Positions 1 to 52,740 of a stretch of 52,740 bases of DNA are shown here, one piece after another. Source of the DNA: a virus. The notes beneath the pieces were generated by a model that worked only from the letters and a program-made list of their open reading frames with translations, did not search any database and was not told the origin of the DNA. Position numbers and translations under genes: made by a program. Location of the stretch: positions 1 to 52,740 of IMG/VR virus record IMGVR_UViG_3300042945_000786; one strand, written 5' to 3'. Positions within the stretch are counted from its first letter, which is position 1, and each line of letters opens with the position of its first letter.

Positions 1-97
1 TCATCTTCTCCAGAAGCTCCAAGTCCCTCAGTAGTGCCTCCCTCTCGGAGACAGGCACAGATGACAGACGCTTCAGGATGTCTTCCAGTTTCACCAT
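1..97 (-). CDS. Probable terminase large subunit, N-terminal fragment (runs off left edge)
   Basis: The first 32 codons of a minus-strand gene start at the ATG at 95-97 and continue past position 1. The visible residues (MVKLEDILKRLSSVPVSERE, then a Leu/Glu-rich stretch) form a charged amphipathic helix resembling the leader of some phage large terminases. An AGAG/GAGG purine stretch lies just upstream. The gene follows terS on the same strand, which is the usual terS-terL order, but the two are separated by about 770 bases, which is unusual. The ATPase and nuclease motifs lie outside the window, so the assignment rests mainly on position and is inference. Confidence 0.5.
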   Translation of the reverse strand, partial: MVKLEDILKRLSSVPVSEREALLRDLELLEKM

Positions 98-116
98 GGA
101 ACCTCAGAGAAGGTAA

Positions 117-229
117 GGGTGGATACAAGCGGGGGAGCGACCAGTATCCACCCCGAGATCACAAAGACCTCTGTGATCCAACATAGCTTCTGTGTGCCTG
201 TGAGTCCAGTGCGTTCGAGAAGCGAACGC
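117..229. repeat. Three consecutive perfect inverted repeats upstream of probable terL
   Basis: Three hairpins lie in 113 bases. GGGTGGATAC (117-126) pairs with GTATCCACCC (144-153). GATCACA (157-163) pairs with TGTGATC (172-178). GCGTTCG (211-217) pairs with CGAACGC (223-229) around a 5-base loop. They sit between the first minus-strand gene and the AT-rich tract. Such clusters occur in replication origins, packaging sites and leader regions; which one applies here is not resolved. Confidence 0.7.
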
Positions 230-480
230 TCTCTATAGTATATATAGTATATATATATATATAATATAGTATGTAGTATATATATTATATATATATACTA
301 TATAGTATGTAGTATATATAGTATGTATTATATGTATTATGTATTATATGTAGTATATACTACTTCTATTAACAAAAAATAAATATACTACAATTACTAC
401 ATATATACCAATTATATATATATATAATATACCTATATAGTATCTACTATATAGTAGTAGTAGTATATATATACTATAGA
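230..480. other. TA-rich tract, candidate DNA-unwinding element
   Basis: About 250 bases are almost pure A/T, built from TATATA, TAGTATATA and TAGTATG units, in a genome that is otherwise GC-rich. No open reading frame of note exists here. With the hairpins on one side and iteron-like repeats plus a G-quadruplex motif on the other, it looks like a duplex-unwinding element of an origin or a strong promoter/regulatory block. Function is inferred from composition and setting only. Confidence 0.55.
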
Positions 481-513
481 GGGATGTCAAGTAGCAGGCA
501 CTTCAGACAGGGG

Positions 514-572
514 GTGTGGAACATGGTGATCAATGGTGTGGAATATGAGGATCAAGTGTGCGGAACATCATG
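514..572. repeat. Three iteron-like direct repeats, period 20-22 bp
   Basis: Three imperfect head-to-tail copies share the core GTGTGGAACATG..GATCAA. They begin at 514, at 536 (GTGTGGAATATGAGGATCAA) and at 556 (GTGTGCGGAACATCATG). Spacings of 22 and 20 bp, about two helical turns, are typical of initiator- or repressor-binding iterons. They directly follow the TA-rich tract. Confidence 0.55.
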
Positions 573-799
573 TACACGCGAGCACGGGCACCCGGCCCGA
601 ACCCGGGGGGTGGGGGTGGGTGGGGTCAGCGCGTTCCGCTTCCGTCGTCGACCGGGGCACCCCGACCGCCCAGCAGCCAGAGGCGCTGAGAGCCACGGCA
701 GAGGCCCGACCTGATCGGCAGCACCCTCGACACCCGGAGACCAGACCCTGCCGTCTAGCAGGCCTCCCAGAGCCTCCCAGAGGCATCCCAGATGAGAGA
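573..799. other. Non-coding GC-rich stretch with a G-quadruplex motif and short repeats
   Basis: No credible gene is seen; the ORFs here have coding-unlike composition and no ribosome site. Positions 605-625 read G6-T-G5-T-G3-T-G4, a textbook quadruplex motif with three one-base loops on the plus strand. At 762-781 the decamer GCCTCCCAGA occurs twice in tandem, followed by the variant GCATCCCAGA at 783-792. Confidence 0.6.
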
Positions 800-829
800 G
801 GGGGGACGCCCTGCGAAGAGCGCCCCCCC
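800..829 (-). terminator. GC-rich hairpin downstream of terS
   Basis: G6 at 800-805 pairs with a C-run at 823-829, extended by CGC (807-809) with GCG (820-822), one bulged A and a 10-base loop. It begins about 40 bases past the terS stop codon. It lacks a clear U-tract on the minus-strand transcript, so a terminator role is plausible but not certain. Confidence 0.45.
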
Positions 830-868
830 ATCCCCTTTTACGGGATTAGTGCAATTGCGCTTCTGCGG

Positions 869-1459
869 TCACACCGCGATGCCGAGACGACCCAGTCTCT
901 CGGCGATCCTGCGCTCCAGATCGGTGGACGACGAGGGCGTCTTGTCCTCGACCTCGACCCGCTCGATGAAGACGCCGCCAGCCTTGGCGAGGAGTTCAGC
1001 AGCGCGGATGCGGGCGCTGTCGCTGTCTGCCTTCTCTGCCAACTCTCGGAGAGTCTTCAGTGCCAGAGAGGCATCGGAAGAGGCCAGCATGCGCCTCTCC
1101 CTCTCCCTTTCAGCCGCTATCGCTTCGCACCTTGTCCTGATCTTGGGCTCCTGCATGAGCAGGCAGGCTCGATGGTGGATGGTCGCTGGTGCCATGTCGT
1201 CTGTGACGTAGGCCTCACGAAAGGCATCTGAGAAGCTGAGACCACGCATGACCCCTTGCACGAAGGCTTCCTGCTTCTGGGTAAGACCTGTGATCGGGTC
1301 TGCTGCGGATCGTGTCTTGGTCTTCCGCTTCTGGGGGCTTTCTGCCCCCTTGTCCTGTCCTGTGTCTTCCTCCCTCTTGTCTCTCTCTTGTCCTGTAGGC
1401 TGAGGCACCACCCGGAGGTATCGCTTCGCTCGGGGGGCGGTCGGGGGGAGATCAGTCAT
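869..1459 (-). CDS. terS: Terminase small subunit
   Basis: This would be the DNA-recognition subunit of the packaging motor, which binds the packaging site and hands DNA to the large subunit. It has 196 residues. A basic, low-complexity N-terminus precedes a helical DNA-binding region with TerS-like features (ITGLTQKQEAFVQGVMRGLS, then SDAFREAY and ATIHHRACLL). The helical C-terminal half contains ALKTLRELAEKADSDSARIR and RAAELLAKAGG, as in Terminase_2/Nu1-like small subunits. I chose the ATG at 1457-1459 because AGGTGA sits six bases upstream; the frame stays open to 1678, but that extension has no ribosome site. The probable terL lies downstream on the same strand. Confidence 0.8.
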   Translation of the reverse strand: MTDLPPTAPRAKRYLRVVPQPTGQERDKREEDTGQDKGAESPQKRKTKTRSAADPITGLTQKQEAFVQGVMRGLSFSDAFREAYVTDDMAPATIHHRACLLMQEPKIRTRCEAIAAERERERRMLASSDASLALKTLRELAEKADSDSARIRAAELLAKAGGVFIERVEVEDKTPSSSTDLERRIAERLGRLGIAV

Positions 1460-1630
1460 CTGGATCACCTGAGGATGCGGGCGCTCGGCCCGGTTGCGGA
1501 TGGCGCACATCCTACCACAGGCAGGCCCCAGCACACCAGCACCGCAAGGGCGCGGCACCCGTCCTGTCAGTAGCCTGTCAGCAGAGGTGCGACATTTTGT
1601 CAAAAACACCATCATGTCCGAAAATGGTGC

Positions 1631-1659
1631 TTGATGTCCTCGGATGATTGATCTATCTA
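1631..1659 (+). promoter_or_regulatory. Candidate sigma70-type promoter for the early operon
   Basis: TTGATG (1631-1636) and TATCTA (1654-1659) are separated by exactly 17 bases and resemble -35 and -10 boxes. It points toward the plus-strand early genes and lies in the only sizeable divergent gap on the left side. Pattern match only. Confidence 0.4.
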
Positions 1660-1863
1660 CGTCCTCACCGGACGGCACGACGCGGCGACGACGCCCCCTC
1701 GGCCCCAGCCGGAAGCAGACGCCCCCGAGGGGGACAGCGCGAACGTCCAGTGCCTAGCACGGATACCCACCCGTTGAGGACGACTTAGACACGGGGGGTC
1801 TGGCGAAGGCGGTCTCTGGCGGCAGGGAAGAGAAAAGCCCCTGCACCATGCTGAAACGAGAAG

Positions 1864-1883
1864 CGCAGCCTCGCGGGGCTGCG
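1864..1883 (+). promoter_or_regulatory. Intercistronic hairpin 1 of a five-member family
   Basis: CGCAGCC (1864-1870) pairs with GGCTGCG (1877-1883). It is followed by CACTGG, then TTCAGC, and then the ribosome leader GGAGAAACAGACATG of the gene at 1913. The same hairpin-plus-leader arrangement recurs at 2185, 2868 and 3411, with a variant at 4381. Confidence 0.65.
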
Positions 1884-1912
1884 TCACTGGGTTCAGCAGA
1901 GGAGAAACAGAC

Positions 1913-2173
1913 ATGCACAAGACCCTCATCGTCCGCGAAAACAAAGCCGATATCGTCCTTCGCATCTGCGTCAAGACCAGCAATGGCGCGTCCACCCGCG
2001 AGATCGCCCGCTTCACCAAGTGCGGCATGGGCTATGTCGCCCTCGGCGCTGCTGGCCGCGCCATCACCAGCGGCGTCGGCTCGGTCGATGCGATCAAGTT
2101 CAACGGGCGCGGCTGCACCTACGACATGCTGGTGCATCTGGGCGTGATCGAGCCGCAGCAGGCCGCTGCGTGA
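1913..2173 (+). CDS. Hypothetical early protein, 86 aa
   Basis: I do not recognise this family. It is a small protein of mixed charge, with an N-terminal beta-like stretch (LIVRENKADIVLRICVKTSN) and a Gly/Ala-rich middle containing FTKCGMGYVALGAAGRA. The N-terminal half resembles small DNA-mimic or regulatory phage proteins only in size. The start is fixed by GGAGAAACAGACATG. It is the first gene after the candidate early promoter and a hairpin, and is followed at once by another copy of the hairpin. Role unknown; an early host-takeover or regulatory function is inferred from position. Confidence 0.65.
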   Translation: MHKTLIVRENKADIVLRICVKTSNGASTREIARFTKCGMGYVALGAAGRAITSGVGSVDAIKFNGRGCTYDMLVHLGVIEPQQAAA

Positions 2174-2184
2174 CATTCCGGTGC

Positions 2185-2202
2185 GCAGCCCTGCGGGGCT
2201 GC
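2185..2202 (+). promoter_or_regulatory. Intercistronic hairpin 2
   Basis: GCAGCCC (2185-2191) and GGGCTGC (2196-2202) form a perfect 7-bp stem around the tetraloop TGCG. It is preceded by TTCCGGTG and followed by CATCACTGGATTTCAGC and the leader GGAGAGACAGACATG. There is no U-tract, so it resembles an RNA-stability or processing element more than a classic terminator. Confidence 0.7.
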
Positions 2203-2232
2203 ATCACTGGATTTCAGCTAGGAGAGACAGAC

Positions 2233-2418
2233 ATGCGCCTTCCCATAATCGACCCGACCCGCACCTACAGCATCGGCTCTGATCTGATCTGGACGGATGA
2301 CGGAGACCTGATGGTCTGGGTGATTGTCGAGGATTGCCCGGTCAATGGCATCTACCTCGTCAGCTACCATCAGACCCGCGAAGAGGCCGTCGAGGCCCTC
2401 AACGCAATGTTCGCCTGA
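2233..2418 (+). CDS. Hypothetical early protein, 61 aa
   Basis: A small acidic protein (MRLPIIDPTRTYSIGSDLIW start). It has a strand-rich core (DLMVWVIVEDCPVNGIYLVS) and a C-terminal helix containing TREEAVEALNAMF. No known family is recognised. The ATG is preceded by GGAGAGACAGAC, the standard leader of this gene run; the frame extends upstream without a start signal. It lies between hairpin 2 and the 50-aa gene at 2431. Confidence 0.6.
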   Translation: MRLPIIDPTRTYSIGSDLIWTDDGDLMVWVIVEDCPVNGIYLVSYHQTREEAVEALNAMFA

Positions 2419-2430
2419 GGAGAGACACAG

Positions 2431-2583
2431 ATGACCAAAGAACTCGCAGATCAACTCGCCGCCGCAGGATACACTGAAGCGCAGATTGCCAAAGAGGCAA
2501 ACTATCTCGCCCGTGTTGCCCTTGAGAATGACCGCATCCGCGATGATCGCGCTTGGGGTTACGGGTTCCACCGCGCAGCCTGA
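2431..2583 (+). CDS. Hypothetical early protein, 50 aa
   Basis: A very small helical protein starting MTKELADQLAAAGYTEAQIA and ending in an Arg/Asp-rich segment and AWGYGFHRAA. The N-terminal half could fold as a short helix-turn-helix-like unit, but this is weak. It has the leader GGAGAGACACAGATG and sits 12 bases after the previous stop. It was too short for a usual ORF cut-off but shows the same leader, codon preference and GCC-TGA ending as its neighbours. Function unknown. Confidence 0.55.
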   Translation: MTKELADQLAAAGYTEAQIAKEANYLARVALENDRIRDDRAWGYGFHRAA

Positions 2584-2595
2584 GGAGAGACAGAC

Positions 2596-2856
2596 ATGCA
2601 CCGCATCTATCGCTTCGTCGCCATCCACTGCCCCGTCCACGACGGCGTGATCGGCACCCGCGCAGAACCGCTGCCCATGACCTACCGCAGCGCTGCGCTG
2701 GCCAAGAAGCTGGCCCTGCGCCTCGAAATCCAAGAAGGCCTCTACCTGAGCGACGAGGTCTGGTTCGAAGCCCACACTGACGGCCAGCCATACGAGCGCA
2801 GCAAGCCCGCCATCTGGGAAGCCCCGGACTACGGCACCGACGAAATCCCCTTCTGA
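2596..2856 (+). CDS. Hypothetical early protein ending in an SSB-type DEIPF tail, 86 aa
   Basis: An 86-residue protein of unknown family. The N-terminal part is strand-rich (MHRIYRFVAIHCPVHDGVIG), followed by a helix with ALAKKLALRLEIQEG and an acidic C-terminus ending PDYGTDEIPF. That last segment matches the acidic D/E-x-I-P-F tip of bacterial SSB proteins, through which SSB recruits exonucleases, helicases and polymerase subunits. The SSB encoded at 15735 ends in NDEIPF and the primase-helicase in EELPF. Interaction with the host or phage replisome is an inference from the tail. The start has the GGAGAGACAGACATG leader; hairpin 3 follows. Confidence 0.65.
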   Translation: MHRIYRFVAIHCPVHDGVIGTRAEPLPMTYRSAALAKKLALRLEIQEGLYLSDEVWFEAHTDGQPYERSKPAIWEAPDYGTDEIPF

Positions 2857-2867
2857 CCTTCCGGTGT

Positions 2868-2885
2868 GCAGCCCTGCGGGGCTGC
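2868..2885 (+). promoter_or_regulatory. Intercistronic hairpin 3
   Basis: GCAGCCC (2868-2874), loop TGCG, GGGCTGC (2879-2885): identical stem and loop to hairpin 2, again preceded by TTCCGGTG and followed within 30 bases by GGAGAGACAGACATG. Confidence 0.7.
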
Positions 2886-2915
2886 CATCCCGAATGCCAG
2901 CAAGGAGAGACAGAC

Positions 2916-3000
2916 ATGATCACGGCAGAACAGATCACCGAGGCACACCGCAGCGCAGGCATCGACCCGCGCCGTCATCGCCAAACGCAAAGCAGCCTGA
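2916..3000 (+). pseudogene. Small early ORF interrupted by a one-base shift
   Basis: An ATG at 2916 follows a perfect GGAGAGACAGAC leader and reads MITAEQITEAHRSAGIDP. After about codon 18 the frame changes. The other frame continues AVIAKRKAA to a GCC-TGA at 2998-3000, the ending typical of this gene run, directly before the next GGAGAGACGACATG leader. Removing one base near 2966-2972 would restore a 27-28-residue gene. As given, the frame instead reads on into the gene at 3012 to make a 98-codon fusion. Natural mutation or sequencing error cannot be separated here. Confidence 0.45.
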
Positions 3001-3011
3001 GGAGAGACGAC

Positions 3012-3212
3012 ATGATCACCAAGGCACAAGCAAGAAGCCTCGCCATCCGCTACCACGCCTACATGGAAGCCCGTCTGGCCGACGACTACATGGGCGTCCT
3101 CGTCTGGGGGCCGATGCTCGAAGAAATCCAGAAACAGGTCGATTACGAGATGGTCAAGAACATCCCCGAGGCGGTGCAGTTCGCCCGCCTTCAAGTGAAG
3201 CAAGCAGCCTGA
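3012..3212 (+). CDS. Hypothetical early protein, 66 aa
   Basis: A helical, mildly acidic protein. It starts MITKAQARSLAIRYHAYMEA and continues with ADDYMGVLVWGPMLEEIQKQ and a Lys/Gln-rich end. The ATG at 3012 is chosen because it has its own GGAGAGACGAC leader, although the frame is open upstream to the ATG at 2916. The family is not recognised. It sits in the run of small early genes, 11 bases before the next start. Confidence 0.6.
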   Translation: MITKAQARSLAIRYHAYMEARLADDYMGVLVWGPMLEEIQKQVDYEMVKNIPEAVQFARLQVKQAA

Positions 3213-3223
3213 GGAGATACGAC

Positions 3224-3394
3224 ATGTCCGCGATGATGATCCTTGAGAACGCCGCCCGCTGCCTGCGGGCAACCTATCCCGGCGCTGCTGATCGCTGCGC
3301 TGGCCTCATCGAAGCCTACGCCATCAAGGCCGGTGTGTCGCTGGCCGAGGCAGAGCGTCGGGTGATCCTGCTCGACCGCGCCATCCACGCCTGA
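3224..3394 (+). CDS. Hypothetical early protein, 56 aa
   Basis: A small helical protein with two Cys (positions 13 and 25) and the core AARCLRATYPGAADRCAGLI. The C-terminal helix AGVSLAEAERRVILLDRAIH resembles the recognition part of small helix-turn-helix proteins, but no family can be named. The leader is GGAGATACGACATG. It is followed by hairpin 4. Confidence 0.6.
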   Translation: MSAMMILENAARCLRATYPGAADRCAGLIEAYAIKAGVSLAEAERRVILLDRAIHA

Positions 3395-3410
3395 ACTGAT
3401 CCTCTGGTGA

Positions 3411-3428
3411 CCAGCCCTGCGGGGCTGG
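3411..3428 (+). promoter_or_regulatory. Intercistronic hairpin 4
   Basis: CCAGCCC (3411-3417), loop TGCG, GGGCTGG (3422-3428). The terminal pair is swapped compared with hairpins 2 and 3 (C-G instead of G-C on the outer side), a compensatory change that supports selection on RNA structure. Followed by GGAGAGACGACATG. Confidence 0.7.
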
Positions 3429-3459
3429 CATCCAGACGACCAGCACGAGGAGAGACGAC

Positions 3460-3591
3460 ATGCAACGCACCGCACCTAAGCCGCGCGACCCCTTCGTGCG
3501 GCACATCATCACCCGCAAGCAGGGTGCCCACGGCAAGAGCCGCAAGGCCCAACGCCGCGCCGACAAGGTCAGCCTGAGGGCGGAACGATGA
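3460..3591 (+). CDS. Small very basic protein, 43 aa
   Basis: A 43-residue protein rich in Arg, Lys and His (PKPRDPFVRHIITRKQGAHG, then KSRKAQRRADK). It is probably a nucleic-acid-binding peptide, by composition only. It has the GGAGAGACGACATG leader, and its stop overlaps the next start as ATGA (3588-3591), which implies translational coupling. Too short for family recognition. Confidence 0.5.
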   Translation: MQRTAPKPRDPFVRHIITRKQGAHGKSRKAQRRADKVSLRAER

Positions 3592-3686
3592 TCCGCCACC
3601 TGCTCGCCGCCATCATCGCCATCGCCTCGATCTACATGATCGGCGCGATCACCGCCGCCGCCTACGCCTACCTCTTCATCCTCTGA
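3588..3686 (+). CDS. Single-pass membrane microprotein, 32 aa
   Basis: It reads MIRHLLAAIIAIASIYMIGA and continues with an Ala/Tyr/Leu-rich stretch, so nearly the whole peptide is one transmembrane helix with a short positive N-terminus. It is coupled by ATGA to the basic protein upstream. Early phage membrane microproteins can act in superinfection exclusion or inhibit host processes; here that is speculation. The coding case rests on the coupling and the coherent hydrophobic profile. Confidence 0.45.
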   Translation: MIRHLLAAIIAIASIYMIGAITAAAYAYLFIL

Positions 3687-3729
3687 ACCCCAAAAAGTGC
3701 AAACGCACTTTCCAAACAGGAGAACGACC

Positions 3730-4371
3730 ATGACCTATGCTGCCAATGCCACGACCTATGCCACGATCCACGCCGCCGAGAAGGTCATCAACGACCTGAA
3801 GGGCGAGGCCAAGGAGATCACCAAGGCCCGCAACGACCGCAAGATCGACGCCTACGCCGCCCTGATCTCCGAGATCGCAGGGGTCAAGCTGGTGAAGGGC
3901 AACCTTCCCCGAGCGGTCGGCAATCAGGTCCGCAAGGCCCTGCTCGAAGATGCCGGGCTGAAGGACGGCACCGCCAAACGCTACCTCGAAAACTCGGTTG
4001 GCGCTCTGCGCGAACTGGACATCCCGACGCAGGCAACCCCCAACCTCGTGCGCGATATCCTGCTCTCCGAGAACATCGACAGCGAGAACAAGCTGGCAAA
4101 GCGCGTGTCGGGAGAGAGCGAGAAAGACCCCATGCGCGAACTGGCCGAGACCCTGATCGGCAAGTTCACCAACCGCAAGGACGACGAGGGCAAGAAGGTT
4201 AAGGGCGTGTTCAAGCCCAGCAAGTTCGAAGAAAGCGATTGGGATCGCTTCGACGACATCGTCCGCGAATTGCGCGCCGCCCGCATCAAGGGCAGCGAGG
4301 CAGCAGCCGACACGGCGGAAGAGGTCGAGCGCCAGAACAACCTCGCCAATGCCGTGTTCGGCCAGATGTGA
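3730..4371 (+). CDS. Hypothetical early protein, 213 aa
   Basis: A highly charged, largely helical cytoplasmic protein. The N-terminus is Thr/Ala-rich (MTYAANATTYATIHAAEKVI), the middle contains GNQVRKALLEDAGLKDGTAK, and the C-terminal part is Lys/Glu-rich, including FKPSKFEESDWDRFDDIVRE. No family is recognised; there are no membrane segments or Cys clusters. The ATG at 3730 is chosen because AGGAGAACGACC precedes it; an in-frame ATG 33 bases upstream has no ribosome site. It is the largest intact gene of the small-gene run and is followed by hairpin 5. Confidence 0.7.
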   Translation: MTYAANATTYATIHAAEKVINDLKGEAKEITKARNDRKIDAYAALISEIAGVKLVKGNLPRAVGNQVRKALLEDAGLKDGTAKRYLENSVGALRELDIPTQATPNLVRDILLSENIDSENKLAKRVSGESEKDPMRELAETLIGKFTNRKDDEGKKVKGVFKPSKFEESDWDRFDDIVRELRAARIKGSEAAADTAEEVERQNNLANAVFGQM

Positions 4372-4380
4372 GCATCGAAG

Positions 4381-4400
4381 GGCACCCCTGAGGGGGTGCC
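4381..4400 (+). promoter_or_regulatory. Intercistronic hairpin 5 (variant)
   Basis: GGCACCCC (4381-4388), loop TGAG, GGGGTGCC (4393-4400): an 8-bp stem with a tetraloop. The stem sequence differs from hairpins 1-4 but the geometry and position are the same. It lies between a stop codon and the leader GGAGAGACGCCATG. Confidence 0.6.
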
Positions 4401-4428
4401 TCACCATGCCCACAAGAGGAGAGACGCC

Positions 4429-4701
4429 ATGAACATCATCGAAGACGACATGGACTACGAGGAAATCCTCATCACCCTCGAAGAGATGCGGGATTGGAAC
4501 ACCTTTGCCGACAGCCTGCTCGATCAGTATGCACTGCGGGGGGAACTGACCCACAGGCAGTGGGACGCAGCCGCGCGCATGATCATCAAGTGCCGCACAG
4601 GTGAGGCCAAGCGCGAGAAGAACCGCCGCCCGGTCGATGTGTCAGGCACTGATGGGCCAGATCGGCGAGCCTGCTGCCATCGATTTCATGGGCTACCTTG
4701 A
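4429..4701 (+). pseudogene. Small early protein with scrambled C-terminus
   Basis: The first 70 or so codons (MNIIEDDMDYEEILITLEEM, then FADSLLDQYALRGELTHRQW, DAAARMIIKCR, to VDVS) read as a normal acidic, helical phage protein with the GGAGAGACGCCATG leader. After about 4640 the frame carries a Cys/His/Arg-rich tail to 4701 that does not look like real coding. There, another frame becomes the coding one, encoding the 3' part of an ATPase gene. I infer that a deletion removed the true 3' end of this gene together with the 5' end of the next. Confidence 0.5.
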
Positions 4702-4981
4702 GAACGCCAAGGAATGCCCAGACCCTGACATGGTCATCGCAGACCCGGACAAAGCGCCCATCCCGACCAGTTCCGCGATCCGGTATGCCCTGTGTGCTTC
4801 CCTCTCGAACCGAGCGACAGACAGGAACGTCTCGAAGATCATCGCCTACCTCAAGCGACTGCCCAACCGCGAACTGGCAGCGTTCACGATCAAGGACGCA
4901 TGGTCCCGTGATCCCAGCCTCAAGAAGAATGCAGCCGTCCGCGAGTGGGCGCTGCACGATGGTTCAAAACTCGTACTCTGA
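4637..4981 (+). pseudogene. C-terminal remnant of a MoxR-like AAA+ ATPase
   Basis: The fragment MCQALMGQIGEPAAIDFMGY, with DPDMVIADPDKAPIPTSSAI, SNRATDRNVSKIIAYLKRLP and PNRELAAFTIKDA, matches the helical C-terminal part of phage MoxR-like ATPases. In intact genes the Walker A/B motor precedes this and the gene sits directly before a DUF2201 metallopeptidase/VWA gene. The same partner is present here at 4989. No AAA motor is encoded upstream: the reading frame runs back only into the truncated gene at 4429. Without Walker motifs the product cannot be an active ATPase. Confidence 0.5.
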
Positions 4982-4988
4982 GGGCAAC

Positions 4989-5423
4989 ATGACACCAGAA
5001 CTCAAGGTCAGCCGGGCTATGACCCGGCTCGTCCTGCATCACCCCTTCTATGGTTCGCTCGCGATGGGCTCCGACGTTAGCCGCGACGACACCATGGGGA
5101 CAGCAGCAACGAATGGCGACTGGATCAAGTGGTCCGGTCCCTTCATCGACACCCTGACAGAGCCGAAGACCCTCGGCCTCATCGCGCACGAGGTTCTGCA
5201 CATCGCCCTGCGACATCATCTCCGCAAGGGCAACCGCAACCACGACAAGTGGAACATCGCCTGCGATGCGGCGATCAACAACATCCTGAAGGCGGATGGT
5301 TTCGAATTGCCGGATGGCGGCATCGATATGCCGCTGTTCGCGGAATACTCGGCAGAGAAAATCTACGATCTCCTGCCGGACGACATAGCCCCCCCCAGCA
5401 TGGGGCTTGGTGTTCGAGCCTGA
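4989..5423 (+). CDS. DUF2201 N-terminal putative metallopeptidase half (frameshifted)
   Basis: A 144-residue product carrying HEVLH at residues 67-71 followed by IALRHHLR, an HExxH zinc-binding motif as in the DUF2201_N (VWA-like metallopeptidase) family. It continues with NIACDAAINNIL and LPDGGIDMPLFAEYSAEKIY, also family-like. It ends just after a run of eight C at 5389-5396, whereas family members continue into a VWA-like domain that is encoded in the +1 frame from 5407. With seven C the two halves would read through as PPAWGLVFEPE. Such proteins normally work with a MoxR ATPase, whose remnant lies directly upstream. Confidence 0.65.
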   Translation: MTPELKVSRAMTRLVLHHPFYGSLAMGSDVSRDDTMGTAATNGDWIKWSGPFIDTLTEPKTLGLIAHEVLHIALRHHLRKGNRNHDKWNIACDAAINNILKADGFELPDGGIDMPLFAEYSAEKIYDLLPDDIAPPSMGLGVRA

Positions 5424-6084
5424 GATGTCCGAAGAGGAGAAGAAGCAAGAGGAAATCAAGGTCCAGCAGCGCGTGATCATGGCGTCGGCAATAGCCAAGG
5501 GTCGCGGCAAGCTGCCGGGGTGGGCGTATGAAATGATCCGCGAGATGCAAGACCCCGAGATAAACTTCGAGGATGCGATCCGTCGCCACCTCACAGGCGA
5601 CCAGCCAGACGACTACAGTATGCGTCGACCCAACCGGAAGATGTATCACCTCAGCCGGATCATCGCCCCCACCTCAGACCGCAAGGGTGTCGGGCACATC
5701 GTCATCCACAACGACACCAGCGGCTCGGTGAGCGACAAGGCACTGACCTACTTTCTCGGTGCCATGAACGCACTGGCAGAGGAACTGCGCCCCGCCAGCA
5801 TCACAGTCATCGCCTGCGACTACTCGATCCAGTCGGTCACCCGATACGAAGAGGGCGAACCGATCACCATGCTCAACGCCAAGGGCCGGGGCGGCACCCT
5901 CGTCAGGCCGGTGTTTGACTACATCGAAGACAATCAGATCGAGGTCGATCACTTCATCAGCTTCACCGACCTTGAGATCAACGACTTCCCAAAAGATGCG
6001 CCCGACTACCCCGTCCTCTGGGTGTCGTGCGGCCTGCGCCATGCGCCGTTCGGTCAGGTCATCAAGTTCAACATGAAAGGATAG
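5407..6084 (+). CDS. DUF2201 VWA-like C-terminal half (frameshifted)
   Basis: Residues EEEKKQEEIKVQQRV form a charged linker, and a VWA-like domain follows: HNDTSGSVSDKALTYFLGAM carries a D-T-S-G-S metal-site (MIDAS)-like motif. ITVIACDYSIQSV and GRGGTLVRPVFDYI follow, as in DUF2201. The frame has only a TTG at 5407 and an ATG at 5425 with poor ribosome sites, consistent with this being the 3' half of one gene whose 5' half is 4989-5423. The halves overlap by 17 bases. Expression as one protein would need a +1 shift at the C8 run or a correction of that run. Confidence 0.65.
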   Translation: MVFEPEMSEEEKKQEEIKVQQRVIMASAIAKGRGKLPGWAYEMIREMQDPEINFEDAIRRHLTGDQPDDYSMRRPNRKMYHLSRIIAPTSDRKGVGHIVIHNDTSGSVSDKALTYFLGAMNALAEELRPASITVIACDYSIQSVTRYEEGEPITMLNAKGRGGTLVRPVFDYIEDNQIEVDHFISFTDLEINDFPKDAPDYPVLWVSCGLRHAPFGQVIKFNMKG

Positions 6085-6087
6085 CGG

Positions 6088-6846
6088 ATGAGAAAGAAAA
6101 CCAGAGAGGAATTGGTCGCAACCTACAAGATGGTCAAGGTGCAATGTGCCTTGACCGCTCAGATGATGGGCATCATCAAGCAAATCTGCGGAAGATACTT
6201 GTCTCCAGATGAGGTGGAGGCAATTGCATATAACCGATACGACATACCGACCGAGTTGAAGGGGAGTTCAGCAAAGATAAGAAGCACAATGGGATCGCAT
6301 AGCATCGTGAACACAGTGCGATCCTCGATAGTCAGCATCAGAGACAGAAGAGACGACATGTGCTATGATGATGGCGGCATGTCTGGCGTCCAGATAGCGA
6401 TGAACAAGGTTGTGCCTGATATAGTCGAGACCATCAAGACCTTCGTCAAGACGGTCAGCATCAAGGTCACGTTCAACAGGCACGAGGAAGCCATCGTAGC
6501 CAAGACCCCTGTCGTCTATGTCTCTCCCAACTGGACCCGGTCTGTGAAGAAGGCTGGGCTTGAGTTCGCCAGCGATCCGAGGCGAAACTACGCCATCACC
6601 AAGGCGCGCCGCATCCAGTCGGCTGCGGTTGAGGACGTAAGGATGCAAGCCTTCGAGGTCGAGGCGCTCTACTACTACAAGAAGCAACTGCTGAGGACGA
6701 AAGGCTATGTCTTCGCCCAGACCTTCATGAAGGATGGCAGCGTTCACAACACATTCGAACCCTCGTTCGCAACGGCATTCGATACAGGGTTTCGCAGGGC
6801 GCAGGAGCGCCTGTTCAAAGTAATCGCAGCACAGATGGAGGGCTGA
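6088..6846 (+). CDS. Hypothetical protein, 252 aa
   Basis: No family recognised. It is basic and mixed alpha/beta, with an N-terminal helical part (MRKKTREELVATYKMVKVQC), a segment RSSIVSIRDRRDDMCYDDGG, a strand-rich middle (FVKTVSIKVTFNRHEEAIVA) and a C-terminal part rich in aromatic residues (EALYYYKKQLLRTKGYVFAQ). It follows the VWA half by three bases and is followed without a gap by an HTH gene, so it is co-transcribed with both. Local base use is slightly more A/T-rich than its neighbours, hinting at a different origin. Confidence 0.7.
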   Translation: MRKKTREELVATYKMVKVQCALTAQMMGIIKQICGRYLSPDEVEAIAYNRYDIPTELKGSSAKIRSTMGSHSIVNTVRSSIVSIRDRRDDMCYDDGGMSGVQIAMNKVVPDIVETIKTFVKTVSIKVTFNRHEEAIVAKTPVVYVSPNWTRSVKKAGLEFASDPRRNYAITKARRIQSAAVEDVRMQAFEVEALYYYKKQLLRTKGYVFAQTFMKDGSVHNTFEPSFATAFDTGFRRAQERLFKVIAAQMEG

Positions 6847-7038
6847 ATGGCAACGAAGAAGATGGTGGGCGTGAACAAATACATCGAGTGCGCCAACGCG
6901 GGGATGAGCAAGGCAGAGGCAGCGGCTGCTCTCGGCGTCAGCATTCAGGCAGTGTTCAACGCAGCAAAGAAGTTCGGCATCACATACCGGGATGGCCGAC
7001 TGAAGAAAGTGCAAGGGAACTTTTCTGATGCAGCGTGA
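6847..7038 (+). CDS. Small helix-turn-helix protein, 63 aa
   Basis: It contains a clear helix-turn-helix: ANAGMSKAEAAAALGVSIQA followed by VFNAAKKFGI. This is similar to small phage regulators and to the DNA-binding part of transposon- and phage-encoded resolvase-like proteins. It is basic at both ends and probably binds DNA as a local regulator. The start directly follows the previous stop (TGAATG) with GGAGGGC nearby. Its 3' end overlaps the gene at 7028. Confidence 0.65.
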   Translation: MATKKMVGVNKYIECANAGMSKAEAAAALGVSIQAVFNAAKKFGITYRDGRLKKVQGNFSDAA

Positions 7039-7195
7039 TGAAGACGAGAACGCGATCATGCGGAGCAAGCTAGCCAAGCAACGGAGCGAACTGGCTAGGA
7101 TGACAGAACTGATCAAGCAGCTTTCCGAGGACAAGAGGAAGCTGGTTCTGGACTTGGAGCGACTGAGAAAGATGATCGGAGGGAGCAATGGCTAA
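7028..7195 (+). CDS. Coiled-coil microprotein, 55 aa
   Basis: A heptad-patterned charged peptide (MRSKLAKQRSELARMTELIK, then QLSEDKRKLVLDLERLRKMI) predicts a single coiled coil. It overlaps the HTH gene by 11 bases and the next gene by 8, typical of tightly coupled early phage genes. A dimerising accessory or regulatory partner of the neighbouring HTH protein is conceivable but not shown. Confidence 0.5.
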   Translation: MQRDEDENAIMRSKLAKQRSELARMTELIKQLSEDKRKLVLDLERLRKMIGGSNG

Positions 7196-7379
7196 GTGGA
7201 CTGAACCGAATATCAAAGACCTGTTCGCTACGCTGAACCGCATCGAGCGGGTGGCTGAACTGATCGCCAATGACAAGACGGCAAGCACACACTGGAACGT
7301 GCAGCGTGCCAACGAGATCAAGACCCTCGCGCAGATCGCGGCGAGGATAGTGCAGGAGCCGATCAACAATGGAGAATAA
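7188..7379 (+). CDS. Hypothetical helical protein, 63 aa
   Basis: A small amphipathic helical protein (MAKWTEPNIKDLFATLNRIE, RVAELIANDKTASTHWNVQR). GGAGGGAGCA precedes the ATG and the start overlaps the stop of the coiled-coil gene. Family not recognised. Confidence 0.6.
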   Translation: MAKWTEPNIKDLFATLNRIERVAELIANDKTASTHWNVQRANEIKTLAQIAARIVQEPINNGE

Positions 7380-7380
7380 G

Positions 7381-7548
7381 ATGACGTTCAAAGAAAAAGC
7401 AGCAATCGCAGCGATGAAAGAACTTCTTCGTCACTTCGATTTTGAAAAACCCGACGAAGACGCGGAGGCCGTGTCGTTCTGGGCGTGGTGGGTAGCTGAA
7501 CACCTCGACGCCAGACGGAAGGAGGCGAGTGAAGATGGCGACGCATGA
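7381..7548 (+). CDS. Hypothetical acidic protein, 55 aa
   Basis: It starts MTFKEKAAIAAMKELLRHFD and contains a Trp cluster (VSFWAWWVAEHLDARRKEAS). It follows the previous stop by one base, with GGAGAATAAG as ribosome site, and overlaps the following gene. No family recognised; the composition is typical of small early phage proteins. Confidence 0.5.
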   Translation: MTFKEKAAIAAMKELLRHFDFEKPDEDAEAVSFWAWWVAEHLDARRKEASEDGDA

Positions 7549-7687
7549 GGAGCCGCTGCCCAAGTGGCTGGAGCAGGAGCTGCGGGCGCAGGCCCTAGCT
7601 CCGAGGCCCGTGGTACAATCACCGAAGCAACCGAAGCGAGAGCCGTCGAAGGCGGCCTATGGGAGGGGAGAAGATTGTCCTTACTGA
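7535..7687 (+). CDS. Hypothetical basic protein, 50 aa
   Basis: A Pro/Lys/Arg-rich, probably unstructured peptide (MATHEEPLPKWLEQELRAQA, later KQPKREPSKAAYGRGEDCPY). The ribosome site GGAGGCGAGTGAAG is good. Its 3' end overlaps the TTG-started gene at 7675. The C-terminal CPY may suggest part of a metal site, but this is weak. Confidence 0.45.
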   Translation: MATHEEPLPKWLEQELRAQALAPRPVVQSPKQPKREPSKAAYGRGEDCPY

Positions 7688-7926
7688 CTGTGACTGTTCT
7701 CAGCGTGACGCTGTCTCCGATGTGGAGCGGGTACGTTGGGATGTACGCTGACCCGGCGCACTGCCGAGCGATGCAGGACCTGATCGCCGAGGATGACCCC
7801 GGCGCTGTGGTTCGCTGTGAGAATGTGGTGCTGCACGAGCCTGTGCCCGTGCCGCCGCCGAGACCTGACAACCTGAAACCGCGCTACGTTCCCGTGCCGG
7901 TGCCACCGATGAGGCCGATGAAATGA
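7675..7926 (+). CDS. Small exported or membrane-anchored protein, 83 aa
   Basis: The start is taken as the TTG at 7675, preceded by GGAGGGGAGAAGA. The N-terminus SLLTVTVLSVTLSPMWSGYV is hydrophobic like a signal peptide. The mature part has two Cys (HCRAMQ, VVRCEN) and a Pro/Val-rich tail of PVPVPP-like repeats. It could be a periplasmic or spanin-like small protein, but it is in the early rather than the lysis region. Family not recognised. Confidence 0.5.
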   Translation: MSLLTVTVLSVTLSPMWSGYVGMYADPAHCRAMQDLIAEDDPGAVVRCENVVLHEPVPVPPPRPDNLKPRYVPVPVPPMRPMK

Positions 7927-8126
7927 CAAAGAAGAAAGACCCAAAGCCGCGCTTGGCGTTTGTCGAGACGCCGTTGACTGCGGAAGAGGAAGCCGAGCGC
8001 GTGGAGTTGATGCGCGAGTTGGGTTTCGACACGAGCCCGCTTGCTGGAAACAGGAACTGGCTGCGGCAGTTCCGGCTGTTCAAGGAGTTACGTGATCGGA
8101 TCGCGGCGCTGGAGGGGAAGTCATGA
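7923..8126 (+). CDS. Hypothetical protein, 67 aa
   Basis: A basic N-terminus (MTKKKDPKPRLAFVETPLTA) leads into an acidic-basic helix (EEEAERVELMRELGFDTSPL) and a C-terminal amphipathic helix. It overlaps both neighbours by four bases (ATGA), showing coupling. No family recognised. Confidence 0.6.
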   Translation: MTKKKDPKPRLAFVETPLTAEEEAERVELMRELGFDTSPLAGNRNWLRQFRLFKELRDRIAALEGKS

Positions 8127-8206
8127 TCACCGAAGAAGAAGTCGAGCGCGCCGTGACCGAGGCTTTCAAGATCGTGTTCAGGAAGTGGAAGAGGGAGGAG
8201 AAGTGA
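8123..8206 (+). CDS. Microprotein, 27 aa
   Basis: A 27-residue helix (ITEEEVERAVTEAFKIVFRK) between two genes. It is linked to the upstream one by ATGA (8123-8126) and to the downstream one by a shared A at 8206 (TGATG). GGAGGGGAAGTC precedes the ATG. Coding status is inferred from the exact overlaps. Confidence 0.4.
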   Translation: MITEEEVERAVTEAFKIVFRKWKREEK

Positions 8207-8568
8207 TGACCGACGACCCAGTGGAGCAGGCTCTGGCAGAACTTCAAGACCTTGTGAAATGCCGTTGCCATCCAGCCTACACAGGCAGAGGTCTGCGCGA
8301 TCCTGACTGCGAGTGTGACAGTGCCGAAGCCCTGAAGGTATTAGCCGACCGCATTGAAGCCCAAGCCGCGGAGATCGAGAGGCTGGAGAAAGCGTGCGCC
8401 GAGTGGGCCGAAGTGTCGCAGTCGAATTATCAGCGAGCAAAGTCGGCAGAGGCCAAGCTGGCGATGGCGTTGGAGGCGGGAAAAACGATGGATGACGGGT
8501 GCGACTGTGAACGGTGCAACAAAGCCCGCGCCACCCTCGCAGAACTGAAAGGACAGGACGATGACTGA
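8206..8568 (+). CDS. Cys-rich coiled-coil early protein, 120 aa (paralogue A)
   Basis: The N-terminal part has CRCHP and CECDS cysteine groups, a coiled-coil middle contains RIEAQAAEIERLEKACAEWA, and the C-terminus has CDCERCNKARATLAELK. The Cys pairs suggest a small zinc-binding unit. The AQAAEIERL and ARATLAEL segments are repeated in the next two genes, so the three are partial paralogues or share exchanged segments. GGAGGAGAAGTG precedes the ATG. Function unknown. Confidence 0.6.
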   Translation: MTDDPVEQALAELQDLVKCRCHPAYTGRGLRDPDCECDSAEALKVLADRIEAQAAEIERLEKACAEWAEVSQSNYQRAKSAEAKLAMALEAGKTMDDGCDCERCNKARATLAELKGQDDD

Positions 8569-9201
8569 CATTACACACGAAGCGCCTGAGCGGATATGGG
8601 CTTGGGGTTGGCTGGCCGACAGTGTTTGGCAAGAGCAGACTTGGCAGCATGAAGATGAGCCGATGAGCACAGTGGAATACGTCCGAGCCGATCTGGTGCA
8701 GGCAGCGGAACAGCGGGGCTACGCCAATGCAATGGAAGCGGAGCGCAAACTGCACGAAGACCTGATCAAAGCCCAAGCCGCCGAGATCGAGAGGCTGCGG
8801 GGTGCGCTGACCACCTGCGAGAAATACCGTGACGCCTACGACGAGATGGGCAGGATCGGGACGCAGGCAGTGCGTGATCTTGAGGACAAGCTGGCGAAGG
8901 CGGTAAATGTCATTGATTGGGCTTTGATTTGTTGGGATGACCACAACAAGCATGGATACAACATGCAAGGCGATTGGGTTTCTGATGCCCGCGCCACCCT
9001 CGCAGAACTTACAGGAGGCAAGGATGAGTGATAACGACCTGATCCGCAGGGGCGATGCGATTAATGCCTGTCGCCAGTCCGTGCATCGTTATGAAGCGCA
9101 CGACGCCATCGACGCTCTGCCCGCCGTAAAGCCGCCTGCGCTGGATGCAGCTTCCGACAGCATCGAAGCCCAAGCCGCCGAGATCGAGAGGCTGCGGGGT
9201 G
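8356..9201 (+). repeat. Dispersed direct repeats shared by three adjacent genes
   Basis: A 34-base stretch beginning GCCCAAGCCGCCGAGATCGA is identical at 8771-8804 and 9168-9201, with a near copy from 8356. A second 23-base stretch beginning GCCCGCGCCACCCTCGCAGA is identical at 8524-8546 and 8987-9009. They encode AQAAEIERL and ARATLAEL. The nucleotide identity suggests recent duplication or gene conversion. Confidence 0.75.
8561..9031 (+). CDS. Hypothetical early protein, 156 aa (paralogue B)
   Basis: The N-terminus (THEAPERIWAWGWLADSVWQ, later STVEYVRADLVQAAEQ) resembles small phage accessory proteins known from many early regions. The middle is a coiled coil with KAQAAEIERLRGAL, and the end repeats DARATLAELTGGK. 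It overlaps paralogue A by 8 bases and paralogue C by 8. Role unknown; the N-terminal segment is typically found in variable accessory gene cassettes. Confidence 0.6.
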   Translation: MTDITHEAPERIWAWGWLADSVWQEQTWQHEDEPMSTVEYVRADLVQAAEQRGYANAMEAERKLHEDLIKAQAAEIERLRGALTTCEKYRDAYDEMGRIGTQAVRDLEDKLAKAVNVIDWALICWDDHNKHGYNMQGDWVSDARATLAELTGGKDE

Positions 9202-9335
9202 ATATTGAACGCGGCCTGTCTGTGGCGAAAGAGATTGAGAAGGCGTGTCGCGGACTGCGAGATGAAGCCCAACCGATGACTGCCAAGGATGCTACGCGCT
9301 TGATAATCGCGGCCCTGAAAGGAGCCACGCAATGA
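9024..9335 (+). CDS. Hypothetical early protein, 103 aa (paralogue C)
   Basis: It starts MSDNDLIRRGDAINACRQSV and AHDAIDALPAV, a segment common in small phage accessory proteins. It continues with the shared coiled coil SIEAQAAEIERLRGDIERGL and a C-terminal AKDATRLIIAALKGA. The ATG is preceded by AGGAGGCAAGG. Overlaps on both sides indicate coupling. Function unknown. Confidence 0.6.
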   Translation: MSDNDLIRRGDAINACRQSVHRYEAHDAIDALPAVKPPALDAASDSIEAQAAEIERLRGDIERGLSVAKEIEKACRGLRDEAQPMTAKDATRLIIAALKGATQ

Positions 9336-10027
9336 CCGACTACACCACCGACCACCGCTTCAATCTTGAGGCTTACCTTGCGACCCACACCCTGCCCAAG
9401 GGCTTGGGCGACACGGAAAGCGCCTGCACTCTGGCCGCTATCAATCTCGCCATGTCTGGAGATTTAACGGACGACATTCCAGACTGCATGTCGGAGGTCT
9501 TGGGCAGGGCCGCAATCGGTCTGCAAGATGCCATGCCCGACGAAATGCGTAATGGCCAGCGATACAAGCGGCTCATTCCCGACATGCCCGGCACTGGTCG
9601 GGCGCAAGAGCAAGAGCGCCTTGCAATCATGCTCGATTGGGTGTGGACGGCAGTGTTGCCTCACCTCCAGCCTATCGCGGATAAGGACGGCTTTGGGGAG
9701 CAGTGGCGGCTGATGTGCAAAGAGCGGACACCCGATGCCGCCGCCGCTGCCTCCGATGCCGCCGCCCGTGCCGCCGCCGCTGCCGCCAATGCCGCCCGTG
9801 CCGCCGATGCTGCCGCCAATGACGCCCGTGCCGCCGATGCCGCCGCCGCTGCCTCCGATGCCGCCGCCGCTGCCGCCAATGACGACGCCTATGCCGCCAC
9901 CTATGCCGCCAATGCCGCCGCCTATGCCGCCGCCGCCCCCTCCGTCGCCGCTGCTGACTTCTGGGCGACTGTAGACCCCATCGGCGTATTGGAACGCATG
10001 ACTTATCTGACAGGAGCCAAACCATGA
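9332..10027 (+). CDS. Early protein with long Ala-rich repeat insertion, 231 aa
   Basis: Residues 1-130 look like a normal folded domain (HTLPKGLGDTESACTLAAIN, CMSEVLGRAAIGLQDAMPDE, IMLDWVWTAVLPHLQPIADK). Residues about 134-202 are a low-complexity run of Ala with periodic Asp, Asn, Arg and Tyr, encoded by GCC-rich repeats. The C-terminal 25 residues (FWATVDPIGVLERMTYLTGA) are again ordinary. Ala-rich insertions of this kind occur in other phage early proteins and vary in length by slippage. Starts with an ATGA overlap; ends overlapping the next start. Confidence 0.65.
   Translation: MTDYTTDHRFNLEAYLATHTLPKGLGDTESACTLAAINLAMSGDLTDDIPDCMSEVLGRAAIGLQDAMPDEMRNGQRYKRLIPDMPGTGRAQEQERLAIMLDWVWTAVLPHLQPIADKDGFGEQWRLMCKERTPDAAAAASDAAARAAAAAANAARAADAAANDARAADAAAAASDAAAAAANDDAYAATYAANAAAYAAAAPSVAAADFWATVDPIGVLERMTYLTGAKP
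9735..9945 (+). repeat. GCC-rich degenerate triplet repeat
   Basis: About 210 bases built from GCC, GCTGCC, GATGCC and AATGCC units inside the gene at 9332. The other frames read as poly-Pro/Met (plus strand) and poly-Gly (minus strand), which creates long spurious ORFs. Likely a slippage-prone tract. Confidence 0.75.
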
Positions 10028-10245
10028 CCGACGACCTCCGCGTCCAACTGCAAGAGCAGGCGCGACAGGCAAAGTATTGGCAGGAGCGCGCCGAATACTG
10101 GCGAGACCTATGGTCACGGACCGCGAACCGCCTGATGCAGGTCGACCCAGAGTTCAACAAGCCGAGCGAGACCGTGGCCGACGAACTGAAGAGGCTTGAG
10201 CGCATTCTGTCGAGCGACAACCCAAACCCGTGGAAGGACGTGTGA
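10024..10245 (+). CDS. Hypothetical coiled-coil protein, 73 aa
   Basis: A charged helical protein starting MTDDLRVQLQEQARQAKYWQ, with aromatic residues spaced along the helix and a second helix SETVADELKRLERILSSD. It is coupled by ATGA to the Ala-rich gene and by TGATG to the next. No family recognised. Confidence 0.6.
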   Translation: MTDDLRVQLQEQARQAKYWQERAEYWRDLWSRTANRLMQVDPEFNKPSETVADELKRLERILSSDNPNPWKDV

Positions 10246-10658
10246 TGCCCGTCGAAATCATACTACCAGCCTACAACATCAATCCCGTGCTGGCTCGCAA
10301 GCATGAGGCGAAGATCGCCACCTTCATGCACCGGCAGAGGAACGTCGAGTTGAACAGAACGGCGGACTTGCCAGACGACTCGCCCATGAGAAAGGCCCCG
10401 CGCCTTAGGTCGGAGTCGAAGCCGACCCAATCCAACAGAGACAAGCCTCTTGTCCCAACTGACAGGGTTCTCCTTGCCCTGCTGAGGGGGCAGAAGCTAA
10501 CATCAACCGAGATCATGCGCGCGACTGGGCTTAACAGGGATACCCTCAGGGCGGCGCTGCTCAGGCTTTCCAGCCGTGGTCTTCTCATCAAGGAGGTGCG
10601 CGGCAATCACATCACATGGCACACAGTAGGGGAACAGACGCATGTCGAAGAAGCGTAG
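10245..10658 (+). CDS. Winged-helix DNA-binding protein, 137 aa
   Basis: After a basic, probably disordered N-terminus comes a winged-helix-like domain at roughly residues 65-130: VPTDRVLLALLRGQKLTSTE, IMRATGLNRDTLRAALLRLS, then SRGLLIKEVRGNHITWH. This fits a MarR/DprA-type or generic wHTH regulator. A transcription-regulator role near the end of the early operon is inferred. The ATG at 10245 overlaps the previous stop and has GGAAGGACG upstream; an in-frame GTG/ATG further upstream lies inside the previous gene. Confidence 0.65.
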   Translation: MPVEIILPAYNINPVLARKHEAKIATFMHRQRNVELNRTADLPDDSPMRKAPRLRSESKPTQSNRDKPLVPTDRVLLALLRGQKLTSTEIMRATGLNRDTLRAALLRLSSRGLLIKEVRGNHITWHTVGEQTHVEEA

Positions 10659-10890
10659 CGCCGATGTAGGCATTACCGAAAAGCAGTTCGACAGGATCAT
10701 GGAGTCGATCCCGAAGCAACTCCGTCCTGTCGATGTGTCGAAGCTACTGGCCTCGATCATCTACTCATACGACATGGTCGAGGAGACACCGGCCATCCTG
10801 TCCTACGCCGTGATCCTGCTGCGCGAGGCTGGCGTGGTGATTGATCCCAGCACCGGCACCATGACGCGCGAAAAAGTTCAAGTGCACTAA
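10642..10890 (+). CDS. Hypothetical protein, 82 aa
   Basis: It is basic at the start (MSKKRSADVGITEKQFDRIM) then helical (QLRPVDVSKLLASIIYSYDM, LSYAVILLREAGVVIDPSTG). It overlaps the winged-helix gene by 17 bases and is the last gene of the plus-strand early run, ending five bases before the terminator hairpin. Family not recognised. Confidence 0.6.
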   Translation: MSKKRSADVGITEKQFDRIMESIPKQLRPVDVSKLLASIIYSYDMVEETPAILSYAVILLREAGVVIDPSTGTMTREKVQVH

Positions 10891-10895
10891 AAAAT

Positions 10896-10917
10896 GGGGG
10901 GTGGACAGCCACCCCCC
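10896..10917. terminator. Strong hairpin between converging operons
   Basis: GGGGGGTGG (10896-10904) and CCACCCCCC (10909-10917) form a perfect 9-bp stem with the loop ACAG. It is preceded by an A-run (AAAAAAT) that becomes a U-run for minus-strand transcripts. It is therefore best suited to stop the leftward primase operon and probably also ends the early plus operon. Confidence 0.75.
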
Positions 10918-10986
10918 TAAGTCCACTGTCAGATGTCAGGTCAGGTCAGAGAACCAATGTCCTTATAGGAGTCTTTTAGACCATGG

Positions 10987-11355
10987 TCAACCACCTTGTC
11001 CATGTCTGTCTCGTGACATCCTGCATTCATACGCTATGGCCTCATAGGCAGCAGCATCAACGTAGTTGTCCTTGTGTGTCCTGCCTTGCATGGTCCTCAC
11101 ATCCTTGACCATCGTCATCATCTTGGCGATGTCCTCTCCGTCGAGCGGCACATTGATGCGATACTTGGCCTTGATCCATGCGGAGAACAGGATCGCTGCA
11201 TTCTCCATGTTCCTGACCACATCGCCATACTGAACTTCTCTATGTATGCCAGTGATCTTGATTGCTTCAGCAAGGACAGAGACCCTGTCAGACAGCGGGC
11301 GCTTTGGCCCGCCGTTCTGCTCGATCCAGTCCTCGAGGTCAATCTGTTCGGTCAA
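10987..11355 (-). CDS. DUF6378-like protein, 122 aa
   Basis: It matches the layout of phage DUF6378 proteins: RVSVLAEAIKITGIHREVQY, YGDVVRNMENAAILFSAWIK, then VPLDGEDIAKMMTMVKDVRT and a conserved H-K-D-N-Y-V-D-A-A-A-Y-E segment. The biochemical role is unknown; members lie among nucleotide-metabolism and replication genes. Its start overlaps the primase-helicase stop by four bases (ATGA), so the two are translated together. Last gene before the shared terminator. Confidence 0.75.
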   Translation of the reverse strand: MTEQIDLEDWIEQNGGPKRPLSDRVSVLAEAIKITGIHREVQYGDVVRNMENAAILFSAWIKAKYRINVPLDGEDIAKMMTMVKDVRTMQGRTHKDNYVDAAAYEAIAYECRMSRDRHGQGG

Positions 11356-13133
11356 AATGGCAACTCCTCCTCCTCGTCCTCTTCTGATTCCTCGACCTTC
11401 ACTGGCAGCAGACCAGAGAACGGATCGTCTCCGTTCTCGCTGTAGGTCGACGTGGCCAAGCTATAGATCAGCGCTGCCTTACCCTGCTTCCCGATCCACG
11501 AGAAGCGGCACTTCCATGAGTGGATTTCCGACACGGGGGAGTGAGCAGGATCGGGGCGATGAACGCTGATGCCGCAGTCTGCCTTGGCCCACCATGCGGC
11601 AGAGCCAGAGATGTCATTGCCGTTCGGCACTGGCAGCTTGCCATCTGTGCCGCGCATCATCTTCGTCGGGTGGGCGACGAACCAGACATGAACCTCATGT
11701 GCCTGCGCGAAGAGCCTGACCTGAGACAGCATGTTGGAAATCCAATCTGTCTCGGCAACGTCCTTCGGCTTGGCAATGTAGTTGTAGGGATCGATGACTG
11801 CCCCCCTGATCCCATGCCGCATCACCGCTACGCGCAGCCGCTCCAAGATACTGTCGAGCGATGCTAGGCTTCCGTCTGCTTGGTAAAGGAAAGAGAAGTT
11901 CGATTGAACAAACGACTTGCCTTGTTCAAGTTCCCGCTTGGTCATGCGAGGCGTAGGCCCGTCAAAGAACGGCTTGCGCATGTACTTGCTGACTAGCTTC
12001 GCGATGTGGAGGCGGGGCTCGTTTTCGAAGGAGCAGATGGCGTGCCGCCATCCCTTCTCTTGCGCGAGGTTGACCATCAACTGGTCAACGAACTCTGACT
12101 TGCCGGATGATGGATGACCCGTGACGATGGTCAGTTGGCCGGGTGCGATAGTGTAGATTTCGTCAACTGTCGGGTAGCCTGTTGTCTCGCCTCTTCCTAT
12201 GCCCTTGTCGTATATGTCGTCGAGTTGCTGGAAGAAGTGGGAAGAGTCGTAGAGGCCTGAGATCGGCCATGGCTTGCAGTCGGATAGCAACCTGTCGATG
12301 CCCTCCTGACCGTACTTGAGCCATACGTCATTGGCATCCTTGCATCCATCTGGGTACTCGACGTACCAGCAGCGGTCCTTGCCGATGCGTCTGGCTATCT
12401 CCTCGGCAGCGGCCTGCCCCGGACCATCGGCATCCGTTGCGATGACGATCCTCTCAGCCGCATCGATCTGCTTCTTGGCGTCCCATACGAACTTGAACTT
12501 GCCATCCTCCTTCGGATCGACGGCACCATCCACCACCTTCATCGGTGCCCCATTGGGGATCGACACGGCACTGCAATAGCCAGCCTCGACGAAGGTTGCC
12601 GCATCGACCTCGCCCTCGGCGATGATCATCCAGTCATTCGGCTCGACGTTCTCAATGTTGAAGAAGGTCTGCGGCGCGCCTTGGCAAGCAAAGCCTTTGG
12701 AGGCAATCGCTCGAACCTTGGCTGCGTACTCGTGCCCGTTGTTGAAGTAGGGGAAGACGACGCAGTCCGTCTCTTCGTTAACCGCGCGGATGAATGCCCG
12801 CGTCTCCTTGATCCTCAGCGTCTCAGCAGTCTTCTGGGATAGACCCCTACTCTTTAACCATCCAAGTGCTTGTTCCGAAAGGGTATTCCAGTTATGCTTC
12901 GGCACTGCGTTCACGATGACTCTCCTGACATGAGATGCTCTTTCCTCGAGGGGCACGATCCCCTCTTGCCCACAGTGCCAGCACTTGAACAGTGCCCGCT
13001 CTGTCTCGATCTGGATGGAGAGGCTGCGCTCTCCCTTCTTGCGGCGCTCCGGGCCACATGATGGGCAGACGATCTTGTGCTGTCCGGTTCCCAACCTGTG
13101 AGCCTCGCCGCGAACTTTGTGTTCGATCAGCAC
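11352..13133 (-). CDS. DNA primase-helicase (T7 gp4/Twinkle type)
   Basis: A bifunctional replication protein: the N-terminal primase makes RNA primers and the C-terminal ring helicase unwinds the fork. Visible are a zinc ribbon (CPSC near residue 18 and CWHC near 47), a TOPRIM domain (AEGEVDAATFVEAG, then IVIATDADGPGQAAAEEIAR) and a RecA-fold helicase with Walker A GHPSSGKS and Walker B-like AVIDPYN. The C-terminus is acidic and ends EEEELPF, like the T7 gp4 tail that binds polymerase. I prefer the GTG at 13131-13133 with AGAGGA upstream; the frame is open to an ATG at 13226 that has no ribosome site. DUF6378 is coupled downstream. Confidence 0.88.
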   Translation of the reverse strand: MLIEHKVRGEAHRLGTGQHKIVCPSCGPERRKKGERSLSIQIETERALFKCWHCGQEGIVPLEERASHVRRVIVNAVPKHNWNTLSEQALGWLKSRGLSQKTAETLRIKETRAFIRAVNEETDCVVFPYFNNGHEYAAKVRAIASKGFACQGAPQTFFNIENVEPNDWMIIAEGEVDAATFVEAGYCSAVSIPNGAPMKVVDGAVDPKEDGKFKFVWDAKKQIDAAERIVIATDADGPGQAAAEEIARRIGKDRCWYVEYPDGCKDANDVWLKYGQEGIDRLLSDCKPWPISGLYDSSHFFQQLDDIYDKGIGRGETTGYPTVDEIYTIAPGQLTIVTGHPSSGKSEFVDQLMVNLAQEKGWRHAICSFENEPRLHIAKLVSKYMRKPFFDGPTPRMTKRELEQGKSFVQSNFSFLYQADGSLASLDSILERLRVAVMRHGIRGAVIDPYNYIAKPKDVAETDWISNMLSQVRLFAQAHEVHVWFVAHPTKMMRGTDGKLPVPNGNDISGSAAWWAKADCGISVHRPDPAHSPVSEIHSWKCRFSWIGKQGKAALIYSLATSTYSENGDDPFSGLLPVKVEESEEDEEEELPF

Positions 13134-13229
13134 GGCTTCCTCTTTCTGACTCTGACCGAAGCAGCCTACATGACCACCTCTGAAAGTGTCAATAGGGTTG
13201 TGCCGTGCGACACATTGACCACACATGTC

Positions 13230-13343
13230 TTACACAAGTAGTATATGTATGAAGTATATACATGAGGTATCTACATGTAGATAGTACTATGTAGTTCTAT
13301 GTTGTTCTATGTAGTACTATAGGTTGGGTATACTTATACCTAC
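13230..13343. promoter_or_regulatory. AT-rich regulatory region upstream of the primase, with 10-bp repeats
   Basis: An A/T-rich stretch between the RusA stop and the primase start. At 13281-13320 four tandem decamers follow one another: ATAGTACTAT, GTAGTTCTAT, GTTGTTCTAT, GTAGTACTAT. Next to them is the palindrome TCTACATGTAGA. CTATACTAGAG occurs twice around the RusA 3' end. TAGTATAT-type words are shared with the tract at 230-480. Likely holds the leftward promoter of the primase operon and protein-binding sites; a second origin element is possible. Confidence 0.55.
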
Positions 13344-13727
13344 CTATACTAGAGTAGGTAATACTACCTCTTCTATACTAGAGACTCTAATGATTGACCT
13401 TGGATTGTTCTTATCTAGAGACCAGTAGATGTGTTTGATCTTCACCTGTCTATCGTTCTGGTAAACGATACCCTGCATACAATCCAAAATTACACTCTCG
13501 TCTAGGTCAGGTCTTCTAGAACTGTAGTAGATGACCGCCTCGACCTTAACGTCGCCCTCGATCATCGCCTTCACTTGGGCGGCACACTGAAGCCGGAAGG
13601 CGTCGGCATACGACCTCGCCTTGGCAGACTTGATGATGGCAGGCCTGCCGCCGAAGGTGACAATCTTCCGGCTGTTGGCCTTCGACGCTGGTTCACCGAG
13701 GACAGTGAACGTGACATGTTGAGACAT
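13344..13727 (-). CDS. rusA: RusA-family Holliday junction resolvase
   Basis: A 127-residue protein with the RusA pattern: a strand-rich N-terminus (HVTFTVLGEPASKANSRKIV), VKVEAVIYYSSRRPDLDESV with the acidic D-x-D cluster, then ILDCMQGIVYQNDRQVK with the second catalytic Asp region. It would resolve branched DNA in recombination or before packaging. The ATG at 13725-13727 has AGAGAGG about seven bases upstream; the longer frame to 13796 would run into the divergent gene. It faces the recombination cassette across a 52-base divergent gap. Its last bases lie in the AT-rich repeat region. Confidence 0.8.
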   Translation of the reverse strand: MSQHVTFTVLGEPASKANSRKIVTFGGRPAIIKSAKARSYADAFRLQCAAQVKAMIEGDVKVEAVIYYSSRRPDLDESVILDCMQGIVYQNDRQVKIKHIYWSLDKNNPRSIIRVSSIEEVVLPTLV

Positions 13728-13730
13728 GTA

Positions 13731-13759
13731 TTGACCTCTCTGGACTAAGAGTATATGAC
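13731..13759 (+). promoter_or_regulatory. Candidate promoter for the recombination operon
   Basis: TTGACC (13731-13736) and TATGAC (13754-13759) are separated by 17 bases, just upstream of AGGAGGAG and the ATG at 13780. The 52-base gap between the RusA and exonuclease starts must hold control signals for both directions. Pattern match only. Confidence 0.35.
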
Positions 13760-13779
13760 ATGGATCAGGAGGAGACTCT

Positions 13780-14673
13780 ATGAAGATCACAAACAAGCAC
13801 GGCCTTCCGAAGGCATTCGTGGACTATGCCACGGCTGACCGGTACAGCAAGGGCAATGCTGACATCTCGGTGACCTCTCTCATCGACAGCCCGAGGGTTC
13901 GCCTCCTCAAGGACAGGCACTCAAACGACCTCGAGTCGGATGCTGCCGATATGATCTGGCCGTTGCTCGGCACCGCCGTCCACAACATTCTGGAGCAGTC
14001 CACCTCCACGGGGAACGTGGTCAAGGAGGAGCGGCTGTTCATGGAGGTGCAGGGGTGGACCCTGTCCGGGGCCATTGACCATCAGGATATCGTAGACAAC
14101 GTGGTCCACATCACGGACTACAAGGTTACCTCGGTGTGGTCCGTCATCTTCGGCAAGGAAGAGTGGGAACTCCAGCAGAACGTCTATGCCCACATGATCC
14201 GCAAGGTGAAGGGCATGGAGGTTGGGTCGATCAGTATCTGCGCCATTCTCAGGGACTGGAACCGCAGGGATGCTGCGTTCAAGCCTGACTATCCGCAGTC
14301 ACCGGTGGTGACAGTTCGATTGAACTTGTGGGCCCACGAAAGGGCAGAGGCCTACATCAGCGAGCGGATATCGGCACACCAATCCGCGCAGATGGACCAC
14401 GACCTCAACGAGAACTTGCCTGACTGCACCGACGCGGAGCGGTGGGCGAAAGAAGACTCTTGGGCTGTGAAGAAGCCCGGAGCCAAGCGGGCCATCAAGG
14501 TGCTCTGGTCGCATCAAGAGGCGATCAACTACGTCGCCACGCTGCCAGCGAAGCACGAGATCGAGCATCGCAAGGGTGAGTACACACGCTGCGCGAACTA
14601 CTGCGCCGTGTCCGAGTTCTGCAACCAGTGGGCCATGGATCAAGTGTCTTCGGCGGTAGACGGGGAGAATTAG
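13780..14673 (+). CDS. PD-(D/E)XK exonuclease, RecB/Cas4-like
   Basis: A 297-residue nuclease. GTAVH near residue 68, then GAID (Asp100), IVDNVVHITDYK (Asp113, Lys115) and EEWELQQNVYAHMI, give the H...D...D-x-K plus Q-x-x-x-Y series of the RecB/Cas4-like PD-(D/E)XK fold. The C-terminus has three Cys (CANYCAVSEFCNQW), similar to but fewer than the four-Cys iron-sulfur cluster of Cas4/AddB. It would resect DNA ends for the annealing protein encoded just downstream. The start has an excellent AGGAGGAGA site. No CRISPR genes are present, so a Cas role is unlikely. Confidence 0.8.
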   Translation: MKITNKHGLPKAFVDYATADRYSKGNADISVTSLIDSPRVRLLKDRHSNDLESDAADMIWPLLGTAVHNILEQSTSTGNVVKEERLFMEVQGWTLSGAIDHQDIVDNVVHITDYKVTSVWSVIFGKEEWELQQNVYAHMIRKVKGMEVGSISICAILRDWNRRDAAFKPDYPQSPVVTVRLNLWAHERAEAYISERISAHQSAQMDHDLNENLPDCTDAERWAKEDSWAVKKPGAKRAIKVLWSHQEAINYVATLPAKHEIEHRKGEYTRCANYCAVSEFCNQWAMDQVSSAVDGEN

Positions 14674-14675
14674 GG

Positions 14676-15011
14676 GTGAGGGATGGCGTTGATGTCGCAG
14701 ATGAAGACGACCTGAAGAAGCGATGGTGGTCTTGGCACAAGAAGAACCCGCACGTTTGGAGGCTCTTCGAGAAGTTTACCATGATCGCCATAGGCAGGGG
14801 GCACAAGAACCTGAGCGCTTGGCTGATCGTCAACAGGATACGATGGGAGACAAGCATCGAGACGGAGGGCGAGGACTTCAAGATCAGCAACGACTTCATC
14901 GCCCTCTATGCGCGGTACTTCATGCACAAGCACCCGCAGTACAGTGGGTTCTTCAGAACCAAGCAGATGAAGAGGGCAGACCTGCCCGGCAACACAGATA
15001 CAGAGGAATGA
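14676..15011 (+). CDS. Conserved phage protein between exonuclease and annealing protein, 111 aa
   Basis: The core KKNPHVWRLFEKFTMIAIGR and HKNLSAWLIVNRIRWET, followed by DFKISNDFIALYARYFMHKH and a Gly-Phe-Phe segment, is a family I know from many phage and prophage early regions without an assigned function. The start is the GTG at 14676, three bases after the exonuclease stop, with GGGGAG upstream; an ATG at 14628 lies within the exonuclease gene. Position implies a recombination or replication accessory role. Confidence 0.65.
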   Translation: MRDGVDVADEDDLKKRWWSWHKKNPHVWRLFEKFTMIAIGRGHKNLSAWLIVNRIRWETSIETEGEDFKISNDFIALYARYFMHKHPQYSGFFRTKQMKRADLPGNTDTEE

Positions 15012-15013
15012 CG

Positions 15014-15733
15014 ATGTCAGAGAAGATGCCAGAACCTTGGGAAGTGCTGTCGAAGATCGACGTATCCCAGCACATCGAAAAGAAGAACGGCCTATCCTAC
15101 CTGTCGTGGGCATGGGCATGGGGTGTGCTCAAGCAGCACTACCCCGGAGCATGGTTCCGCAAGCACGAAGACATGGGTGGCCTGCCCTACTTCAAGGACG
15201 AGCATGGCTACTCGTTCGTGCGCGTCACTGTCGGCCTTGACCACAGCGGAGACAACGATGTCACCGAGACCATGCCGGTTCTCGACCATCGCAACCGCGC
15301 GATCCAGAACCCGGATAGCTTCGCGGTCAACAACTCGCTCCAGCGGTGCCTGACCAAGGCCATCGCCTATCACGGCCTCGGGCACTACATCTACGCTGGC
15401 GAAGACCTGCCGCAGCAGGATGCCCCGCAGAGCCCCGCAGAGGCCCGGCAGACCGGCAACCAGTCTGCTCAGGTGTCAGGGGTGCAGGCTGGGGCAACGG
15501 CCTCTACCGGCGCTCCCAAAGCCTCTGCTCCGGTAAGCACGGATCAGGCGCCAGAAACTGTTGCCGCGACATTCATGGCGTTCATCCCGACATGCAATGA
15601 GATGAAGGAACTGAGCGGCTTCTACACCAAGAACAAGGCGGCGATTGCCTACTTGGAGTCCACCAAGCCAGACCTCCACGCGCAGGTCATGGCGGCATTC
15701 TCAAAGCGCAAAGCAGAACTGAAGGAGAATTGA
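15014..15733 (+). CDS. Single-strand annealing protein, Sak3/DUF1071 family
   Basis: It promotes annealing of resected single strands in phage recombination. The DUF1071 hallmark lies near the start: GLSYLSWAWAWGVLKQHYPG, followed by FVRVTVGL, TMPVLDHRNRAI and LQRCLTKAIAYHGLGHYIYA, ending the core with GEDLP. A Gln/Ala/Ser-rich linker (about 130-180) leads to a C-terminal helical segment ending KRKAELKEN. Context supports the call: nuclease upstream, SSB directly downstream. An ATG six bases earlier (15008) overlaps the previous stop; 15014 has the better AGAGG spacing. Confidence 0.82.
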   Translation: MSEKMPEPWEVLSKIDVSQHIEKKNGLSYLSWAWAWGVLKQHYPGAWFRKHEDMGGLPYFKDEHGYSFVRVTVGLDHSGDNDVTETMPVLDHRNRAIQNPDSFAVNNSLQRCLTKAIAYHGLGHYIYAGEDLPQQDAPQSPAEARQTGNQSAQVSGVQAGATASTGAPKASAPVSTDQAPETVAATFMAFIPTCNEMKELSGFYTKNKAAIAYLESTKPDLHAQVMAAFSKRKAELKEN

Positions 15734-15734
15734 G

Positions 15735-16070
15735 ATGAACAACCAGCAAGAGCGTGAGGGCGGCGTCCTCTTCGTGAACAACCGCAAGCAGCAGCAGAAC
15801 CACCCTGACTTCACCGGCAACATCCGCCTGTCGAAGGAGGCGGTACAGAGCATCGCCGATCAGGTGCGCTCCGGTGTTGAGTTCCCTGCTCTCGACCTCT
15901 CTGCATGGAAGAAGATCAGCAACGGCGGCAGGCACTTCATCTCCGTAAGCGCCAAGAAGCCGTACGAAAAAGGTCAGCAGGGCGGCGGCAACAGCAACCG
16001 CCGCAGCCCGCAGAGCACGCCGTTCTCGATGGGGTCTGGCAATGACCTCAACGACGAAATCCCTTTTTGA
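15735..16070 (+). CDS. ssb: Single-stranded DNA-binding protein
   Basis: A compact 111-residue SSB-like protein. Strand-rich residues 10-75 include GVLFVNNRKQQQNHPDFTGN, then VEFPALDLSAWKKISNGGRH. A Gln/Gly/Asn/Ser-rich linker follows and the acidic tip reads LNDEIPF. The tip is the partner-docking peptide of SSB proteins. It is shorter than bacterial SSB (about 170), as is common for phage versions. One base separates it from the annealing-protein stop. Note the similar DEIPF end of the early protein at 2596. Confidence 0.72.
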   Translation: MNNQQEREGGVLFVNNRKQQQNHPDFTGNIRLSKEAVQSIADQVRSGVEFPALDLSAWKKISNGGRHFISVSAKKPYEKGQQGGGNSNRRSPQSTPFSMGSGNDLNDEIPF

Positions 16071-16076
16071 AATCAA

Positions 16077-16361
16077 ATGCTTATACCGAAGCACATAGCA
16101 ATCAGAGACGAGGCATACCTCAATACCGTGAGGGGTTTGCCTTGCCTCATCTGCGGCAAGCCGGGAGAGGCGCACCATGTCAACCACGCAGAGGCGCGCG
16201 GTGTGTCCCTCAAGGTGGGTGACAACTGGGTCGTTCCCCTTTGTCACCCATGCCACATGACGCTCCATCACTACGGCAATGAGTCTGTGTGGTGGGCGCT
16301 AGAGGGTGTTGATCCCATAGACTGGGCAAGCAAAAACTGGAGGAAGTACAATGACGCATAA
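16077..16361 (+). CDS. HNH-type nuclease-like protein (DUF968/Ref-like)
   Basis: A 94-residue protein with LPCLICGKPGEAHHVNHAEA, then VPLCHPCHMTLHHYG. This gives two Cys pairs and the H-H/H residues of a compact HNH (beta-beta-alpha metal) site, as in DUF968 and RecA-dependent nuclease (Ref)-like phage proteins. Likely a DNA endonuclease helping recombination. The ribosome site is weak (GAAATCAA), which suggests coupled translation from ssb six bases upstream. Confidence 0.72.
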   Translation: MLIPKHIAIRDEAYLNTVRGLPCLICGKPGEAHHVNHAEARGVSLKVGDNWVVPLCHPCHMTLHHYGNESVWWALEGVDPIDWASKNWRKYNDA

Positions 16362-16812
16362 TCACAACGCTATCTGGTCGCGTGCCGACTTGGACAAGAT
16401 GTTGAAGATGGCAGAGGCCGGGTACGGGAGCGCCCGCATCGGGCTCGAGCTTGGCAGGACGAAGGCCGCTGTGTCGGTAGCCCTGTGCAATGAGCGCAAG
16501 AGGATTCGCAATGCGGAGCTCGATGCAGCGCCAGAACAAGACCCCTCTGGGGGCACATCGCATCTCGGTGAGGTCGTCAAGAAGAGCGCTGTTCCGGGTG
16601 GCACCGAGCGCATATCGTACCGCATCGACGAGGCTGTGAAGATGACCGGCATCGGCAGGACTACCATGTACAAGTTGGTTTCCGATGGAAAGCTCAGGGT
16701 CGTTCGTGTCGGTGGGTGTACCCTCATTCCCGCTGATGAACTGAAGGCGCTTTTCGCCCCCGAGAAACCCAATGACGGTTTCATCTCAAGGTTCTTCAAA
16801 TGGAAGAAGTGA
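16351..16812 (+). CDS. Two-domain DNA-binding regulator with excisionase-like HTH, 153 aa
   Basis: The N-terminal 50 residues (WSRADLDKMLKMAEAGYGSA, RIGLELGRTKAAVSVAL) form one helix-turn-helix of the kind that scans for sites. The C-terminal part (ISYRIDEAVKMTGIGRTTMY, KLVSDGKLRVVRVGGCTLIP, ADELKALF) is an excisionase/MerR-like winged HTH. A linker rich in Glu, Pro and Gly separates them. Likely a transcription regulator or recombination-directionality-like protein; no integrase is seen in the window. It overlaps the HNH gene by 11 bases and the next by 13. Confidence 0.7.
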   Translation: MTHNHNAIWSRADLDKMLKMAEAGYGSARIGLELGRTKAAVSVALCNERKRIRNAELDAAPEQDPSGGTSHLGEVVKKSAVPGGTERISYRIDEAVKMTGIGRTTMYKLVSDGKLRVVRVGGCTLIPADELKALFAPEKPNDGFISRFFKWKK

Positions 16813-17255
16813 GGAAAGCCGCGATCCACTTCGAGGCAGTCAAGGTCTCGATGAACCAGAACAAGGAGGGGATGGCTCTGCGCCTCAGCATCCACCCCAA
16901 CGACTGCCCGCAGGAACTGCTGGCTGACTGGGTCGGGACGCGGTACATGGTCGCCATGGTCAAGTTGACGGACGACGATCAGCCTGACATGCGCGACGAG
17001 CAGAGACGTATAGAACGCATGATCGCATCCGCTGGGATGCTGTGCAGGAACGAAGAGTTCTACGAGTTCCTGTTCGAGCACGGCATGTGTGACTTCGCAA
17101 CAGAGGCTGACGCGATGGAGAAAGAGAGCACCAGCGCGGTCAAGTCGTTCTGCAATATCAAGAGCCGGGCCGATCTTCGCGATAGCCCAAAGGCCAGAGA
17201 GATGTTCGAGTCGCTCAGAGACCGTTTCAAGGAATGGAAGAAGGCACAACCATGA
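16800..17255 (+). CDS. Conserved hypothetical early protein, 151 aa
   Basis: The strand-rich N-terminus AIHFEAVKVSMNQNKEGMAL, with RLSIHPNDCPQELLADWVGT and RYMVAMVKLTDD, is a pattern seen in phage early proteins of unknown role located near recombination genes. The C-terminal half is helical and charged, with two Cys. It overlaps the upstream regulator by 13 bases and the downstream HTH gene by ATGA. No catalytic motif recognised. Confidence 0.65.
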   Translation: MEEVRKAAIHFEAVKVSMNQNKEGMALRLSIHPNDCPQELLADWVGTRYMVAMVKLTDDDQPDMRDEQRRIERMIASAGMLCRNEEFYEFLFEHGMCDFATEADAMEKESTSAVKSFCNIKSRADLRDSPKAREMFESLRDRFKEWKKAQP

Positions 17256-17443
17256 GCAACCCGGAACTCCTAGACATGGGCGAGATCGCAGCGATGCTGT
17301 CCGTCCACAAGAAGACCCTCTATCGCTTCATCAAGGACAACAAAGACCCCACGTTCCCAAAGCCGATAGTGTTTGGACCGAAGACACTGAGGTGGGTGAA
17401 GCAGGATGTCGAGCAGTGGCTGTCGAGCAGGGCCACCGCATGA
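17252..17443 (+). CDS. AlpA/excisionase-type helix-turn-helix protein, 63 aa
   Basis: LLDMGEIAAMLSVHKKTLYR, FIKDNKDPTFPKPIVFGPKT and LRWVKQDVEQWLSS are diagnostic of the AlpA/HTH_17 family of small winged-HTH regulators and excisionases. Such proteins bind DNA to activate genes or direct excision. It is the last gene of the recombination operon, with ATGA coupling upstream and a hairpin six bases after its stop. Confidence 0.78.
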   Translation: MSNPELLDMGEIAAMLSVHKKTLYRFIKDNKDPTFPKPIVFGPKTLRWVKQDVEQWLSSRATA

Positions 17444-17448
17444 AAGAA

Positions 17449-17469
17449 GAACCGGGCAGTGCCCGGTTC
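17449..17469 (+). terminator. Terminator hairpin of the recombination operon
   Basis: GAACCGGGC (17449-17457), loop AGT, GCCCGGTTC (17461-17469), followed by CTCTAC: a 9-bp GC-rich stem directly after the last plus-strand gene. The downstream U-tract is weak. Confidence 0.65.
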
Positions 17470-17483
17470 CTCTACAAGAAGTT

Positions 17484-17501
17484 CATCTGAACTTTCAGAT
17501 G
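17484..17501 (-). terminator. Hairpin at the end of the late operon
   Basis: CATCTGA (17484-17490) and TCAGATG (17495-17501) form a 7-bp stem around ACTT; it includes the stop codon of the 2989-aa gene. Together with the hairpin at 17449 it separates two converging operons. Confidence 0.45.
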
Positions 17502-20500
17502 TCCCTCATGAGTTGGTTGGCGCGAGCGGTGAGTTGCTGCCTCCGCTCGTCCAGCCTCTCCAAAATGAGACGCTTCTGGTCTTCAGGTAGTCTGCCTTCC
17601 CTGACCTGACGCATCTGTCTGGAGAGTTTCCTGAGAGCATTGTCAATCGCACGAACGGCGCCAGAGACTTTCAGTTCATCAGAGAAGCGCTCACGGGCAT
17701 CAGCAAGGCGCTCCGTGTTGCCCTCCTCTACGGCAGCCTTGACCTCATCAAGGGCGGTCAGGACGCGGTTCCTCTTCTCGACGTAGGCGCCTGTGTCTTC
17801 CCTTGTCGTGACGGTGCCTATGATCTTCCCGAAGATCGGAACATTCCTGACCACATCTTCAGAGAAGCCCTCATCATACGCCCTGAACGGCGTCTCTGCC
17901 GTCCTGATGACAAAGCGACCGACGCCACCTGTCAGATACTCAAACCAGAAGTCGATGAGATCAGGTGACACATCGACCATACCCTTCACTTCTGTCGTGC
18001 CGCCGGTGACAGAGTTCATGGCGTTGGCCAGCCATACAGCCGGAACACTTGTGGTTGACCAGTAGAGTTGGCTGGAGGGAGTCCTGTCGCCGGGGAAGCC
18101 TTCCTTATAGACAGGCTGGTTGGCAAAGTTCTCGTTCTGCCAAATGTCGATGAACGGATCGAGCACGGTTGGGGAGGCCGCGTTGGCAAAGCTCTCGCTA
18201 CCGCCAATCGGGTTAACCGTATCCAGCATGGTGCCGACAATGCTCCCGGCAGCCTCGCTTGGCTCATACGCTCCGCGCGACAGACGTCCCATGGCGCGGC
18301 CCAAGTTGTGCGCCATGTTCAGGCCGTAGGGCATCGGGATGGAGATGTACGAGCGATCAGTGAAGCCGAAGACATCAGGCAGGATCAGGTTGTGCTCGAG
18401 GACGTACTCAGGAATCTTGTCGTAGAGCTTCTCGCCATCCTCATCGTCTCCCGACATTATGGCATTGAGGTAGTCCTGCATGATGCCAACGCCGATTGCG
18501 GCAGCCCAGAACTTCTGAACCTTCTTTGACCTGAGTGCCGCGTTCAGCATGGCGAAGGAGCCCTGAAGCGAGGCGTTGTAGAACAGGTACATGGCGTTCA
18601 TGAACGTCTTGTAGTCGCCGCCCTTGGCAAAGTTGACGGTGATGTTCCGGGCAGCCTGAGCCGCACGCTGAGGCGTGAAGCCCTTGTCGAGTAGGGCCTT
18701 GTAGGTTGTGACGCGGATGCCGTTCTCGATGACCGTGTTGTAGTCCTCGACGAAGCTAAGGAGGGACATCGCCCCCTTGCCCACGAAGCCGTTCTTCACG
18801 CGGTTGAACTGCTTGCGCGCACCGCTGTCGGCGATGTCGCCGATGATGCCGCTGATGTTGTTCATCTGGTCGGCAACCGTGTTGACTTGGTTCGTCGCGT
18901 TCTGGCCCCCGTTCTTCACGAAGTCACGGTAGATTCTGGCCCACTCGGAAGAGTTGTCGTTGTTGCGGATGGATTGCTTGATGCCGCGAAGTGCACCCGG
19001 AACATCCCTCACGATCTTCCGCGTCAGGCCATCGATCTCGTACTGAGCCACGTTCACGCCCGCAGTCTGAAGGTCGCGGAACATGTTGGTGATGAAGAAG
19101 GCCGGGTTGAGAGAGGTGTTGATGCTAGCCAAGTACCGGTTGATTGTCGCCAAGGCACGGATCAGCCCGTTGTTGTGAGTGGGCGACATGCTCCCCTTGA
19201 GGGCGGATGCGATGGCATCGCTCTCCAGTTTGACGATGACCTCCTTGCCGTCCTCCTTCACGACAAAGATGTCTGGCTCGTTGCGGAAGTTCGGATCGAG
19301 CACGGTCTGGACGGTCTGGACCACCGTGCCGTCAGCGCGCTTGCGCTCCACGAGGACGCGCTTCTGCACATCCTTCATGTCGCCCGGCTTCAGGATGCGG
19401 CCATAGCCCTTGGTCTTGGCGGGGTCGGAGCGCAGCAGTTGCAGGAAGGACTGGCCCACCTTGTTCCGCTCTGCCCTGATGATCGCGTTCTGGTTCTGCA
19501 CGAGCAGGTTCGGGATGATATTGTCAGCGTAGTCGTAGCGACCCAGAGAGCGCCGGTCCTCCCTGCGGCGGGCACCGTACATGGGCGAGCGATACGGCCC
19601 CGTGGCCTGCTCATCCACCGGCTCTCCAGAAGGGTCGCGCTTGCCACGCAGGGGGACGTAGTTGTCGTACTGAGGAACATCGACCGTGTCCCCGGTGGTG
19701 GGGTCTGTGTACTGGAAGAACTCCCTCGGGATCAGGCCACCCTCAAGGCGGACATCGTTGGTCGACTGCACGATCCTCTGCGTAGCGTCGGCGATCTTCT
19801 GCATCGTGCTGGCGTAGGGGCTGCTTGCGAACCAAGCGAGGATCGCGTCGGCCTCACCGTCAGTCATGCCAGAGCCAGCATCGTTCTCTGGGTCGATGCC
19901 ACGGATGTACTCGTTCCGCTCCTTGGCATGGCTGGCGTAGAGGAAGATGTCAGCCATCGAGAGAGCGTTGCTGCGTGTGTCATTGAAGGCCACATCGGCG
20001 AAGCCACGGCCAACAGATGCAGAGTTGGACGCCGCGATGAGTTGCTGCTTGGCTTGGTCAGTGACCTTGAGGCTGCCGACGAGGTCGATGAGCGGGCGGT
20101 ACAGGTTGGTCTGTGCCTGCTCCACCTTCTCCCCAACCACGCCGTGGTAGAGTTCCTCCTGCATGTAGGTGTCCATGGCGTCGGTGATGTTCAGGCCATT
20201 GGCCCGAAGCTCATCGATCATCCGACCCACGGGGATCATGCCGTCTTGGAACTTCTTGATGATGCCGTCAGCGATCTGCTTGGAGCGTGCATCGTCTGCC
20301 CCGATGCCGGTGATGCGAAGGCCTTTTGCCAACAGGTCAGCAGCCTTCGAGTAGACCACGTTGGTCTGCTTCTGTGCCGTCTGGCGCTGGACCTTTCCGG
20401 CAACAGAGTTCCGCGTCGGCACCATGGACTGCCGCACCAGAGGCGTTGGAGATGGCGCTGAGGTGGGCTCTTGGGCTGGCATGTCGCCAGCCCTGCCCTC

Positions 20501-23500
20501 AGTCCATGTCCAATCAGGCATGAGGCCAGTCTTCTGATCCGCGAAGACAGTGTCCTCGACCTTGGCATTCCGGTTCGAATCGCCATAGGGTCCGTAGTTC
20601 AGCCAAGAGTTCTGGCCACGAGTTTCCGATGTGATTGCCCCAACGGCAGAGCCGGTGAAGAGGCGCACATGCGCCTGCCAAGCGTTCTCTTCGCCACGGG
20701 CGCGGAAGCCAGAGCCCTCTAGGCCGTGGCCGAATGCGTCGTGAACGGCACGGAAGAGGTCATTGGCGAGGACTGGCGCCGTCTGCTCGCTATCGGGTGA
20801 TCCAACCGGCCAGCGAAGACCGGTGTCCTCGAGCATGGGGTTGTCTTCGACATTCAGTTCGGTCGCGCCAGAGCCAAAGCCTCCCGCTGTTGGGAAGACG
20901 CCCATCTGCTTGTTCGCCCTGATATCGCGCAGTGCGTTCCAAGGGGATGACAGATATGCCTCGTTGTCAGGGCGAGACAGATCGGTGAACCAGAACTGGT
21001 AGCCATCCTGCGCCAGCGCATTGTACTGCGCCAATGTCTGGCGAATCAGGTTCTGGTATGCCTCCCTAACCTTGGGGTCTTGCGGCGCATGAGGCATGGC
21101 GTCGTACGCCGCAGCAATGCGCGCCGCTCGCTCGGGATCGACATCGACGTACTCTGACTGGCGGCTAAGATCGAGCCCGATGCTCTTGGCGTACTTGTCG
21201 GCGATGCGAACAAGACTTGGGTCAGGACCAGTGAAGCCCTCGACGCGGGGCGCTCCGGGCAGCGGCTCTAGCGGCGAGAGAGCAACTGCTCGTTCTGGTG
21301 CTGCCAGCGTGCGAGCCTCAGTTTCCCGAGTTCCAAGTCCTCCGACTCCTCGTCCGGGGACGGCTGAATATCGATCCGCTTCGCGACCTCCGGTAATTCT
21401 TCTCTGGCGCGGACGTATTCCTCCACCGGCAGCGCCTGCCCCTCGTCCAATTCCCTCAACTCTATCGGCATATCCGACAGAAGCTCCGCTTGCTCGTCTG
21501 CCGACGGATCGGTCGAGGCGTACGCCAGCCAGTTCTCCCTCGTAAGAGGAAGGCGCAATTTTACCAGCAGCCCCACCACCGGGTCCAAACCAAGTAGGCT
21601 CATTGATACCTCCCATGAACCGTTCAACATCGTCCCGCGCGGATTCGACGGAACGCTTCCCCTCGTTAACCTCACGCCAGATGCCATTAACTCTGGCAAC
21701 CTTCGCCTTGCTGCGCTTCTCCTCAGCAGGGAAGAGACCGCGCACAGCCTCCCAAGTGATCGACTGAAGTTCACGCGCCGTGATCCCAAGCGACCCAGCC
21801 GTCCTCCTGTAAGCCTCAGCGTATATACCATAGACACCGATAGCGCCAGTGTCTCCAATGCTCTTTGCTGCAATCCAGCCTTGCGGCTGCTTAGCCTTCG
21901 CCGGGCTGGACCCAAAGTTATGATGAACTTCTGCGCTGCTCCCAGATAGCGGGCGGATCAGTGCTGCGGCAACAGCGTGGGTATCGATGGTGACATCGCC
22001 ATGGGGCGCATCAGGGGCGAGGATGTTGTTGAAGAAGTTCCTGACCTTGTGCTGGTCGCCCATCGCAAGGCTCGTGGCCTCACGGCTCTGGTGCGTCAGG
22101 ACATAGATGGCCTTGGCGATTTCAACATTCGACCCCCAGCCAACCTTGCCTGACGGATCGCCGATGAAGTCACCCTCAGCGCTGACGGTGCGGTAGCCTC
22201 TCGGGTTGTAGGTCTCGTCGTATAGGCGAAGCCACATGGCCTTCAGGACCGGGTCTTCCAGACCGGCGTAACTGTTGGACATGACAATGCGGAGGGCGGG
22301 AGCGTATTGCTCCTTTCCGTAGATGCGCTGTGCCGTCTCGGCCATCTCCACGGTCGGCGTGAACGCGATCATGTTGCCGCGAGAGAAAGTCTGGTGGATG
22401 TCGATCAGGCGCTCCGCCAGAGAGACGTTCTGATACCAGTCCTTTTGAGGCGACAGAGCGGCGAGAACCCCAGCGACCGTAAAGTCTGGAATCTGGTACT
22501 GACCAGACATCCGCTCGGCGATCTTGCGAGCGCCGTTGTACCACAACTTGGACCGCTTCCTGATCTCTTGAGGCACGCGGTTGTGGAGCCACAGCAGGTT
22601 GTCGGAGACAAACTGGATGAAGTCTTCTGCGATCTGGTCAGGGTCTTCAGATGCCGTCACGAACCCCGGATAGCCCTTGATGACCTGCATGTTGTGAGCA
22701 AAGGCCTGCGGGCTCTGCTTCATCGCGTTCAGGTCGACGATCAGGTTCTGCGTCAGCGGGTCTTCGGTCGCCCTCTTGGTGTAGGGCTGCCGAGTAGAGA
22801 TGCGATCTTCAGTATCGCCAGACGCCATGATCCGAGTAATGGCTTGGCCCTCGGCCCAGTCATTGAAGTCAGCGACCTTTTCGCGGTCATACACGCCGTC
22901 TGTCTTGAACGCCCCCTCAGATGCAAGCACCATCGAGAACCGACGATACGGCTTCGGCCCGCGCTCGTAGACGCGCGTCTCTGACGGGTAGAAACTGTGG
23001 ACATAGTGGAACGGGTCTGGCGTCAGCCTGTTGTTCTCGGACAGGACGAGACGTAGACGCGGTGCCTTGAGCGGGCGGTTGTCGATCCACTCGAGCGCGA
23101 ACTGATCACCGTCCTTGCCGCCGATGACGGAGTCGCCGTTCCTCATCCCCTGCTGCTTCCAGACCTGAAGCATGTCGAAGATGGCCTTGTTGACGTCCTT
23201 GTACTTGGACATCTCGTAGAGTTCTTGGTCGTGCTTGCGGGCAATGATGTGCTTCAGCCCGTACCCGGTATCGACACCACGCTCACGGAAGATGTGCTCG
23301 CCGACAGGCAGGATGACCGACTGCTTCCTGCCACGGTAGTCAATGATATTGCCGTAGGAGTAGGAGTCAGTGCCGTCCCTGTTCTTCACGGGAGACGGCA
23401 CAGGCATGAACGACTTGCGTTCGCGGGGGTCAGCCGCGATTGCGACGGCAAGGTCGTCAAGTTGCCGGTTCAGGTCGGCCAGTTCTTCGGGGGACAACTG

Positions 23501-26464
23501 GTCATCGACAGAGACATCAGCCTCTGCCGTCGGGACTGCGGCGGGAGCGGCGGCTTGAGCGGCAGGAGCGGCGCCACGCGGCCTTGCTCCGATCTCACCG
23601 TAGCGGATGCCCTCGAAAATCTTCTCGACCGAGTCGAAGCCACGCTCGGTGTGTACCCCGATGATGGCCTTGAAGAAGTTCTTGAGGCGCTCGAAGATCG
23701 TCTTCTGCGGTCCTTTGACCGTGGTCTTGCCATCAAGGTAGTCGCGGAAGAGTTCTGCGACAGCCTCCTCCTGAATGACCGCCTCATCGTACCCCATGGC
23801 ACGGGCGCGCTCTTCATAGGTGTAGCTGCGCTCGACAGGTTTGCCCTGCTTGATCGCGACGTACTTCTTGTTCTTGGCGTAGGCGGTGAGTGTGTTCCAC
23901 TCTGCGTCAGTGATGACACCCATCAGGCGAAGGGCGTGGATCACCTCGTGGTTCATGACGCTGGCGATGGAGTCGAACAACTCCTGATCGGTCATGCCCT
24001 TGCGATAGATACCCATCGACAGGCTGATGATCCGCTTGACAGGATCGTACTTGCCCTCGGCAACACCCATGACCTTGCCAGACTGGTCGCGGGCCAGCAT
24101 GGCCTGAGCGCCCTCAAGGCGAACCTCCTTGAGGCCGAGGTTGTTGAGCCGCTTGCGCAGGGCTGCAAACACATTCTGCTGCTGTGCCGTGAAGATCGGT
24201 GTGTAGTTCACCGGCTCCTTCATCGTGGCAGCATTGAAGCGGGCCTGACCTGCGGCCTCACGCTCCTTTGCGGCCTGCACCGTGGCGGAGGGGTCGCGGA
24301 GTCGTGCCGTGGCTGTGTCGCGCAGTTTCTTCAGATCGGCTGCTGTCTGCTCCAGTTGCTGAAGCCGTGCCTTCTGAGCATTGTTCAGTTGAACTTTTTT
24401 CTGCCGCTTGCGGAGATTAGCAGCCTGTTTCTCCGCATCACCGATCTGCTGGTTATAGCCAGCGATATTCTGCCGCAGCGTCTCCATCCGCTGCTGGATG
24501 GCTGGTGCCGTCGCTTCGGTGACAGGCACAGCCACCTTGGCAGCATCCAGCGCCACACGCTCTACGGACGGGATGGCGCCAGCCTGCTTCGCGTTCTTGA
24601 TCTCGGTCTCAGCCGCAGCGACGCGAGCCTTCGCTGCCTCGATTGAGGCATCAAGGGTGTCGAGCTTCTGGTTGAACAGGGCGGGATCGGCCCTCTTCCC
24701 GGTCGAGTCCTTGCCGGTCTGCTCTACGCGGCGGACTTCCTCGATGAGGTTCTTCCGCTCCTTCTGCGACAGATCGATCTGCTTGTTCAGCCCGTCGATC
24801 TCCTGACGCAGGCCGGTCTCGATGCTATCGGTGCGGGCGATGGGCTCGAGACTGTAGCCAGTGCGAGACTTCGTGTCAGCGCGTATCACGCCGCGAGACA
24901 CCATCTCGTCGCGGATGTCGCGGACCACCGTGTTGGGAACCTTCGCCTTGGTGATGTCCCTCACAGCCTTCTGAATCTTGGGGAAACTGACGCCCTTGTC
25001 AGCCTTCACCTGTTGCACCGCGCGGTCGTACTGCTCTTGGGTGAAGGTCTTGTTCTCCACCGGGCCGAAACGAGCAATGCCGCCAGTGACGGGCTTCTGC
25101 TTCTTCGCCTCGCGCTCGGAAGCGGCAGTGCCGACGATGGCTTGCAGTTCCTCTAGCGTGACTTGAGGGAACGGTTCCTGACCGGCGTTGGCACGCGCCT
25201 GAGAGATGGCAACGCGCTCTTCCATGGGGAGACTTGTGAGGGCCACAGGGCGGGTAGGTGTGATAGCCTCCATACCCGCACGACCACGCAGCGCTGTCTC
25301 TTCCTGAGGCGTCGTACGGGCCGTGGATGGAGCGGGTAGGGCAAGAGGCGCAGCCTCCGGGGATGCGACCTTTTCAGCGGCTTCTGCTGCCCGGCTCTCT
25401 CGTGCGTTCTGGATGTACTGGTCGCCGCGAGCGCCCAGTTCCTCCATGTCCTCGTCGAGTTCTCGCTTTTTACGCTCCGCTTCTTCCTTGCGGCCAGTGA
25501 CAAGAGCGCCGCCCGCAGCGCCGATACCGCCACCAAGGACGGCGGCTCCGAGTGCAGCCTCGCCATAGCGTTGAATTGCCTCCTCGCTGAGAGGGTCTTT
25601 GCCAGCCTGAAGAATGCCGAGCAGTTCCTGACCAAGTTCAGTCGGCACCTCAGTGACAACGCCACCCGCAGCACCTCGCGCGGCACGGGTGAAGAGACCG
25701 CCCTCAGCGGCCTTCTTCAGGACGTTTGCGCCATACTTGGCTCCGACAGCAGACAGGACACCGTCGAGCAGAGATGCCGGTGCAGCGGCAAGGGCAGCAG
25801 CGCCTTCGCTCACCTCAACGGGGCGACCCGCCTCGATGTCAGCCTCCTTCTGCTGCTCGCGGAAGTCGCCATAGAAGTACGGTAGAGACGCGAGGGCAGC
25901 ACCACCGAGGGCACCAACCGTCCCGCCGACAACGGCGCCTACCGGCCCACCGAAAGCGCCAATTGCAGCACCGGCCTTTGCGCCAGCGTAGCCACCAGCA
26001 AGTGCGACGGCGGTCTGCGGCGCAGAACCACCAGCAATTTCGCCAACGTAGCTTGCGGCACTGCCGATTGCGCCCTGAGCCTCGCGCTCCTTCTCGAGGG
26101 CGGCAGCCTCAGCCAGACGATCAAGCTCAAGACCCTGACGCTCCGCGATACCAGCGCCGTATCCAGCAAGGCTCTCGAGCCCAGTGACGGTGCCGATGCC
26201 CTCCAGAGCGGAGCCGTATGCTCGGCCTAGCCCGGCTAGCCCTACGTCGATGCCGCGACCGAATGCGGTGGTGTCTTCAGGGGGAGCGGCTTCAGTCGCG
26301 ACCGGAGCCCCGAACATCGACTCATACCGCGACTGGAACGCAGACTCTTGCTGCGCCACATACTGATCGATCCGGGCTTGCTCTGCTGGGGTCGGTACGT
26401 CCCCCGCGATGTTGACAGCATACTGCGTGCCGCTGAAGGCACCGGGGACGTATATGACGGCCAT
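17495..26464 (-). CDS. Giant polyvalent internal virion (ejection) protein, 2989 aa
   Basis: The largest gene, last in the late operon. Regions by residue: 1-330 Ala/Gly-rich helical with membrane-active-looking segments (GYAGAKAGAAIGAFGGPVGA); 550-730 coiled coils; 755-940 a zinc-protease-like domain with HEVIH at 839-843 and EEAVAELFRDYLDG after it; 1020-1180 a segment with VDTGYGLKHIIARKHDQELY resembling PBECR (Barnase/EndoU/ColicinE5/RelE-like) phage nucleases; 1280-1620 a helical domain with AGVLAALSPQKDWYQN; 1750-1990 a domain with NDLFRAVHDAFGHG; 2310-2800 an LPD38-like region with NPAFFITNMFRD. Large polyvalent proteins are thought to be injected with the DNA. GGAG lies eight bases before the ATG. 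Confidence 0.8.
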   Translation of the reverse strand: MAVIYVPGAFSGTQYAVNIAGDVPTPAEQARIDQYVAQQESAFQSRYESMFGAPVATEAAPPEDTTAFGRGIDVGLAGLGRAYGSALEGIGTVTGLESLAGYGAGIAERQGLELDRLAEAAALEKEREAQGAIGSAASYVGEIAGGSAPQTAVALAGGYAGAKAGAAIGAFGGPVGAVVGGTVGALGGAALASLPYFYGDFREQQKEADIEAGRPVEVSEGAAALAAAPASLLDGVLSAVGAKYGANVLKKAAEGGLFTRAARGAAGGVVTEVPTELGQELLGILQAGKDPLSEEAIQRYGEAALGAAVLGGGIGAAGGALVTGRKEEAERKKRELDEDMEELGARGDQYIQNARESRAAEAAEKVASPEAAPLALPAPSTARTTPQEETALRGRAGMEAITPTRPVALTSLPMEERVAISQARANAGQEPFPQVTLEELQAIVGTAASEREAKKQKPVTGGIARFGPVENKTFTQEQYDRAVQQVKADKGVSFPKIQKAVRDITKAKVPNTVVRDIRDEMVSRGVIRADTKSRTGYSLEPIARTDSIETGLRQEIDGLNKQIDLSQKERKNLIEEVRRVEQTGKDSTGKRADPALFNQKLDTLDASIEAAKARVAAAETEIKNAKQAGAIPSVERVALDAAKVAVPVTEATAPAIQQRMETLRQNIAGYNQQIGDAEKQAANLRKRQKKVQLNNAQKARLQQLEQTAADLKKLRDTATARLRDPSATVQAAKEREAAGQARFNAATMKEPVNYTPIFTAQQQNVFAALRKRLNNLGLKEVRLEGAQAMLARDQSGKVMGVAEGKYDPVKRIISLSMGIYRKGMTDQELFDSIASVMNHEVIHALRLMGVITDAEWNTLTAYAKNKKYVAIKQGKPVERSYTYEERARAMGYDEAVIQEEAVAELFRDYLDGKTTVKGPQKTIFERLKNFFKAIIGVHTERGFDSVEKIFEGIRYGEIGARPRGAAPAAQAAAPAAVPTAEADVSVDDQLSPEELADLNRQLDDLAVAIAADPRERKSFMPVPSPVKNRDGTDSYSYGNIIDYRGRKQSVILPVGEHIFRERGVDTGYGLKHIIARKHDQELYEMSKYKDVNKAIFDMLQVWKQQGMRNGDSVIGGKDGDQFALEWIDNRPLKAPRLRLVLSENNRLTPDPFHYVHSFYPSETRVYERGPKPYRRFSMVLASEGAFKTDGVYDREKVADFNDWAEGQAITRIMASGDTEDRISTRQPYTKRATEDPLTQNLIVDLNAMKQSPQAFAHNMQVIKGYPGFVTASEDPDQIAEDFIQFVSDNLLWLHNRVPQEIRKRSKLWYNGARKIAERMSGQYQIPDFTVAGVLAALSPQKDWYQNVSLAERLIDIHQTFSRGNMIAFTPTVEMAETAQRIYGKEQYAPALRIVMSNSYAGLEDPVLKAMWLRLYDETYNPRGYRTVSAEGDFIGDPSGKVGWGSNVEIAKAIYVLTHQSREATSLAMGDQHKVRNFFNNILAPDAPHGDVTIDTHAVAAALIRPLSGSSAEVHHNFGSSPAKAKQPQGWIAAKSIGDTGAIGVYGIYAEAYRRTAGSLGITARELQSITWEAVRGLFPAEEKRSKAKVARVNGIWREVNEGKRSVESARDDVERFMGGINEPTWFGPGGGAAGKIAPSSYEGELAGVRLDRSVGRRASGASVGYADRVEGIGRGAGAAGGGIRPRQRRITGGREADRYSAVPGRGVGGLGTRETEARTLAAPERAVALSPLEPLPGAPRVEGFTGPDPSLVRIADKYAKSIGLDLSRQSEYVDVDPERAARIAAAYDAMPHAPQDPKVREAYQNLIRQTLAQYNALAQDGYQFWFTDLSRPDNEAYLSSPWNALRDIRANKQMGVFPTAGGFGSGATELNVEDNPMLEDTGLRWPVGSPDSEQTAPVLANDLFRAVHDAFGHGLEGSGFRARGEENAWQAHVRLFTGSAVGAITSETRGQNSWLNYGPYGDSNRNAKVEDTVFADQKTGLMPDWTWTEGRAGDMPAQEPTSAPSPTPLVRQSMVPTRNSVAGKVQRQTAQKQTNVVYSKAADLLAKGLRITGIGADDARSKQIADGIIKKFQDGMIPVGRMIDELRANGLNITDAMDTYMQEELYHGVVGEKVEQAQTNLYRPLIDLVGSLKVTDQAKQQLIAASNSASVGRGFADVAFNDTRSNALSMADIFLYASHAKERNEYIRGIDPENDAGSGMTDGEADAILAWFASSPYASTMQKIADATQRIVQSTNDVRLEGGLIPREFFQYTDPTTGDTVDVPQYDNYVPLRGKRDPSGEPVDEQATGPYRSPMYGARRREDRRSLGRYDYADNIIPNLLVQNQNAIIRAERNKVGQSFLQLLRSDPAKTKGYGRILKPGDMKDVQKRVLVERKRADGTVVQTVQTVLDPNFRNEPDIFVVKEDGKEVIVKLESDAIASALKGSMSPTHNNGLIRALATINRYLASINTSLNPAFFITNMFRDLQTAGVNVAQYEIDGLTRKIVRDVPGALRGIKQSIRNNDNSSEWARIYRDFVKNGGQNATNQVNTVADQMNNISGIIGDIADSGARKQFNRVKNGFVGKGAMSLLSFVEDYNTVIENGIRVTTYKALLDKGFTPQRAAQAARNITVNFAKGGDYKTFMNAMYLFYNASLQGSFAMLNAALRSKKVQKFWAAAIGVGIMQDYLNAIMSGDDEDGEKLYDKIPEYVLEHNLILPDVFGFTDRSYISIPMPYGLNMAHNLGRAMGRLSRGAYEPSEAAGSIVGTMLDTVNPIGGSESFANAASPTVLDPFIDIWQNENFANQPVYKEGFPGDRTPSSQLYWSTTSVPAVWLANAMNSVTGGTTEVKGMVDVSPDLIDFWFEYLTGGVGRFVIRTAETPFRAYDEGFSEDVVRNVPIFGKIIGTVTTREDTGAYVEKRNRVLTALDEVKAAVEEGNTERLADARERFSDELKVSGAVRAIDNALRKLSRQMRQVREGRLPEDQKRLILERLDERRQQLTARANQLMRDI

Positions 26465-26524
26465 GAGGCGATCTCCGTAGTACTCAGGAGACTATACCTC
26501 ACCCAATGGCGTCAGTCTACAGAG

Positions 26525-28303
26525 TTACCCTTCCTCGCCAACTGTCGCGTCAAATGGGGCGGACGTTGCTGCGGCGAACGCGCGCTCAAGCGCTATAAGT
26601 TCTCGCCGGTAAAGCTCCTTTGTCTCTTCATCGATAGCCTCGCCCATGTTTTTTATGATCTCCGCCCTCTTGCCATAATAGGTGGCGATGTCACTGGGCT
26701 TCAACACCGGGGCTCTGGTCTCAGCCTTGACGGTAGCTGCGCCACGGGCGCCAGCAGCGGCGCGTGCCGCACGGAGCCTCTCCTGTGCCGTCATCAGGGA
26801 TAGACGATCCTCTTCGTACTGGTCCCGAGCCTTGCGGAAGCCCTCGACGCCAACGAGGCCAGCCTCTCCAAGAGCGCCTGCGAACGTCGGCTGACGAGAA
26901 GACATGAGTGCCATGCCAGCCTGAGCCAGAGCCAGCCACTTGTCTTGCTCTGCGCGCTTCTCGCGCTGCTGGAGAATGTTGCCGATCTCCGTCTCAAGTG
27001 GAGACATGGCAGCGGCAATGCCTCCTCCCGTGCGGTCAGCGGAAGGTGCAGCGACAGGCCGAGAGACACCTGTGCCGGTGTAGGTACCAGCGGGAGCGCG
27101 GTCATCGCGAGGCATGGGTGACGCCCCTGCCGGGGTCGTAACGACGCCGGGCTCAACAACCACTTCTTCTGCCTGTGGCGCATTTGCCGGTGGCGCAATA
27201 TACTCGGGCAGTACACCCGCCTCGATCTCGCCAAGGCTCGGCGGAACCTCATCAGGGGGTCGCCTGCTGGCCATAAGGGCCCCAAGACCCCCCATGGGCA
27301 TCGAGAATGGCGGCATCGCTCCGGGGATGCGTAGTCCTGAGCGGGCCAGTATGTCGCCCCTGTTCCTCAGCGTTGCGGCTTCTGCTGTGTCCATGCCGAG
27401 ACGCCCTGAAAGCGCCTCCTCGCCAAGCGCAGCCCTAGCAAGCTCCATCTCCATCCCCTCAGGGACAGCGGGCGGAATCGGAGGATAGGTATACTCATCA
27501 AGGCGATTTCTCATGGCGGCTTCGGAACTCGTATCCATGCCAATACGAGATTGCCGCGCTTCCCTAGCGGCAGCGGCTCTTGGGTTTGTTGGCAACGGTG
27601 CCGTCGAACCAGCAGCGGCGGCTAGAATCTCCTCTGCCGTCATTGATGCAGGGCTGTAGCCAAGGTCGTCGCTGGCATCAAAGATACCGCCAGCAACACC
27701 GCCTTCCAAAGACTCGAGTCGGTCCGCACGTTGCGGCGCCGCAGGAATAGAAGGTCTTTCCATGAGCGGTGAGATGCCGCCAATTGGTGCAGGTGGCGCA
27801 GCAGGGAGGAACGGCCTGCGAGTAATGCCAGCCGATCTGGGAGAACCGTCCACATTGTGTGTTTCGCCGTAGCGGTCGAGCCACATGTTCTGCTCTTCGC
27901 TAGAGCCGCCAAGAGGGTAGGGCGGGGCAACTATCAAGCCGCCACGAACCACAGGCGCCCCATCCCGCATCTTCTGCACATACCCGCCGTCAGCCATTCC
28001 CTGCACGGGTGCCTGTGGTGTGGTGGCGGTGTTCATGGCCATGTCTGTTTGAGGGGCCATGGCTCGAGCGGCACTGGCAATGCCCTGCTGCGGGACGCCT
28101 GCTGCTGTCACGGCGTCTTCTGCGACCGTGGTCTGCGGCTGACCCTGCCGCTGCGCGAACTCCTGCTCCATCTGCTTCCGGCGCGCGATTTCGCCGAGAA
28201 CGAGGAACTGAGGCGCTTGCCCTGACGGCATCTGCATCTCGCGAACGAGTTGATCGAGCGGCATACCCTTCAGAGCTTCCTGAATCTGGATGACGTTCAT
28301 CAT
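26525..28303 (-). CDS. Internal virion protein, 592 aa
   Basis: An Ala/Pro/Gly-rich, largely disordered protein with helical ends. The N-terminus is MNVIQIQEALKGMPLDQLVR; the middle has repeated motifs GRLGMDTAEAATLRNRGDIL and SRIGMDTSSEAAMRNRLDEY; the C-terminal helices include LALAQAGMALMSSRQPTFAG and LSLMTAQERLRAARAAAGAR. This style is typical of podovirus internal/ejection proteins located before the giant protein. The start is the ATG overlapping the previous stop (TGATG). The GMDT repeats may be docking motifs. Confidence 0.65.
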   Translation of the reverse strand: MMNVIQIQEALKGMPLDQLVREMQMPSGQAPQFLVLGEIARRKQMEQEFAQRQGQPQTTVAEDAVTAAGVPQQGIASAARAMAPQTDMAMNTATTPQAPVQGMADGGYVQKMRDGAPVVRGGLIVAPPYPLGGSSEEQNMWLDRYGETHNVDGSPRSAGITRRPFLPAAPPAPIGGISPLMERPSIPAAPQRADRLESLEGGVAGGIFDASDDLGYSPASMTAEEILAAAAGSTAPLPTNPRAAAAREARQSRIGMDTSSEAAMRNRLDEYTYPPIPPAVPEGMEMELARAALGEEALSGRLGMDTAEAATLRNRGDILARSGLRIPGAMPPFSMPMGGLGALMASRRPPDEVPPSLGEIEAGVLPEYIAPPANAPQAEEVVVEPGVVTTPAGASPMPRDDRAPAGTYTGTGVSRPVAAPSADRTGGGIAAAMSPLETEIGNILQQREKRAEQDKWLALAQAGMALMSSRQPTFAGALGEAGLVGVEGFRKARDQYEEDRLSLMTAQERLRAARAAAGARGAATVKAETRAPVLKPSDIATYYGKRAEIIKNMGEAIDEETKELYRRELIALERAFAAATSAPFDATVGEEG

Positions 28304-29472
28304 CACTGAAGACCCCTGTAGAGACCGTATGCGGAGATACCAGCACCGAGAGCTTGCTGAAGCGGACTAGGCTGCGGCTGATAGACTGTCGAGGAACCGG
28401 CAGCGGCAACTGGAAGGCCGCGAATGAACTGGGAGTAGGCGCCCAGTTGCTCCATCGGGTAGCCCTGTTGGCGCAGGAAGTCCTGATAGGCCACGTCGAG
28501 ACCTGCCTGCCTGCGGGACAAGTCTCCAAGACCCTGAGCCTCAAGAAGTTGCGCTGCCTGAATGTCCCCGGCGCGGGCGCGCTCACCAAGATCGGCGGCG
28601 GCACGAGCCTGCTCGGCGCTGAAGCCCATAGCCTGAAGTTGGAACTCACGCTGGCGCATCGCCTCATCAGCGCGAGCGGCCTGCACCCTTGCCTGCTCTG
28701 CAATGTTGATGCCCTGAGTCCTCGCCTGCTCGGCAGCACGAGCCTGCTGGACGCGAGCAGCCTCTTCGAGGGTGATGCCTTCAGCCCGTGCGAGCTCCGC
28801 GATCTGACGCTGCTGCGTCTCCATCTGCGCGGCGCGGTCGGCACCGAACTGGGCGGCAGCCTGCTCATAAGCGCGTTGGGCGCCACCAGCCTGAATGTCG
28901 CCGATCTGCTTGGCCAAGGCTTCTTCCGCAAGGCCCTCCTGCACAGCCTGACGAGAGCCACCAAAGGCGCCCGCCCCGATAGCACGGGCCGCACGAGAGC
29001 CACGCTGGCGCTCGAACTCCTGCATGGCGGAGGCCTTCTCACGGTCTACGACCGCCTGCATGTAGGGTGACATGTAGGTCGAGACTTCCTGACCGCTGAA
29101 CTGACGAGCAGGGTCGTATTGTTGCGCCCGCGCAACTCCAGCCTCGAATCCTGTAAACGGCGTTGCCTGCCCTGCGGTGAACTCAGCGGGACGCTGCTGT
29201 CCCAGTTGCTGCGCCTGCGACCCGAGGGACGAGAGCGTGCTCATGGCCTCACCGAGACCAGCGGCAGGGCGACCCGCGATGTTGCGGATCATCTGCTGGG
29301 ACGCGGTTATGTCCTGCCCAACTTGCGCCAACCGCTGCCCGCCGTAAGGGACGTAAGGCTGTTCACTTGCCGCCTTGGACTTCTTGAGGATGTCTTCGTA
29401 GTACGGCTTCGCCCACTCTGGGACATCCTGCACCGTCGTCTGGGTCGCTGTTTGACCGCCGCCCTTACCCAT
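28303..29472 (-). CDS. Internal virion protein B-like, 389 aa
   Basis: A 389-residue protein. The N-terminus VPEWAKPYYEDILKKSKAAS with PYVPYGGQRLAQVGQDITAS is characteristic of a podovirus internal virion protein of the T7 gp14 type. The middle (about 130-300) is an Ala/Gln/Arg-rich helix with repeated ARAEG/QARVQAARADEAM-like heptads, probably an extended coiled coil crossing the envelope or lining the capsid core. It overlaps the upstream acetyltransferase-like gene by 8 bases. Confidence 0.68.
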   Translation of the reverse strand: MGKGGGQTATQTTVQDVPEWAKPYYEDILKKSKAASEQPYVPYGGQRLAQVGQDITASQQMIRNIAGRPAAGLGEAMSTLSSLGSQAQQLGQQRPAEFTAGQATPFTGFEAGVARAQQYDPARQFSGQEVSTYMSPYMQAVVDREKASAMQEFERQRGSRAARAIGAGAFGGSRQAVQEGLAEEALAKQIGDIQAGGAQRAYEQAAAQFGADRAAQMETQQRQIAELARAEGITLEEAARVQQARAAEQARTQGINIAEQARVQAARADEAMRQREFQLQAMGFSAEQARAAADLGERARAGDIQAAQLLEAQGLGDLSRRQAGLDVAYQDFLRQQGYPMEQLGAYSQFIRGLPVAAAGSSTVYQPQPSPLQQALGAGISAYGLYRGLQ

Positions 29473-29893
29473 CGCTCAACTCCATCTTGTAGCAGACGTA
29501 CTCGGGTTCCCAACCGGTGCCCTTGAGAAGTCTGCCCCATCCCTCGCGACCAGTGAACTCTATGTGCTTGCAGCCGTTGTGCTTGGCGTGCCGCTGCATT
29601 GCGTCGATGGTCTCGTGCATCCACGATGATATACCAGAACCACCGATCCAGTCCAACACCATTGCCTTGCAACCGGGATACCTTGTTACTCTGGTCGTGT
29701 AGTAGCCGACAGGCTCCTCACCTTGCCTGACCATCCACAAGACGCTGTGCCCTGCCTCTATGTCCAGATAGGTATCAGAGATACTGGTCCTACCATTCGA
29801 ACGGTCAACGGCTGGCTTCAGCCAGCGGCAGGCATCTCCCCATACCGCGTTGAGCAGTTCCGGCGGTACGGCGAAGACCCTGACATCGGACAT
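29465..29893 (-). CDS. GNAT-like internal virion protein A (T7 gp13-like)
   Basis: A 142-residue acetyltransferase-fold protein: SVLWMVRQGEEPVGYYTTRV, CKAMVLDWIGGSGISSWMHE, then HAKHNGCKHIEFTGREGWGR and LLKGTGWEPEYVCYKMEL. T7 gp13 and equivalents have this fold without proven enzymatic activity and are needed for virion assembly. Its placement directly before the gp14-like protein supports the assignment. Confidence 0.72.
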   Translation of the reverse strand: MSDVRVFAVPPELLNAVWGDACRWLKPAVDRSNGRTSISDTYLDIEAGHSVLWMVRQGEEPVGYYTTRVTRYPGCKAMVLDWIGGSGISSWMHETIDAMQRHAKHNGCKHIEFTGREGWGRLLKGTGWEPEYVCYKMELSDG

Positions 29894-31054
29894 TTACGCT
29901 TCGACCATCTCACGCACTGCTTGAGGGGCACGAGACCCGGCGCGGTTCAAGCGATCCATGAATCCAGAACCGAACTCGTCCTCGAGCGCATCCGTCGAGT
30001 CCTTGCGGACCACGAACTCTCCATCGCTCAGGAGCACATCCTGCTCTCCGTCGATTGTGGCAGGCACCATGTCATCGGTCCCAGAGCCATCCCCGGGTCC
30101 ACGGACCTCACCCTTCTCGCCGTTGGCGAAGCGCTCGACGGTCTCATCGAACTCGCCAGACTGGACGCGGTCAACAAGGTCACGCAGCGCATCCTCGCCA
30201 TAGGTCTGCACGAAGGCGGCAAGTGCGATCTCAGGCTGCGGGTGCATCTCTTTGATGGCCATGATGGCGTCGGTGATGACGGTCTTCTCGTTGCCACCAG
30301 CCGTGCGAGACTCCTCGATCTCGAACTCACCATCTTCAGGTTCGATCTCTGTCTCCGCTTTCTTCTGCGCCATGATGGCGGCAAGACCGCCCTCCTGCAT
30401 ACGCACCAGTCCGCCATTGGCGTACCCACGGGTGAAGTACTCAGAAGTGTACGGGTCGCTCAGGCCGTAGTCGAACTCAGCATCATACCCGCCACGGTAG
30501 CCAGTGGGCGGCGCTCGAAGAGTGCGCACCATCGACTTGATCTTCGTAAGATCGGGGGCCTCTCCCTTGGGCGGGCCTGACGCTGCTTTCTGAGGAGACG
30601 CAAGCACAGACCCCATAGCAGCGCCAAGACCTTGAGCGGATGAGCCGAATTGCATACCCTGAGCAAACACATCCTTAGCCATGCTGTACGGCGGTAGGGC
30701 AGGGGGCATCAGTTCGCCAATTCCACCTGCTGGCATCTTCAGCATCGGGCCGGTTGTCATCGCGCCAGCGCCAGCGCCAACAGTTGATTGCCCCGGAAGA
30801 GGCGTTGCCATAGCCCCGCCACCACCGATGGCATTGCCGATGGCTCCGAGTGCCGTGCCGCCGAGGAACGAGCCAAAGCCAGCCTTGACGCCCTCACCCA
30901 GATCACCGGTCTCGAGGGTGCGGCCAAGACCAGCACCGACAGAACTCGCGATGAGAGGGTTGGAGAGGAATGTCCCGAGGGAGCCAAGGCCAGCAAGAGC
31001 GCCAGACTTCGCGAGTCCAGCGCCCAAGAAGCTCAGAAGCATCGGCAGTGCCAT
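29894..31054 (-). CDS. Internal or core virion protein, 386 aa
   Basis: The N-terminus is Gly/Ala/Leu-rich and hydrophobic (LLSFLGAGLAKSGALAGLGS, GSFLGGTALGAIGNAIGGGG), compatible with membrane insertion during ejection. The C-terminal third holds VPATIDGEQDVLLSDGEFVV and KDSTDALEDEFGSGFMDRLN, a motif set common in podovirus internal proteins. It directly abuts the GNAT-like gene and follows the endolysin by ten bases. Confidence 0.65.
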   Translation of the reverse strand: MALPMLLSFLGAGLAKSGALAGLGSLGTFLSNPLIASSVGAGLGRTLETGDLGEGVKAGFGSFLGGTALGAIGNAIGGGGAMATPLPGQSTVGAGAGAMTTGPMLKMPAGGIGELMPPALPPYSMAKDVFAQGMQFGSSAQGLGAAMGSVLASPQKAASGPPKGEAPDLTKIKSMVRTLRAPPTGYRGGYDAEFDYGLSDPYTSEYFTRGYANGGLVRMQEGGLAAIMAQKKAETEIEPEDGEFEIEESRTAGGNEKTVITDAIMAIKEMHPQPEIALAAFVQTYGEDALRDLVDRVQSGEFDETVERFANGEKGEVRGPGDGSGTDDMVPATIDGEQDVLLSDGEFVVRKDSTDALEDEFGSGFMDRLNRAGSRAPQAVREMVEA

Positions 31055-31064
31055 GGTGGTCTCC

Positions 31065-31982
31065 TTACGCCAGTAGCTTGGCGAGAGTCTGGGGGCCTGC
31101 TACCCCATCAGGCTTCAGGCCTTGGGCTTGCTGCCACTCTTTGAGGGCTTTTTCGGTGCCGGGGCCGAAGCTACCGTCGGCTGTGATGCCGAGGGCTTTT
31201 TGGAGAGCGGCAACTTCTCCGCCACGGCTTCCAACGCGGAGGCTTTTATTTCCTCCACCTTGTCCTGCACTGCGTCCTCCAACTTGTCCTGAACCTTGTC
31301 CAGCACCTTCCCCGCCACTGCTTCCATCACCATCCCCTGCGGGGTTTTGCCCAGTAAGGACCGCAAGACCTTGAACATAACGCCGTCTCCTGTCTTCGAG
31401 GCCGATGTCGCCTCCGTTGATGATCTTGGTGACACGAGCAACATCGCCCGTGTCAGCCACGTCGTTCAACTTGCGGCTGTCCCAGAACCACAAGGCAGAC
31501 ACCAGAGCGCCCTCTTTGGTCTCCAGATAGGCGGCGACCTCTTCCGCACTCTTGCCAATAGCCTTCCCGAACGTCGAGTAGTTCGAGCGACCAGTGACCT
31601 GCTTCAGGCCACGCCCACGGAAGCGCCAGCCATCGCCCTCTTGAACGTTGCCGAGAGCGCCGCCCTTCGAACGGAACTCGTCCATGTAGACGTAGTTCGC
31701 GATCTTCTCTGGCTTGCGGGCATACTCGTTCGCATTGCGCTTGTTGGCACCGAAGTACTTCGGGAACACGCGCTCCAGCGATTCCTTGCTGTAGTTGAGG
31801 TTCTCCTCCAGCAATTTGAAGTCCGCGCTTTCATGCGCGCACTGGCTGATGAAAGAGGCGATCCTCTGCGGCGTGGTGATCCCGTACTTCGGGAGCATGT
31901 CATTGAGTGTCTTGCACCACTCCGCAACCTCAGTGTTGGTCGGGATCATCTTGGCAAGTTGTGCCTCAGTCAGGAGTGCCAT
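31065..31982 (-). CDS. Endolysin: GH19 muramidase/chitinase-like with C-terminal peptidoglycan-binding domain
   Basis: It degrades the cell wall at lysis. Residues 1-200 form a GH19 lysozyme-like domain: FISQCAHESADFKLLEENLN with likely catalytic Glu51 and Glu59/60, then GDGWRFRGRGLKQVTGRSNY and LWFWDSRKLNDVAD. A Gly/Gln/Ser-rich linker (about 210-245) leads to a PG_binding_1 domain (LRVGSRGGEVAALQKALGIT, GSFGPGTEKALKEWQQAQGL). There is no signal peptide, so release should depend on a holin. The linker overlaps another ORF with better codon bias. Confidence 0.85.
   Translation of the reverse strand: MALLTEAQLAKMIPTNTEVAEWCKTLNDMLPKYGITTPQRIASFISQCAHESADFKLLEENLNYSKESLERVFPKYFGANKRNANEYARKPEKIANYVYMDEFRSKGGALGNVQEGDGWRFRGRGLKQVTGRSNYSTFGKAIGKSAEEVAAYLETKEGALVSALWFWDSRKLNDVADTGDVARVTKIINGGDIGLEDRRRRYVQGLAVLTGQNPAGDGDGSSGGEGAGQGSGQVGGRSAGQGGGNKSLRVGSRGGEVAALQKALGITADGSFGPGTEKALKEWQQAQGLKPDGVAGPQTLAKLLA
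31115..31378 (-). CDS. Out-of-frame ORF nested in the endolysin gene, 87 aa (candidate overprinted gene)
   Basis: The ATG at 31376-31378 has GGAG eight bases upstream (GGAGACGGCGTTATG). The product starts MFKVLRSLLGKTPQGMVMEA and continues as a regular Lys/Asp/Glu amphipathic helix (KVLDKVQDKLEDAVQDKVEE), then a Ser/Pro/Lys tail. Over the helix segment most third codon positions in this frame are G or C, as in other genes here, whereas the overlapping endolysin linker frame has mostly A or T third positions. That asymmetry suggests this frame was, or is, a real gene. Beyond the helix the endolysin frame has the normal bias. Function unknown. Confidence 0.4.
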   Translation of the reverse strand: MFKVLRSLLGKTPQGMVMEAVAGKVLDKVQDKLEDAVQDKVEEIKASALEAVAEKLPLSKKPSASQPTVASAPAPKKPSKSGSKPKA

Positions 31983-31990
31983 GGTATCTC

Positions 31991-32440
31991 CTACTCACAC
32001 CACGAAGACTTCTTCTCACCCTTATACGGCCTTGCGTGTCCGTTCTCAATCAGCATGTCGGACAGGCTCTTGCCGTCAAGGAAGACGTAACCCAGCACCC
32101 TGCCGCCGTACTTGTCCCATTCCTTGATCTGCACGTCGATCACCGTGGCACTGGCGATTGCGGCCTTGGTGAACGCACTCGCTTCAAGCGCCTTGCCAGC
32201 CTCGGCGGGGCACAGAGCCCTCGGCGCCTTCTCTGGAGTGTCCACACCCAGCACACGAATGGAGAGCTTAGGGGGCAGGGGGGCTGGCAGGAACCCCACT
32301 GCGATCTCTATCGTGTCGCCATCTATGATGCGGTTGACCTTGTACGACTCAGCAGACGCGCTGAAGCCGAGGAAGATGAGTACCACCGCCTTGGTCAGGA
32401 TGGCGATGACCGCTATCCAGTGGGGTATCCAGTTAGCCAT
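31991..32440 (-). CDS. Secreted thermonuclease-like (SNase) protein, 149 aa
   Basis: An N-terminal hydrophobic segment WIPHWIAVIAILTKAVVLIF ending in ASA looks like a signal peptide. It is followed by a staphylococcal-nuclease fold: VNRIIDGDTIEIAV (metal-site D-G-D-T), LSIRVLGVDTPEKAP (catalytic R and E region) and YGGRVLGYVFLDGKSLSDML, IENGHARPY. It would cleave nucleic acid in or beyond the periplasm. The start overlaps the holin-like gene stop (TGATG). A role in degrading released host nucleic acid or exclusion of other DNA is inference. Confidence 0.8.
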   Translation of the reverse strand: MANWIPHWIAVIAILTKAVVLIFLGFSASAESYKVNRIIDGDTIEIAVGFLPAPLPPKLSIRVLGVDTPEKAPRALCPAEAGKALEASAFTKAAIASATVIDVQIKEWDKYGGRVLGYVFLDGKSLSDMLIENGHARPYKGEKKSSWCE

Positions 32441-32718
32441 CACTCGGAGCCGCCAGCCGGGGGTTCGGGCGCCTTGTCCTGCCCGCGACGTGTGGCGAGC
32501 ATGATGCCAGACAGCGTGCCGGTGAGGAATGTTGCGATGGGCTGGATCAGTTCGAAGAACTTCTCGTCGTTCGGCGCGCTGCCATTCATGGGCTGCGTCA
32601 CGAAGATCAGGCTGTAGAGAACAGCGAAGATCGTGCCGGTCAGCGTCAGCGCAAGGCAGATGCCGACAAAGAAGCGCAGTTTGGCTTCCAAGGCATCAGC
32701 GTAGTCATCAACCTTCAT
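32440..32718 (-). CDS. Holin-like membrane protein, 92 aa
   Basis: Two predicted transmembrane segments (about 15-40, FFVGICLALTLTGTIFAVLY; and 58-76, IQPIATFLTGTLSGIMLATR), a charged N-terminus and a hydrophilic Lys/Glu/Pro tail. Size and topology fit a class II holin, which would form membrane lesions to release the endolysin. Placed in the lysis cluster and coupled to the SNase gene. Confidence 0.65.
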   Translation of the reverse strand: MKVDDYADALEAKLRFFVGICLALTLTGTIFAVLYSLIFVTQPMNGSAPNDEKFFELIQPIATFLTGTLSGIMLATRRGQDKAPEPPAGGSE

Positions 32719-32947
32719 TTGTCACTCCTCCCCTCTCGATGAGGTAATCTGTGCAGGTTCCTGATGCCTCGCATACTGGAGGCAGGCACTGTTGGTCAGA
32801 CCACATTGCTGGGTCTTGGCATTGATAGCGGTAGAACCCGTCCCCCGCCATGTAAACCATGTAGGCAAACAAAGCCACGGCAACGGCCAAGGCAACGAAT
32901 GGGCCGTAGGTAATCACACCCCAAGCCGCTTTGATCATGCGTCTCAT
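32708..32947 (-). CDS. Cys-rich single-pass membrane protein, 79 aa
   Basis: A basic N-terminus, one transmembrane helix (GPFVALAVAVALFAYMVYMA), then an exported segment with five Cys (RYQCQDPAMWSDQQCLPPVC, then EASGTCTDY, four of them paired by spacing). The periplasmic Cys-rich part suggests disulfide-linked spanin- or antiholin-like function in the lysis cluster, but the family is not recognised. It overlaps the holin-like gene by 11 bases. Confidence 0.6.
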   Translation of the reverse strand: MRRMIKAAWGVITYGPFVALAVAVALFAYMVYMAGDGFYRYQCQDPAMWSDQQCLPPVCEASGTCTDYLIERGGVTNEG

Positions 32948-33423
32948 CAGTAGCCCTCATTGTTGGCATAGTAGAGGAAGATGATCAGGCCAATCATGGC
33001 TGAAACGGACGAGATGATCAAGAAAATCAGGAGCCCGCTGATCAGCATCTCCTTCACCTCGGCCTTGCGGTGCTCATGGGCCTGCCTGCGTTTGCGGATG
33101 TCGCCCTCCATGCGAAGGAACTCTTCCCATCCGCTCTGGCCGTACGAGAATTGGATGTACGTCCTCAACTCGTTGCGCTGCGCCTCGATCTTCTTCTTGG
33201 CAGCGAAGACCTCCATGGCCTCTGCCTGAGCGCTGCCGCTGAACGCCTTGTACCAAGGCGGGTCTTCCGCCTTCTTCTCGAAGTACTCGAGGTCGGAGAT
33301 GGCACTGGCCCATTGGGACAGTTGGCCACCCATGTCTTGAAGCTCTCTGCCGAACTCAATGCCCTTCTTGATGGCATTGTAGGCGCTGCTGGCTAGGGCT
33401 ATCGCACTGACTGGATCGAGCAT
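32947..33423 (-). CDS. Membrane-anchored coiled-coil protein, 158 aa
   Basis: Residues 1-120 are helical and charged (FGRELQDMGGQLSQWASAIS, RMEGDIRKRRQAHEHRKAEV). A C-terminal transmembrane helix follows (EMLISGLLIFLIISSVSAMI, then GLIIFLYYA). This arrangement recurs in marine podovirus lysis/virion regions, without known function. It shares its last base with the next start (ATGA-type overlap). Confidence 0.62.
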   Translation of the reverse strand: MLDPVSAIALASSAYNAIKKGIEFGRELQDMGGQLSQWASAISDLEYFEKKAEDPPWYKAFSGSAQAEAMEVFAAKKKIEAQRNELRTYIQFSYGQSGWEEFLRMEGDIRKRRQAHEHRKAEVKEMLISGLLIFLIISSVSAMIGLIIFLYYANNEGY

Positions 33424-33427
33424 GGCG

Positions 33428-33670
33428 TCATTTCCCTACTCTCTCCATGAGGCGGTCGATCTTCGCGTCGAGCGCTTCCAAGCGCGTGATGACGCTGTTG
33501 ATGTTCAATTGAACTTCTGACTTCGTGACGTAGTCCCTTGCGACCTCCTCGCGGGTCCGGTTCAGCAGAATCTGCAAGCGAGTGATCTCGTCTGACCACC
33601 CCTTGAGCACCCAACCTGCGATACCAATCGCGGTTGTCAGAGCAGCGCTCCAGATCGTTTCAAGCTCCAA
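33428..33670 (-). CDS. Small membrane coiled-coil protein, 80 aa (Rz- or holin-associated?)
   Basis: The start is taken as the TTG at 33668-33670 because GGAGG sits six bases upstream; the ATG at 33688 would put that site inside the gene. A short hydrophobic helix (IWSAALTTAIGIAGWVLKGW) precedes a charged helix with heptads (EVQLNINSVITRLEALDAKI, DRLMERV). It resembles the i-spanin/hemolysin XhlA-like layout. Lies in the lysis cluster. Confidence 0.58.
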   Translation of the reverse strand: MELETIWSAALTTAIGIAGWVLKGWSDEITRLQILLNRTREEVARDYVTKSEVQLNINSVITRLEALDAKIDRLMERVGK

Positions 33671-33736
33671 GGTAGACCTCCGACGCACTCCTGACGCTGG
33701 AAGCTTACCAGAAAAATGGGGTAGTCGAAAGAAGTC

Positions 33737-33946
33737 CTACATAACTTTTCCGCCGAGTGGCGCAAGTGTCGCGACGGTGATGTAGGTGTGGCGCGGCTCC
33801 TCACCGGTCCACACATTCCCGCACTGCGGGCACTTGCCGGTCGGATAGGATGCGATCTCTTCCGGCGTGTCCACGAGGTTGTCGCACGAGGCGCACTGGA
33901 TGTGGTCCACGGACTTGGCGGGCGTCATGCCTTCAGGTGTAGCCAT
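33737..33946 (-). CDS. Zinc-ribbon protein, 69 aa
   Basis: CASC and CPQC knuckles about 25 residues apart (HIQCASCDNLVDTPEEIASY, PTGKCPQCGNVW) form a zinc ribbon; strands follow (RHTYITVATLAPLGGKVM). The start at MATPEG (ATG 33944-33946) has GAGGATAGA upstream; the longer ORF has no site. Small zinc-ribbon proteins occur among podovirus virion genes; role unknown. Confidence 0.65.
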   Translation of the reverse strand: MATPEGMTPAKSVDHIQCASCDNLVDTPEEIASYPTGKCPQCGNVWTGEEPRHTYITVATLAPLGGKVM

Positions 33947-33947
33947 T

Positions 33948-34472
33948 CTATCCTCTTGCCATTGTGACCCAGTATGTGCCGTCACTCACGAGTGTCACCC
34001 AAGAGCCAACGGTCGCCGGAAGGATTGCTGTGCCGGGTGAGCCAGAGCTTATTGCTAGCACATTGGACGAGGCAGACACGACCGTCTGTGCCTGAAAGTT
34101 CTTGATACCCAACTCACGGCCAGTATTCGTGGACGCCGTCGGCAGGGTGACCACACAAGATGAGCCAGCCTTGTTGACGATCAGCCATCTGTCGCTGTCC
34201 GCTACAGTAAAATCAGTCAGTTTCTCAACAGGCACACCGCCGTTTCCGGGGGTGATGTAGAGTTGACCGTTCCTGACCCACACCGCCCCATCCTCTTGGC
34301 CGATGGGCGTCGTGGGGGGATTGGTGATGGTGATGGTCGTGAACCTGCCGTCGCCGGGGTTCTGAATCTGCTGTGCGTAGACAGCGAAGGAGCGGATGAT
34401 CTGCGCGAAGTAGCTCTGGTTGTACTCTCGCGGTGGGGCCGGGAAGTATGGGACGATTGTCTTGCGTGACAT
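33948..34472 (-). CDS. Tail-associated or fibre protein, 174 aa
   Basis: The N-terminus IVPYFPAPPREYNQSYFAQI and RSFAVYAQQIQNPG is seen in many podovirus tail genes next to the nozzle. The rest is strand-rich (VWVRNGQLYITPGNGG, VVTLPTASTNTGRELGIKNF, QAQTVVSASSNVLAISSG), a beta fold like fibre or tail-needle domains. It overlaps the nozzle-like gene stop by one base. Confidence 0.65.
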   Translation of the reverse strand: MSRKTIVPYFPAPPREYNQSYFAQIIRSFAVYAQQIQNPGDGRFTTITITNPPTTPIGQEDGAVWVRNGQLYITPGNGGVPVEKLTDFTVADSDRWLIVNKAGSSCVVTLPTASTNTGRELGIKNFQAQTVVSASSNVLAISSGSPGTAILPATVGSWVTLVSDGTYWVTMARG

Positions 34473-36331
34473 CAGCGCCTGCCATCAGTGCGCATGTCGA
34501 TGCGCGGTGTTCCCAAGCGCCAAGCCGTACCCGTCTGGTTTGACTCCACCCTGAAGGTTATCGCCCTGCCGCGCAGGCGCACGAACAGTTGGTCCGTGTA
34601 CAACTCGACAGGCACAGACTGCGTCCTTGTCGTTGTCTCCGGGTCAGCGCCGTATGTTGCTCCACCGGGGTAGTTCTTGGCTGCCATGGTCATCGTGACT
34701 TGCGGCGAGGGGTTGCTCGAGTCACGGAACGTCAGGTCTGGGATGACCCTCGTGACGAACATGAACTGGTTTCCGTCACTGATGTCTACGGAGCTAGACT
34801 GCACATAGGAGTTGATGGGCGAGAACGGGTTCGTCTCTCCGTTGCTGAAGCCATACTCGTGGAAGTAGACGTAGCCATCCAGCCCTGCGGCAATCGGGTA
34901 AGCAAGAACGTTGCGGTCCTGCCAAGCATTGCGAGAAAGGGTGCCGTAGTACCAGACGTCAAGCTCGTAGTTGTAGACGACGTACTTGTCTACCTCATTG
35001 CTCGAGGAAGACGGGTAGAACCACCAGACCTCAGAGTAGGCTGCGTTCGCGGCACCGAAGACCTTGGCCAACTGGTTGGTGTTCAGGTCGTCAAAGACGT
35101 ACTCCTTGACCGTGCAGGGGAGCGCCCTGACGGCTCCGTCATAGGCATAGAAGTCGCGCTGGCCCATCCAGTAGACAGCGTCGCCAACAGCGGTCGGTGA
35201 GTTCGGGGAGATGATCGAGATGTTCGACGAAATCTCAGAGATGCCGAACGTGAAGGGCGGTCCGACGAATTGCATCGCGTGAACGGATGTATCCGTGAAC
35301 ACGAGAATCTGTTGCTTGGTCTGGACGGCACCAACGATCTGGCTGCCCGTGCCAATGCGCAACTGGCCAGCCGTGTTGTCTGGGCGAGACTCCCAGTCTG
35401 TGATGCTCTCCTGATCGGAGAATCGGATGCAGAGGCGATCCTGAATACCGGGCGTTGCCTCGGGGTCGCACCCGAAAGCGATGACATGCCGGTCGCGCTC
35501 AGAGACAATGACCTGCCGCGCGATCCTCGGTGTCATGTTGGCACCGGCTAGGTTCTGAAGCTCAACTGCCCTGAAGCCTGTGCCAGCGCTCGTATCCCAG
35601 CGATAGAGGCCGCCATCGTAGACGGAGATGACCAAGTCCTCTCCGAAGTTGTCCTGCGACCAGAGACGCAGTTGGGCGCCAGTGACGGTGGTAGTAGCGG
35701 CGGAGCCCCATCCACCACGGCTCCATACGCCAGCGCCCCAGCCGGTTCCCACGACAGTCGTAGAGAGGCCGACGCTGATCTGGTATTCCGCCAGCACTGC
35801 CGCGCCACCGCCAGACACAGAGCCAGCGGTAGCGGAACCACCAGTGTCAACTTCGTAGACGCTGCCGCTGACTATGGTGGTGATGACATGCTCTTTGTTG
35901 ATCTGCCCGGTGGTCAGACCATCAAACGCTGTGGCCCCTGAGATGGTGACGTAATCTCCTTGGCTTGCAGCGTGACCGGGGTCCGTAATCCTGACTATGC
36001 CGCTAGACGCTGCGGTGGTTTGGATCGGGTTTGCGCCAAGGGTGACCGACCTGCGGATGGGTGTAATGTCATACGGGGCACCGCCGTCGATGATGTAGTA
36101 CTTCGATGTCGTTCCGGCGCCAGTGTAGATGTCATTGTTGAGCGCCGTCCAAGTGTGGAGGGAAACACACAGACCGATCATTGGGGAGTTGGTGAGCTTC
36201 TCCCAGCCGCCAATGGACTCAGGCAGGCCGAACCTGAACCTGATCTTGTTGCCGTCCACCCAGCCGCCAGAGTTCGTGTAGTCAGTCGTCTCGCGGTTGA
36301 TGCCGGGCCGGAACTGGAGCTTGGTGAGCAC
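34472..36331 (-). CDS. Tail nozzle-type structural protein, 619 aa
   Basis: The N-terminus LQFRPGINRETTDYTNSGGW and VDGNKIRFRFGLPESIGGWE is the hallmark of the P22 gp10/T7 gp12-like tail nozzle (phage stabilisation) family in marine podoviruses. The body is beta-propeller-like with repeated strands (YWMGQRDFYAYDGAVRALPC, VWWFYPSSSSNEVDKYVVYN, YELDVWYYGTLSRNAWQDRN). It forms the tail tube end through which DNA leaves. Confidence 0.78.
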   Translation of the reverse strand: MLTKLQFRPGINRETTDYTNSGGWVDGNKIRFRFGLPESIGGWEKLTNSPMIGLCVSLHTWTALNNDIYTGAGTTSKYYIIDGGAPYDITPIRRSVTLGANPIQTTAASSGIVRITDPGHAASQGDYVTISGATAFDGLTTGQINKEHVITTIVSGSVYEVDTGGSATAGSVSGGGAAVLAEYQISVGLSTTVVGTGWGAGVWSRGGWGSAATTTVTGAQLRLWSQDNFGEDLVISVYDGGLYRWDTSAGTGFRAVELQNLAGANMTPRIARQVIVSERDRHVIAFGCDPEATPGIQDRLCIRFSDQESITDWESRPDNTAGQLRIGTGSQIVGAVQTKQQILVFTDTSVHAMQFVGPPFTFGISEISSNISIISPNSPTAVGDAVYWMGQRDFYAYDGAVRALPCTVKEYVFDDLNTNQLAKVFGAANAAYSEVWWFYPSSSSNEVDKYVVYNYELDVWYYGTLSRNAWQDRNVLAYPIAAGLDGYVYFHEYGFSNGETNPFSPINSYVQSSSVDISDGNQFMFVTRVIPDLTFRDSSNPSPQVTMTMAAKNYPGGATYGADPETTTRTQSVPVELYTDQLFVRLRGRAITFRVESNQTGTAWRLGTPRIDMRTDGRR

Positions 36332-36337
36332 CGAGGG

Positions 36338-36739
36338 TCACTCCGGTTTAGTGGGCCACACTACATTGTGCGGAAAGCCTGCCTGTTGCGGAACATCGAG
36401 AAGTGCCTGACGGTACGCTGTCCACTCACCCTGCTTCTCGGCGGACATAGAGGCCCAGCGGAGAGGGTTGGAGACGAGGGGGTCAACCAGCGCCGTCAAC
36501 AAGCGGTTGCGTTCCACGCGAACAATGGCCGCTGCCTCTGCGTCGAGTTCGGCTTGCGACGGCGGAACATACGCGGCGGTGGCGGGATCAGCGTCCATCT
36601 GAGCATGGAGCGCAGCGGCATCAAACTGAGCGCCAGCATCGTTCGGGTCACAGGTGAAGGGTATCCACCCGTAGGTGGGGTGTTCGATCTCGCAATCAAT
36701 GCGACCGCCAGAGATGCGCTGTGCGTTACGGTAGTTCAT
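36338..36739 (-). CDS. Tail-fibre assembly chaperone-like protein, 133 aa
   Basis: The C-terminus WTAYRQALLDVPQQAGFPHN and VVWPTKPE is the classic end of the phage tail assembly chaperone family (T4 gp38/XkdW-like). The N-terminus (YRNAQRISGGRIDCEIEHPT) is strand-rich. It overlaps the stop of the tail fibre gene immediately upstream (TGATG), consistent with a chaperone acting on that fibre. Confidence 0.75.
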   Translation of the reverse strand: MNYRNAQRISGGRIDCEIEHPTYGWIPFTCDPNDAGAQFDAAALHAQMDADPATAAYVPPSQAELDAEAAAIVRVERNRLLTALVDPLVSNPLRWASMSAEKQGEWTAYRQALLDVPQQAGFPHNVVWPTKPE

Positions 36740-38196
36740 CACGAAATCCTCACAAACACGGACCCATCATAATCAACCCCATAGTTTATAAGTGTACCCA
36801 TGCACTGCCATGTGCCAGAAGGAACCGGCGTAGAGGCGCTGTTTGTGGGCGAAGTACTACCTGCATACCTTAAAGTGCTGCCAGCCCTAGTACCGCCGGG
36901 AGCAACGGCTAGATTGTTTGTGGTCGAGTTGAGGAGTGCATATGTCCCTACAGCACCTAGTGTAGTATTTACAGCAATGGTGCCGCTGGTAGTAATGGTT
37001 CCTCCGGTAAGGCCCGTACCAGCCGTGATTGATGTAACGGTGCCGGTCGCCGTAGAGGAGATGGTCGGGTTCCCGCTGACGCCGTCGCCGTTGGTGATGG
37101 TGATTGCCGTACCTGCCGTGAGTGTTCTGGCAGCAACGGTACCAGAACCTGTGCGAGCGATCAGGCCAGTGGAGGCAAGGGCCGCTAATGCCGCAAGGTC
37201 TGCGTCATAGGCCTGCACGTTAGTGCCAATGGCAAGGCCTAGGTTGGTGCGGGCCGTTGGTGCATCAGATGCGCCAGTCCCACCATCGGCAATGGCGAGG
37301 TCGGTGATACCTGTGACCGACCCACCTGTGATGCTGACGCTGCTGGACGCTTGGGTCGCCATGGTCCCAAGGCCAAGTGCAGTGCGCGCGCCACTCTGCG
37401 TGGTCGATCCTGTGCCGCCATTCGCGAGGTTCAGCGTACCGGCGATGGTGATGGTGCCAGAGCCGACGATGGGGCCACCACTCGTGGTCAGGCCCGTTGT
37501 GCCGCCAGAGACATCAACCGATGTGACAGTGCCTCCGCCACCACCGGAGACCGTGATGAACGAAAGAGTCCCAGCGCCGTTCGTCCCAAGAACCTGACTC
37601 GCCGTTCCATCTGTCGTCGGAAGTGTGAAGGTGTTCACGAATGACTGAAGGTTGGCATCGTAGGCAAGGACGTTCGTCCCGATTGCCAGACCAAGGTTGG
37701 TGCGGGCAGTCGATACGTTCGATACGTCCGAGAGGTTGTTCGCTGATTGCAGTGTCCCCGTCAGGTTGAAGGTCGACGAGATGTCCACCACAGCAGCGCT
37801 TACGCCTGCGCCAGTGCAGTAGACCATGGCAGACTTGCCGTTGGCAATCGCCACAGTTGAGCCGCTGCCCTGCGCCATGGTGATGCTGACGCCAGAGTTG
37901 TTCTTGACCACATAGACATGCTGCGCGTCGTTCGGGGTGACGTTGACCGTCAGGTTCCCGCTCGGGCTCCCAGCGAAGACCAGAGCAGTGTACTGCCCCT
38001 CAGAGAGGGTGCCGTCAGACGTGGTCAGGGAGTACGGTAGCGCGGGTCCGTAGCCGGTCAGAGAGATGGTGCCGACACCCATGGTGAGGCGGTCAACAAT
38101 GTCCATGTTGACGTTGACGGTCTGGCCCCAAGTTCCAGACTGCTCACCATCGCCGGGTTTCTCGATGCCAGTGTTAGTTGCATAGGTACTCGGCAT
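36739..38196 (-). CDS. Tail fibre protein with repeat modules, 485 aa
   Basis: Two families of repeats are visible: [20 protein letters not shown] and a near copy with QAYDADL, and [20 protein letters not shown] with a second [18 protein letters not shown]. These are hallmark fibre-shaft repeats. The N-terminus ([20 protein letters not shown]) attaches to the tail. The C-terminal tip ([20 protein letters not shown]) may bind the receptor. The assembly chaperone is directly downstream. Confidence 0.78.
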
Positions 38197-38205
38197 GAAG
38201 TGTCC

Positions 38206-39372
38206 TCACGCTGCCATATCTACCCAAGGTGACGTAGGAGTCGGATCGACGTCGGTCCAGACGGACGCTGTCCCGTTCGCAGTATCGGTATAGACCGAGT
38301 TCTGGTTCGGAACGACATCGACCCAAGGACCAGCGACCCCCGGAGTGACGGGAGTATAGACTGAGTTCTGATTCGGAACAATATCAGTCCACGAGATGCG
38401 GACAGTCCCGACAGACATTGCTGCGCTGACGCCGGTAACGAAGACCTGCGCGCTACCAGAGACGGTAACGGAGCCGACCTGAGTCGATCCAGATACGCCG
38501 AATACACTGACATCTGCGCCAGCCTCTGCCTCAACGGAGCCGACAAGGCCGTTGGCGGCAACACCGAGCAAGAAGACATTGGCGTCACCGATGGCATCTG
38601 CATTACCGATGGCGCCGCTGGCCTGAACGCCGACGACGAAGACATCAATGCCGGTTACCGCCTCGGCAACGCCGATCTGGGCTGTGCCCTCAACGCCGGT
38701 GAGTTGAACGTTGGCGTCCCCGGTGACCGCCACAGAGCCAATCTGGCCTATGGAGGAGACCTCGGTTACAAAGACGTCGCTACCGGACTCTGCGTCTACC
38801 GTGCCGACCAGCGCGCTGGCCTGAACACCGATGACGAAGACGGTGGCGCCAGCCTCTGCTGTGGCGTTTCCGACGAAGCCCGTAGCCTCGAGGCCGGTGA
38901 CGTTGACGTTCGCATCGCCAGTGACATCTGCGTTGCCAATGACGCCGGTCGCCTCGACGCCAGACGGGAAGACGTTCGCATCACCGATGACCTGAACGGA
39001 GCCAACGAATCCATTGGCCTCGACGCCAGTGACAGGGACAATCGCCCCCGCCTCTGCGGTCGCATTGCCGACAAAGCCACTCGCCTGATTGCCTGTGACG
39101 TTGACGTTGGCGTCGCCGGTAACCGCGACAGAGCCGACTTGACCGGTGCTCGGCGGGGTCTGGACATCCACCCCAGCGCCAGCCTCTGCCTGCACAGTGC
39201 CGACGAAAAGGTTAACAGCAACCCCTGTTACGTTAACTATGGCACCGGCTTCTGCCGTGGCATTGCCGACCAGAGCAGTGGCTTCTACGCCGGTAACGAG
39301 GACGTTGACGCTAGGTATCTCGGCGGCGTCATCCGCGAGAGGCGCACCCGTTAGTGGGAAGAAGCCAAGCAT
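38206..39372 (-). CDS. Ala/Val/Gly repeat structural protein, 388 aa
   Basis: It is almost entirely tandem repeats of about 23-26 residues with the consensus GxVxVTGDANVNVTGVEATG, alternating with AEAGA-type units, roughly a dozen copies. This gives a regular beta structure such as a beta-solenoid or elongated fibre. The C-terminus differs and holds a duplicated VVPNQNSVYT/IVPNQNSVYT module. Similar repetitive proteins occur among marine phage fibre genes. It follows the bilin reductase gene directly, 28 bases after its stop. Confidence 0.68.
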   Translation of the reverse strand: MLGFFPLTGAPLADDAAEIPSVNVLVTGVEATALVGNATAEAGAIVNVTGVAVNLFVGTVQAEAGAGVDVQTPPSTGQVGSVAVTGDANVNVTGNQASGFVGNATAEAGAIVPVTGVEANGFVGSVQVIGDANVFPSGVEATGVIGNADVTGDANVNVTGLEATGFVGNATAEAGATVFVIGVQASALVGTVDAESGSDVFVTEVSSIGQIGSVAVTGDANVQLTGVEGTAQIGVAEAVTGIDVFVVGVQASGAIGNADAIGDANVFLLGVAANGLVGSVEAEAGADVSVFGVSGSTQVGSVTVSGSAQVFVTGVSAAMSVGTVRISWTDIVPNQNSVYTPVTPGVAGPWVDVVPNQNSVYTDTANGTASVWTDVDPTPTSPWVDMAA

Positions 39373-39400
39373 CGGTCACGCCGCCCCTGAGACACGGTGG

Positions 39401-40060
39401 CTATGCTAGCACAAGCTCTGGGAAAAGGCACTCCTCGATGAACCGAGACACCTCTTCGGGGTCTAGGCCCAGTGCCGCCATCACCTTGGGCGTGTGTGGG
39501 TTCTGCTTCTGGTAGTGGCAGTAGCGGTTGTGCCGATCAGAGTAGTCGGCGCTGGACTTCTCGCCAACAGAGGCGAGGTAGTGCCGCAGGTTGTTGATCA
39601 CCAGCGTCAGAAGGCGGGTGAGTTCGGCCTCTGTCTGGATGTTGCCTGCGGCGATCATGTGCTCGCTGAATATGGCCTTGGCCCAGTCAGGTAGCTCTCT
39701 GGTCTTACTCCACTCGTAGAACGAGGCGCGATTGGCGAAGGTCTCGAGAAGGTGGTGCTTGGACACCACCGGGCTGAAGTCATGGAATGCGCCCGTGACC
39801 TTGTTCGGCCCCGCGATGATGTCGAATCCTAAGATCGGGGACGGGTCGTTGACATGCGGCATCACCGTCAGGTGGAGCATGTAGAGCTTCTTGGTGTCTC
39901 TCGCGTCCACGATATCGAGGTGGGCTCGGCGGAAGTTCTTTCCCGTGAAGACGTAGTTCGGCCACGAGAAGCGGTGGCCCTCGTCCACCTCTTGGTACCG
40001 GCTGAACTCCTTGAGGATGTCGTGGTGAGCGGCCTCAAGCGATTCGAAGATTGTGGGCAT
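39401..40060 (-). CDS. pcyX: Ferredoxin-dependent bilin reductase, PcyA/PcyX type
   Basis: It reduces biliverdin IX-alpha with electrons from ferredoxin to a phycobilin. PcyA-family motifs are present: NFRRAHLDIVDA, LYMLHLTVMP, PILGFDIIAGPNKVTGAFHD with FSPV, and YSDRHNRYCHYQKQNPHTPK with FIEECLFPEL. Aligned by eye to Synechocystis PcyA, Asp80 equals catalytic Asp105 and His63 equals His88 (both 17 apart), while Asp49 replaces Glu76, which PcyA uses in the 18-vinyl reduction. Loss of that Glu fits the viral PcyX enzymes, which make phycoerythrobilin rather than phycocyanobilin. At 219 residues it is a little short. It overlaps the heme oxygenase gene by 26 bases, inside the late fibre region. 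Confidence 0.88.
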   Translation of the reverse strand: MPTIFESLEAAHHDILKEFSRYQEVDEGHRFSWPNYVFTGKNFRRAHLDIVDARDTKKLYMLHLTVMPHVNDPSPILGFDIIAGPNKVTGAFHDFSPVVSKHHLLETFANRASFYEWSKTRELPDWAKAIFSEHMIAAGNIQTEAELTRLLTLVINNLRHYLASVGEKSSADYSDRHNRYCHYQKQNPHTPKVMAALGLDPEEVSRFIEECLFPELVLA

Positions 40061-40571
40061 CGGCTACCTCATCGAACAGTGCGATGGCAAAGTCGAACAC
40101 CTTGTTGGCCTCTTCCGCAAGGTCGTCTGTCAGCCTCTCTCGGACTTTGGCTATGAGAGCGGAGCGGTCGTTGAAGTGGTACATGCGGCAGGTGCCGGGG
40201 GCCACGCGCTTGATCAGTTGCCCGCCATAGAGATCGGCGAAGTGTCTGCCGTAGATGTGAGCCCACAACAAGTTCGATGGAACTTCTTTGACGTAGGAGA
40301 CGTAGCGCTGCGTGGACGGTGAGAGTGCCGGGCCGTAGTGGTCGCCCAGTAGCTCCTTGGCATCAAGCTCGATGAGTTCTGCCCTGCGAAGGCCCGGCAG
40401 GTCTGCCATGTGCTCCTGTGCCACAGCCTCGAGAGCGCGGTAGCAGGCTGCCTGATTGACGAGGTAGGTGGCGTAGACCTCTGGCCGCATCTCGCCAGAC
40501 AGAAGTGACACAACGAAGCAGTGCTTCTCTGCCTCGTTGTGCTTGTCTCTTACTGCTTCACGCAGGGTCAT
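40035..40571 (-). CDS. hemO: Heme oxygenase, biliverdin-forming
   Basis: It opens heme to biliverdin IX-alpha, iron and CO. The N-terminus LREAVRDKHNEAEKHCFVVS matches the cyanobacterial HO1 start, with His11 as the proximal heme ligand. YATYLVNQAACYRALE, GDHYGP and WAHIYGRHFADLYGGQLIKR follow; the last is the distal helix with the flexible Gly pair (116-117) over the heme. At 178 residues it is shorter than cyanobacterial HO1 (about 240), as in other phage versions. The start abuts the upstream stop, and the stop lies within the bilin reductase gene, so the two are coupled and form a pathway. Confidence 0.9.
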   Translation of the reverse strand: MTLREAVRDKHNEAEKHCFVVSLLSGEMRPEVYATYLVNQAACYRALEAVAQEHMADLPGLRRAELIELDAKELLGDHYGPALSPSTQRYVSYVKEVPSNLLWAHIYGRHFADLYGGQLIKRVAPGTCRMYHFNDRSALIAKVRERLTDDLAEEANKVFDFAIALFDEVADAHNLRIA

Positions 40572-40916
40572 TCAGAGGCTTGCGGCTTCCAAGAAGAGGG
40601 CGTCGATGTCAGCCTCTTCGTAGCCAATGCCGCTCATGATAGTCAGGAACCAAGCCGCCTCACGCTCCACAACCGTGTTGTAGTCCCACTCGGTCTGGAC
40701 CTTGGCCTTCTCCGTGGCATCAGGGATGGCCTTGATGGCGTCTGTGACTGCGGTCACCTTCTTGCGGTCGATAACCGCCAGACGCATCTGGCGCATGGAC
40801 ACAGACACAGGCTTCGGCTGGGTGAGGGATGCCATGGCGCTGAGGTGCGCTTCGTGCTCCTCTTCTGTCATCTCACGGACTGTTCCGTTGACGTAGATGC
40901 TGGGACGCTCTGTCAT
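40572..40916 (-). CDS. Fibre-associated small protein (chaperone-like), 114 aa
   Basis: The segment SVSMRQMRLAVIDRKKVTAV, TDAIKAIPDATEKAKVQTEW, DYNTVVEREAAW is seen in small phage proteins encoded after fibre genes (XkdW/tail-assembly-like). The N-terminus IYVNGTVREMTEEEHEAHLS is an acidic helix. It immediately precedes heme oxygenase on the transcript and overlaps the fibre-like gene upstream by four bases. Confidence 0.65.
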   Translation of the reverse strand: MTERPSIYVNGTVREMTEEEHEAHLSAMASLTQPKPVSVSMRQMRLAVIDRKKVTAVTDAIKAIPDATEKAKVQTEWDYNTVVEREAAWFLTIMSGIGYEEADIDALFLEAASL

Positions 40917-41584
40917 GATATGGCATACCCGTAGATTTCACAGTTCAGGCCAACACCTACACGAGCGGTGGAATAGCGCGCAGCAGTAAAACTGGGATTA
41001 CCGGTAGTTCCAAGCGTCACACCCGGATATGATCCAGTCTCAATGGTTGAGAGGAATTCGCTCGTGACGGTATAGCTAGCGGTCGTCGTAATGATTGATC
41101 CTGTGGGGAGAGTTGTGCTGTTCCCAAGGCGGATATCGCAATCAAAACCGGTTGGGGTCATCAGGACGTCCCACCTGTTTACCCAGACGTTAGCGGCGAC
41201 AAGACCGCCAGATGTTACTGTTATAGTTGGGCTAGCATTGTTGTTTACCCAGCCAGTGGTCGTGGTGGCGGTGATCTGATTGATCTGATACCAGGTATTA
41301 CCCGGCACGGTTAGGCCCTCTCTGCGCGGGGTGACTGTAAGGTCGGACGCTGCGGAGGCAAAACCGATCCCAGAGAACCTGAACAGGATAGCCCTGTACT
41401 TCCTGAAGTCGGCATCACGAGGCGCATCAACCGTGATGGTGGTTATAGATGGGGGGTTGACGACGTTAGGAGCAATGATGTTGGCGCTCTTGATGAGAAC
41501 AAGCCCCGGCACTGGCCCAGAGGGAGAGGGGCCAATGGCGGATAGCTCAGACGCCAGAGAGAGCCTTGCCGAGGCAAACCCCAT
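40913..41584 (-). CDS. Hypothetical virion protein, 223 aa
   Basis: A strand-rich protein without recognised family: FRKYRAILFRFSGIGFASAA, TWYQINQITATTTTGWVNNN, VNRWDVLMTPTGFDCDIRLG. The ATG at 41582-41584 is chosen since GGAGGTGTGAT precedes it, directly after the stop of the 922-aa gene. The composition is that of a fibre or decoration protein. Confidence 0.65.
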   Translation of the reverse strand: MGFASARLSLASELSAIGPSPSGPVPGLVLIKSANIIAPNVVNPPSITTITVDAPRDADFRKYRAILFRFSGIGFASAASDLTVTPRREGLTVPGNTWYQINQITATTTTGWVNNNASPTITVTSGGLVAANVWVNRWDVLMTPTGFDCDIRLGNSTTLPTGSIITTTASYTVTSEFLSTIETGSYPGVTLGTTGNPSFTAARYSTARVGVGLNCEIYGYAIS

Positions 41585-41585
41585 A

Positions 41586-44354
41586 TCACACCTCCTCAAC
41601 CACAGTCAGCATTGCTGACAGGGAACCCGCGAGCGTCGAACTGAGTTTGACCGAGTAGTTGTTCGGGATCAGGTACACGTCGGTGTTGCGGTAGGAACTA
41701 GCCTTCGACGTGTCGATGGTCTGCCCGTTGACAGGCAGAACGTAGAAGTCGTTGCCGCCACCACTAACCGTAACGACAAGATTCGAAGTATCAGGACCGC
41801 TCACAGTATAGCGAGAGTTGACGCCAGTACCGAAGACCTCAAGTTGAGCGCCGTTCGGCCTGTCGAGGGTCGTCCAGCCATTCCCGCTTGTGGCCGTGAG
41901 GGTGTAGCGCGGACCAACAGCGGGATTGATGGCATCGAAGACATAGGCAATCTGTGCCACAGCAGATGTGTTGGTGCTGCACGGAGACACCACAAACGCA
42001 TACTTGCTGGCGATGCTGTTCATGAACTGCATCGTGTTGGCGCCAGAAATCAGCAGACCGGTCAAGGTTCCGAACAGGCGACCGCCGATCACGAAGTAGT
42101 AGCGACCAGCAGAACGGTTATTGTCGTACATAGACACGGACTGCGTCCGAACCGACTGGGACTTCACGGCGGAGTAGACGTTGGCAACTGTACTGTTAAG
42201 CGTAGTGCCCACGGCAATACTTGTGATATTGCCGTCGGAAACAGAGGTTGTAGAGATTGCTTGATACGCCATGTTCAATGCGCTGTTTGCACCGACAGCG
42301 CCGACACAACGCCACAGTCCTGTCGGGTAGAACGTATTTGCAGGCGTGTCCTGCATCAGGACGAAGTTTGGGCGGGCTCCAAAGTGGAAGCTAGAGTTCA
42401 GAGCGGTTGTGTTTATGCTTGTATTGCCAGCGGCGCTCCAAGAACCTCCGTCAAATCTGGCGGCGGCAATGTTTGCGTTGGTCGATGCGTTGACAAACAG
42501 AGCGAGAGCGCGCTCAAGACCAGATGCGTCCGTGTACGACGTCAAGTCCACTGCGACGTGGTAGCTAACGGCCGTAGCCGAAAGCAGCAGGGCACCGGCA
42601 AGGTCAGTCGGCTGGGACACCACATCAATGGCAAGGCCATAGGAGTTGCCACCGACGCTAGCCCAGTACATCCCGTAATAGCTCGCGCCAGTCCCCATCG
42701 AGTCGGTGATGAAAAAGACCTTGCCTGATGGCGCCACATCGACAGACTTGATAGAGTAAAGGAAGGTGTTTGACCCAAGCCCCGGCACCAGATCGTAGAT
42801 GCCAATCTCACTGAGAACAACACCATCATTGCTGAGAGCATAGAGCTTTCCGCCCTGAGCCATGAACCAGCACTGAGCCTTGTGTGACCAAGCGCAACCC
42901 TGACCATAGTTGTGGCCGTAGGGGAGGTAGTTGCCGTAAAGATTTGACACGCCAACAGAGATGGAGGTGTCCATGCCGGTGCGAGCTATGAACTGTGATA
43001 GCTTACCGACAGTGACGCCGCCGTCATCGTGATATGTGTAGAGTGGGCGCGAGTTGAACGGATACCAAAGCGGTAGCGTGACAGTGGTGGTGGTTGCGTC
43101 TGTCGCAGTAACAAGGGGGGTTGCCGTTCCAGCGTTGTCGAAGACGACAATCGCATTGATGGTACCAACGAAGACAGCCCTGTCTGTACCCCAGTTGAAC
43201 GATGTCCTGAGAGACCTCGAGGCAGAACTTGACGGAAGGGTAGCAGTGGTCACGGAGTTCTGAGCCTGCGTCAGGTTCGTCTGGCGAAGGAACCGAAACT
43301 GCTGGGCATTTCCAGTGTCAAAGAAACAAACAACGGCATTCGCCGTGCCATCCGTTGAAAGTGGGCGAGCGGCAACGCCGAGTGTGTTGCTGTTGGTAAC
43401 CGTTACAGCCGACCCCACGGCTGCGAAGGTCGTCGTCGCAGAATCATAGGAAAAGTTCTGCACCGACAGCGTTACGCCAGTGCTGGTATTTGCTGCAACA
43501 ACGTAGGTAGTCGTTGTGCCAACGGCAGTGCCGTTGAGGGGGGCGATTGCAAAGTGGAACGTGGTGTGCGCAAGCGCGGTATTGAACAGCGTAGAGGCGA
43601 CCGTAATGGCTCCGCTGTCAGGAACGTTGAGCGATTGCAGGGACCAGTTGGTACCATTCGAGCCACCAACAACAATCTGCGTCGTGCTCCCGCGAACAAG
43701 TGCAAGATCGAACGCGAATGCGGTGGTGCTATTGAACGACGTGGCGCCAGCAAGGTCAAAGTTGACAACGTTCGCCTGATCAAGTGAGTTGCCGCTGATG
43801 TTGAGGCGAAGGAGCTTGAAGAAGGTGGACGAGCGGTAGGCAATCACAACCTTGGTGGTGGTGACGGCAAGGCCTTTTAGAAGGGACTGACCGGTACCGC
43901 CCATGCCACCCGGCGTTGTCCATACACCAGTCGTCTGTGAATTGAAGACGGCATCAGGCAGAAGCAGGTTGACGATGGGTCCAGCGCGGTACTTCGTGCC
44001 AGTGTACTCAACGATCTGGGTGTGCAGAACCGTACCGCCAAGGTAGTCGTTGCCTCCACCGGCGTGCATGTTCGCCGGGGTCCAGATGAGAAGGACGCGA
44101 TCAGCAGAGAGTTGAATGGAGAATGGATGCGTGTTGCCAGCAGTGGCGGGGTTGGGCCCGGCAAACGTGACAAGCGGACTGCCGAAGTACATCCACTCAT
44201 CAGCGGTCCCGGTGTCCACCGTCCAGACGTTGGGATCGCCAATCCCAGTCGCGTTCACGGCTTTTAGTGTCGCAGAGGCGCCAGTGGTGTTGGTGTACGC
44301 CGATGTAAGGGTCGTGCCTACAGTCGGGACAATGACGGACTTGACGGTTGTCAT
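41586..44354 (-). CDS. Large beta-rich virion protein, 922 aa
   Basis: Thr/Ser/Val/Asn/Gly-rich with many short strands, no coiled coil and no membrane segment. WTVDTGTADEWMYFGSPLVT, FSIQLSADRVLLIWTPANMH and GYGQGCAWSHKAQCWFMAQG are typical segments. The sensor-like pattern of repeated values and text-like strands suggests a beta-propeller or stacked beta domains of a receptor-binding fibre. I cannot assign a family. It lies between the CBM-containing fibre and the 223-aa protein; MTTVKS/MTTVID starts are shared with the upstream fibre, hinting at a common attachment peptide. Confidence 0.6.
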   Translation of the reverse strand: MTTVKSVIVPTVGTTLTSAYTNTTGASATLKAVNATGIGDPNVWTVDTGTADEWMYFGSPLVTFAGPNPATAGNTHPFSIQLSADRVLLIWTPANMHAGGGNDYLGGTVLHTQIVEYTGTKYRAGPIVNLLLPDAVFNSQTTGVWTTPGGMGGTGQSLLKGLAVTTTKVVIAYRSSTFFKLLRLNISGNSLDQANVVNFDLAGATSFNSTTAFAFDLALVRGSTTQIVVGGSNGTNWSLQSLNVPDSGAITVASTLFNTALAHTTFHFAIAPLNGTAVGTTTTYVVAANTSTGVTLSVQNFSYDSATTTFAAVGSAVTVTNSNTLGVAARPLSTDGTANAVVCFFDTGNAQQFRFLRQTNLTQAQNSVTTATLPSSSASRSLRTSFNWGTDRAVFVGTINAIVVFDNAGTATPLVTATDATTTTVTLPLWYPFNSRPLYTYHDDGGVTVGKLSQFIARTGMDTSISVGVSNLYGNYLPYGHNYGQGCAWSHKAQCWFMAQGGKLYALSNDGVVLSEIGIYDLVPGLGSNTFLYSIKSVDVAPSGKVFFITDSMGTGASYYGMYWASVGGNSYGLAIDVVSQPTDLAGALLLSATAVSYHVAVDLTSYTDASGLERALALFVNASTNANIAAARFDGGSWSAAGNTSINTTALNSSFHFGARPNFVLMQDTPANTFYPTGLWRCVGAVGANSALNMAYQAISTTSVSDGNITSIAVGTTLNSTVANVYSAVKSQSVRTQSVSMYDNNRSAGRYYFVIGGRLFGTLTGLLISGANTMQFMNSIASKYAFVVSPCSTNTSAVAQIAYVFDAINPAVGPRYTLTATSGNGWTTLDRPNGAQLEVFGTGVNSRYTVSGPDTSNLVVTVSGGGNDFYVLPVNGQTIDTSKASSYRNTDVYLIPNNYSVKLSSTLAGSLSAMLTVVEEV

Positions 44355-44365
44355 CTTGTAGCTCC

Positions 44366-47008
44366 TTACATCGCTAGGTCGATATACTGCCGGAATGTGT
44401 ACTTATTGTCCACATAGGTCTTGACGGCAAACTCTGTGGGGACTGCGGAGTTCGAGTTTCCGCCCAGCGTCGGGTCAGATGAGAACTCGTTGATGGTCTC
44501 TCCAAGTTGCGCGCCGATAGAGCCGAGGCGCAGCGAGGTGAGACCGGAGAGGTTGAAGGCGTTTGCGTTCAGCGTGGCTGTACCGGTGGCCTGATCGACC
44601 CGGAAGTATTCACCGACACGGAAGTTGCCGTCTTGGTCAGTCGAGACGTAGTAGACACGACCCGGAAGGTCTTCGTTGACCTCATTGCCCTGAGCGGCAG
44701 GCTGAGTCGGCGCGTTCGGGTAGTTGGTGGTAGTAACGCCACCAGTGCCGATGCTCAGGAAGTCATGACCGGTCAGACGAACTTGGCTGTAGTTGTAGCG
44801 GATCGTCAAGGCTGCGTTGTCAGGCGAGCCGGTCAGTTTCTCCTGAGCGAGGGCAATCGCCAGAACGCTCGAGGAGTTGACGTAGGTGCCGCTCACGGAC
44901 TGGATGACGTAGGCCCCAGTATCGCCAGCAATCTGGATGCTCGCACCCGGAAGAGGAGCCGAAGAGAAGCCATCCGCAACGAGCAGGAAGCCCTTCTGCT
45001 GCGACACACCAGCGGGCGCGATGGTCAGCGTGTTCGTGCCGTCGCTGATGACTTCGTTGTTCTGGAACGGAGTGCCGGGCGAGGTGCTGATGTAGTAGAT
45101 TTTCCCAGCGGAAGACTGGAGGTTCGTGACCGTACCGGTGGCTCCAGAGGTCTGGCCGGTGATGGTGCTGCCAGCAGCAAAACCCACAGTGATGGGATCG
45201 GTGGTGACGGTCAGTTGCTCGCCATGCAGAGAGCCAGTATGCGGCGTCTCAGAGGCAAGGAAACCAAATGAGGTAGAACCCCAAGTTCCGTAGGAGTTGT
45301 TGCCGTTCAGTGAGCGGATGATGCCGCCACCAGAAGCGGCGTAGCCGAAGTAGGCATAGTAGGTGAAAACGGAGACGACCTCAGTCCGGGCGCCATCCTT
45401 GGCCCAGATGCCGACGCCATTGTCCATGATGCAGGTATAGTTGCTGAACACGACCGACTTATAGCCGGATGCGTGGACGCTTCCGTCGATCAGTGCGCCG
45501 ATTGCACCAGACCCGAAGGCGGAGCACTCGATGACATAGGGCGACTTCGTCGTGATCGGCGATGCCGAGTTCAGAGCAACATAGATACCCTTGGGCGTAG
45601 ACGTCGTGATGTTTCCGGGGGTAGAACCCGGAACCCATCCAGTCATTCCACTGAACGACATCTTGTGAAGAAGCGATGCGTTCGAGAGGCGCCACATCGT
45701 GGCTTGGTTGTTCGGTGTTATTCCATCAGCCGCCAAGCCAGCGGCGGGCGTGACGAAGGTATTCCGCAGGCTGTCTCCAATGATCGACACACCGGGCGGA
45801 ACAACGATGGGAAGCAGCGCCTCCTGATAGGTGCCGTTCTTGACGTAGATAACAGCAGACTGACCGCCGGGGACAGCAGCAACAGCGTTCTGGATGTTGG
45901 CGAAGGCAAAGCCAATCGTCTTGCCGGTGTTCGCGTTGTTGCCAGTCGGGGTGACGTAGAAGACGTTCGTGGATGCCGTGGTGGGAGACCAGATGACCGA
46001 TGTCCCAGCCGCGTCTACCGTCAGAGCAGAGCCTGCATCCCCGATTCCATAGGACGGGATGACTGCGTCACCTGCCATGAACTGCCACTTGCCAGCCGCG
46101 AGGTCCGTGGAGAAGGTGCCAGAGGTGTGATCGACCAAGCAGATGTAGGAGGAACCAGCGTTCCTGACGATGTCATTGACGAGATAGACGTACGCGGTGA
46201 CCCAAGCACCCGCCCAGCGCACGCCGCTGTTGAAAATCTGCCACTTACCAGCGGCCAGATCGGTGGCAAAGGTTCCAGACGTGTGCCCGACCTGACATGT
46301 GTAGGCGTTGGCGCCGTACTGAACGATGTCGTTCAGATAGTAGACTGTGGCCGTTGCCCAAGCATTGCGGTTCTGGAACGCGGAGACGAACAGGGACCAG
46401 TAGGTCGCATTTGTCGGAAGGTTGCCGGTGGTGTTAGCAATGCAGAGGTACAGGTTCGCGCCGTACGAGACGATATCGTTGGGCTGATACGCAGTCGCGT
46501 TGTTGTACGCACCCTCGGGCGAGATGCCGGTGACGAACTGATCCCAGTAGGTGGCGTTGGTGGGGTCATTGCCGACTGTGGTCTGCTTGGCAATGAATGT
46601 GCTTCCACCGTACTTGACAACGTCATTCGCCTGATAGGTCGTTCCAGCGCTATAGTTGCCTTCCCACTGGATGCCCTCAACGAACTGAGACCAGTCTGCC
46701 GGGAAGAGGTCGGGCTGTTTGTTGAGGTTGTCGGTCAGGGCAATGTAGACAGTCGAACCATAGGCCACGGCATCGCCAATGCGATACTGCGTGGCAGCGC
46801 TCCACGTCCCAAGGAAGTTCAGGCCCTCAACCATCAGCGCCCAGTAGGTGGCGTTTGTCGGTGCGTTCCCGGTCGTTTTTACGACGTTGATGTAGACATA
46901 GGCGTTACCGCCGTACTTCACCACGTCGTTGAGTTCATACTCAGTCGCGGCGCTGTAGTTGCCAGCCCAGTAGAACCGCAGTTTGCCGAGATCAATGACA
47001 GTAGTCAT
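44366..47008 (-). CDS. Tail fibre with six carbohydrate-binding-like modules and a beta-helix, 880 aa
   Basis: Residues 10-320 hold six copies of an approximately 45-residue module: WSAATQYRIGDAVAYGSTVY, WEGNYSAGTTYQANDVVKYG, YNNATAYQPNDIVSYGANLY and others, each followed by NATYW or AAGKWQ. This resembles carbohydrate-binding module 5/12 (chitin-binding type) repeats. A right-handed beta-helix follows (ANIQNAVAAVPGGQSAVIYV, KNGTYQEALLPIVVPPGVSI). The C-terminal part (STDQDGNFRVGEYFRVDQAT) is shared by many marine phage fibres. Likely binds surface polysaccharide. Confidence 0.75.
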   Translation of the reverse strand: MTTVIDLGKLRFYWAGNYSAATEYELNDVVKYGGNAYVYINVVKTTGNAPTNATYWALMVEGLNFLGTWSAATQYRIGDAVAYGSTVYIALTDNLNKQPDLFPADWSQFVEGIQWEGNYSAGTTYQANDVVKYGGSTFIAKQTTVGNDPTNATYWDQFVTGISPEGAYNNATAYQPNDIVSYGANLYLCIANTTGNLPTNATYWSLFVSAFQNRNAWATATVYYLNDIVQYGANAYTCQVGHTSGTFATDLAAGKWQIFNSGVRWAGAWVTAYVYLVNDIVRNAGSSYICLVDHTSGTFSTDLAAGKWQFMAGDAVIPSYGIGDAGSALTVDAAGTSVIWSPTTASTNVFYVTPTGNNANTGKTIGFAFANIQNAVAAVPGGQSAVIYVKNGTYQEALLPIVVPPGVSIIGDSLRNTFVTPAAGLAADGITPNNQATMWRLSNASLLHKMSFSGMTGWVPGSTPGNITTSTPKGIYVALNSASPITTKSPYVIECSAFGSGAIGALIDGSVHASGYKSVVFSNYTCIMDNGVGIWAKDGARTEVVSVFTYYAYFGYAASGGGIIRSLNGNNSYGTWGSTSFGFLASETPHTGSLHGEQLTVTTDPITVGFAAGSTITGQTSGATGTVTNLQSSAGKIYYISTSPGTPFQNNEVISDGTNTLTIAPAGVSQQKGFLLVADGFSSAPLPGASIQIAGDTGAYVIQSVSGTYVNSSSVLAIALAQEKLTGSPDNAALTIRYNYSQVRLTGHDFLSIGTGGVTTTNYPNAPTQPAAQGNEVNEDLPGRVYYVSTDQDGNFRVGEYFRVDQATGTATLNANAFNLSGLTSLRLGSIGAQLGETINEFSSDPTLGGNSNSAVPTEFAVKTYVDNKYTFRQYIDLAM

Positions 47009-47238
47009 ACGAACACCATCTCCAGATGACCCTTATTGCCCCACCGGAACTGATAAGTGTCAGTTGACCAAACCCAGTTCACATACTCGTTCGGGCCAGT
47101 GATGTAGCCCGTCTGAGGCAGGCTGACCGTAGACCCATCGTTGATGACGTCCACATTGAGATCGCCCGTCGCTTGGATCAGTTTGAAACCGTAGAAGGTT
47201 TTGTCGGCCAGATCGGTGCCGGTATGAAACCCCGCCAT
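47005..47238 (-). CDS. Small virion protein, 77 aa
   Basis: A strand-rich small protein (GFHTGTDLADKTFYGFKLIQ, DGSTVSLPQTGYITGPNEYV, WVWSTDTYQFRWGNKG). It overlaps the fibre gene by four bases (ATGA) and the gene above by one base, and belongs to the set of small fibre or decoration proteins. Family not recognised. Confidence 0.62.
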   Translation of the reverse strand: MAGFHTGTDLADKTFYGFKLIQATGDLNVDVINDGSTVSLPQTGYITGPNEYVNWVWSTDTYQFRWGNKGHLEMVFV

Positions 47239-47567
47239 CAGTCGACTCCTTCCAGAACGGACACAACGCAGTCGAAGGACGAGTTCACGGCAGAGATGAC
47301 GCGAAGCCGTTCATTCGCCTCCATGACCAACTTCTTACCACTAACGAAGTCGTTCGTCATCCCTCCATTGATGCGAAGGGCACCAATCAGGCGCACAGAC
47401 GTCGTGTCAGCCTTGATGAGGTTGATGGTGACGGGTAGCTCAGAACCCGTGATGTTCGACAGGTTGAGCCCGATCACGATGGACTTTGTAGCGGCAGGCA
47501 CGGTGTAGACGTCAGAACCGCCGGTGCCGATGTTCTTGGTCGTGTAGTTCTTGAAGGTGTTCGCCAT
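47238..47567 (-). CDS. Small beta-rich virion protein, 109 aa
   Basis: It starts MANTFKNYTTKNIGTGGSDV and contains TKSIVIGLNLSNITGSELPV and INGGMTNDFVSGKKLVMEAN. This layout is common in small structural proteins of marine phages (decoration or fibre-base). It lies between similar-sized genes of the same kind with no gaps. Confidence 0.65.
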   Translation of the reverse strand: MANTFKNYTTKNIGTGGSDVYTVPAATKSIVIGLNLSNITGSELPVTINLIKADTTSVRLIGALRINGGMTNDFVSGKKLVMEANERLRVISAVNSSFDCVVSVLEGVD

Positions 47568-47570
47568 GGA

Positions 47571-47921
47571 TCACCCCAGAGCTATGACGAGGGCCAAGGC
47601 GATGTTCGTCGCCTGTGCCGGTGTGGTGACATCTTGGGCCGCTGCCGTCAGGTAGACAATCGAGCCGCCTCCAAGATTGAGCGGGGAGCCGCCAGTCGAA
47701 CTCTCGATGACCGACCGCGTCATCGTGGGGCCGCTCGAGGAGTAGACGCCGGTCCCGATCTCCCAGTCGTTGCCCGCCTCGATTGTGTAGCGGACCTCAT
47801 CGCCATTGCTGATCCCGCCACTCGCGAAGTTCTGAAAGCCAGTGACCGCCGGTCCAAGGGTGATTGTCCCCGTACCAGTCGTCGCCGTCTCGACCTTCAC
47901 TCTGTTGGCGAGAACAACCAC
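47571..47921 (-). CDS. Small beta-rich virion protein, 116 aa
   Basis: The GTG start at 47919-47921 follows GGAGAAGAA. The segment [52 protein letters not shown] is typical of a widespread small phage structural family in which the core binds neighbouring fibres. Exact role unknown. Confidence 0.65.
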
Positions 47922-47930
47922 TTCTTCTCC

Positions 47931-48389
47931 TCACGCGATGCGGATGATCGCGTTGCTGGCATCAGCCACCGGGAAGATGATGGTGAACGTGCCGGTCGTG
48001 GAAATCTTGGCGCCGCCAAAGTCGAGCACGCAGACCGATGGGTTGGTCAGAGGACCAGCGACACCGTTCGCCGAGGGCGTGGTGTTGTAGATGAGCGCGC
48101 CATATGCGGTGATCGTCGCGGAGGTGAACGACAGGTCGGCGAAGTCGCAGAACGCTGTCGTGCCAGACGTGGCGGGGTCACCATTCGTCAGCGCGCCACC
48201 ACCAGCAACATAGGTTCCCGTGTTGGGAACTTCGTTCGTCGCGGTGTAGGTAGTCGTCGCGGCTGTGAAGGAGGCGCTGTTGTCGTAGAGCGCCAACTTG
48301 AAGGTGTCTCCGCCATTGCGGAAGTCATGCACGGCAAGCAGAAGCTCCTGCTTGAAGGACGTGCACATGTAGTTCCCGGTGAACGCCAT
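47931..48389 (-). CDS. Virion protein, 152 aa
   Basis: A strand-rich protein: FTGNYMCTSFKQELLLAVHD, DTFKLALYDNSASFTAATTT, TAYGALIYNTTPSANG, ISTTGTFTIIFPVADASNAI. This family is frequent in cyanophage and pelagiphage structural regions. Its start overlaps the stop of the gene above by one base. Confidence 0.68.
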   Translation of the reverse strand: MAFTGNYMCTSFKQELLLAVHDFRNGGDTFKLALYDNSASFTAATTTYTATNEVPNTGTYVAGGGALTNGDPATSGTTAFCDFADLSFTSATITAYGALIYNTTPSANGVAGPLTNPSVCVLDFGGAKISTTGTFTIIFPVADASNAIIRIA

Positions 48390-48664
48390 CAGATTCTCCT
48401 TAACTGCTCGGCGAGATCGGGGAACCCTGCCTCGCGGACCGTGTTGCTCACAGTGTGACGATCCTCACTGACCGCCATTGTAATGTAATACCGCACGACG
48501 TTCAACATTTGCGCTCGGAACGCGCGGGCCTGCTGCTGAACTTCCGGCGGGGCCGTATCGGAGACGCTGATGATCTTGTCGACGCACATCTCAGCGATGG
48601 TGTCCGGGGAATGTCCGCCATTGGACGACGCGAACACCTTCGCCATGGGGGAGCCAAGCATCAT
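48389..48664 (-). CDS. Helical small virion-region protein, 91 aa
   Basis: Helical and charged: SPDTIAEMCVDKIISVSDTA, PEVQQQARAFRAQMLNVVRY and YITMAVSEDRHTVSNTVREA. Such proteins appear next to podovirus adaptors. Overlaps the adaptor-like gene stop (ATGATG). Family not named. Confidence 0.62.
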   Translation of the reverse strand: MMLGSPMAKVFASSNGGHSPDTIAEMCVDKIISVSDTAPPEVQQQARAFRAQMLNVVRYYITMAVSEDRHTVSNTVREAGFPDLAEQLRRI

Positions 48665-49572
48665 GACGGGCTCCCAACCTTGTAGGTTCCGTCACGGTAG
48701 TCATCGCGCTTGGACCTGATGTCGATGCCGAAGAGGTTGGACATCGCCTCGTTGTACCGAGTTGTGTACAATTGCAGGATGTCGGCGTCGCCCTTCAGGT
48801 AGGTGTAGGCCTCGATAAGGCACCCGTAGAGCAGCACCGTCTCCGCGTTCTCACCGAACCAAGACGTGCCGTCAGCGTTGAGTACGGCGTTAACAGGTAC
48901 CGAGAAGAGCGAACCGCCGCCAAGCGTAACGTTGCTGGCCGCTAGCACGTCTCCAGCGACGTAGAGGGCTCCGGGATCGGAGATCGTCACGGCGGTCACG
49001 CTGCCACCAGAAACGGTGATGTTGGCGCGAGCGCCCGTCCCAGAGCCTCCTGTGAGGGGGATATCCCAGTACCGCCCGTTGACGTAGCCGCTACCACCAG
49101 CAATGGCCCCAAGGCCAGAGATGGAAGACTGCACAATCGACGGCGGGTCATAGTAGTAGTGAAGCTCAACCGTGAAGCCGTCACTGGGAGTGGGGGCGAG
49201 GATGAAGTTGCCCTGAGCAGACACAAGGCCATCCCCATCGAACTGGGCGTAGTACTTTGGCACACCGGCGGAGGACTGCTGCGGGTAGGCCTCACGGAGG
49301 AAGTTCACGTCCTTGTCGATGAGGTAGTTGTAGGAGTTGCTGGCGTCGATGACAGCAAGCGAGAAGACGGACAGGAAGTCCGTGGGGCGCTGGAGGTAGG
49401 GGTTGTTAGGTGTGAGGGTCGTCGTAGCGTTGCGGCGCAACTCAGGGATCATCACGGAACGGACGATCCGCTCCTCCGCCTGCCTGATGAAGCGGGGGAT
49501 GTTCTCGACGAAGGACGTCTCGAAGCTCTCCGTGTAGTTCTTGATCGCGTCCGCAAGCTCGATGTAGTTCAT
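48661..49572 (-). CDS. Adaptor-like protein (DUF6682/T7 gp11-type) with beta-domain insertion, 303 aa
   Basis: The N-terminus MNYIELADAIKNYTESFETS, ENIPRFIRQAEERIVRSVMI and YLQRPTDFLSVFSLAVID, and the C-terminal AETVLLYGCLIEAYTYLKGD with YTTRYNEAMSNLFG, match podovirus adaptor/head-tail connector proteins. Residues about 155-240 are a Gly-rich beta insertion (GGSGYVNGRYWDIPLTGGSG, then TGARANITVSGGSVTAVTIS) not needed for the core fold. Likely joins the portal to the nozzle. Confidence 0.72.
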   Translation of the reverse strand: MNYIELADAIKNYTESFETSFVENIPRFIRQAEERIVRSVMIPELRRNATTTLTPNNPYLQRPTDFLSVFSLAVIDASNSYNYLIDKDVNFLREAYPQQSSAGVPKYYAQFDGDGLVSAQGNFILAPTPSDGFTVELHYYYDPPSIVQSSISGLGAIAGGSGYVNGRYWDIPLTGGSGTGARANITVSGGSVTAVTISDPGALYVAGDVLAASNVTLGGGSLFSVPVNAVLNADGTSWFGENAETVLLYGCLIEAYTYLKGDADILQLYTTRYNEAMSNLFGIDIRSKRDDYRDGTYKVGSPS

Positions 49573-49585
49573 TTGAACTTCTACC

Positions 49586-49903
49586 TCACGATGTGGTCAC
49601 GGTGACTGTGCCAACGGAAGCAGTCATCTGCTGCACGGGGTTCCAGACTGGGTTCCAGCCCCAGATGGCGTTGGCCTCTGCCTGACTGGTGTCGGGGCGG
49701 GGGTCGCGCAGGGACTGCGGGTCGTTGATCTTTACGCGGCCAAGGAAGTTCTGCGGCTGATCGGGGTCGGCGACGTCCTTCCCCACACGGAAGCCGGTCT
49801 TGGTGCCGTTGTTGTACTCCCAGACAAGCTCGTTCAGGGGGTAGCGGAACCCCGTCTTGTCGCAGAAGCCGAATGCCTTTGATCCTCGAGCGTAGGCGGG
49901 CAT
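49586..49903 (-). CDS. Virion protein with WNPVWNP motif, 105 aa
   Basis: It starts MPAYARGSKAFGFCDKTGFR and holds YPLNELVWEYNNGTKTGFRV, then an Asp/Pro-rich part and AIWGWNPVWNPVQQM. This family occurs between connector genes in marine podoviruses and myoviruses. It starts with TGATG overlap with the connector gene above. Confidence 0.65.
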   Translation of the reverse strand: MPAYARGSKAFGFCDKTGFRYPLNELVWEYNNGTKTGFRVGKDVADPDQPQNFLGRVKINDPQSLRDPRPDTSQAEANAIWGWNPVWNPVQQMTASVGTVTVTTS

Positions 49904-50577
49904 CACACACCGAACGTGTAGAAGGGGGCGAACTGGACGGAGGCGCGCTCTTGATCCTCACCGGAGGCAAGGGCGAACTGGTCCTCGTATATCTGGCGCA
50001 GCGGCTCAACACGCATCGCTGCATCGGGCTTCTTCATAGCGACGTGGTAGGCAAGCCCGGCCACGAGGGCTGGCACAAAGCGGGGCGGGATCGAGGCGGA
50101 GCCACTGATGCCAGACGAGAGACCGTCAATGCCCTTCAGCCGGTAGTAGACCAGCGTGTAGGGCGTGGTGTTGTCAGGCACAGGCCAGAGCGTGACCTTC
50201 GTCTCCGTAGCTAGACGCTGGACGTAGATTTGAGTGGGCCTGCCTTGGGTGTTCTTGTTGGTCTGCTGTGCGTAAGTAGATACGCTGATGCGCTCGAGGG
50301 CTGTGTCGATCTGGGAGGTTCCACTTCCGGTGCGTAGTTGGTGCTCGATGATGTCGATGGTATTGGCCGGAAGAGTATAGGTGTGGGTTCCTGCGGTGAG
50401 AGCCTGCGTACCAGCCTCGATAGTGAAGAGATTAAGCCCACGGTTCTGCCACTCCAGCGTGAGGATGTTGAGGCTGCGACGGATTGTCTTCAGGTCATAG
50501 CCAGAGCGCATCTCAAGGCCTGCGCGCTCGTAGGCCTCCTCGAAGAGTTCTGACAGGTCAGGAACGACGACTGGCAT
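49903..50577 (-). CDS. Head-tail connector/adaptor protein, 224 aa
   Basis: The N-terminus DLSELFEEAYERAGLEMRSG, DLKTIRRSLNILTLEWQNRG and TYTLPANTIDIIEHQLRTGS are typical of the P22 gp4-like/T7 gp11-like adaptor family. C-terminal helices (PALVAGLAYHVAMKKPDAAM, EPLRQIYEDQFALASGE) are also family-like. It attaches the tail to the portal ring. Confidence 0.74.
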   Translation of the reverse strand: MPVVVPDLSELFEEAYERAGLEMRSGYDLKTIRRSLNILTLEWQNRGLNLFTIEAGTQALTAGTHTYTLPANTIDIIEHQLRTGSGTSQIDTALERISVSTYAQQTNKNTQGRPTQIYVQRLATETKVTLWPVPDNTTPYTLVYYRLKGIDGLSSGISGSASIPPRFVPALVAGLAYHVAMKKPDAAMRVEPLRQIYEDQFALASGEDQERASVQFAPFYTFGV

Positions 50578-50837
50578 TACTTGGTGCTCCTGTGTCTCGC
50601 TGTCTTCTTGGCGACGCTCTTCGGTTGTGCCACGAACTGCTTGCCTTTGCGAGTGCCTTCACGCTTCGCCTTGGTGGTTGCAGCGTACTCAGCGGGGGAC
50701 AGGGACTTGATGGCGCTCTCCGGCAGGTAGCGTTCCCCAGTGGCCCCTGAGCCCTGCGTAGATGGCTTACCAGACTTGGTCCGCCACTTCTGCTTGGTCC
50801 ATGCCTTGAGGCTCTGCTGCGGTCCCTTGAGCGGCAT
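50577..50837 (-). CDS. Basic DUF5872-like protein, 86 aa
   Basis: Lys/Ser/Thr-rich: KWRTKSGKPSTQGSGATGER, YLPESAIKSLSPAEYAATTK, GTRKGKQFVAQPKSVAKKTA. This is the conserved DUF5872-type sequence found in viral genomes and elsewhere, with unknown role; the high charge suggests nucleic-acid binding. It shares one base with each neighbour. Confidence 0.72.
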   Translation of the reverse strand: MPLKGPQQSLKAWTKQKWRTKSGKPSTQGSGATGERYLPESAIKSLSPAEYAATTKAKREGTRKGKQFVAQPKSVAKKTARHRSTK

Positions 50838-51019
50838 CAGTCCCTATAGCCCCCACCCTTGGCCTTGTATTGCTGTGCCAGCATCTGCGCCTTCCTCGCG
50901 CTCCACTGACCCGGCTTCCCACCCTTGCCGCCCGACTTGATGCTCTCGAACAGAGCCTTCCTCATGGAAGGCTTCGTGTAGTTCCCAGCCTCATTGACGC
51001 GCGACTTGGGCTTCTTCAT
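50837..51019 (-). CDS. Basic KGGKPGQWSARKAQ protein, 60 aa
   Basis: MKKPKSRVNEAGNYTKPSMR, then GGKGGKPGQWSARKAQMLAQ and YKAKGGGYRD: a short, strongly basic protein well known from marine phages with unknown function. It resembles the second half of DUF5872-type proteins. It sits in a run of small basic genes between the connectors and the next virion protein. Confidence 0.7.
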   Translation of the reverse strand: MKKPKSRVNEAGNYTKPSMRKALFESIKSGGKGGKPGQWSARKAQMLAQQYKAKGGGYRD

Positions 51020-51255
51020 CAGACCACACGCCCCTTGGTGTGACCCTTCATGCAGGCCCCATCACCGCGAGTAACCTTGCCGCCCATGGCCATCTTCTTG
51101 ACTTTACCACCGTAGCGCATGGCCTTGGCATCGCCGGTGACGTCGCCGACTTCCATGCCGCGCTCTTGAGCGGTCTTGTCTTTCTTCTTCATCAGGTTGC
51201 GGAGGGCCAGCGCGCCGATGCCGCCAGCAACGAGAGGGAGGATAGGGATTGCCAT
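51019..51255 (-). CDS. Small basic protein with hydrophobic N-terminus, 78 aa
   Basis: MAIPILPLVAGGIGALALRN is a possible transmembrane helix, followed by LMKKKDKTAQERGMEVGDVT and Gly/Lys/Met-rich repeats (YGGKVKKMAMGGKVTRGDGA). The KMAMGGKV and similar Gly-Lys-Met units recur in the next gene upstream. Family not named. Confidence 0.6.
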   Translation of the reverse strand: MAIPILPLVAGGIGALALRNLMKKKDKTAQERGMEVGDVTGDAKAMRYGGKVKKMAMGGKVTRGDGACMKGHTKGRVV

Positions 51256-51265
51256 GTCCGATCTC

Positions 51266-51499
51266 CTACTTCGACTTCATCATGCACATGCCAGCCGCTT
51301 TGCACTTGGCTGGCGATTTACACATCGAGCAGGCCTTGAAGGCCTTGCCGCCCTTGGCCATCTTGCCGACACCGTCAGCGGCGAAGGCGGGAACCTTCTT
51401 CCCGTCCTTCTCGACCATCTTCAGTTTGCCACCGGCAGCCATCTTCTTGCTGGAGGGGGCAGTCGCGATCTGCTTGCCCATGTTCCCACGGCTCATCAT
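51266..51499 (-). CDS. Cys/Lys/Met-rich small protein, 77 aa
   Basis: The N-terminus SSKKMAAGGKLKMVEKDGKK is repetitive and basic; the C-terminus KACSMCKSPAKCKAAGMCMM has four Cys in CxxC...C...C spacing, likely a zinc site. Neighbouring genes overlap by four bases (ATGA). Possibly a DNA-associated virion protein; unproven. Confidence 0.6.
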   Translation of the reverse strand: MMSRGNMGKQIATAPSSKKMAAGGKLKMVEKDGKKVPAFAADGVGKMAKGGKAFKACSMCKSPAKCKAAGMCMMKSK

Positions 51500-51636
51500 T
51501 TCTTCGGTCCCTTCTTGGCGACACCCTTGATAGTGCCCTTGTTCTCGGAGGCGTAGAACACACGCTCTCCGCGCTCCTTGCCATACTGCTTCTGCATGGC
51601 CTTCTTGATCTTCTCGCCCTTCTTCGTCAGCGGCAT
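51496..51636 (-). CDS. Small basic protein MPLTKKG type, 46 aa
   Basis: MPLTKKGEKIKKAMQKQYGK, then ERGERVFYASENKGTIKGVA and KKGPKK: a widely conserved short phage protein of unknown role. The start ATG at 51634-51636 is internal to a longer frame but is the family start. Strongly basic, suggesting DNA or RNA contact. Confidence 0.7.
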   Translation of the reverse strand: MPLTKKGEKIKKAMQKQYGKERGERVFYASENKGTIKGVAKKGPKK

Positions 51637-51643
51637 GATACCC

Positions 51644-51904
51644 TCAGCAGTTCCAAGCCCGTAGGCTCTTGTTGATGCGAGAATCAGGATCGTTCCGAGT
51701 CTTCTCACTGGTGAGCTTCTTCTTCATCCCGGACATCCGGGCGCAGAAGCTCTTGCGCCGACCGGCGTCAGCCTTCGTCTTGGGGTTCGGCGCCGGGGGC
51801 TTGAGGTTCATGCCCTGAGCCTTGGCAGAGGCGCGGCCCTTGGCGTTGAGACCACCCTTCGGGTCTTTGCCTTCCTTGCGTGTCCATGCGGGAGACTTAG
51901 CCAT
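51644..51904 (-). CDS. Basic DUF6321-like protein, 86 aa
   Basis: MAKSPAWTRKEGKDPKGGLN, AKGRASAKAQGMNLKPPAPN and RRKSFCARMSGMKKKLTSEK, with NDPDSRINKSLRAWNC at the end, match a conserved basic phage protein (DUF6321-like) seen in cyanophages and pelagiphages. The start ATG at 51902-51904 overlaps the previous gene's stop by eight bases. Function unknown; two Cys near the middle and end. Confidence 0.72.
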   Translation of the reverse strand: MAKSPAWTRKEGKDPKGGLNAKGRASAKAQGMNLKPPAPNPKTKADAGRRKSFCARMSGMKKKLTSEKTRNDPDSRINKSLRAWNC

Positions 51905-52673
51905 TTGACACCAGAAGGAGAATGAACATCGAAGATGCTTCGTTGTTGTTGGAGCTACCCTGCGCCGTCGCCTCAATGGTCGTCTTCTCTGGAATCCGCA
52001 GCGGGTACTCGAACACATAGTCCGCGACGCCATTGTTGACCGTAGTAATCGCGGCGGTCCTGCGGATGTTGTCTTGCCCTATCGTCAGAAGGCGACCAGT
52101 AACCTGCGCGCTACCACCGGGCTGGCCAGCCGAGAACAGACCCTGAGACACATATGCCGTGTACCCAGCCGGGACCGTGTAGCTACCGGTGATCCGTTGG
52201 TTGTAGTCGAACTTGATGAGGTCGTACACGGTTGCCGGTACGCCTGCGGTGACAACACCGGCGCCGAAGTAGATGTCCCCTGCGGCAGACAAGCCAGAAC
52301 CTGCGGTCGCGATGTGGGCGTTGTTGATGTGCAGGTACGAGTTCGTAGTGAGGACCTCTGTCTGACCATTCAGCGTCACAGTCTCACTGATCTCGGCATA
52401 GTTGGCATCAAGTCCAGACAGAAATACCGTGCGCGCACCAGTACCGTTGGCAGTGTCATTGGCATTGCTCGACGAAACCTTCAGTTGCGCAGCGGGGGAA
52501 GGGAACGTCAGAATGCCCGTGTAGGGCCACACTGTCACCCTAGTCGTGTCAACGTCCGGATTGTAGCCGAAGATAACGACGCTCCTGTGCCCCGTGATCT
52601 GTCCACGGGAGACTTGAAGATCAAATGGCTCGGTAAGCCCAAACCGAGAGATGGAAGAAAGTTCCCGAGCCAT
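51897..52673 (-). CDS. Virion structural protein, 258 aa
   Basis: A strand-rich protein: LSSISRFGLTEPFDLQVSRG, HRSVVIFGYNPDVDTTRVTV, WPYTGILTFPSPAAQLKVSS, later AGDIYFGAGVVTAGVPATVY and SQGLFSAGQPGGSAQVTGRL. This family is common just after the capsid genes of marine podo- and myoviruses and is likely a head decoration or tail-associated protein. GAGGAGCAAGG precedes the ATG. Confidence 0.65.
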   Translation of the reverse strand: MARELSSISRFGLTEPFDLQVSRGQITGHRSVVIFGYNPDVDTTRVTVWPYTGILTFPSPAAQLKVSSSNANDTANGTGARTVFLSGLDANYAEISETVTLNGQTEVLTTNSYLHINNAHIATAGSGLSAAGDIYFGAGVVTAGVPATVYDLIKFDYNQRITGSYTVPAGYTAYVSQGLFSAGQPGGSAQVTGRLLTIGQDNIRRTAAITTVNNGVADYVFEYPLRIPEKTTIEATAQGSSNNNEASSMFILLLVSNG

Positions 52674-52682
52674 CCTTGCTCC

Positions 52683-52740
52683 TCACGACCAGAAGATCGT
52701 TGCCGCTGTGACGTTGGTGGCAGTAGAGACATGCGGGTCG
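52683..52740 (-). CDS. C-terminal fragment of a late gene (runs off right edge)
   Basis: The last 18 codons of a minus-strand gene read DPHVSTATNVTAATIFWS before the TGA at 52683-52685. It abuts the ribosome site of the 258-aa virion gene. Too little is present to identify it; by position it belongs to the head or early tail genes. Confidence 0.4.
   Translation of the reverse strand, partial: DPHVSTATNVTAATIFWS

What the first reader, a model, noticed from the sequence alone, without database searches (positions are those of the whole stretch)
17495..26464. 2989-residue multi-domain ejection protein with protease-, nuclease- and LPD38-like regions
One gene takes up 17% of the window. It combines an HExxH motif (residues 839-843) followed by a Glu-rich helix, a PBECR-like segment (GYGLKHIIARKH), a helical ALSPQ domain, an HDAFGHG domain and an LPD38-like C-terminus. 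Large polyvalent proteins of phages and mobile elements are proposed to be injected effectors. This arrangement may be a delivery vehicle for several anti-host activities in one polypeptide, perhaps self-cleaved by its own protease domain.
Basis: partly seen in the sequence, partly recalled or inferred. Interest (0 to 1): 0.7.

Follow-up and report, generated by a model that had tools for sequence, protein, structure and literature searches.

The report
Phage ejection protein, glycosylase-like cargo
A very large phage protein, probably packed in the virus particle and sent into the bacterium with the viral DNA, appears to carry a swappable set of enzymes, including one shaped like the enzymes that cut bases out of DNA, a cargo I found no report of in such proteins.

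Summary
It is a polyvalent ejection protein of the kind proposed by Iyer et al. 2017, so the general idea is not new. Its LPD38 C-terminus is shared with "DarB-like" giants of Burkholderia phages; the JC1 giant was found in virions (PMC9144972). It lies next to a "DNA ejection protein" gene in an order kept in relatives. New: (1) the "ALSPQ" domain (Pfam DUF7178, function unknown) folds like HhH-type N-glycosylases (pLDDT 92; all ten rows at Z 5 or more are OGG1, AGOG or DUF2419), with an invariant Lys/Asp pair; sequence profiles alone do not show this. (2) An unrelated-looking domain fills the same slot in most relatives and independently gives the same matches. (3) A sister phage (75-80% DNA identity) has this cassette replaced by an ADP-ribosyltransferase plus the other glycosylase-like form. 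(4) Stand-alone DUF7178 genes sit in T7-type ejection operons (33 of 57). The zincin motif is well conserved; the PBECR-like piece is only consistent; self-cleavage is untested. Substrate unknown.

The parts
17495..26464 (-). giant polyvalent ejection protein gene (P0001, 2989 aa)
   Evidence: open frame; relatives
25475..26464 (-). N-terminal region (residues 1-330), Ala/Gly-rich with four hydrophobic stretches between 153 and 322; PHROG 6958 'virion structural protein' at 52-375
   Evidence: E 1.2e-13; Kyte-Doolittle scan
23585..24229 (-). zincin-like metallopeptidase domain (residues 746-960; HExxH 839-843, EE 899-900, E904)
   Evidence: 25 of 25 aligned sequences keep H, E, H, E, E, E; sub-threshold Peptidase_M13 in 10 of 25
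22895..23422 (-). PBECR-like segment (residues 1015-1190; H1072, S1157)
   Evidence: alignment of 23, counts; no Pfam match
21545..22822 (-). DUF7178 domain, N-glycosylase-like (residues 1215-1640; K1473, D1494)
   Evidence: Pfam; AlphaFold2 pLDDT 92.2; VIA-align rows; K and D in 54 of 54
21363..23605 (-). exchanged cassette (residues 954-1701): PBECR-like + DUF7178 here, ART-PolyVal + 'alt' glycosylase-like domain in sister phage L003
   Evidence: DNA similarity stops at 23606 and resumes at 21362; L003 Pfam and alt domain
20495..21262 (-). HDxxGH domain (residues 1735-1990), unassigned putative metal-binding domain
   Evidence: invariant H, D, H, E, H, E in 21 aligned; no Pfam match for the window's copy, no relevant PDB match
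17498..20452 (-). C-terminal frame (residues 2005-2989), shared by LPD38 giants
17882..18427 (-). LPD38 (residues 2680-2861)
   Evidence: Pfam E 1.7e-40
26525..28306 (-). 593-aa neighbour gene, kept next to the giant gene in relatives
   Evidence: 52 of 94 loci (many cut short)
28303..29472 (-). 389-aa 'DNA ejection protein' (PHROG 4287)
   Evidence: E 2.2e-15; kept in 43 of 94 loci

Best explanation
This is a virion-packaged, DNA-entry-coupled delivery protein. A constant frame (hydrophobic N-terminus, zincin, LPD38 C-terminus) is made next to the other ejection proteins and packaged; a variable cassette between them carries enzymes that act in the cell as the DNA enters. In this phage the cassette holds a PBECR-like segment, a DUF7178 domain with an N-glycosylase-like (HhH/OGG-like) fold, and an HDxxGH domain. 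The DUF7178 domain most likely cleaves the N-glycosidic bond of a damaged or modified base, most probably in DNA, using Asp1494 with Lys1473 as Schiff-base nucleophile. Steps shown: architecture, conserved neighbourhood, fold similarity from a confident model, invariant Lys/Asp, cassette exchange, recurrence in other ejection operons. Steps inferred: packaging and injection of this protein, catalysis, DNA as substrate, whether host or phage DNA, and any cleavage of the giant protein by its zincin.
For: Delivery: PHROG 4287 ejection gene alongside and conserved gene order; C-terminal homology to Burkholderia DarB-like giants at E 1e-36 to 1e-39, and the JC1 giant gp69, which has LPD38, was found in purified virions with 51 unique peptides (PMC9144972). 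Glycosylase-like fold: model pLDDT 92.2, pTM 0.90; all ten rows at Z 5 or more are DUF2419 (8.4), AGOG (7.9, 7.3, 5.1) or OGG1 (7.0-5.6), next row 3.2. A different domain in the same slot ('alt', from L034) independently gives MjaOgg Z 10.3 over 193 of 206 residues, DUF2419 8.5, AGOG 8.0-6.7, next row 4.5. Lys and Asp invariant in 54 of 54 (DUF7178) and 13 of 13 (alt). Same slot: of 34 clusters, alt 21, a third form 4, DUF7178 3, none detected 6, never two together. Cassette swap with L003. Stand-alone DUF7178 genes lie between T7-type ejection genes in 33 of 57, and between portal and coat genes in phage CRP-738.
Against: Sequence profiles give no support: no PDB match for either domain, no HhH-GPD Pfam match, hhalign against E. 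coli Nth or a 30-sequence Nth/MutY profile not significant with a zincin control scoring as high, and DUF7178 against alt not significant. Foldseek E-values are no better than 0.3 for DUF7178 and no glycosylase is better than 1.1 for the second model. The tool warns that Z under about 13 can be a common arrangement in helical proteins. DUF2419, the top row for DUF7178, is a queuosine hydrolase, so the substrate need not be DNA. No experiment on this protein.
Confidence: 0.6

Rival explanations
1. Entry-coupled repair: the delivered glycosylase excises oxidised or otherwise damaged bases from the phage's own incoming DNA.
For: The nearest DNA-acting folds are 8-oxoguanine glycosylases; named phages with DUF7178 include seawater Roseobacter and Rhodobacteraceae phages, exposed to light and oxidants (inference); the gene position suits acting on entering DNA.
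Against: Three very different forms in one slot and exchange against an ADP-ribosyltransferase cassette look more like an effector under conflict than a repair enzyme; no substrate known.
Confidence: 0.3
2. Host- or defence-directed effector: the glycosylase removes modified bases from host DNA, or hydrolyses a modified nucleotide or signal molecule, as DUF2419 does with queuosine.
For: DUF2419 is the top or second structural row for the two domains and releases queuine from queuosine (PMC9406330 passages); cassette exchange with an ART; divergence of the slot.
Against: No target identified; no useful defence-library match (one LmuB hit, E 0.0053, on 554-713 only).
Confidence: 0.35
3. The glycosylase-like fold is not catalytic and serves as a DNA- or RNA-binding or structural module of the ejection machine.
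For: Fold similarity shows no function; Foldseek and profile searches are not significant.
Against: Invariant Lys/Asp in two unrelated-looking forms, by eye also in the third, and a conserved core SPQKDWYQN, HKVRN, DTHA that looks like an active site.
Confidence: 0.2
4. One reading: self-processing anti-host vehicle whose zincin releases the effectors and whose PBECR segment is an RNase.
For: Zincin motif invariant in 25 of 25; Iyer 2017 proposed such processing (section read) and defined PBECR by a helix His and C-terminal Thr/Ser (section read), kept here in 23 of 23 and 21 of 23.
Against: N4 virion RNAP, which has an MPTase, is packaged unprocessed (Iyer 2017); no PBECR Pfam match in 10 of 10 fragments; no cleavage site known.
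Confidence: 0.35

Closest known systems
Polyvalent proteins of phages with LPD38 (Iyer et al. 2017, PMC5512222)
   Same: LPD38, zincin MPTase, PBECR-like and ART modules shuffled in one virion-linked polypeptide (sections 8 and 19 read)
   Different: The paper's main text holds no word beginning 'glycosylase'; in the sections and passages I saw, DUF7178, its 'alt' counterpart and HDxxGH are not described
DarB-like giants of Burkholderia phages (Bcep22, JC1 gp69)
   Same: Homologous C-terminus, LPD38, found in JC1 virions, similar neighbours: acetyltransferase 146 aa, virion proteins 332 and 510 aa, giant 4515 aa (PMC9144972 tables)
   Different: JC1 gp69 carries lytic-transglycosylase, methylase-like and helicase-like regions instead of the cassette here; the neighbour ejection gene here finds no Burkholderia match
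HhH-GPD 8-oxoguanine DNA glycosylases (OGG1, AGOG, MjaOgg)
   Same: Overall fold in two models; Lys/Asp pair (catalytic role of the pair in the known enzymes recalled)
   Different: No significant sequence match; a larger phage domain inside a giant protein
DUF2419 / queuosine salvage hydrolase
   Same: Top or second structural row for both domains
   Different: Acts on queuosine, not DNA (PMC9406330 passages); no sequence similarity detected
Phage N4 virion RNA polymerase
   Same: Giant ejected polyvalent protein with MPTase and an encapsidation-linked region (Iyer 2017 passages)
   Different: No RNA polymerase domain found here

Membership tests
Phage polyvalent proteins (Iyer 2017) | several domains of disparate predicted activity in one polypeptide | tested here: met
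   zincin, PBECR-like, DUF7178, HDxxGH, LPD38
Phage polyvalent proteins (Iyer 2017) | encoded among virion genes | tested here: met
   next to PHROG 4287 ejection gene and virion genes; order kept in relatives
Phage polyvalent proteins (Iyer 2017) | packaged and injected | not testable with these tools
   only by homology to JC1 gp69 in virions
LPD38 (PF18857) | Pfam score over gathering cut-off | tested here: met
   139.6 bits against 27
DUF7178 (PF23802) | Pfam score over gathering cut-off | tested here: met
   89.5 bits against 27
Zincin metallopeptidase | HExxH plus downstream Glu helix | tested here: met
   25 of 25 keep H, E, H and E899, E900, E904
Zincin metallopeptidase | zincin fold | tested here: inconclusive
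   modelled only in L034, much of it at pLDDT about 80-90; no zincin row in the fold searches, which the alt part filled
PBECR nuclease | His in N-terminal helix and C-terminal Thr/Ser | tested here: met
   His 23 of 23; Thr 20, Ser 1 (the window), gap 1, Leu 1 of 23; that the His lies in a helix was not modelled
PBECR nuclease | match to a PBECR Pfam family or BECR fold | tested here: inconclusive
   no Pfam PBECR match in 10 of 10 fragments, no relevant PDB match; fold not modelled
HhH-GPD DNA glycosylase superfamily | HhH-GPD fold | tested here: met
   ten of ten rows at Z 5 or more for DUF7178 and the five best rows for alt; Z is moderate for helical proteins and Foldseek alone not significant
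HhH-GPD DNA glycosylase superfamily | catalytic Asp, with Lys in bifunctional members | tested here: met
   K1473 and D1494 in 54 of 54; hhalign register with E. coli Nth K120/D138, itself not significant
HhH-GPD DNA glycosylase superfamily | significant sequence match to PF00730 or to known members | tested here: not met
   hence filed as 'works like', not as a member of PF00730
HhH-GPD DNA glycosylase superfamily | helix-hairpin-helix DNA contact and activity | not testable with these tools
   model coordinates not available to scripts; no assay

The most novel reading that the evidence does not exclude
Tailed phages of several kinds eject an N-glycosylase with their DNA, as a domain of LPD38 giants or as a separate protein of T7-type and portal-adjacent virion cassettes, often paired with an HDxxGH metalloenzyme; the glycosylase slot has at least three interchangeable, strongly diverged forms, so base excision at the moment of DNA entry is a widespread, unrecognised step of infection.
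Probability: 0.35. Interest if true: 0.8.

Novelty: new variant of a known kind. Interest (0 to 1): 0.62.

Why it matters
It gives a concrete, testable function to DUF7178, a family listed as of unknown function (no paper in the held library names it), and links it to phage DNA entry in at least three virion contexts. It also gives a natural experiment: two sister phages with a constant delivery frame and different cargo, which separates delivery parts from effector parts. If the enzyme acts on entering DNA it would reveal repair or editing at injection; if on host DNA or nucleotides, a new class of delivered effector.

Tried and rejected
Sequence routes to the glycosylase claim failed and are told as such: phmmer and profile searches of the PDB with DUF7178 and alt gave nothing relevant; hhalign of DUF7178 against alt, DUF7178 against E. 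coli Nth, alt against Nth, and a 30-sequence Nth/MutY profile against DUF7178, alt and the third form were all not significant, and a zincin control scored as high. In some searches the insignificant alignments nevertheless put Lys1473 on K120 and Asp1494 (or the alt Asp) on D138; the DUF7178 and alt alignments did not reproduce that register, while the third form's did.

Combined alignments for folding zincin, PBECR-like and DUF7178 together failed because MAFFT misplaced the fragments; so the PBECR-like segment, the third form, the window's HDxxGH domain and the C-terminus were not modelled. In model 2 the HDxxGH part had pLDDT about 55 and was not interpreted; the alignment behind it (A13) also forced five rows of the third form or similar onto the alt part. 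VIA-align lists for model 2 contain no zincin or HDxxGH match; that list was filled by the alt domain and is no evidence of absence. For HDxxGH, a PDB hit at E 0.0093 named m4D2 was judged chance. I considered, from memory of a HExxGH motif, an aromatic-amino-acid-hydroxylase-like reading of HDxxGH; nothing tested supports it.

The idea that stand-alone DUF7178 proteins usually carry a hydrophobic leader was tested and dropped: 9 of 57 reach a Kyte-Doolittle mean of 1.5 upstream of the domain. Pyrimidine-dimer glycosylases in roseophages (PMC11288001, PMC10783043 passages) are named there as separate repair genes, not as ejected domains.

Counts are of contigs, many near-identical or cut short; only clusters them (90% C-terminal identity), and it uses only ORFs with both zincin and C-terminal hits. 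L001, L002, L023 and L024 (the window's own match, its near copy and repeats of L002 and L003) were left out from then on, and L102 (the near copy again) from then on. The C-terminal scan kept the best 80 of 541, the DUF7178 scan 80 of 209, the HDxxGH scan 80 of at least 570, the alt scan 80 of at least 564.

Literature: searched 'DUF7178' (0 papers); 'DNA glycosylase' + 'phage' + 'virion' + 'ejection protein' (0); 'LPD38' (8, passages of two seen); 'HhH-GPD' + 'phage' + 'virion' (2, listing only); 'polyvalent protein' + 'glycosylase' (2, passages of PMC7824862 seen); 'DNA glycosylase' + 'internal virion protein' (6, passages of two seen); defence glycosylases (2, listing only). Only open-licence papers are held, so absence is limited to these.

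Full report
OBSERVATION. The gene is on the minus strand, 17495-26464, 2989 aa, 17.0% of the window. The window is a whole IMG/VR record of 52740 bases. A 98.7% identical copy in another contig (L002) supports the frame.

DOMAINS BY LIBRARY. Pfam gives LPD38 (E 1.7e-40) and DUF7178 (E 3.4e-25, best stretch 1289-1362) and nothing else over cut-off. PHROGs gives three giant families of unknown function for the C-terminus, phrog_6958 'virion structural protein' for 52-375, phrog_3842 for the DUF7178 part and phrog_3170 for the HDAFGHG part. The gene 28303-29472 is phrog_4287 'DNA ejection protein'.

THE CONSTANT FRAME. tblastn against 50,697 phage records finds 141 with the C-terminal 1002 aa, among them Vibrio, Burkholderia, Ruegeria, Escherichia and Bacteroides phages. 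In the three Burkholderia phages listed the match is in the DarB-like protein. The JC1 paper (PMC9144972, passages and tables seen) reports its giant gp69 (4515 aa) with LPD38 at 4195-4401 and finds it in CsCl-purified virions with 51 unique peptides. Upstream gene order (386 aa, 142 aa, ejection protein, 593 aa, giant) recurs in relatives: homologues of the ejection protein in 43 and of the 593-aa protein in 52 of 94 loci, many of which are too short to show them.

ARCHITECTURES. With local HMMs, 97 C-terminal ORFs (redundant, many cut) give 35 zincin-alt-PBECR-Cterm and 12 other types; the window is the only zincin-PBECR-DUF7178-HD-Cterm. Clustered at 90% C-terminal identity and restricted to ORFs with a zincin, there are 34 clusters: the slot between zincin and C-terminus holds 'alt' in 21, a third form in 4, DUF7178 in 3 and nothing detected in 6. 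No ORF in any of three overlapping sets (80, 100 and 79 ORFs) holds two forms.

CASSETTE SWAP. Sister phage L003 is 74.6% identical in DNA from just before the gene to residue 953 and 80.2% from residue 1702 on, with nothing matching in between, although neighbouring stretches match at 70-84%. In L003 the replaced part carries ART-PolyVal (37.7 bits, cut-off 31.2) and the alt domain. So the cassette with the PBECR-like and DUF7178 parts is exchanged against another cargo.

THE DUF7178 DOMAIN. An alignment of 54 sequences from the window and viral contigs keeps SPQKDWYQN, KVR and DTHA. By eye these recall the LSAQ, GVGRKT and VDTH motifs of endonuclease III; this was the lead, not a test. AlphaFold2 gave pLDDT 92.2 and pTM 0.90. 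Foldseek against the PDB is not significant (best E 0.31; AGOG third, E 0.40). VIA-align on the Foldseek list gives ten rows at Z 5 or more, all of the HhH-glycosylase kind: DUF2419 8.4 (222 aligned, 4.4 A), AGOG 7.9, 7.3 and 5.1, OGG1 7.0 to 5.6; the next row is 3.2. DUF2419 is described in print as structurally similar to DNA glycosylases (PMC9406330 passage). Lys1473 and Asp1494 are invariant in 54 of 54.

THE ALT DOMAIN AS INDEPENDENT TEST. The alt domain has no detectable profile similarity to DUF7178 (hhalign probability 1%), apart from a sub-threshold Pfam DUF7178 hit in L011 (E 0.0055). A model of L034 residues 790-1800 (zincin, alt, HD; mean pLDDT 68.7, alt part about 90) gives as its five best VIA rows MjaOgg (Z 10.3, 193 of 206 residues, 4.0 A), DUF2419 8.5 and AGOG 8.0, 6.9 and 6.7, all on the alt part; the next row is 4.5. 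Two unrelated-looking domains in one slot thus lead to the same narrow superfamily. Lys and Asp are invariant in 13 of 13 alt sequences. A third form has a similar Lys...Asp text (NKV...LVMDR) in four aligned sequences; its fold was not modelled. The tool warns that such Z values can be common arrangements in helical proteins, and all sequence-profile tests were negative, so I say 'works like a glycosylase', not 'is a member of PF00730'.

RECURRENCE ELSEWHERE. Of 57 complete DUF7178 ORFs under 1000 aa, 33 have homologues of L134's tail or internal-virion genes upstream and of its 1094-aa internal virion protein (phrog_6651) downstream, the arrangement of T7-type ejection genes (redundant contigs; the comparison with T7 gene order is recalled). 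In the isolated Roseobacter phage CRP-738 the domain is in gp40, between portal and coat genes. The HDxxGH domain is found with one of the three glycosylase-like forms in 38 of 80 loci, 27 of them without a detected LPD38-type C-terminus in the piece seen, including complete two-domain alt-HD proteins of 885-901 aa (L293, L300, L301; L293 and L300 read). So the two domains often travel together.

ZINCIN AND PBECR-LIKE PARTS. H839, E840, H843, E899, E900 and E904 are invariant in 25 of 25; ten of 25 give a sub-threshold Peptidase_M13 hit. Iyer 2017 describes such MPTases, proposes processing by them, and notes that N4 virion RNAP is packaged uncut (section 8 read). The PBECR-like part has the His (23 of 23) and terminal Thr/Ser (21 of 23) of that family's definition (section 19 read; counts) but no library match. 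In most relatives it sits directly before the C-terminus; in the window it lies next to the zincin.

HOSTS. Ten bacterial contigs hold C-terminal relatives, all proteobacterial by title or genus; a Porticoccaceae MAG is nearest at 38% and has zincin-HD-alt-PBECR-Cterm.

JUDGEMENT. What is new is a glycosylase-like domain as a probably delivered, exchangeable cargo. What it cuts is unknown; repair of entering DNA and attack on host DNA or nucleotides are both open. Self-cleavage is untested.

Noticed in passing
window 4698-6084 (+): Two overlapping ORFs match a DUF2201-type pair: putative metallopeptidase DUF2201_N (4698-5423) and VWA-like DUF2201 (5407-6084); the DUF2201_N profile continues into the second ORF, so a frameshift or split gene is possible.
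   Followed up: no
window 44366-47008 (-) and 31065-31982 (-): A tail-fibre-like protein carries three carbohydrate-binding CBM_5_12 stretches, and the endolysin also matches a phage chitinase family, which may hint at a chitin-associated host or surface.
   Followed up: no
window 39401-40060 (-): A gene among the virion genes matches PHROG 7278 'ferredoxin oxidoreductase' (E 4.6e-22), an unusual label in that position.
   Followed up: no
window about 8340-10060: Several short stretches match L002 in two or more places each, suggesting repeats in this region (second block).
   Followed up: no
L183 (Porticoccaceae MAG contig): A bacterial MAG contig encodes a 3072-aa relative with zincin-HD-alt-PBECR-Cterm, the nearest genome-collection relative and a possible host clue.
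   Followed up: partly
L124, L103, L149: Other LPD38-type proteins with DUF7178 in the slot; L124 keeps the usual order with PBECR just before the C-terminus.
   Followed up: partly

What the first reader, a model, noticed from the sequence alone, without database searches (positions are those of the whole stretch)
39401..40571. Two-gene heme-to-phycobilin pathway inside a podovirus-like fibre operon
Heme oxygenase and a PcyA/PcyX-type bilin reductase overlap by 26 bases and sit between virion fibre genes on the same strand, so they should be made late with the structural proteins. The reductase keeps the His and Asp matching PcyA His88 and Asp105 but has Asp where PcyA has Glu76, as expected for phycoerythrobilin-type PcyX enzymes (motif reading by eye). 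PcyX is known from viral metagenomes; host and purpose in a phage without visible photosynthesis genes remain open. Options include loading host phytochromes, iron or CO release from heme, or a pigment ligand of the virion.
Basis: partly seen in the sequence, partly recalled or inferred. Interest (0 to 1): 0.92.

Follow-up and report, generated by a model that had tools for sequence, protein, structure and literature searches.

The report
Heme-to-bilin genes in a fibre island
An uncultured short-tailed phage carries the two enzymes that should turn heme into the pink pigment phycoerythrobilin; such gene pairs were already known in phages, but here they ride inside a swappable block of tail-fibre genes, which gives a handle on what a phage without photosynthesis genes uses them for.

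Summary
Window 40035-40571 (-) encodes a heme oxygenase (HO) and 39401-40060 (-) a ferredoxin-dependent bilin reductase, overlapping by 26 bp inside a fibre-gene operon. By sequence, tree, fold and active-site residues (Asp49/His63/Asp80) the reductase is PcyX, so PEB is the predicted product. The hemO-pcyX phage cassette is already published (marine, freshwater, one cultured pelagiphage), so the pair itself is not new.

What appears new is the setting. The cassette is the 3' end of an 8.5-kb island (p77, long fibre fib880, tips, gp114, HO, PcyX) between two conserved virion genes of a podovirus-like phage. In 21 of 38 backbone relatives that slot is empty; the others hold different modules, and sister phage L142 has a collagen-like fibre plus two 2OG-Fe(II) oxygenases. 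The cassette tracks fib880 (38 of 47 fibre loci) rather than the backbone (1 of 45 loci, the same species), in podovirus-like and T4-like phages. Fifty carrier records show no psbA/psbD, phycobiliprotein, CpeT lyase or ferredoxin. A light-harvesting role is unlikely; the bilin's target and the host remain unknown. Verdict: new variant of a known kind.

The parts
40035..40571 (-). heme oxygenase (HemO), 178 aa; ATG directly abuts the TGA of gp114
   Evidence: Pfam PF01126 E=8.7e-18; AF2 model pLDDT 95.5, best PDB matches are HmuO and HO-1; His11, Asp113, Gly116, Gly117 invariant in 24 aligned phage HOs
39401..40060 (-). PcyX-type ferredoxin-dependent bilin reductase, 219 aa; overlaps HO by 26 bp
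   Evidence: PF05996 E=9.6e-21; 5owg PcyX_EBK42635 E=3.4e-54; tree; AF2 pLDDT 93.1, 5owg rmsd 2.4 A
40572..40916 (-). gp114, small protein where other carriers have a tail-assembly chaperone; overlaps p228 by 4 bp
   Evidence: phrog_6034 E=2.3e-17, function unknown; in other carriers this place holds Phage_tail_APC proteins
40913..41599 (-). p228, probable distal fibre/tip protein
   Evidence: position in the coupled operon; no family hit
41586..44354 (-). p922, probable distal fibre protein
   Evidence: position in the coupled operon; no family hit
44366..47008 (-). fib880, long tail fibre with CBM5/12 repeats and a weak pectinesterase-like stretch
   Evidence: phrog_9851 E=2.7e-212; CBM_5_12 E=4.4e-19; co-occurs with HO/PcyX in 38 of 47 loci
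47005..47238 (-). p77, small gene at the upstream edge of the island, found next to fib880 in most fib880 loci
47931..48389 (-). p644, conserved virion-region gene, upstream flank of the island
   Evidence: phrog_644 E=1.6e-14; next to rep388 in empty-site relatives
38206..39372 (-). rep388, repeat protein, downstream flank of the island; core to the podovirus-like backbone
   Evidence: present in most relatives without HO/PcyX
39401..47238 (-). fibre-bilin island inserted between p644 and rep388 (8.56 kb gap in the window)
   Evidence: gap below 500 bp in 21 of 38 non-carriers; 8.1-8.5 kb gap with fib880 and PcyX in carriers L003, L010, L018, L086

Best explanation
The pair is a working heme-to-phycoerythrobilin pathway carried as cargo of an exchangeable tail-fibre module. 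Shown: identity, active-site residues, purifying selection, tight gene coupling to the fibre genes, island borders and empty sites, and co-occurrence with one fibre type. Inferred: it is transcribed late with the fibre; HO opens host heme at the alpha-meso carbon to biliverdin IXalpha, Fe(II) and CO; PcyX, with host ferredoxin, reduces biliverdin by four electrons through 15,16-dihydrobiliverdin to PEB, which pulls the HO reaction forward. Inferred with less confidence (about 0.35): the benefit is in the infected host, where heme-iron release and/or a bilin for host bilin-binding proteins helps in the hosts that this fibre type recognises, so fibre and cassette are inherited together as one host-adaptation module.
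For: Families, residues, folds. Tree: viral PcyX clade including the characterised enzyme, 99/99, apart from PcyA and PebS. Selection. Coupling: p922/p228/gp114/HO/PcyX junctions overlap by 14, 4, 0 and 26 bp. Island and empty sites; sister L142 at 84% backbone identity holds another module. Horizontal gain: window and L002 are nested in an otherwise non-carrier backbone clade. Fibre link: 38/47 fib880 loci against 1/45 backbone loci; fibre distance correlates with HO (r=0.54) and PcyX (r=0.48) distance, p=0.0005. No psbA/D, phycobiliprotein, CpeT or Fer2 match in 50 carrier records. A cultured relative infects the heterotroph Pelagibacter.
Against: No enzyme assay, no expression data and no identified host. 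The window HO has Ala112 where human HO-1 has Gly139 (read from the alignments), which could lower activity. The fibre query was built from carriers, so the 38/47 figure is inflated by ascertainment, and those loci were not dereplicated. 13 of 40 non-redundant PcyX loci have no fib880 homologue upstream. The role in the host is inference.
Confidence: 0.62

Rival explanations
1. Virion-directed: the products act on the fibre itself. PEB or released Fe(II) becomes a ligand or supports maturation of the fibre, as the neighbouring 2OG-Fe(II) oxygenases might.
For: Tight linkage to one fibre type. The sister phage has two 2OG-Fe(II) oxygenases in the same slot after a collagen-like fibre. 2OG families are about 37 times denser in the 2.5 kb upstream of PcyX than elsewhere in the loci, and in L018, for example, one lies between HO and PcyX.
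Against: Cys495 of fib880 is also present in most non-carriers. No bilin lyase or phycobiliprotein found. No HxH motif in the window's island fibre proteins p922, p228 and gp114. Tip proteins differ between carriers. The window itself has no 2OG oxygenase match. The 2OG profiles were built from neighbouring genes, which biases the density figure.
Confidence: 0.2
2. Light-harvesting cassette of a cyanophage that keeps host phycobilisomes supplied, like PebS or PcyA of T4-like cyanophages.
For: Same chemistry as PebS. Some distant core-gene matches to records named as cyanophages.
Against: 0 of 50 carrier records with psbA/psbD, phycobiliprotein or CpeT. PcyX is a separate clade from cyanophage PcyA and PebS. 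The cultured carrier infects Pelagibacter. Carrier GC ranges from 33 to 59%.
Confidence: 0.06
3. Iron or heme management alone: HO frees iron late in infection and PcyX merely removes biliverdin, the bilin having no use of its own.
For: Frequent 2OG-Fe(II) oxygenase neighbours. An iron-supply role has been discussed for the known cassette (PMC11480375).
Against: A conserved four-electron PcyX active site in all 114 sequences is more than a sink needs. No other iron-related family was recognised in the window's Pfam scan.
Confidence: 0.22
4. Pure hitch-hiking: fibre islands are hypervariable hotspots and the pair sits there without a functional link to the fibre.
For: The slot holds many alternative modules. 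Phage accessory genes often sit near fibres (general knowledge).
Against: The same fibre type and cassette recur together in podovirus-like and T4-like phages; fibre and enzyme distances correlate; strong purifying selection.
Confidence: 0.15

Closest known systems
viral hemO-pcyX cassette (PcyX_EBK42635, marine phage metagenomes; PDB 5owg)
   Same: Adjacent hemO and pcyX, same fold, same Asp/His/Asp active site, same viral clade
   Different: Here in a podovirus-like backbone within a fibre island bounded by p644 and rep388; the published valaS contigs cluster with myovirus pelagiphages by gp13 (PMC11480375)
Pelagibacter phage Mosig EXVC030M (MT647606)
   Same: HO followed by bilin reductase, downstream of a related tail fibre and several 2OG-Fe(II) oxygenases
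   Different: T4-like myovirus, 141 kb; reductase 47% identical; cassette lies before the neck genes
three-gene valaS-hemO-pcyA/X cassette, phage CB_2
   Same: Phage-borne heme catabolism outside cyanophages (PMC11480375)
   Different: AlaS is found in only 5 of 50 carrier records and in none of the window's podovirus-like subclade tested; the CB_2 enzyme lacks the PcyX Asp and makes PCB (PMC11480375)
PebS of Prochlorococcus phage P-SSM2 (2vck)
   Same: Phage-encoded single-enzyme PEB synthesis
   Different: Different FDBR branch, Asn in place of the His, cyanophage host

Membership tests
FDBR superfamily (PF05996) | Fe_bilin_red profile and FDBR fold | tested here: met
   E=9.6e-21 above cut-off; Foldseek matches PcyA, PcyX, PebA, PebB, PebS and phytochromobilin synthase structures
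PcyX | Branches with characterised PcyX, apart from PcyA and PebS | tested here: met
   Viral clade 99/99 containing PcyX_EBK42635; PcyA (99/90) and PebS (100/99) outside. Alphaproteobacterial PcyA and the CB_2 enzyme were not in the tree
PcyX | Asp in place of PcyA Glu76, with His88- and Asp105-equivalents | tested here: met
   D49, H63, D80 in 114 of 114. D49 aligns with chain residue 63 of 5owg; equating this with Asp55 of the literature assumes an 8-residue tag
PcyX | Converts biliverdin to PEB via 15,16-DHBV | not testable with these tools
   needs an enzyme assay
heme oxygenase, HO-1/HmuO type (PF01126) | Profile match, all-helical HO fold, proximal His and distal Asp/Gly motif | tested here: met
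   PF01126 E=8.7e-18; HO fold; H11, D113, G116, G117 invariant; the Gly139-equivalent is Ala112
heme oxygenase, HO-1/HmuO type (PF01126) | Heme to biliverdin activity | not testable with these tools
   needs an enzyme assay
photosynthesis-supporting cyanophage AMG | Photosystem or phycobiliprotein genes in the same phages; cyanobacterial host | tested here: not met
   0 of 50 carrier records for PF00124, PF00502, PF06206; the window's Pfam scan shows none; the host itself is unknown
podovirus | Short-tail adaptor, stabilization and ejection proteins; no sheath, tube or tape measure | tested here: inconclusive
   SU10 adaptors, stabilization-protein homologue, ejection protein, LPD38 giant protein, but TerL, portal and capsid were not found in this contig

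The most novel reading that the evidence does not exclude
HO and PcyX are part of tail-fibre manufacture: the slot after the fibre genes is a place for O2/Fe-dependent fibre-finishing enzymes (2OG oxygenases in some phages, HO-PcyX in others), and carriers build a virion whose fibre bears a bilin or HO-derived iron.
Probability: 0.15. Interest if true: 0.92.

Novelty: new variant of a known kind. Interest (0 to 1): 0.58.

Why it matters
Why phages of non-photosynthetic bacteria make phycobilins is an open question ('still enigmatic' in PMC11480375). That the pair moves with one fibre type, and is absent from sister phages whose slot is empty or holds 2OG oxygenases, turns it into testable questions: is the benefit tied to the host that the fibre recognises, or to the fibre itself? 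It also extends the cassette from T4-like phages to a podovirus-like lineage.

Tried and rejected
Carrier-specific Cys in the fibre as a bilin anchor: Cys495 is also in most non-carriers. Iron-binding HxH tips: none in the window's island proteins. Ferredoxin supplied by the phage: none in 50 records. AlaS as third partner: 5 of 50 records. rep388 as a cassette-specific partner: it is core to the backbone family, mostly without the cassette. Conserved ~216-aa proteins upstream of rep388 in relatives looked like 2OG oxygenases by length but are SU10 adaptors. Host by nucleotide similarity: no match in 50,697 phage records. Bacterial origin: the only genome contigs match is a MAG contig with a T4-like neck gene, probably phage, and PF05996 was found in no other of 399 Pseudomonadota genomes. 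Promoter and terminator scan: promoter-like sites no more than chance, terminator-like sites 22 against 13.2 expected; not used. The primary PcyX papers (2016, 2018) are not held.

Full report
Check of the observation. Both ORFs lie at the stated coordinates with a 26-bp overlap. Pfam assigns Fe_bilin_red (9.6e-21) and Heme_oxygenase (8.7e-18). The best solved sequence is PcyX_EBK42635 (5owg, 3.4e-54) against 1.9e-13 for Synechocystis PcyA. The AlphaFold models (pLDDT 93.1 and 95.5) match FDBR and HO structures; among the listed FDBR matches 5owg has the lowest rmsd, 2.4 A. Asp49, His63 and Asp80 (PcyA Glu76, His88, Asp105 positions) are invariant in 114 viral sequences. dN/dS against L002 and L003 is 0.045-0.18. 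The HO keeps the proximal His, distal Asp and Gly-Gly, but has Ala112 at human Gly139.

Phylogeny. An IQ-TREE of 126 rows puts all viral reductases, the characterised PcyX and the Mosig enzyme in one clade (99/99), apart from PcyA, PebS, PebA and PebB. The window lies in a 42-row subclade (96/91). At least 586 IMG/VR stretches encode relatives. One bacterial-genome contig matched, and it carries a T4-like neck gene. PF05996 was found in no other of 399 Pseudomonadota genomes. Alphaproteobacterial PcyA and the CB_2 phage enzyme are not in this tree.

Surroundings. The window is an IMG/VR record. It has SU10 adaptors, a stabilization-protein homologue, an ejection protein, an endolysin and a 2989-aa protein with LPD38. 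Terminase large subunit, portal and capsid were not found; since the small subunit lies near the left end, they probably lie beyond the contig ends (inference). Cultured relatives are distant (37% to DSL-LC04, 31-35% to roseophages and pelagiphages; no nucleotide match). The host is unknown.

The island. The genes p922, p228, gp114, HO and PcyX are joined by overlaps of 14, 4, 0 and 26 bp, so coupled late expression with the fibre is likely (inference). The flanks p644 and rep388 are conserved in backbone relatives. In the window they are 8.56 kb apart; in carriers L003, L010, L018 and L086 8.1-8.5 kb, with fib880 and PcyX between them. In 21 of 38 non-carriers the gap is under 500 bp; the other non-carriers hold other sequence. 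The sister phage L142 (84% in the stabilization protein) holds a collagen-like fibre and two 2OG-FeII_Oxy_3 proteins there. In the backbone tree, window and L002 are nested in an otherwise non-carrier clade, with at least two changes forced by supported branches; 0 of 27 related records have any PF05996. Horizontal gain is the simplest reading.

Fibre link. Among fib880-type loci with at least 6 kb downstream, 37 of 47 have HO and/or PcyX, and one more has the reductase about 11 kb downstream. Of 45 stabilization-protein loci with enough flank, only the same-species L130 has the cassette or fib880. Of 40 non-redundant PcyX loci with enough flank, 27 have fib880 upstream. Distances of fib880 correlate with HO (r=0.54) and PcyX (r=0.48), p=0.0005. 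Carriers include podovirus-like and T4-like phages. Caveats: the fibre query was seeded from carriers and the 47 loci are not dereplicated.

2OG oxygenases. Two families (PF13640, PF13759) lie in the 2.5 kb upstream of PcyX in 14 of 59 non-redundant loci, 0.166 per kb against 0.0045 per kb elsewhere. In L018, for example, one lies between HO and PcyX. Their profiles were built from neighbouring genes, so the contrast is an upper estimate. The window has none.

Function. Fifty carrier records have no psbA/psbD, phycobiliprotein, CpeT or Fer2 match; AlaS occurs in 5 of 50. Many of these records are fragments, so absence is not proof. Light-harvesting is unlikely. The two-enzyme chemistry is predicted with good confidence; the benefit is not known. 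I rank a host-directed role tied to fibre-defined hosts first, iron/heme management next, then a virion-directed role, then hitch-hiking.

Comparison with what is known. The hemO-pcyX cassette, its valaS extension and the freshwater CB_2 enzyme (a true PcyA, lacking the PcyX Asp) are published (PMC11480375). There the retrieved contigs clustered with myovirus pelagiphages, and a text search of that paper's main text finds neither 'fiber' nor '2OG'. The primary PcyX papers were not held, so novelty of the podovirus-like setting and of the fibre link is a judgement from the papers I could read.

Noticed in passing
window 40035-40571: HO has Ala112 at the position of human HO-1 Gly139; several other carriers (L008, L024, L050) also have Ala there.
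   Followed up: partly
L142:3718-6226: In a close relative the same slot holds a glycine-rich collagen-like 441-aa protein followed by two 2OG-Fe(II) oxygenases.
   Followed up: partly
window 17495-26464: A 2989-aa protein with LPD38 and DUF7178 domains, probably an internal/ejected polyvalent protein; its C-terminal part is about 30% identical to proteins of coliphages and a Ruegeria phage.
   Followed up: no
L085: The only bacterial-genome match to PcyX is a 14-kb contig of a Gammaproteobacteria MAG (MED685) that also has a T4-like neck gene and a 2OG oxygenase; probably a misbinned phage contig.
   Followed up: partly
OQ594354, OL906435, PP438419 (phages collection): Phages recorded for Synechococcus, Planktothrix and Planktothricoides all have 65,014 bases and give identical match scores; they may be one genome under three host names.
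   Followed up: no
record behind L108 (G437:C1:23070-24239): The AlaS homologue has one in-frame TGA: a broken gene, a sequencing error or a recoded stop.
   Followed up: no
window 4698-6084: A DUF2201_N/DUF2201 pair (metallopeptidase-like and VWA-like) in the early region.
   Followed up: no
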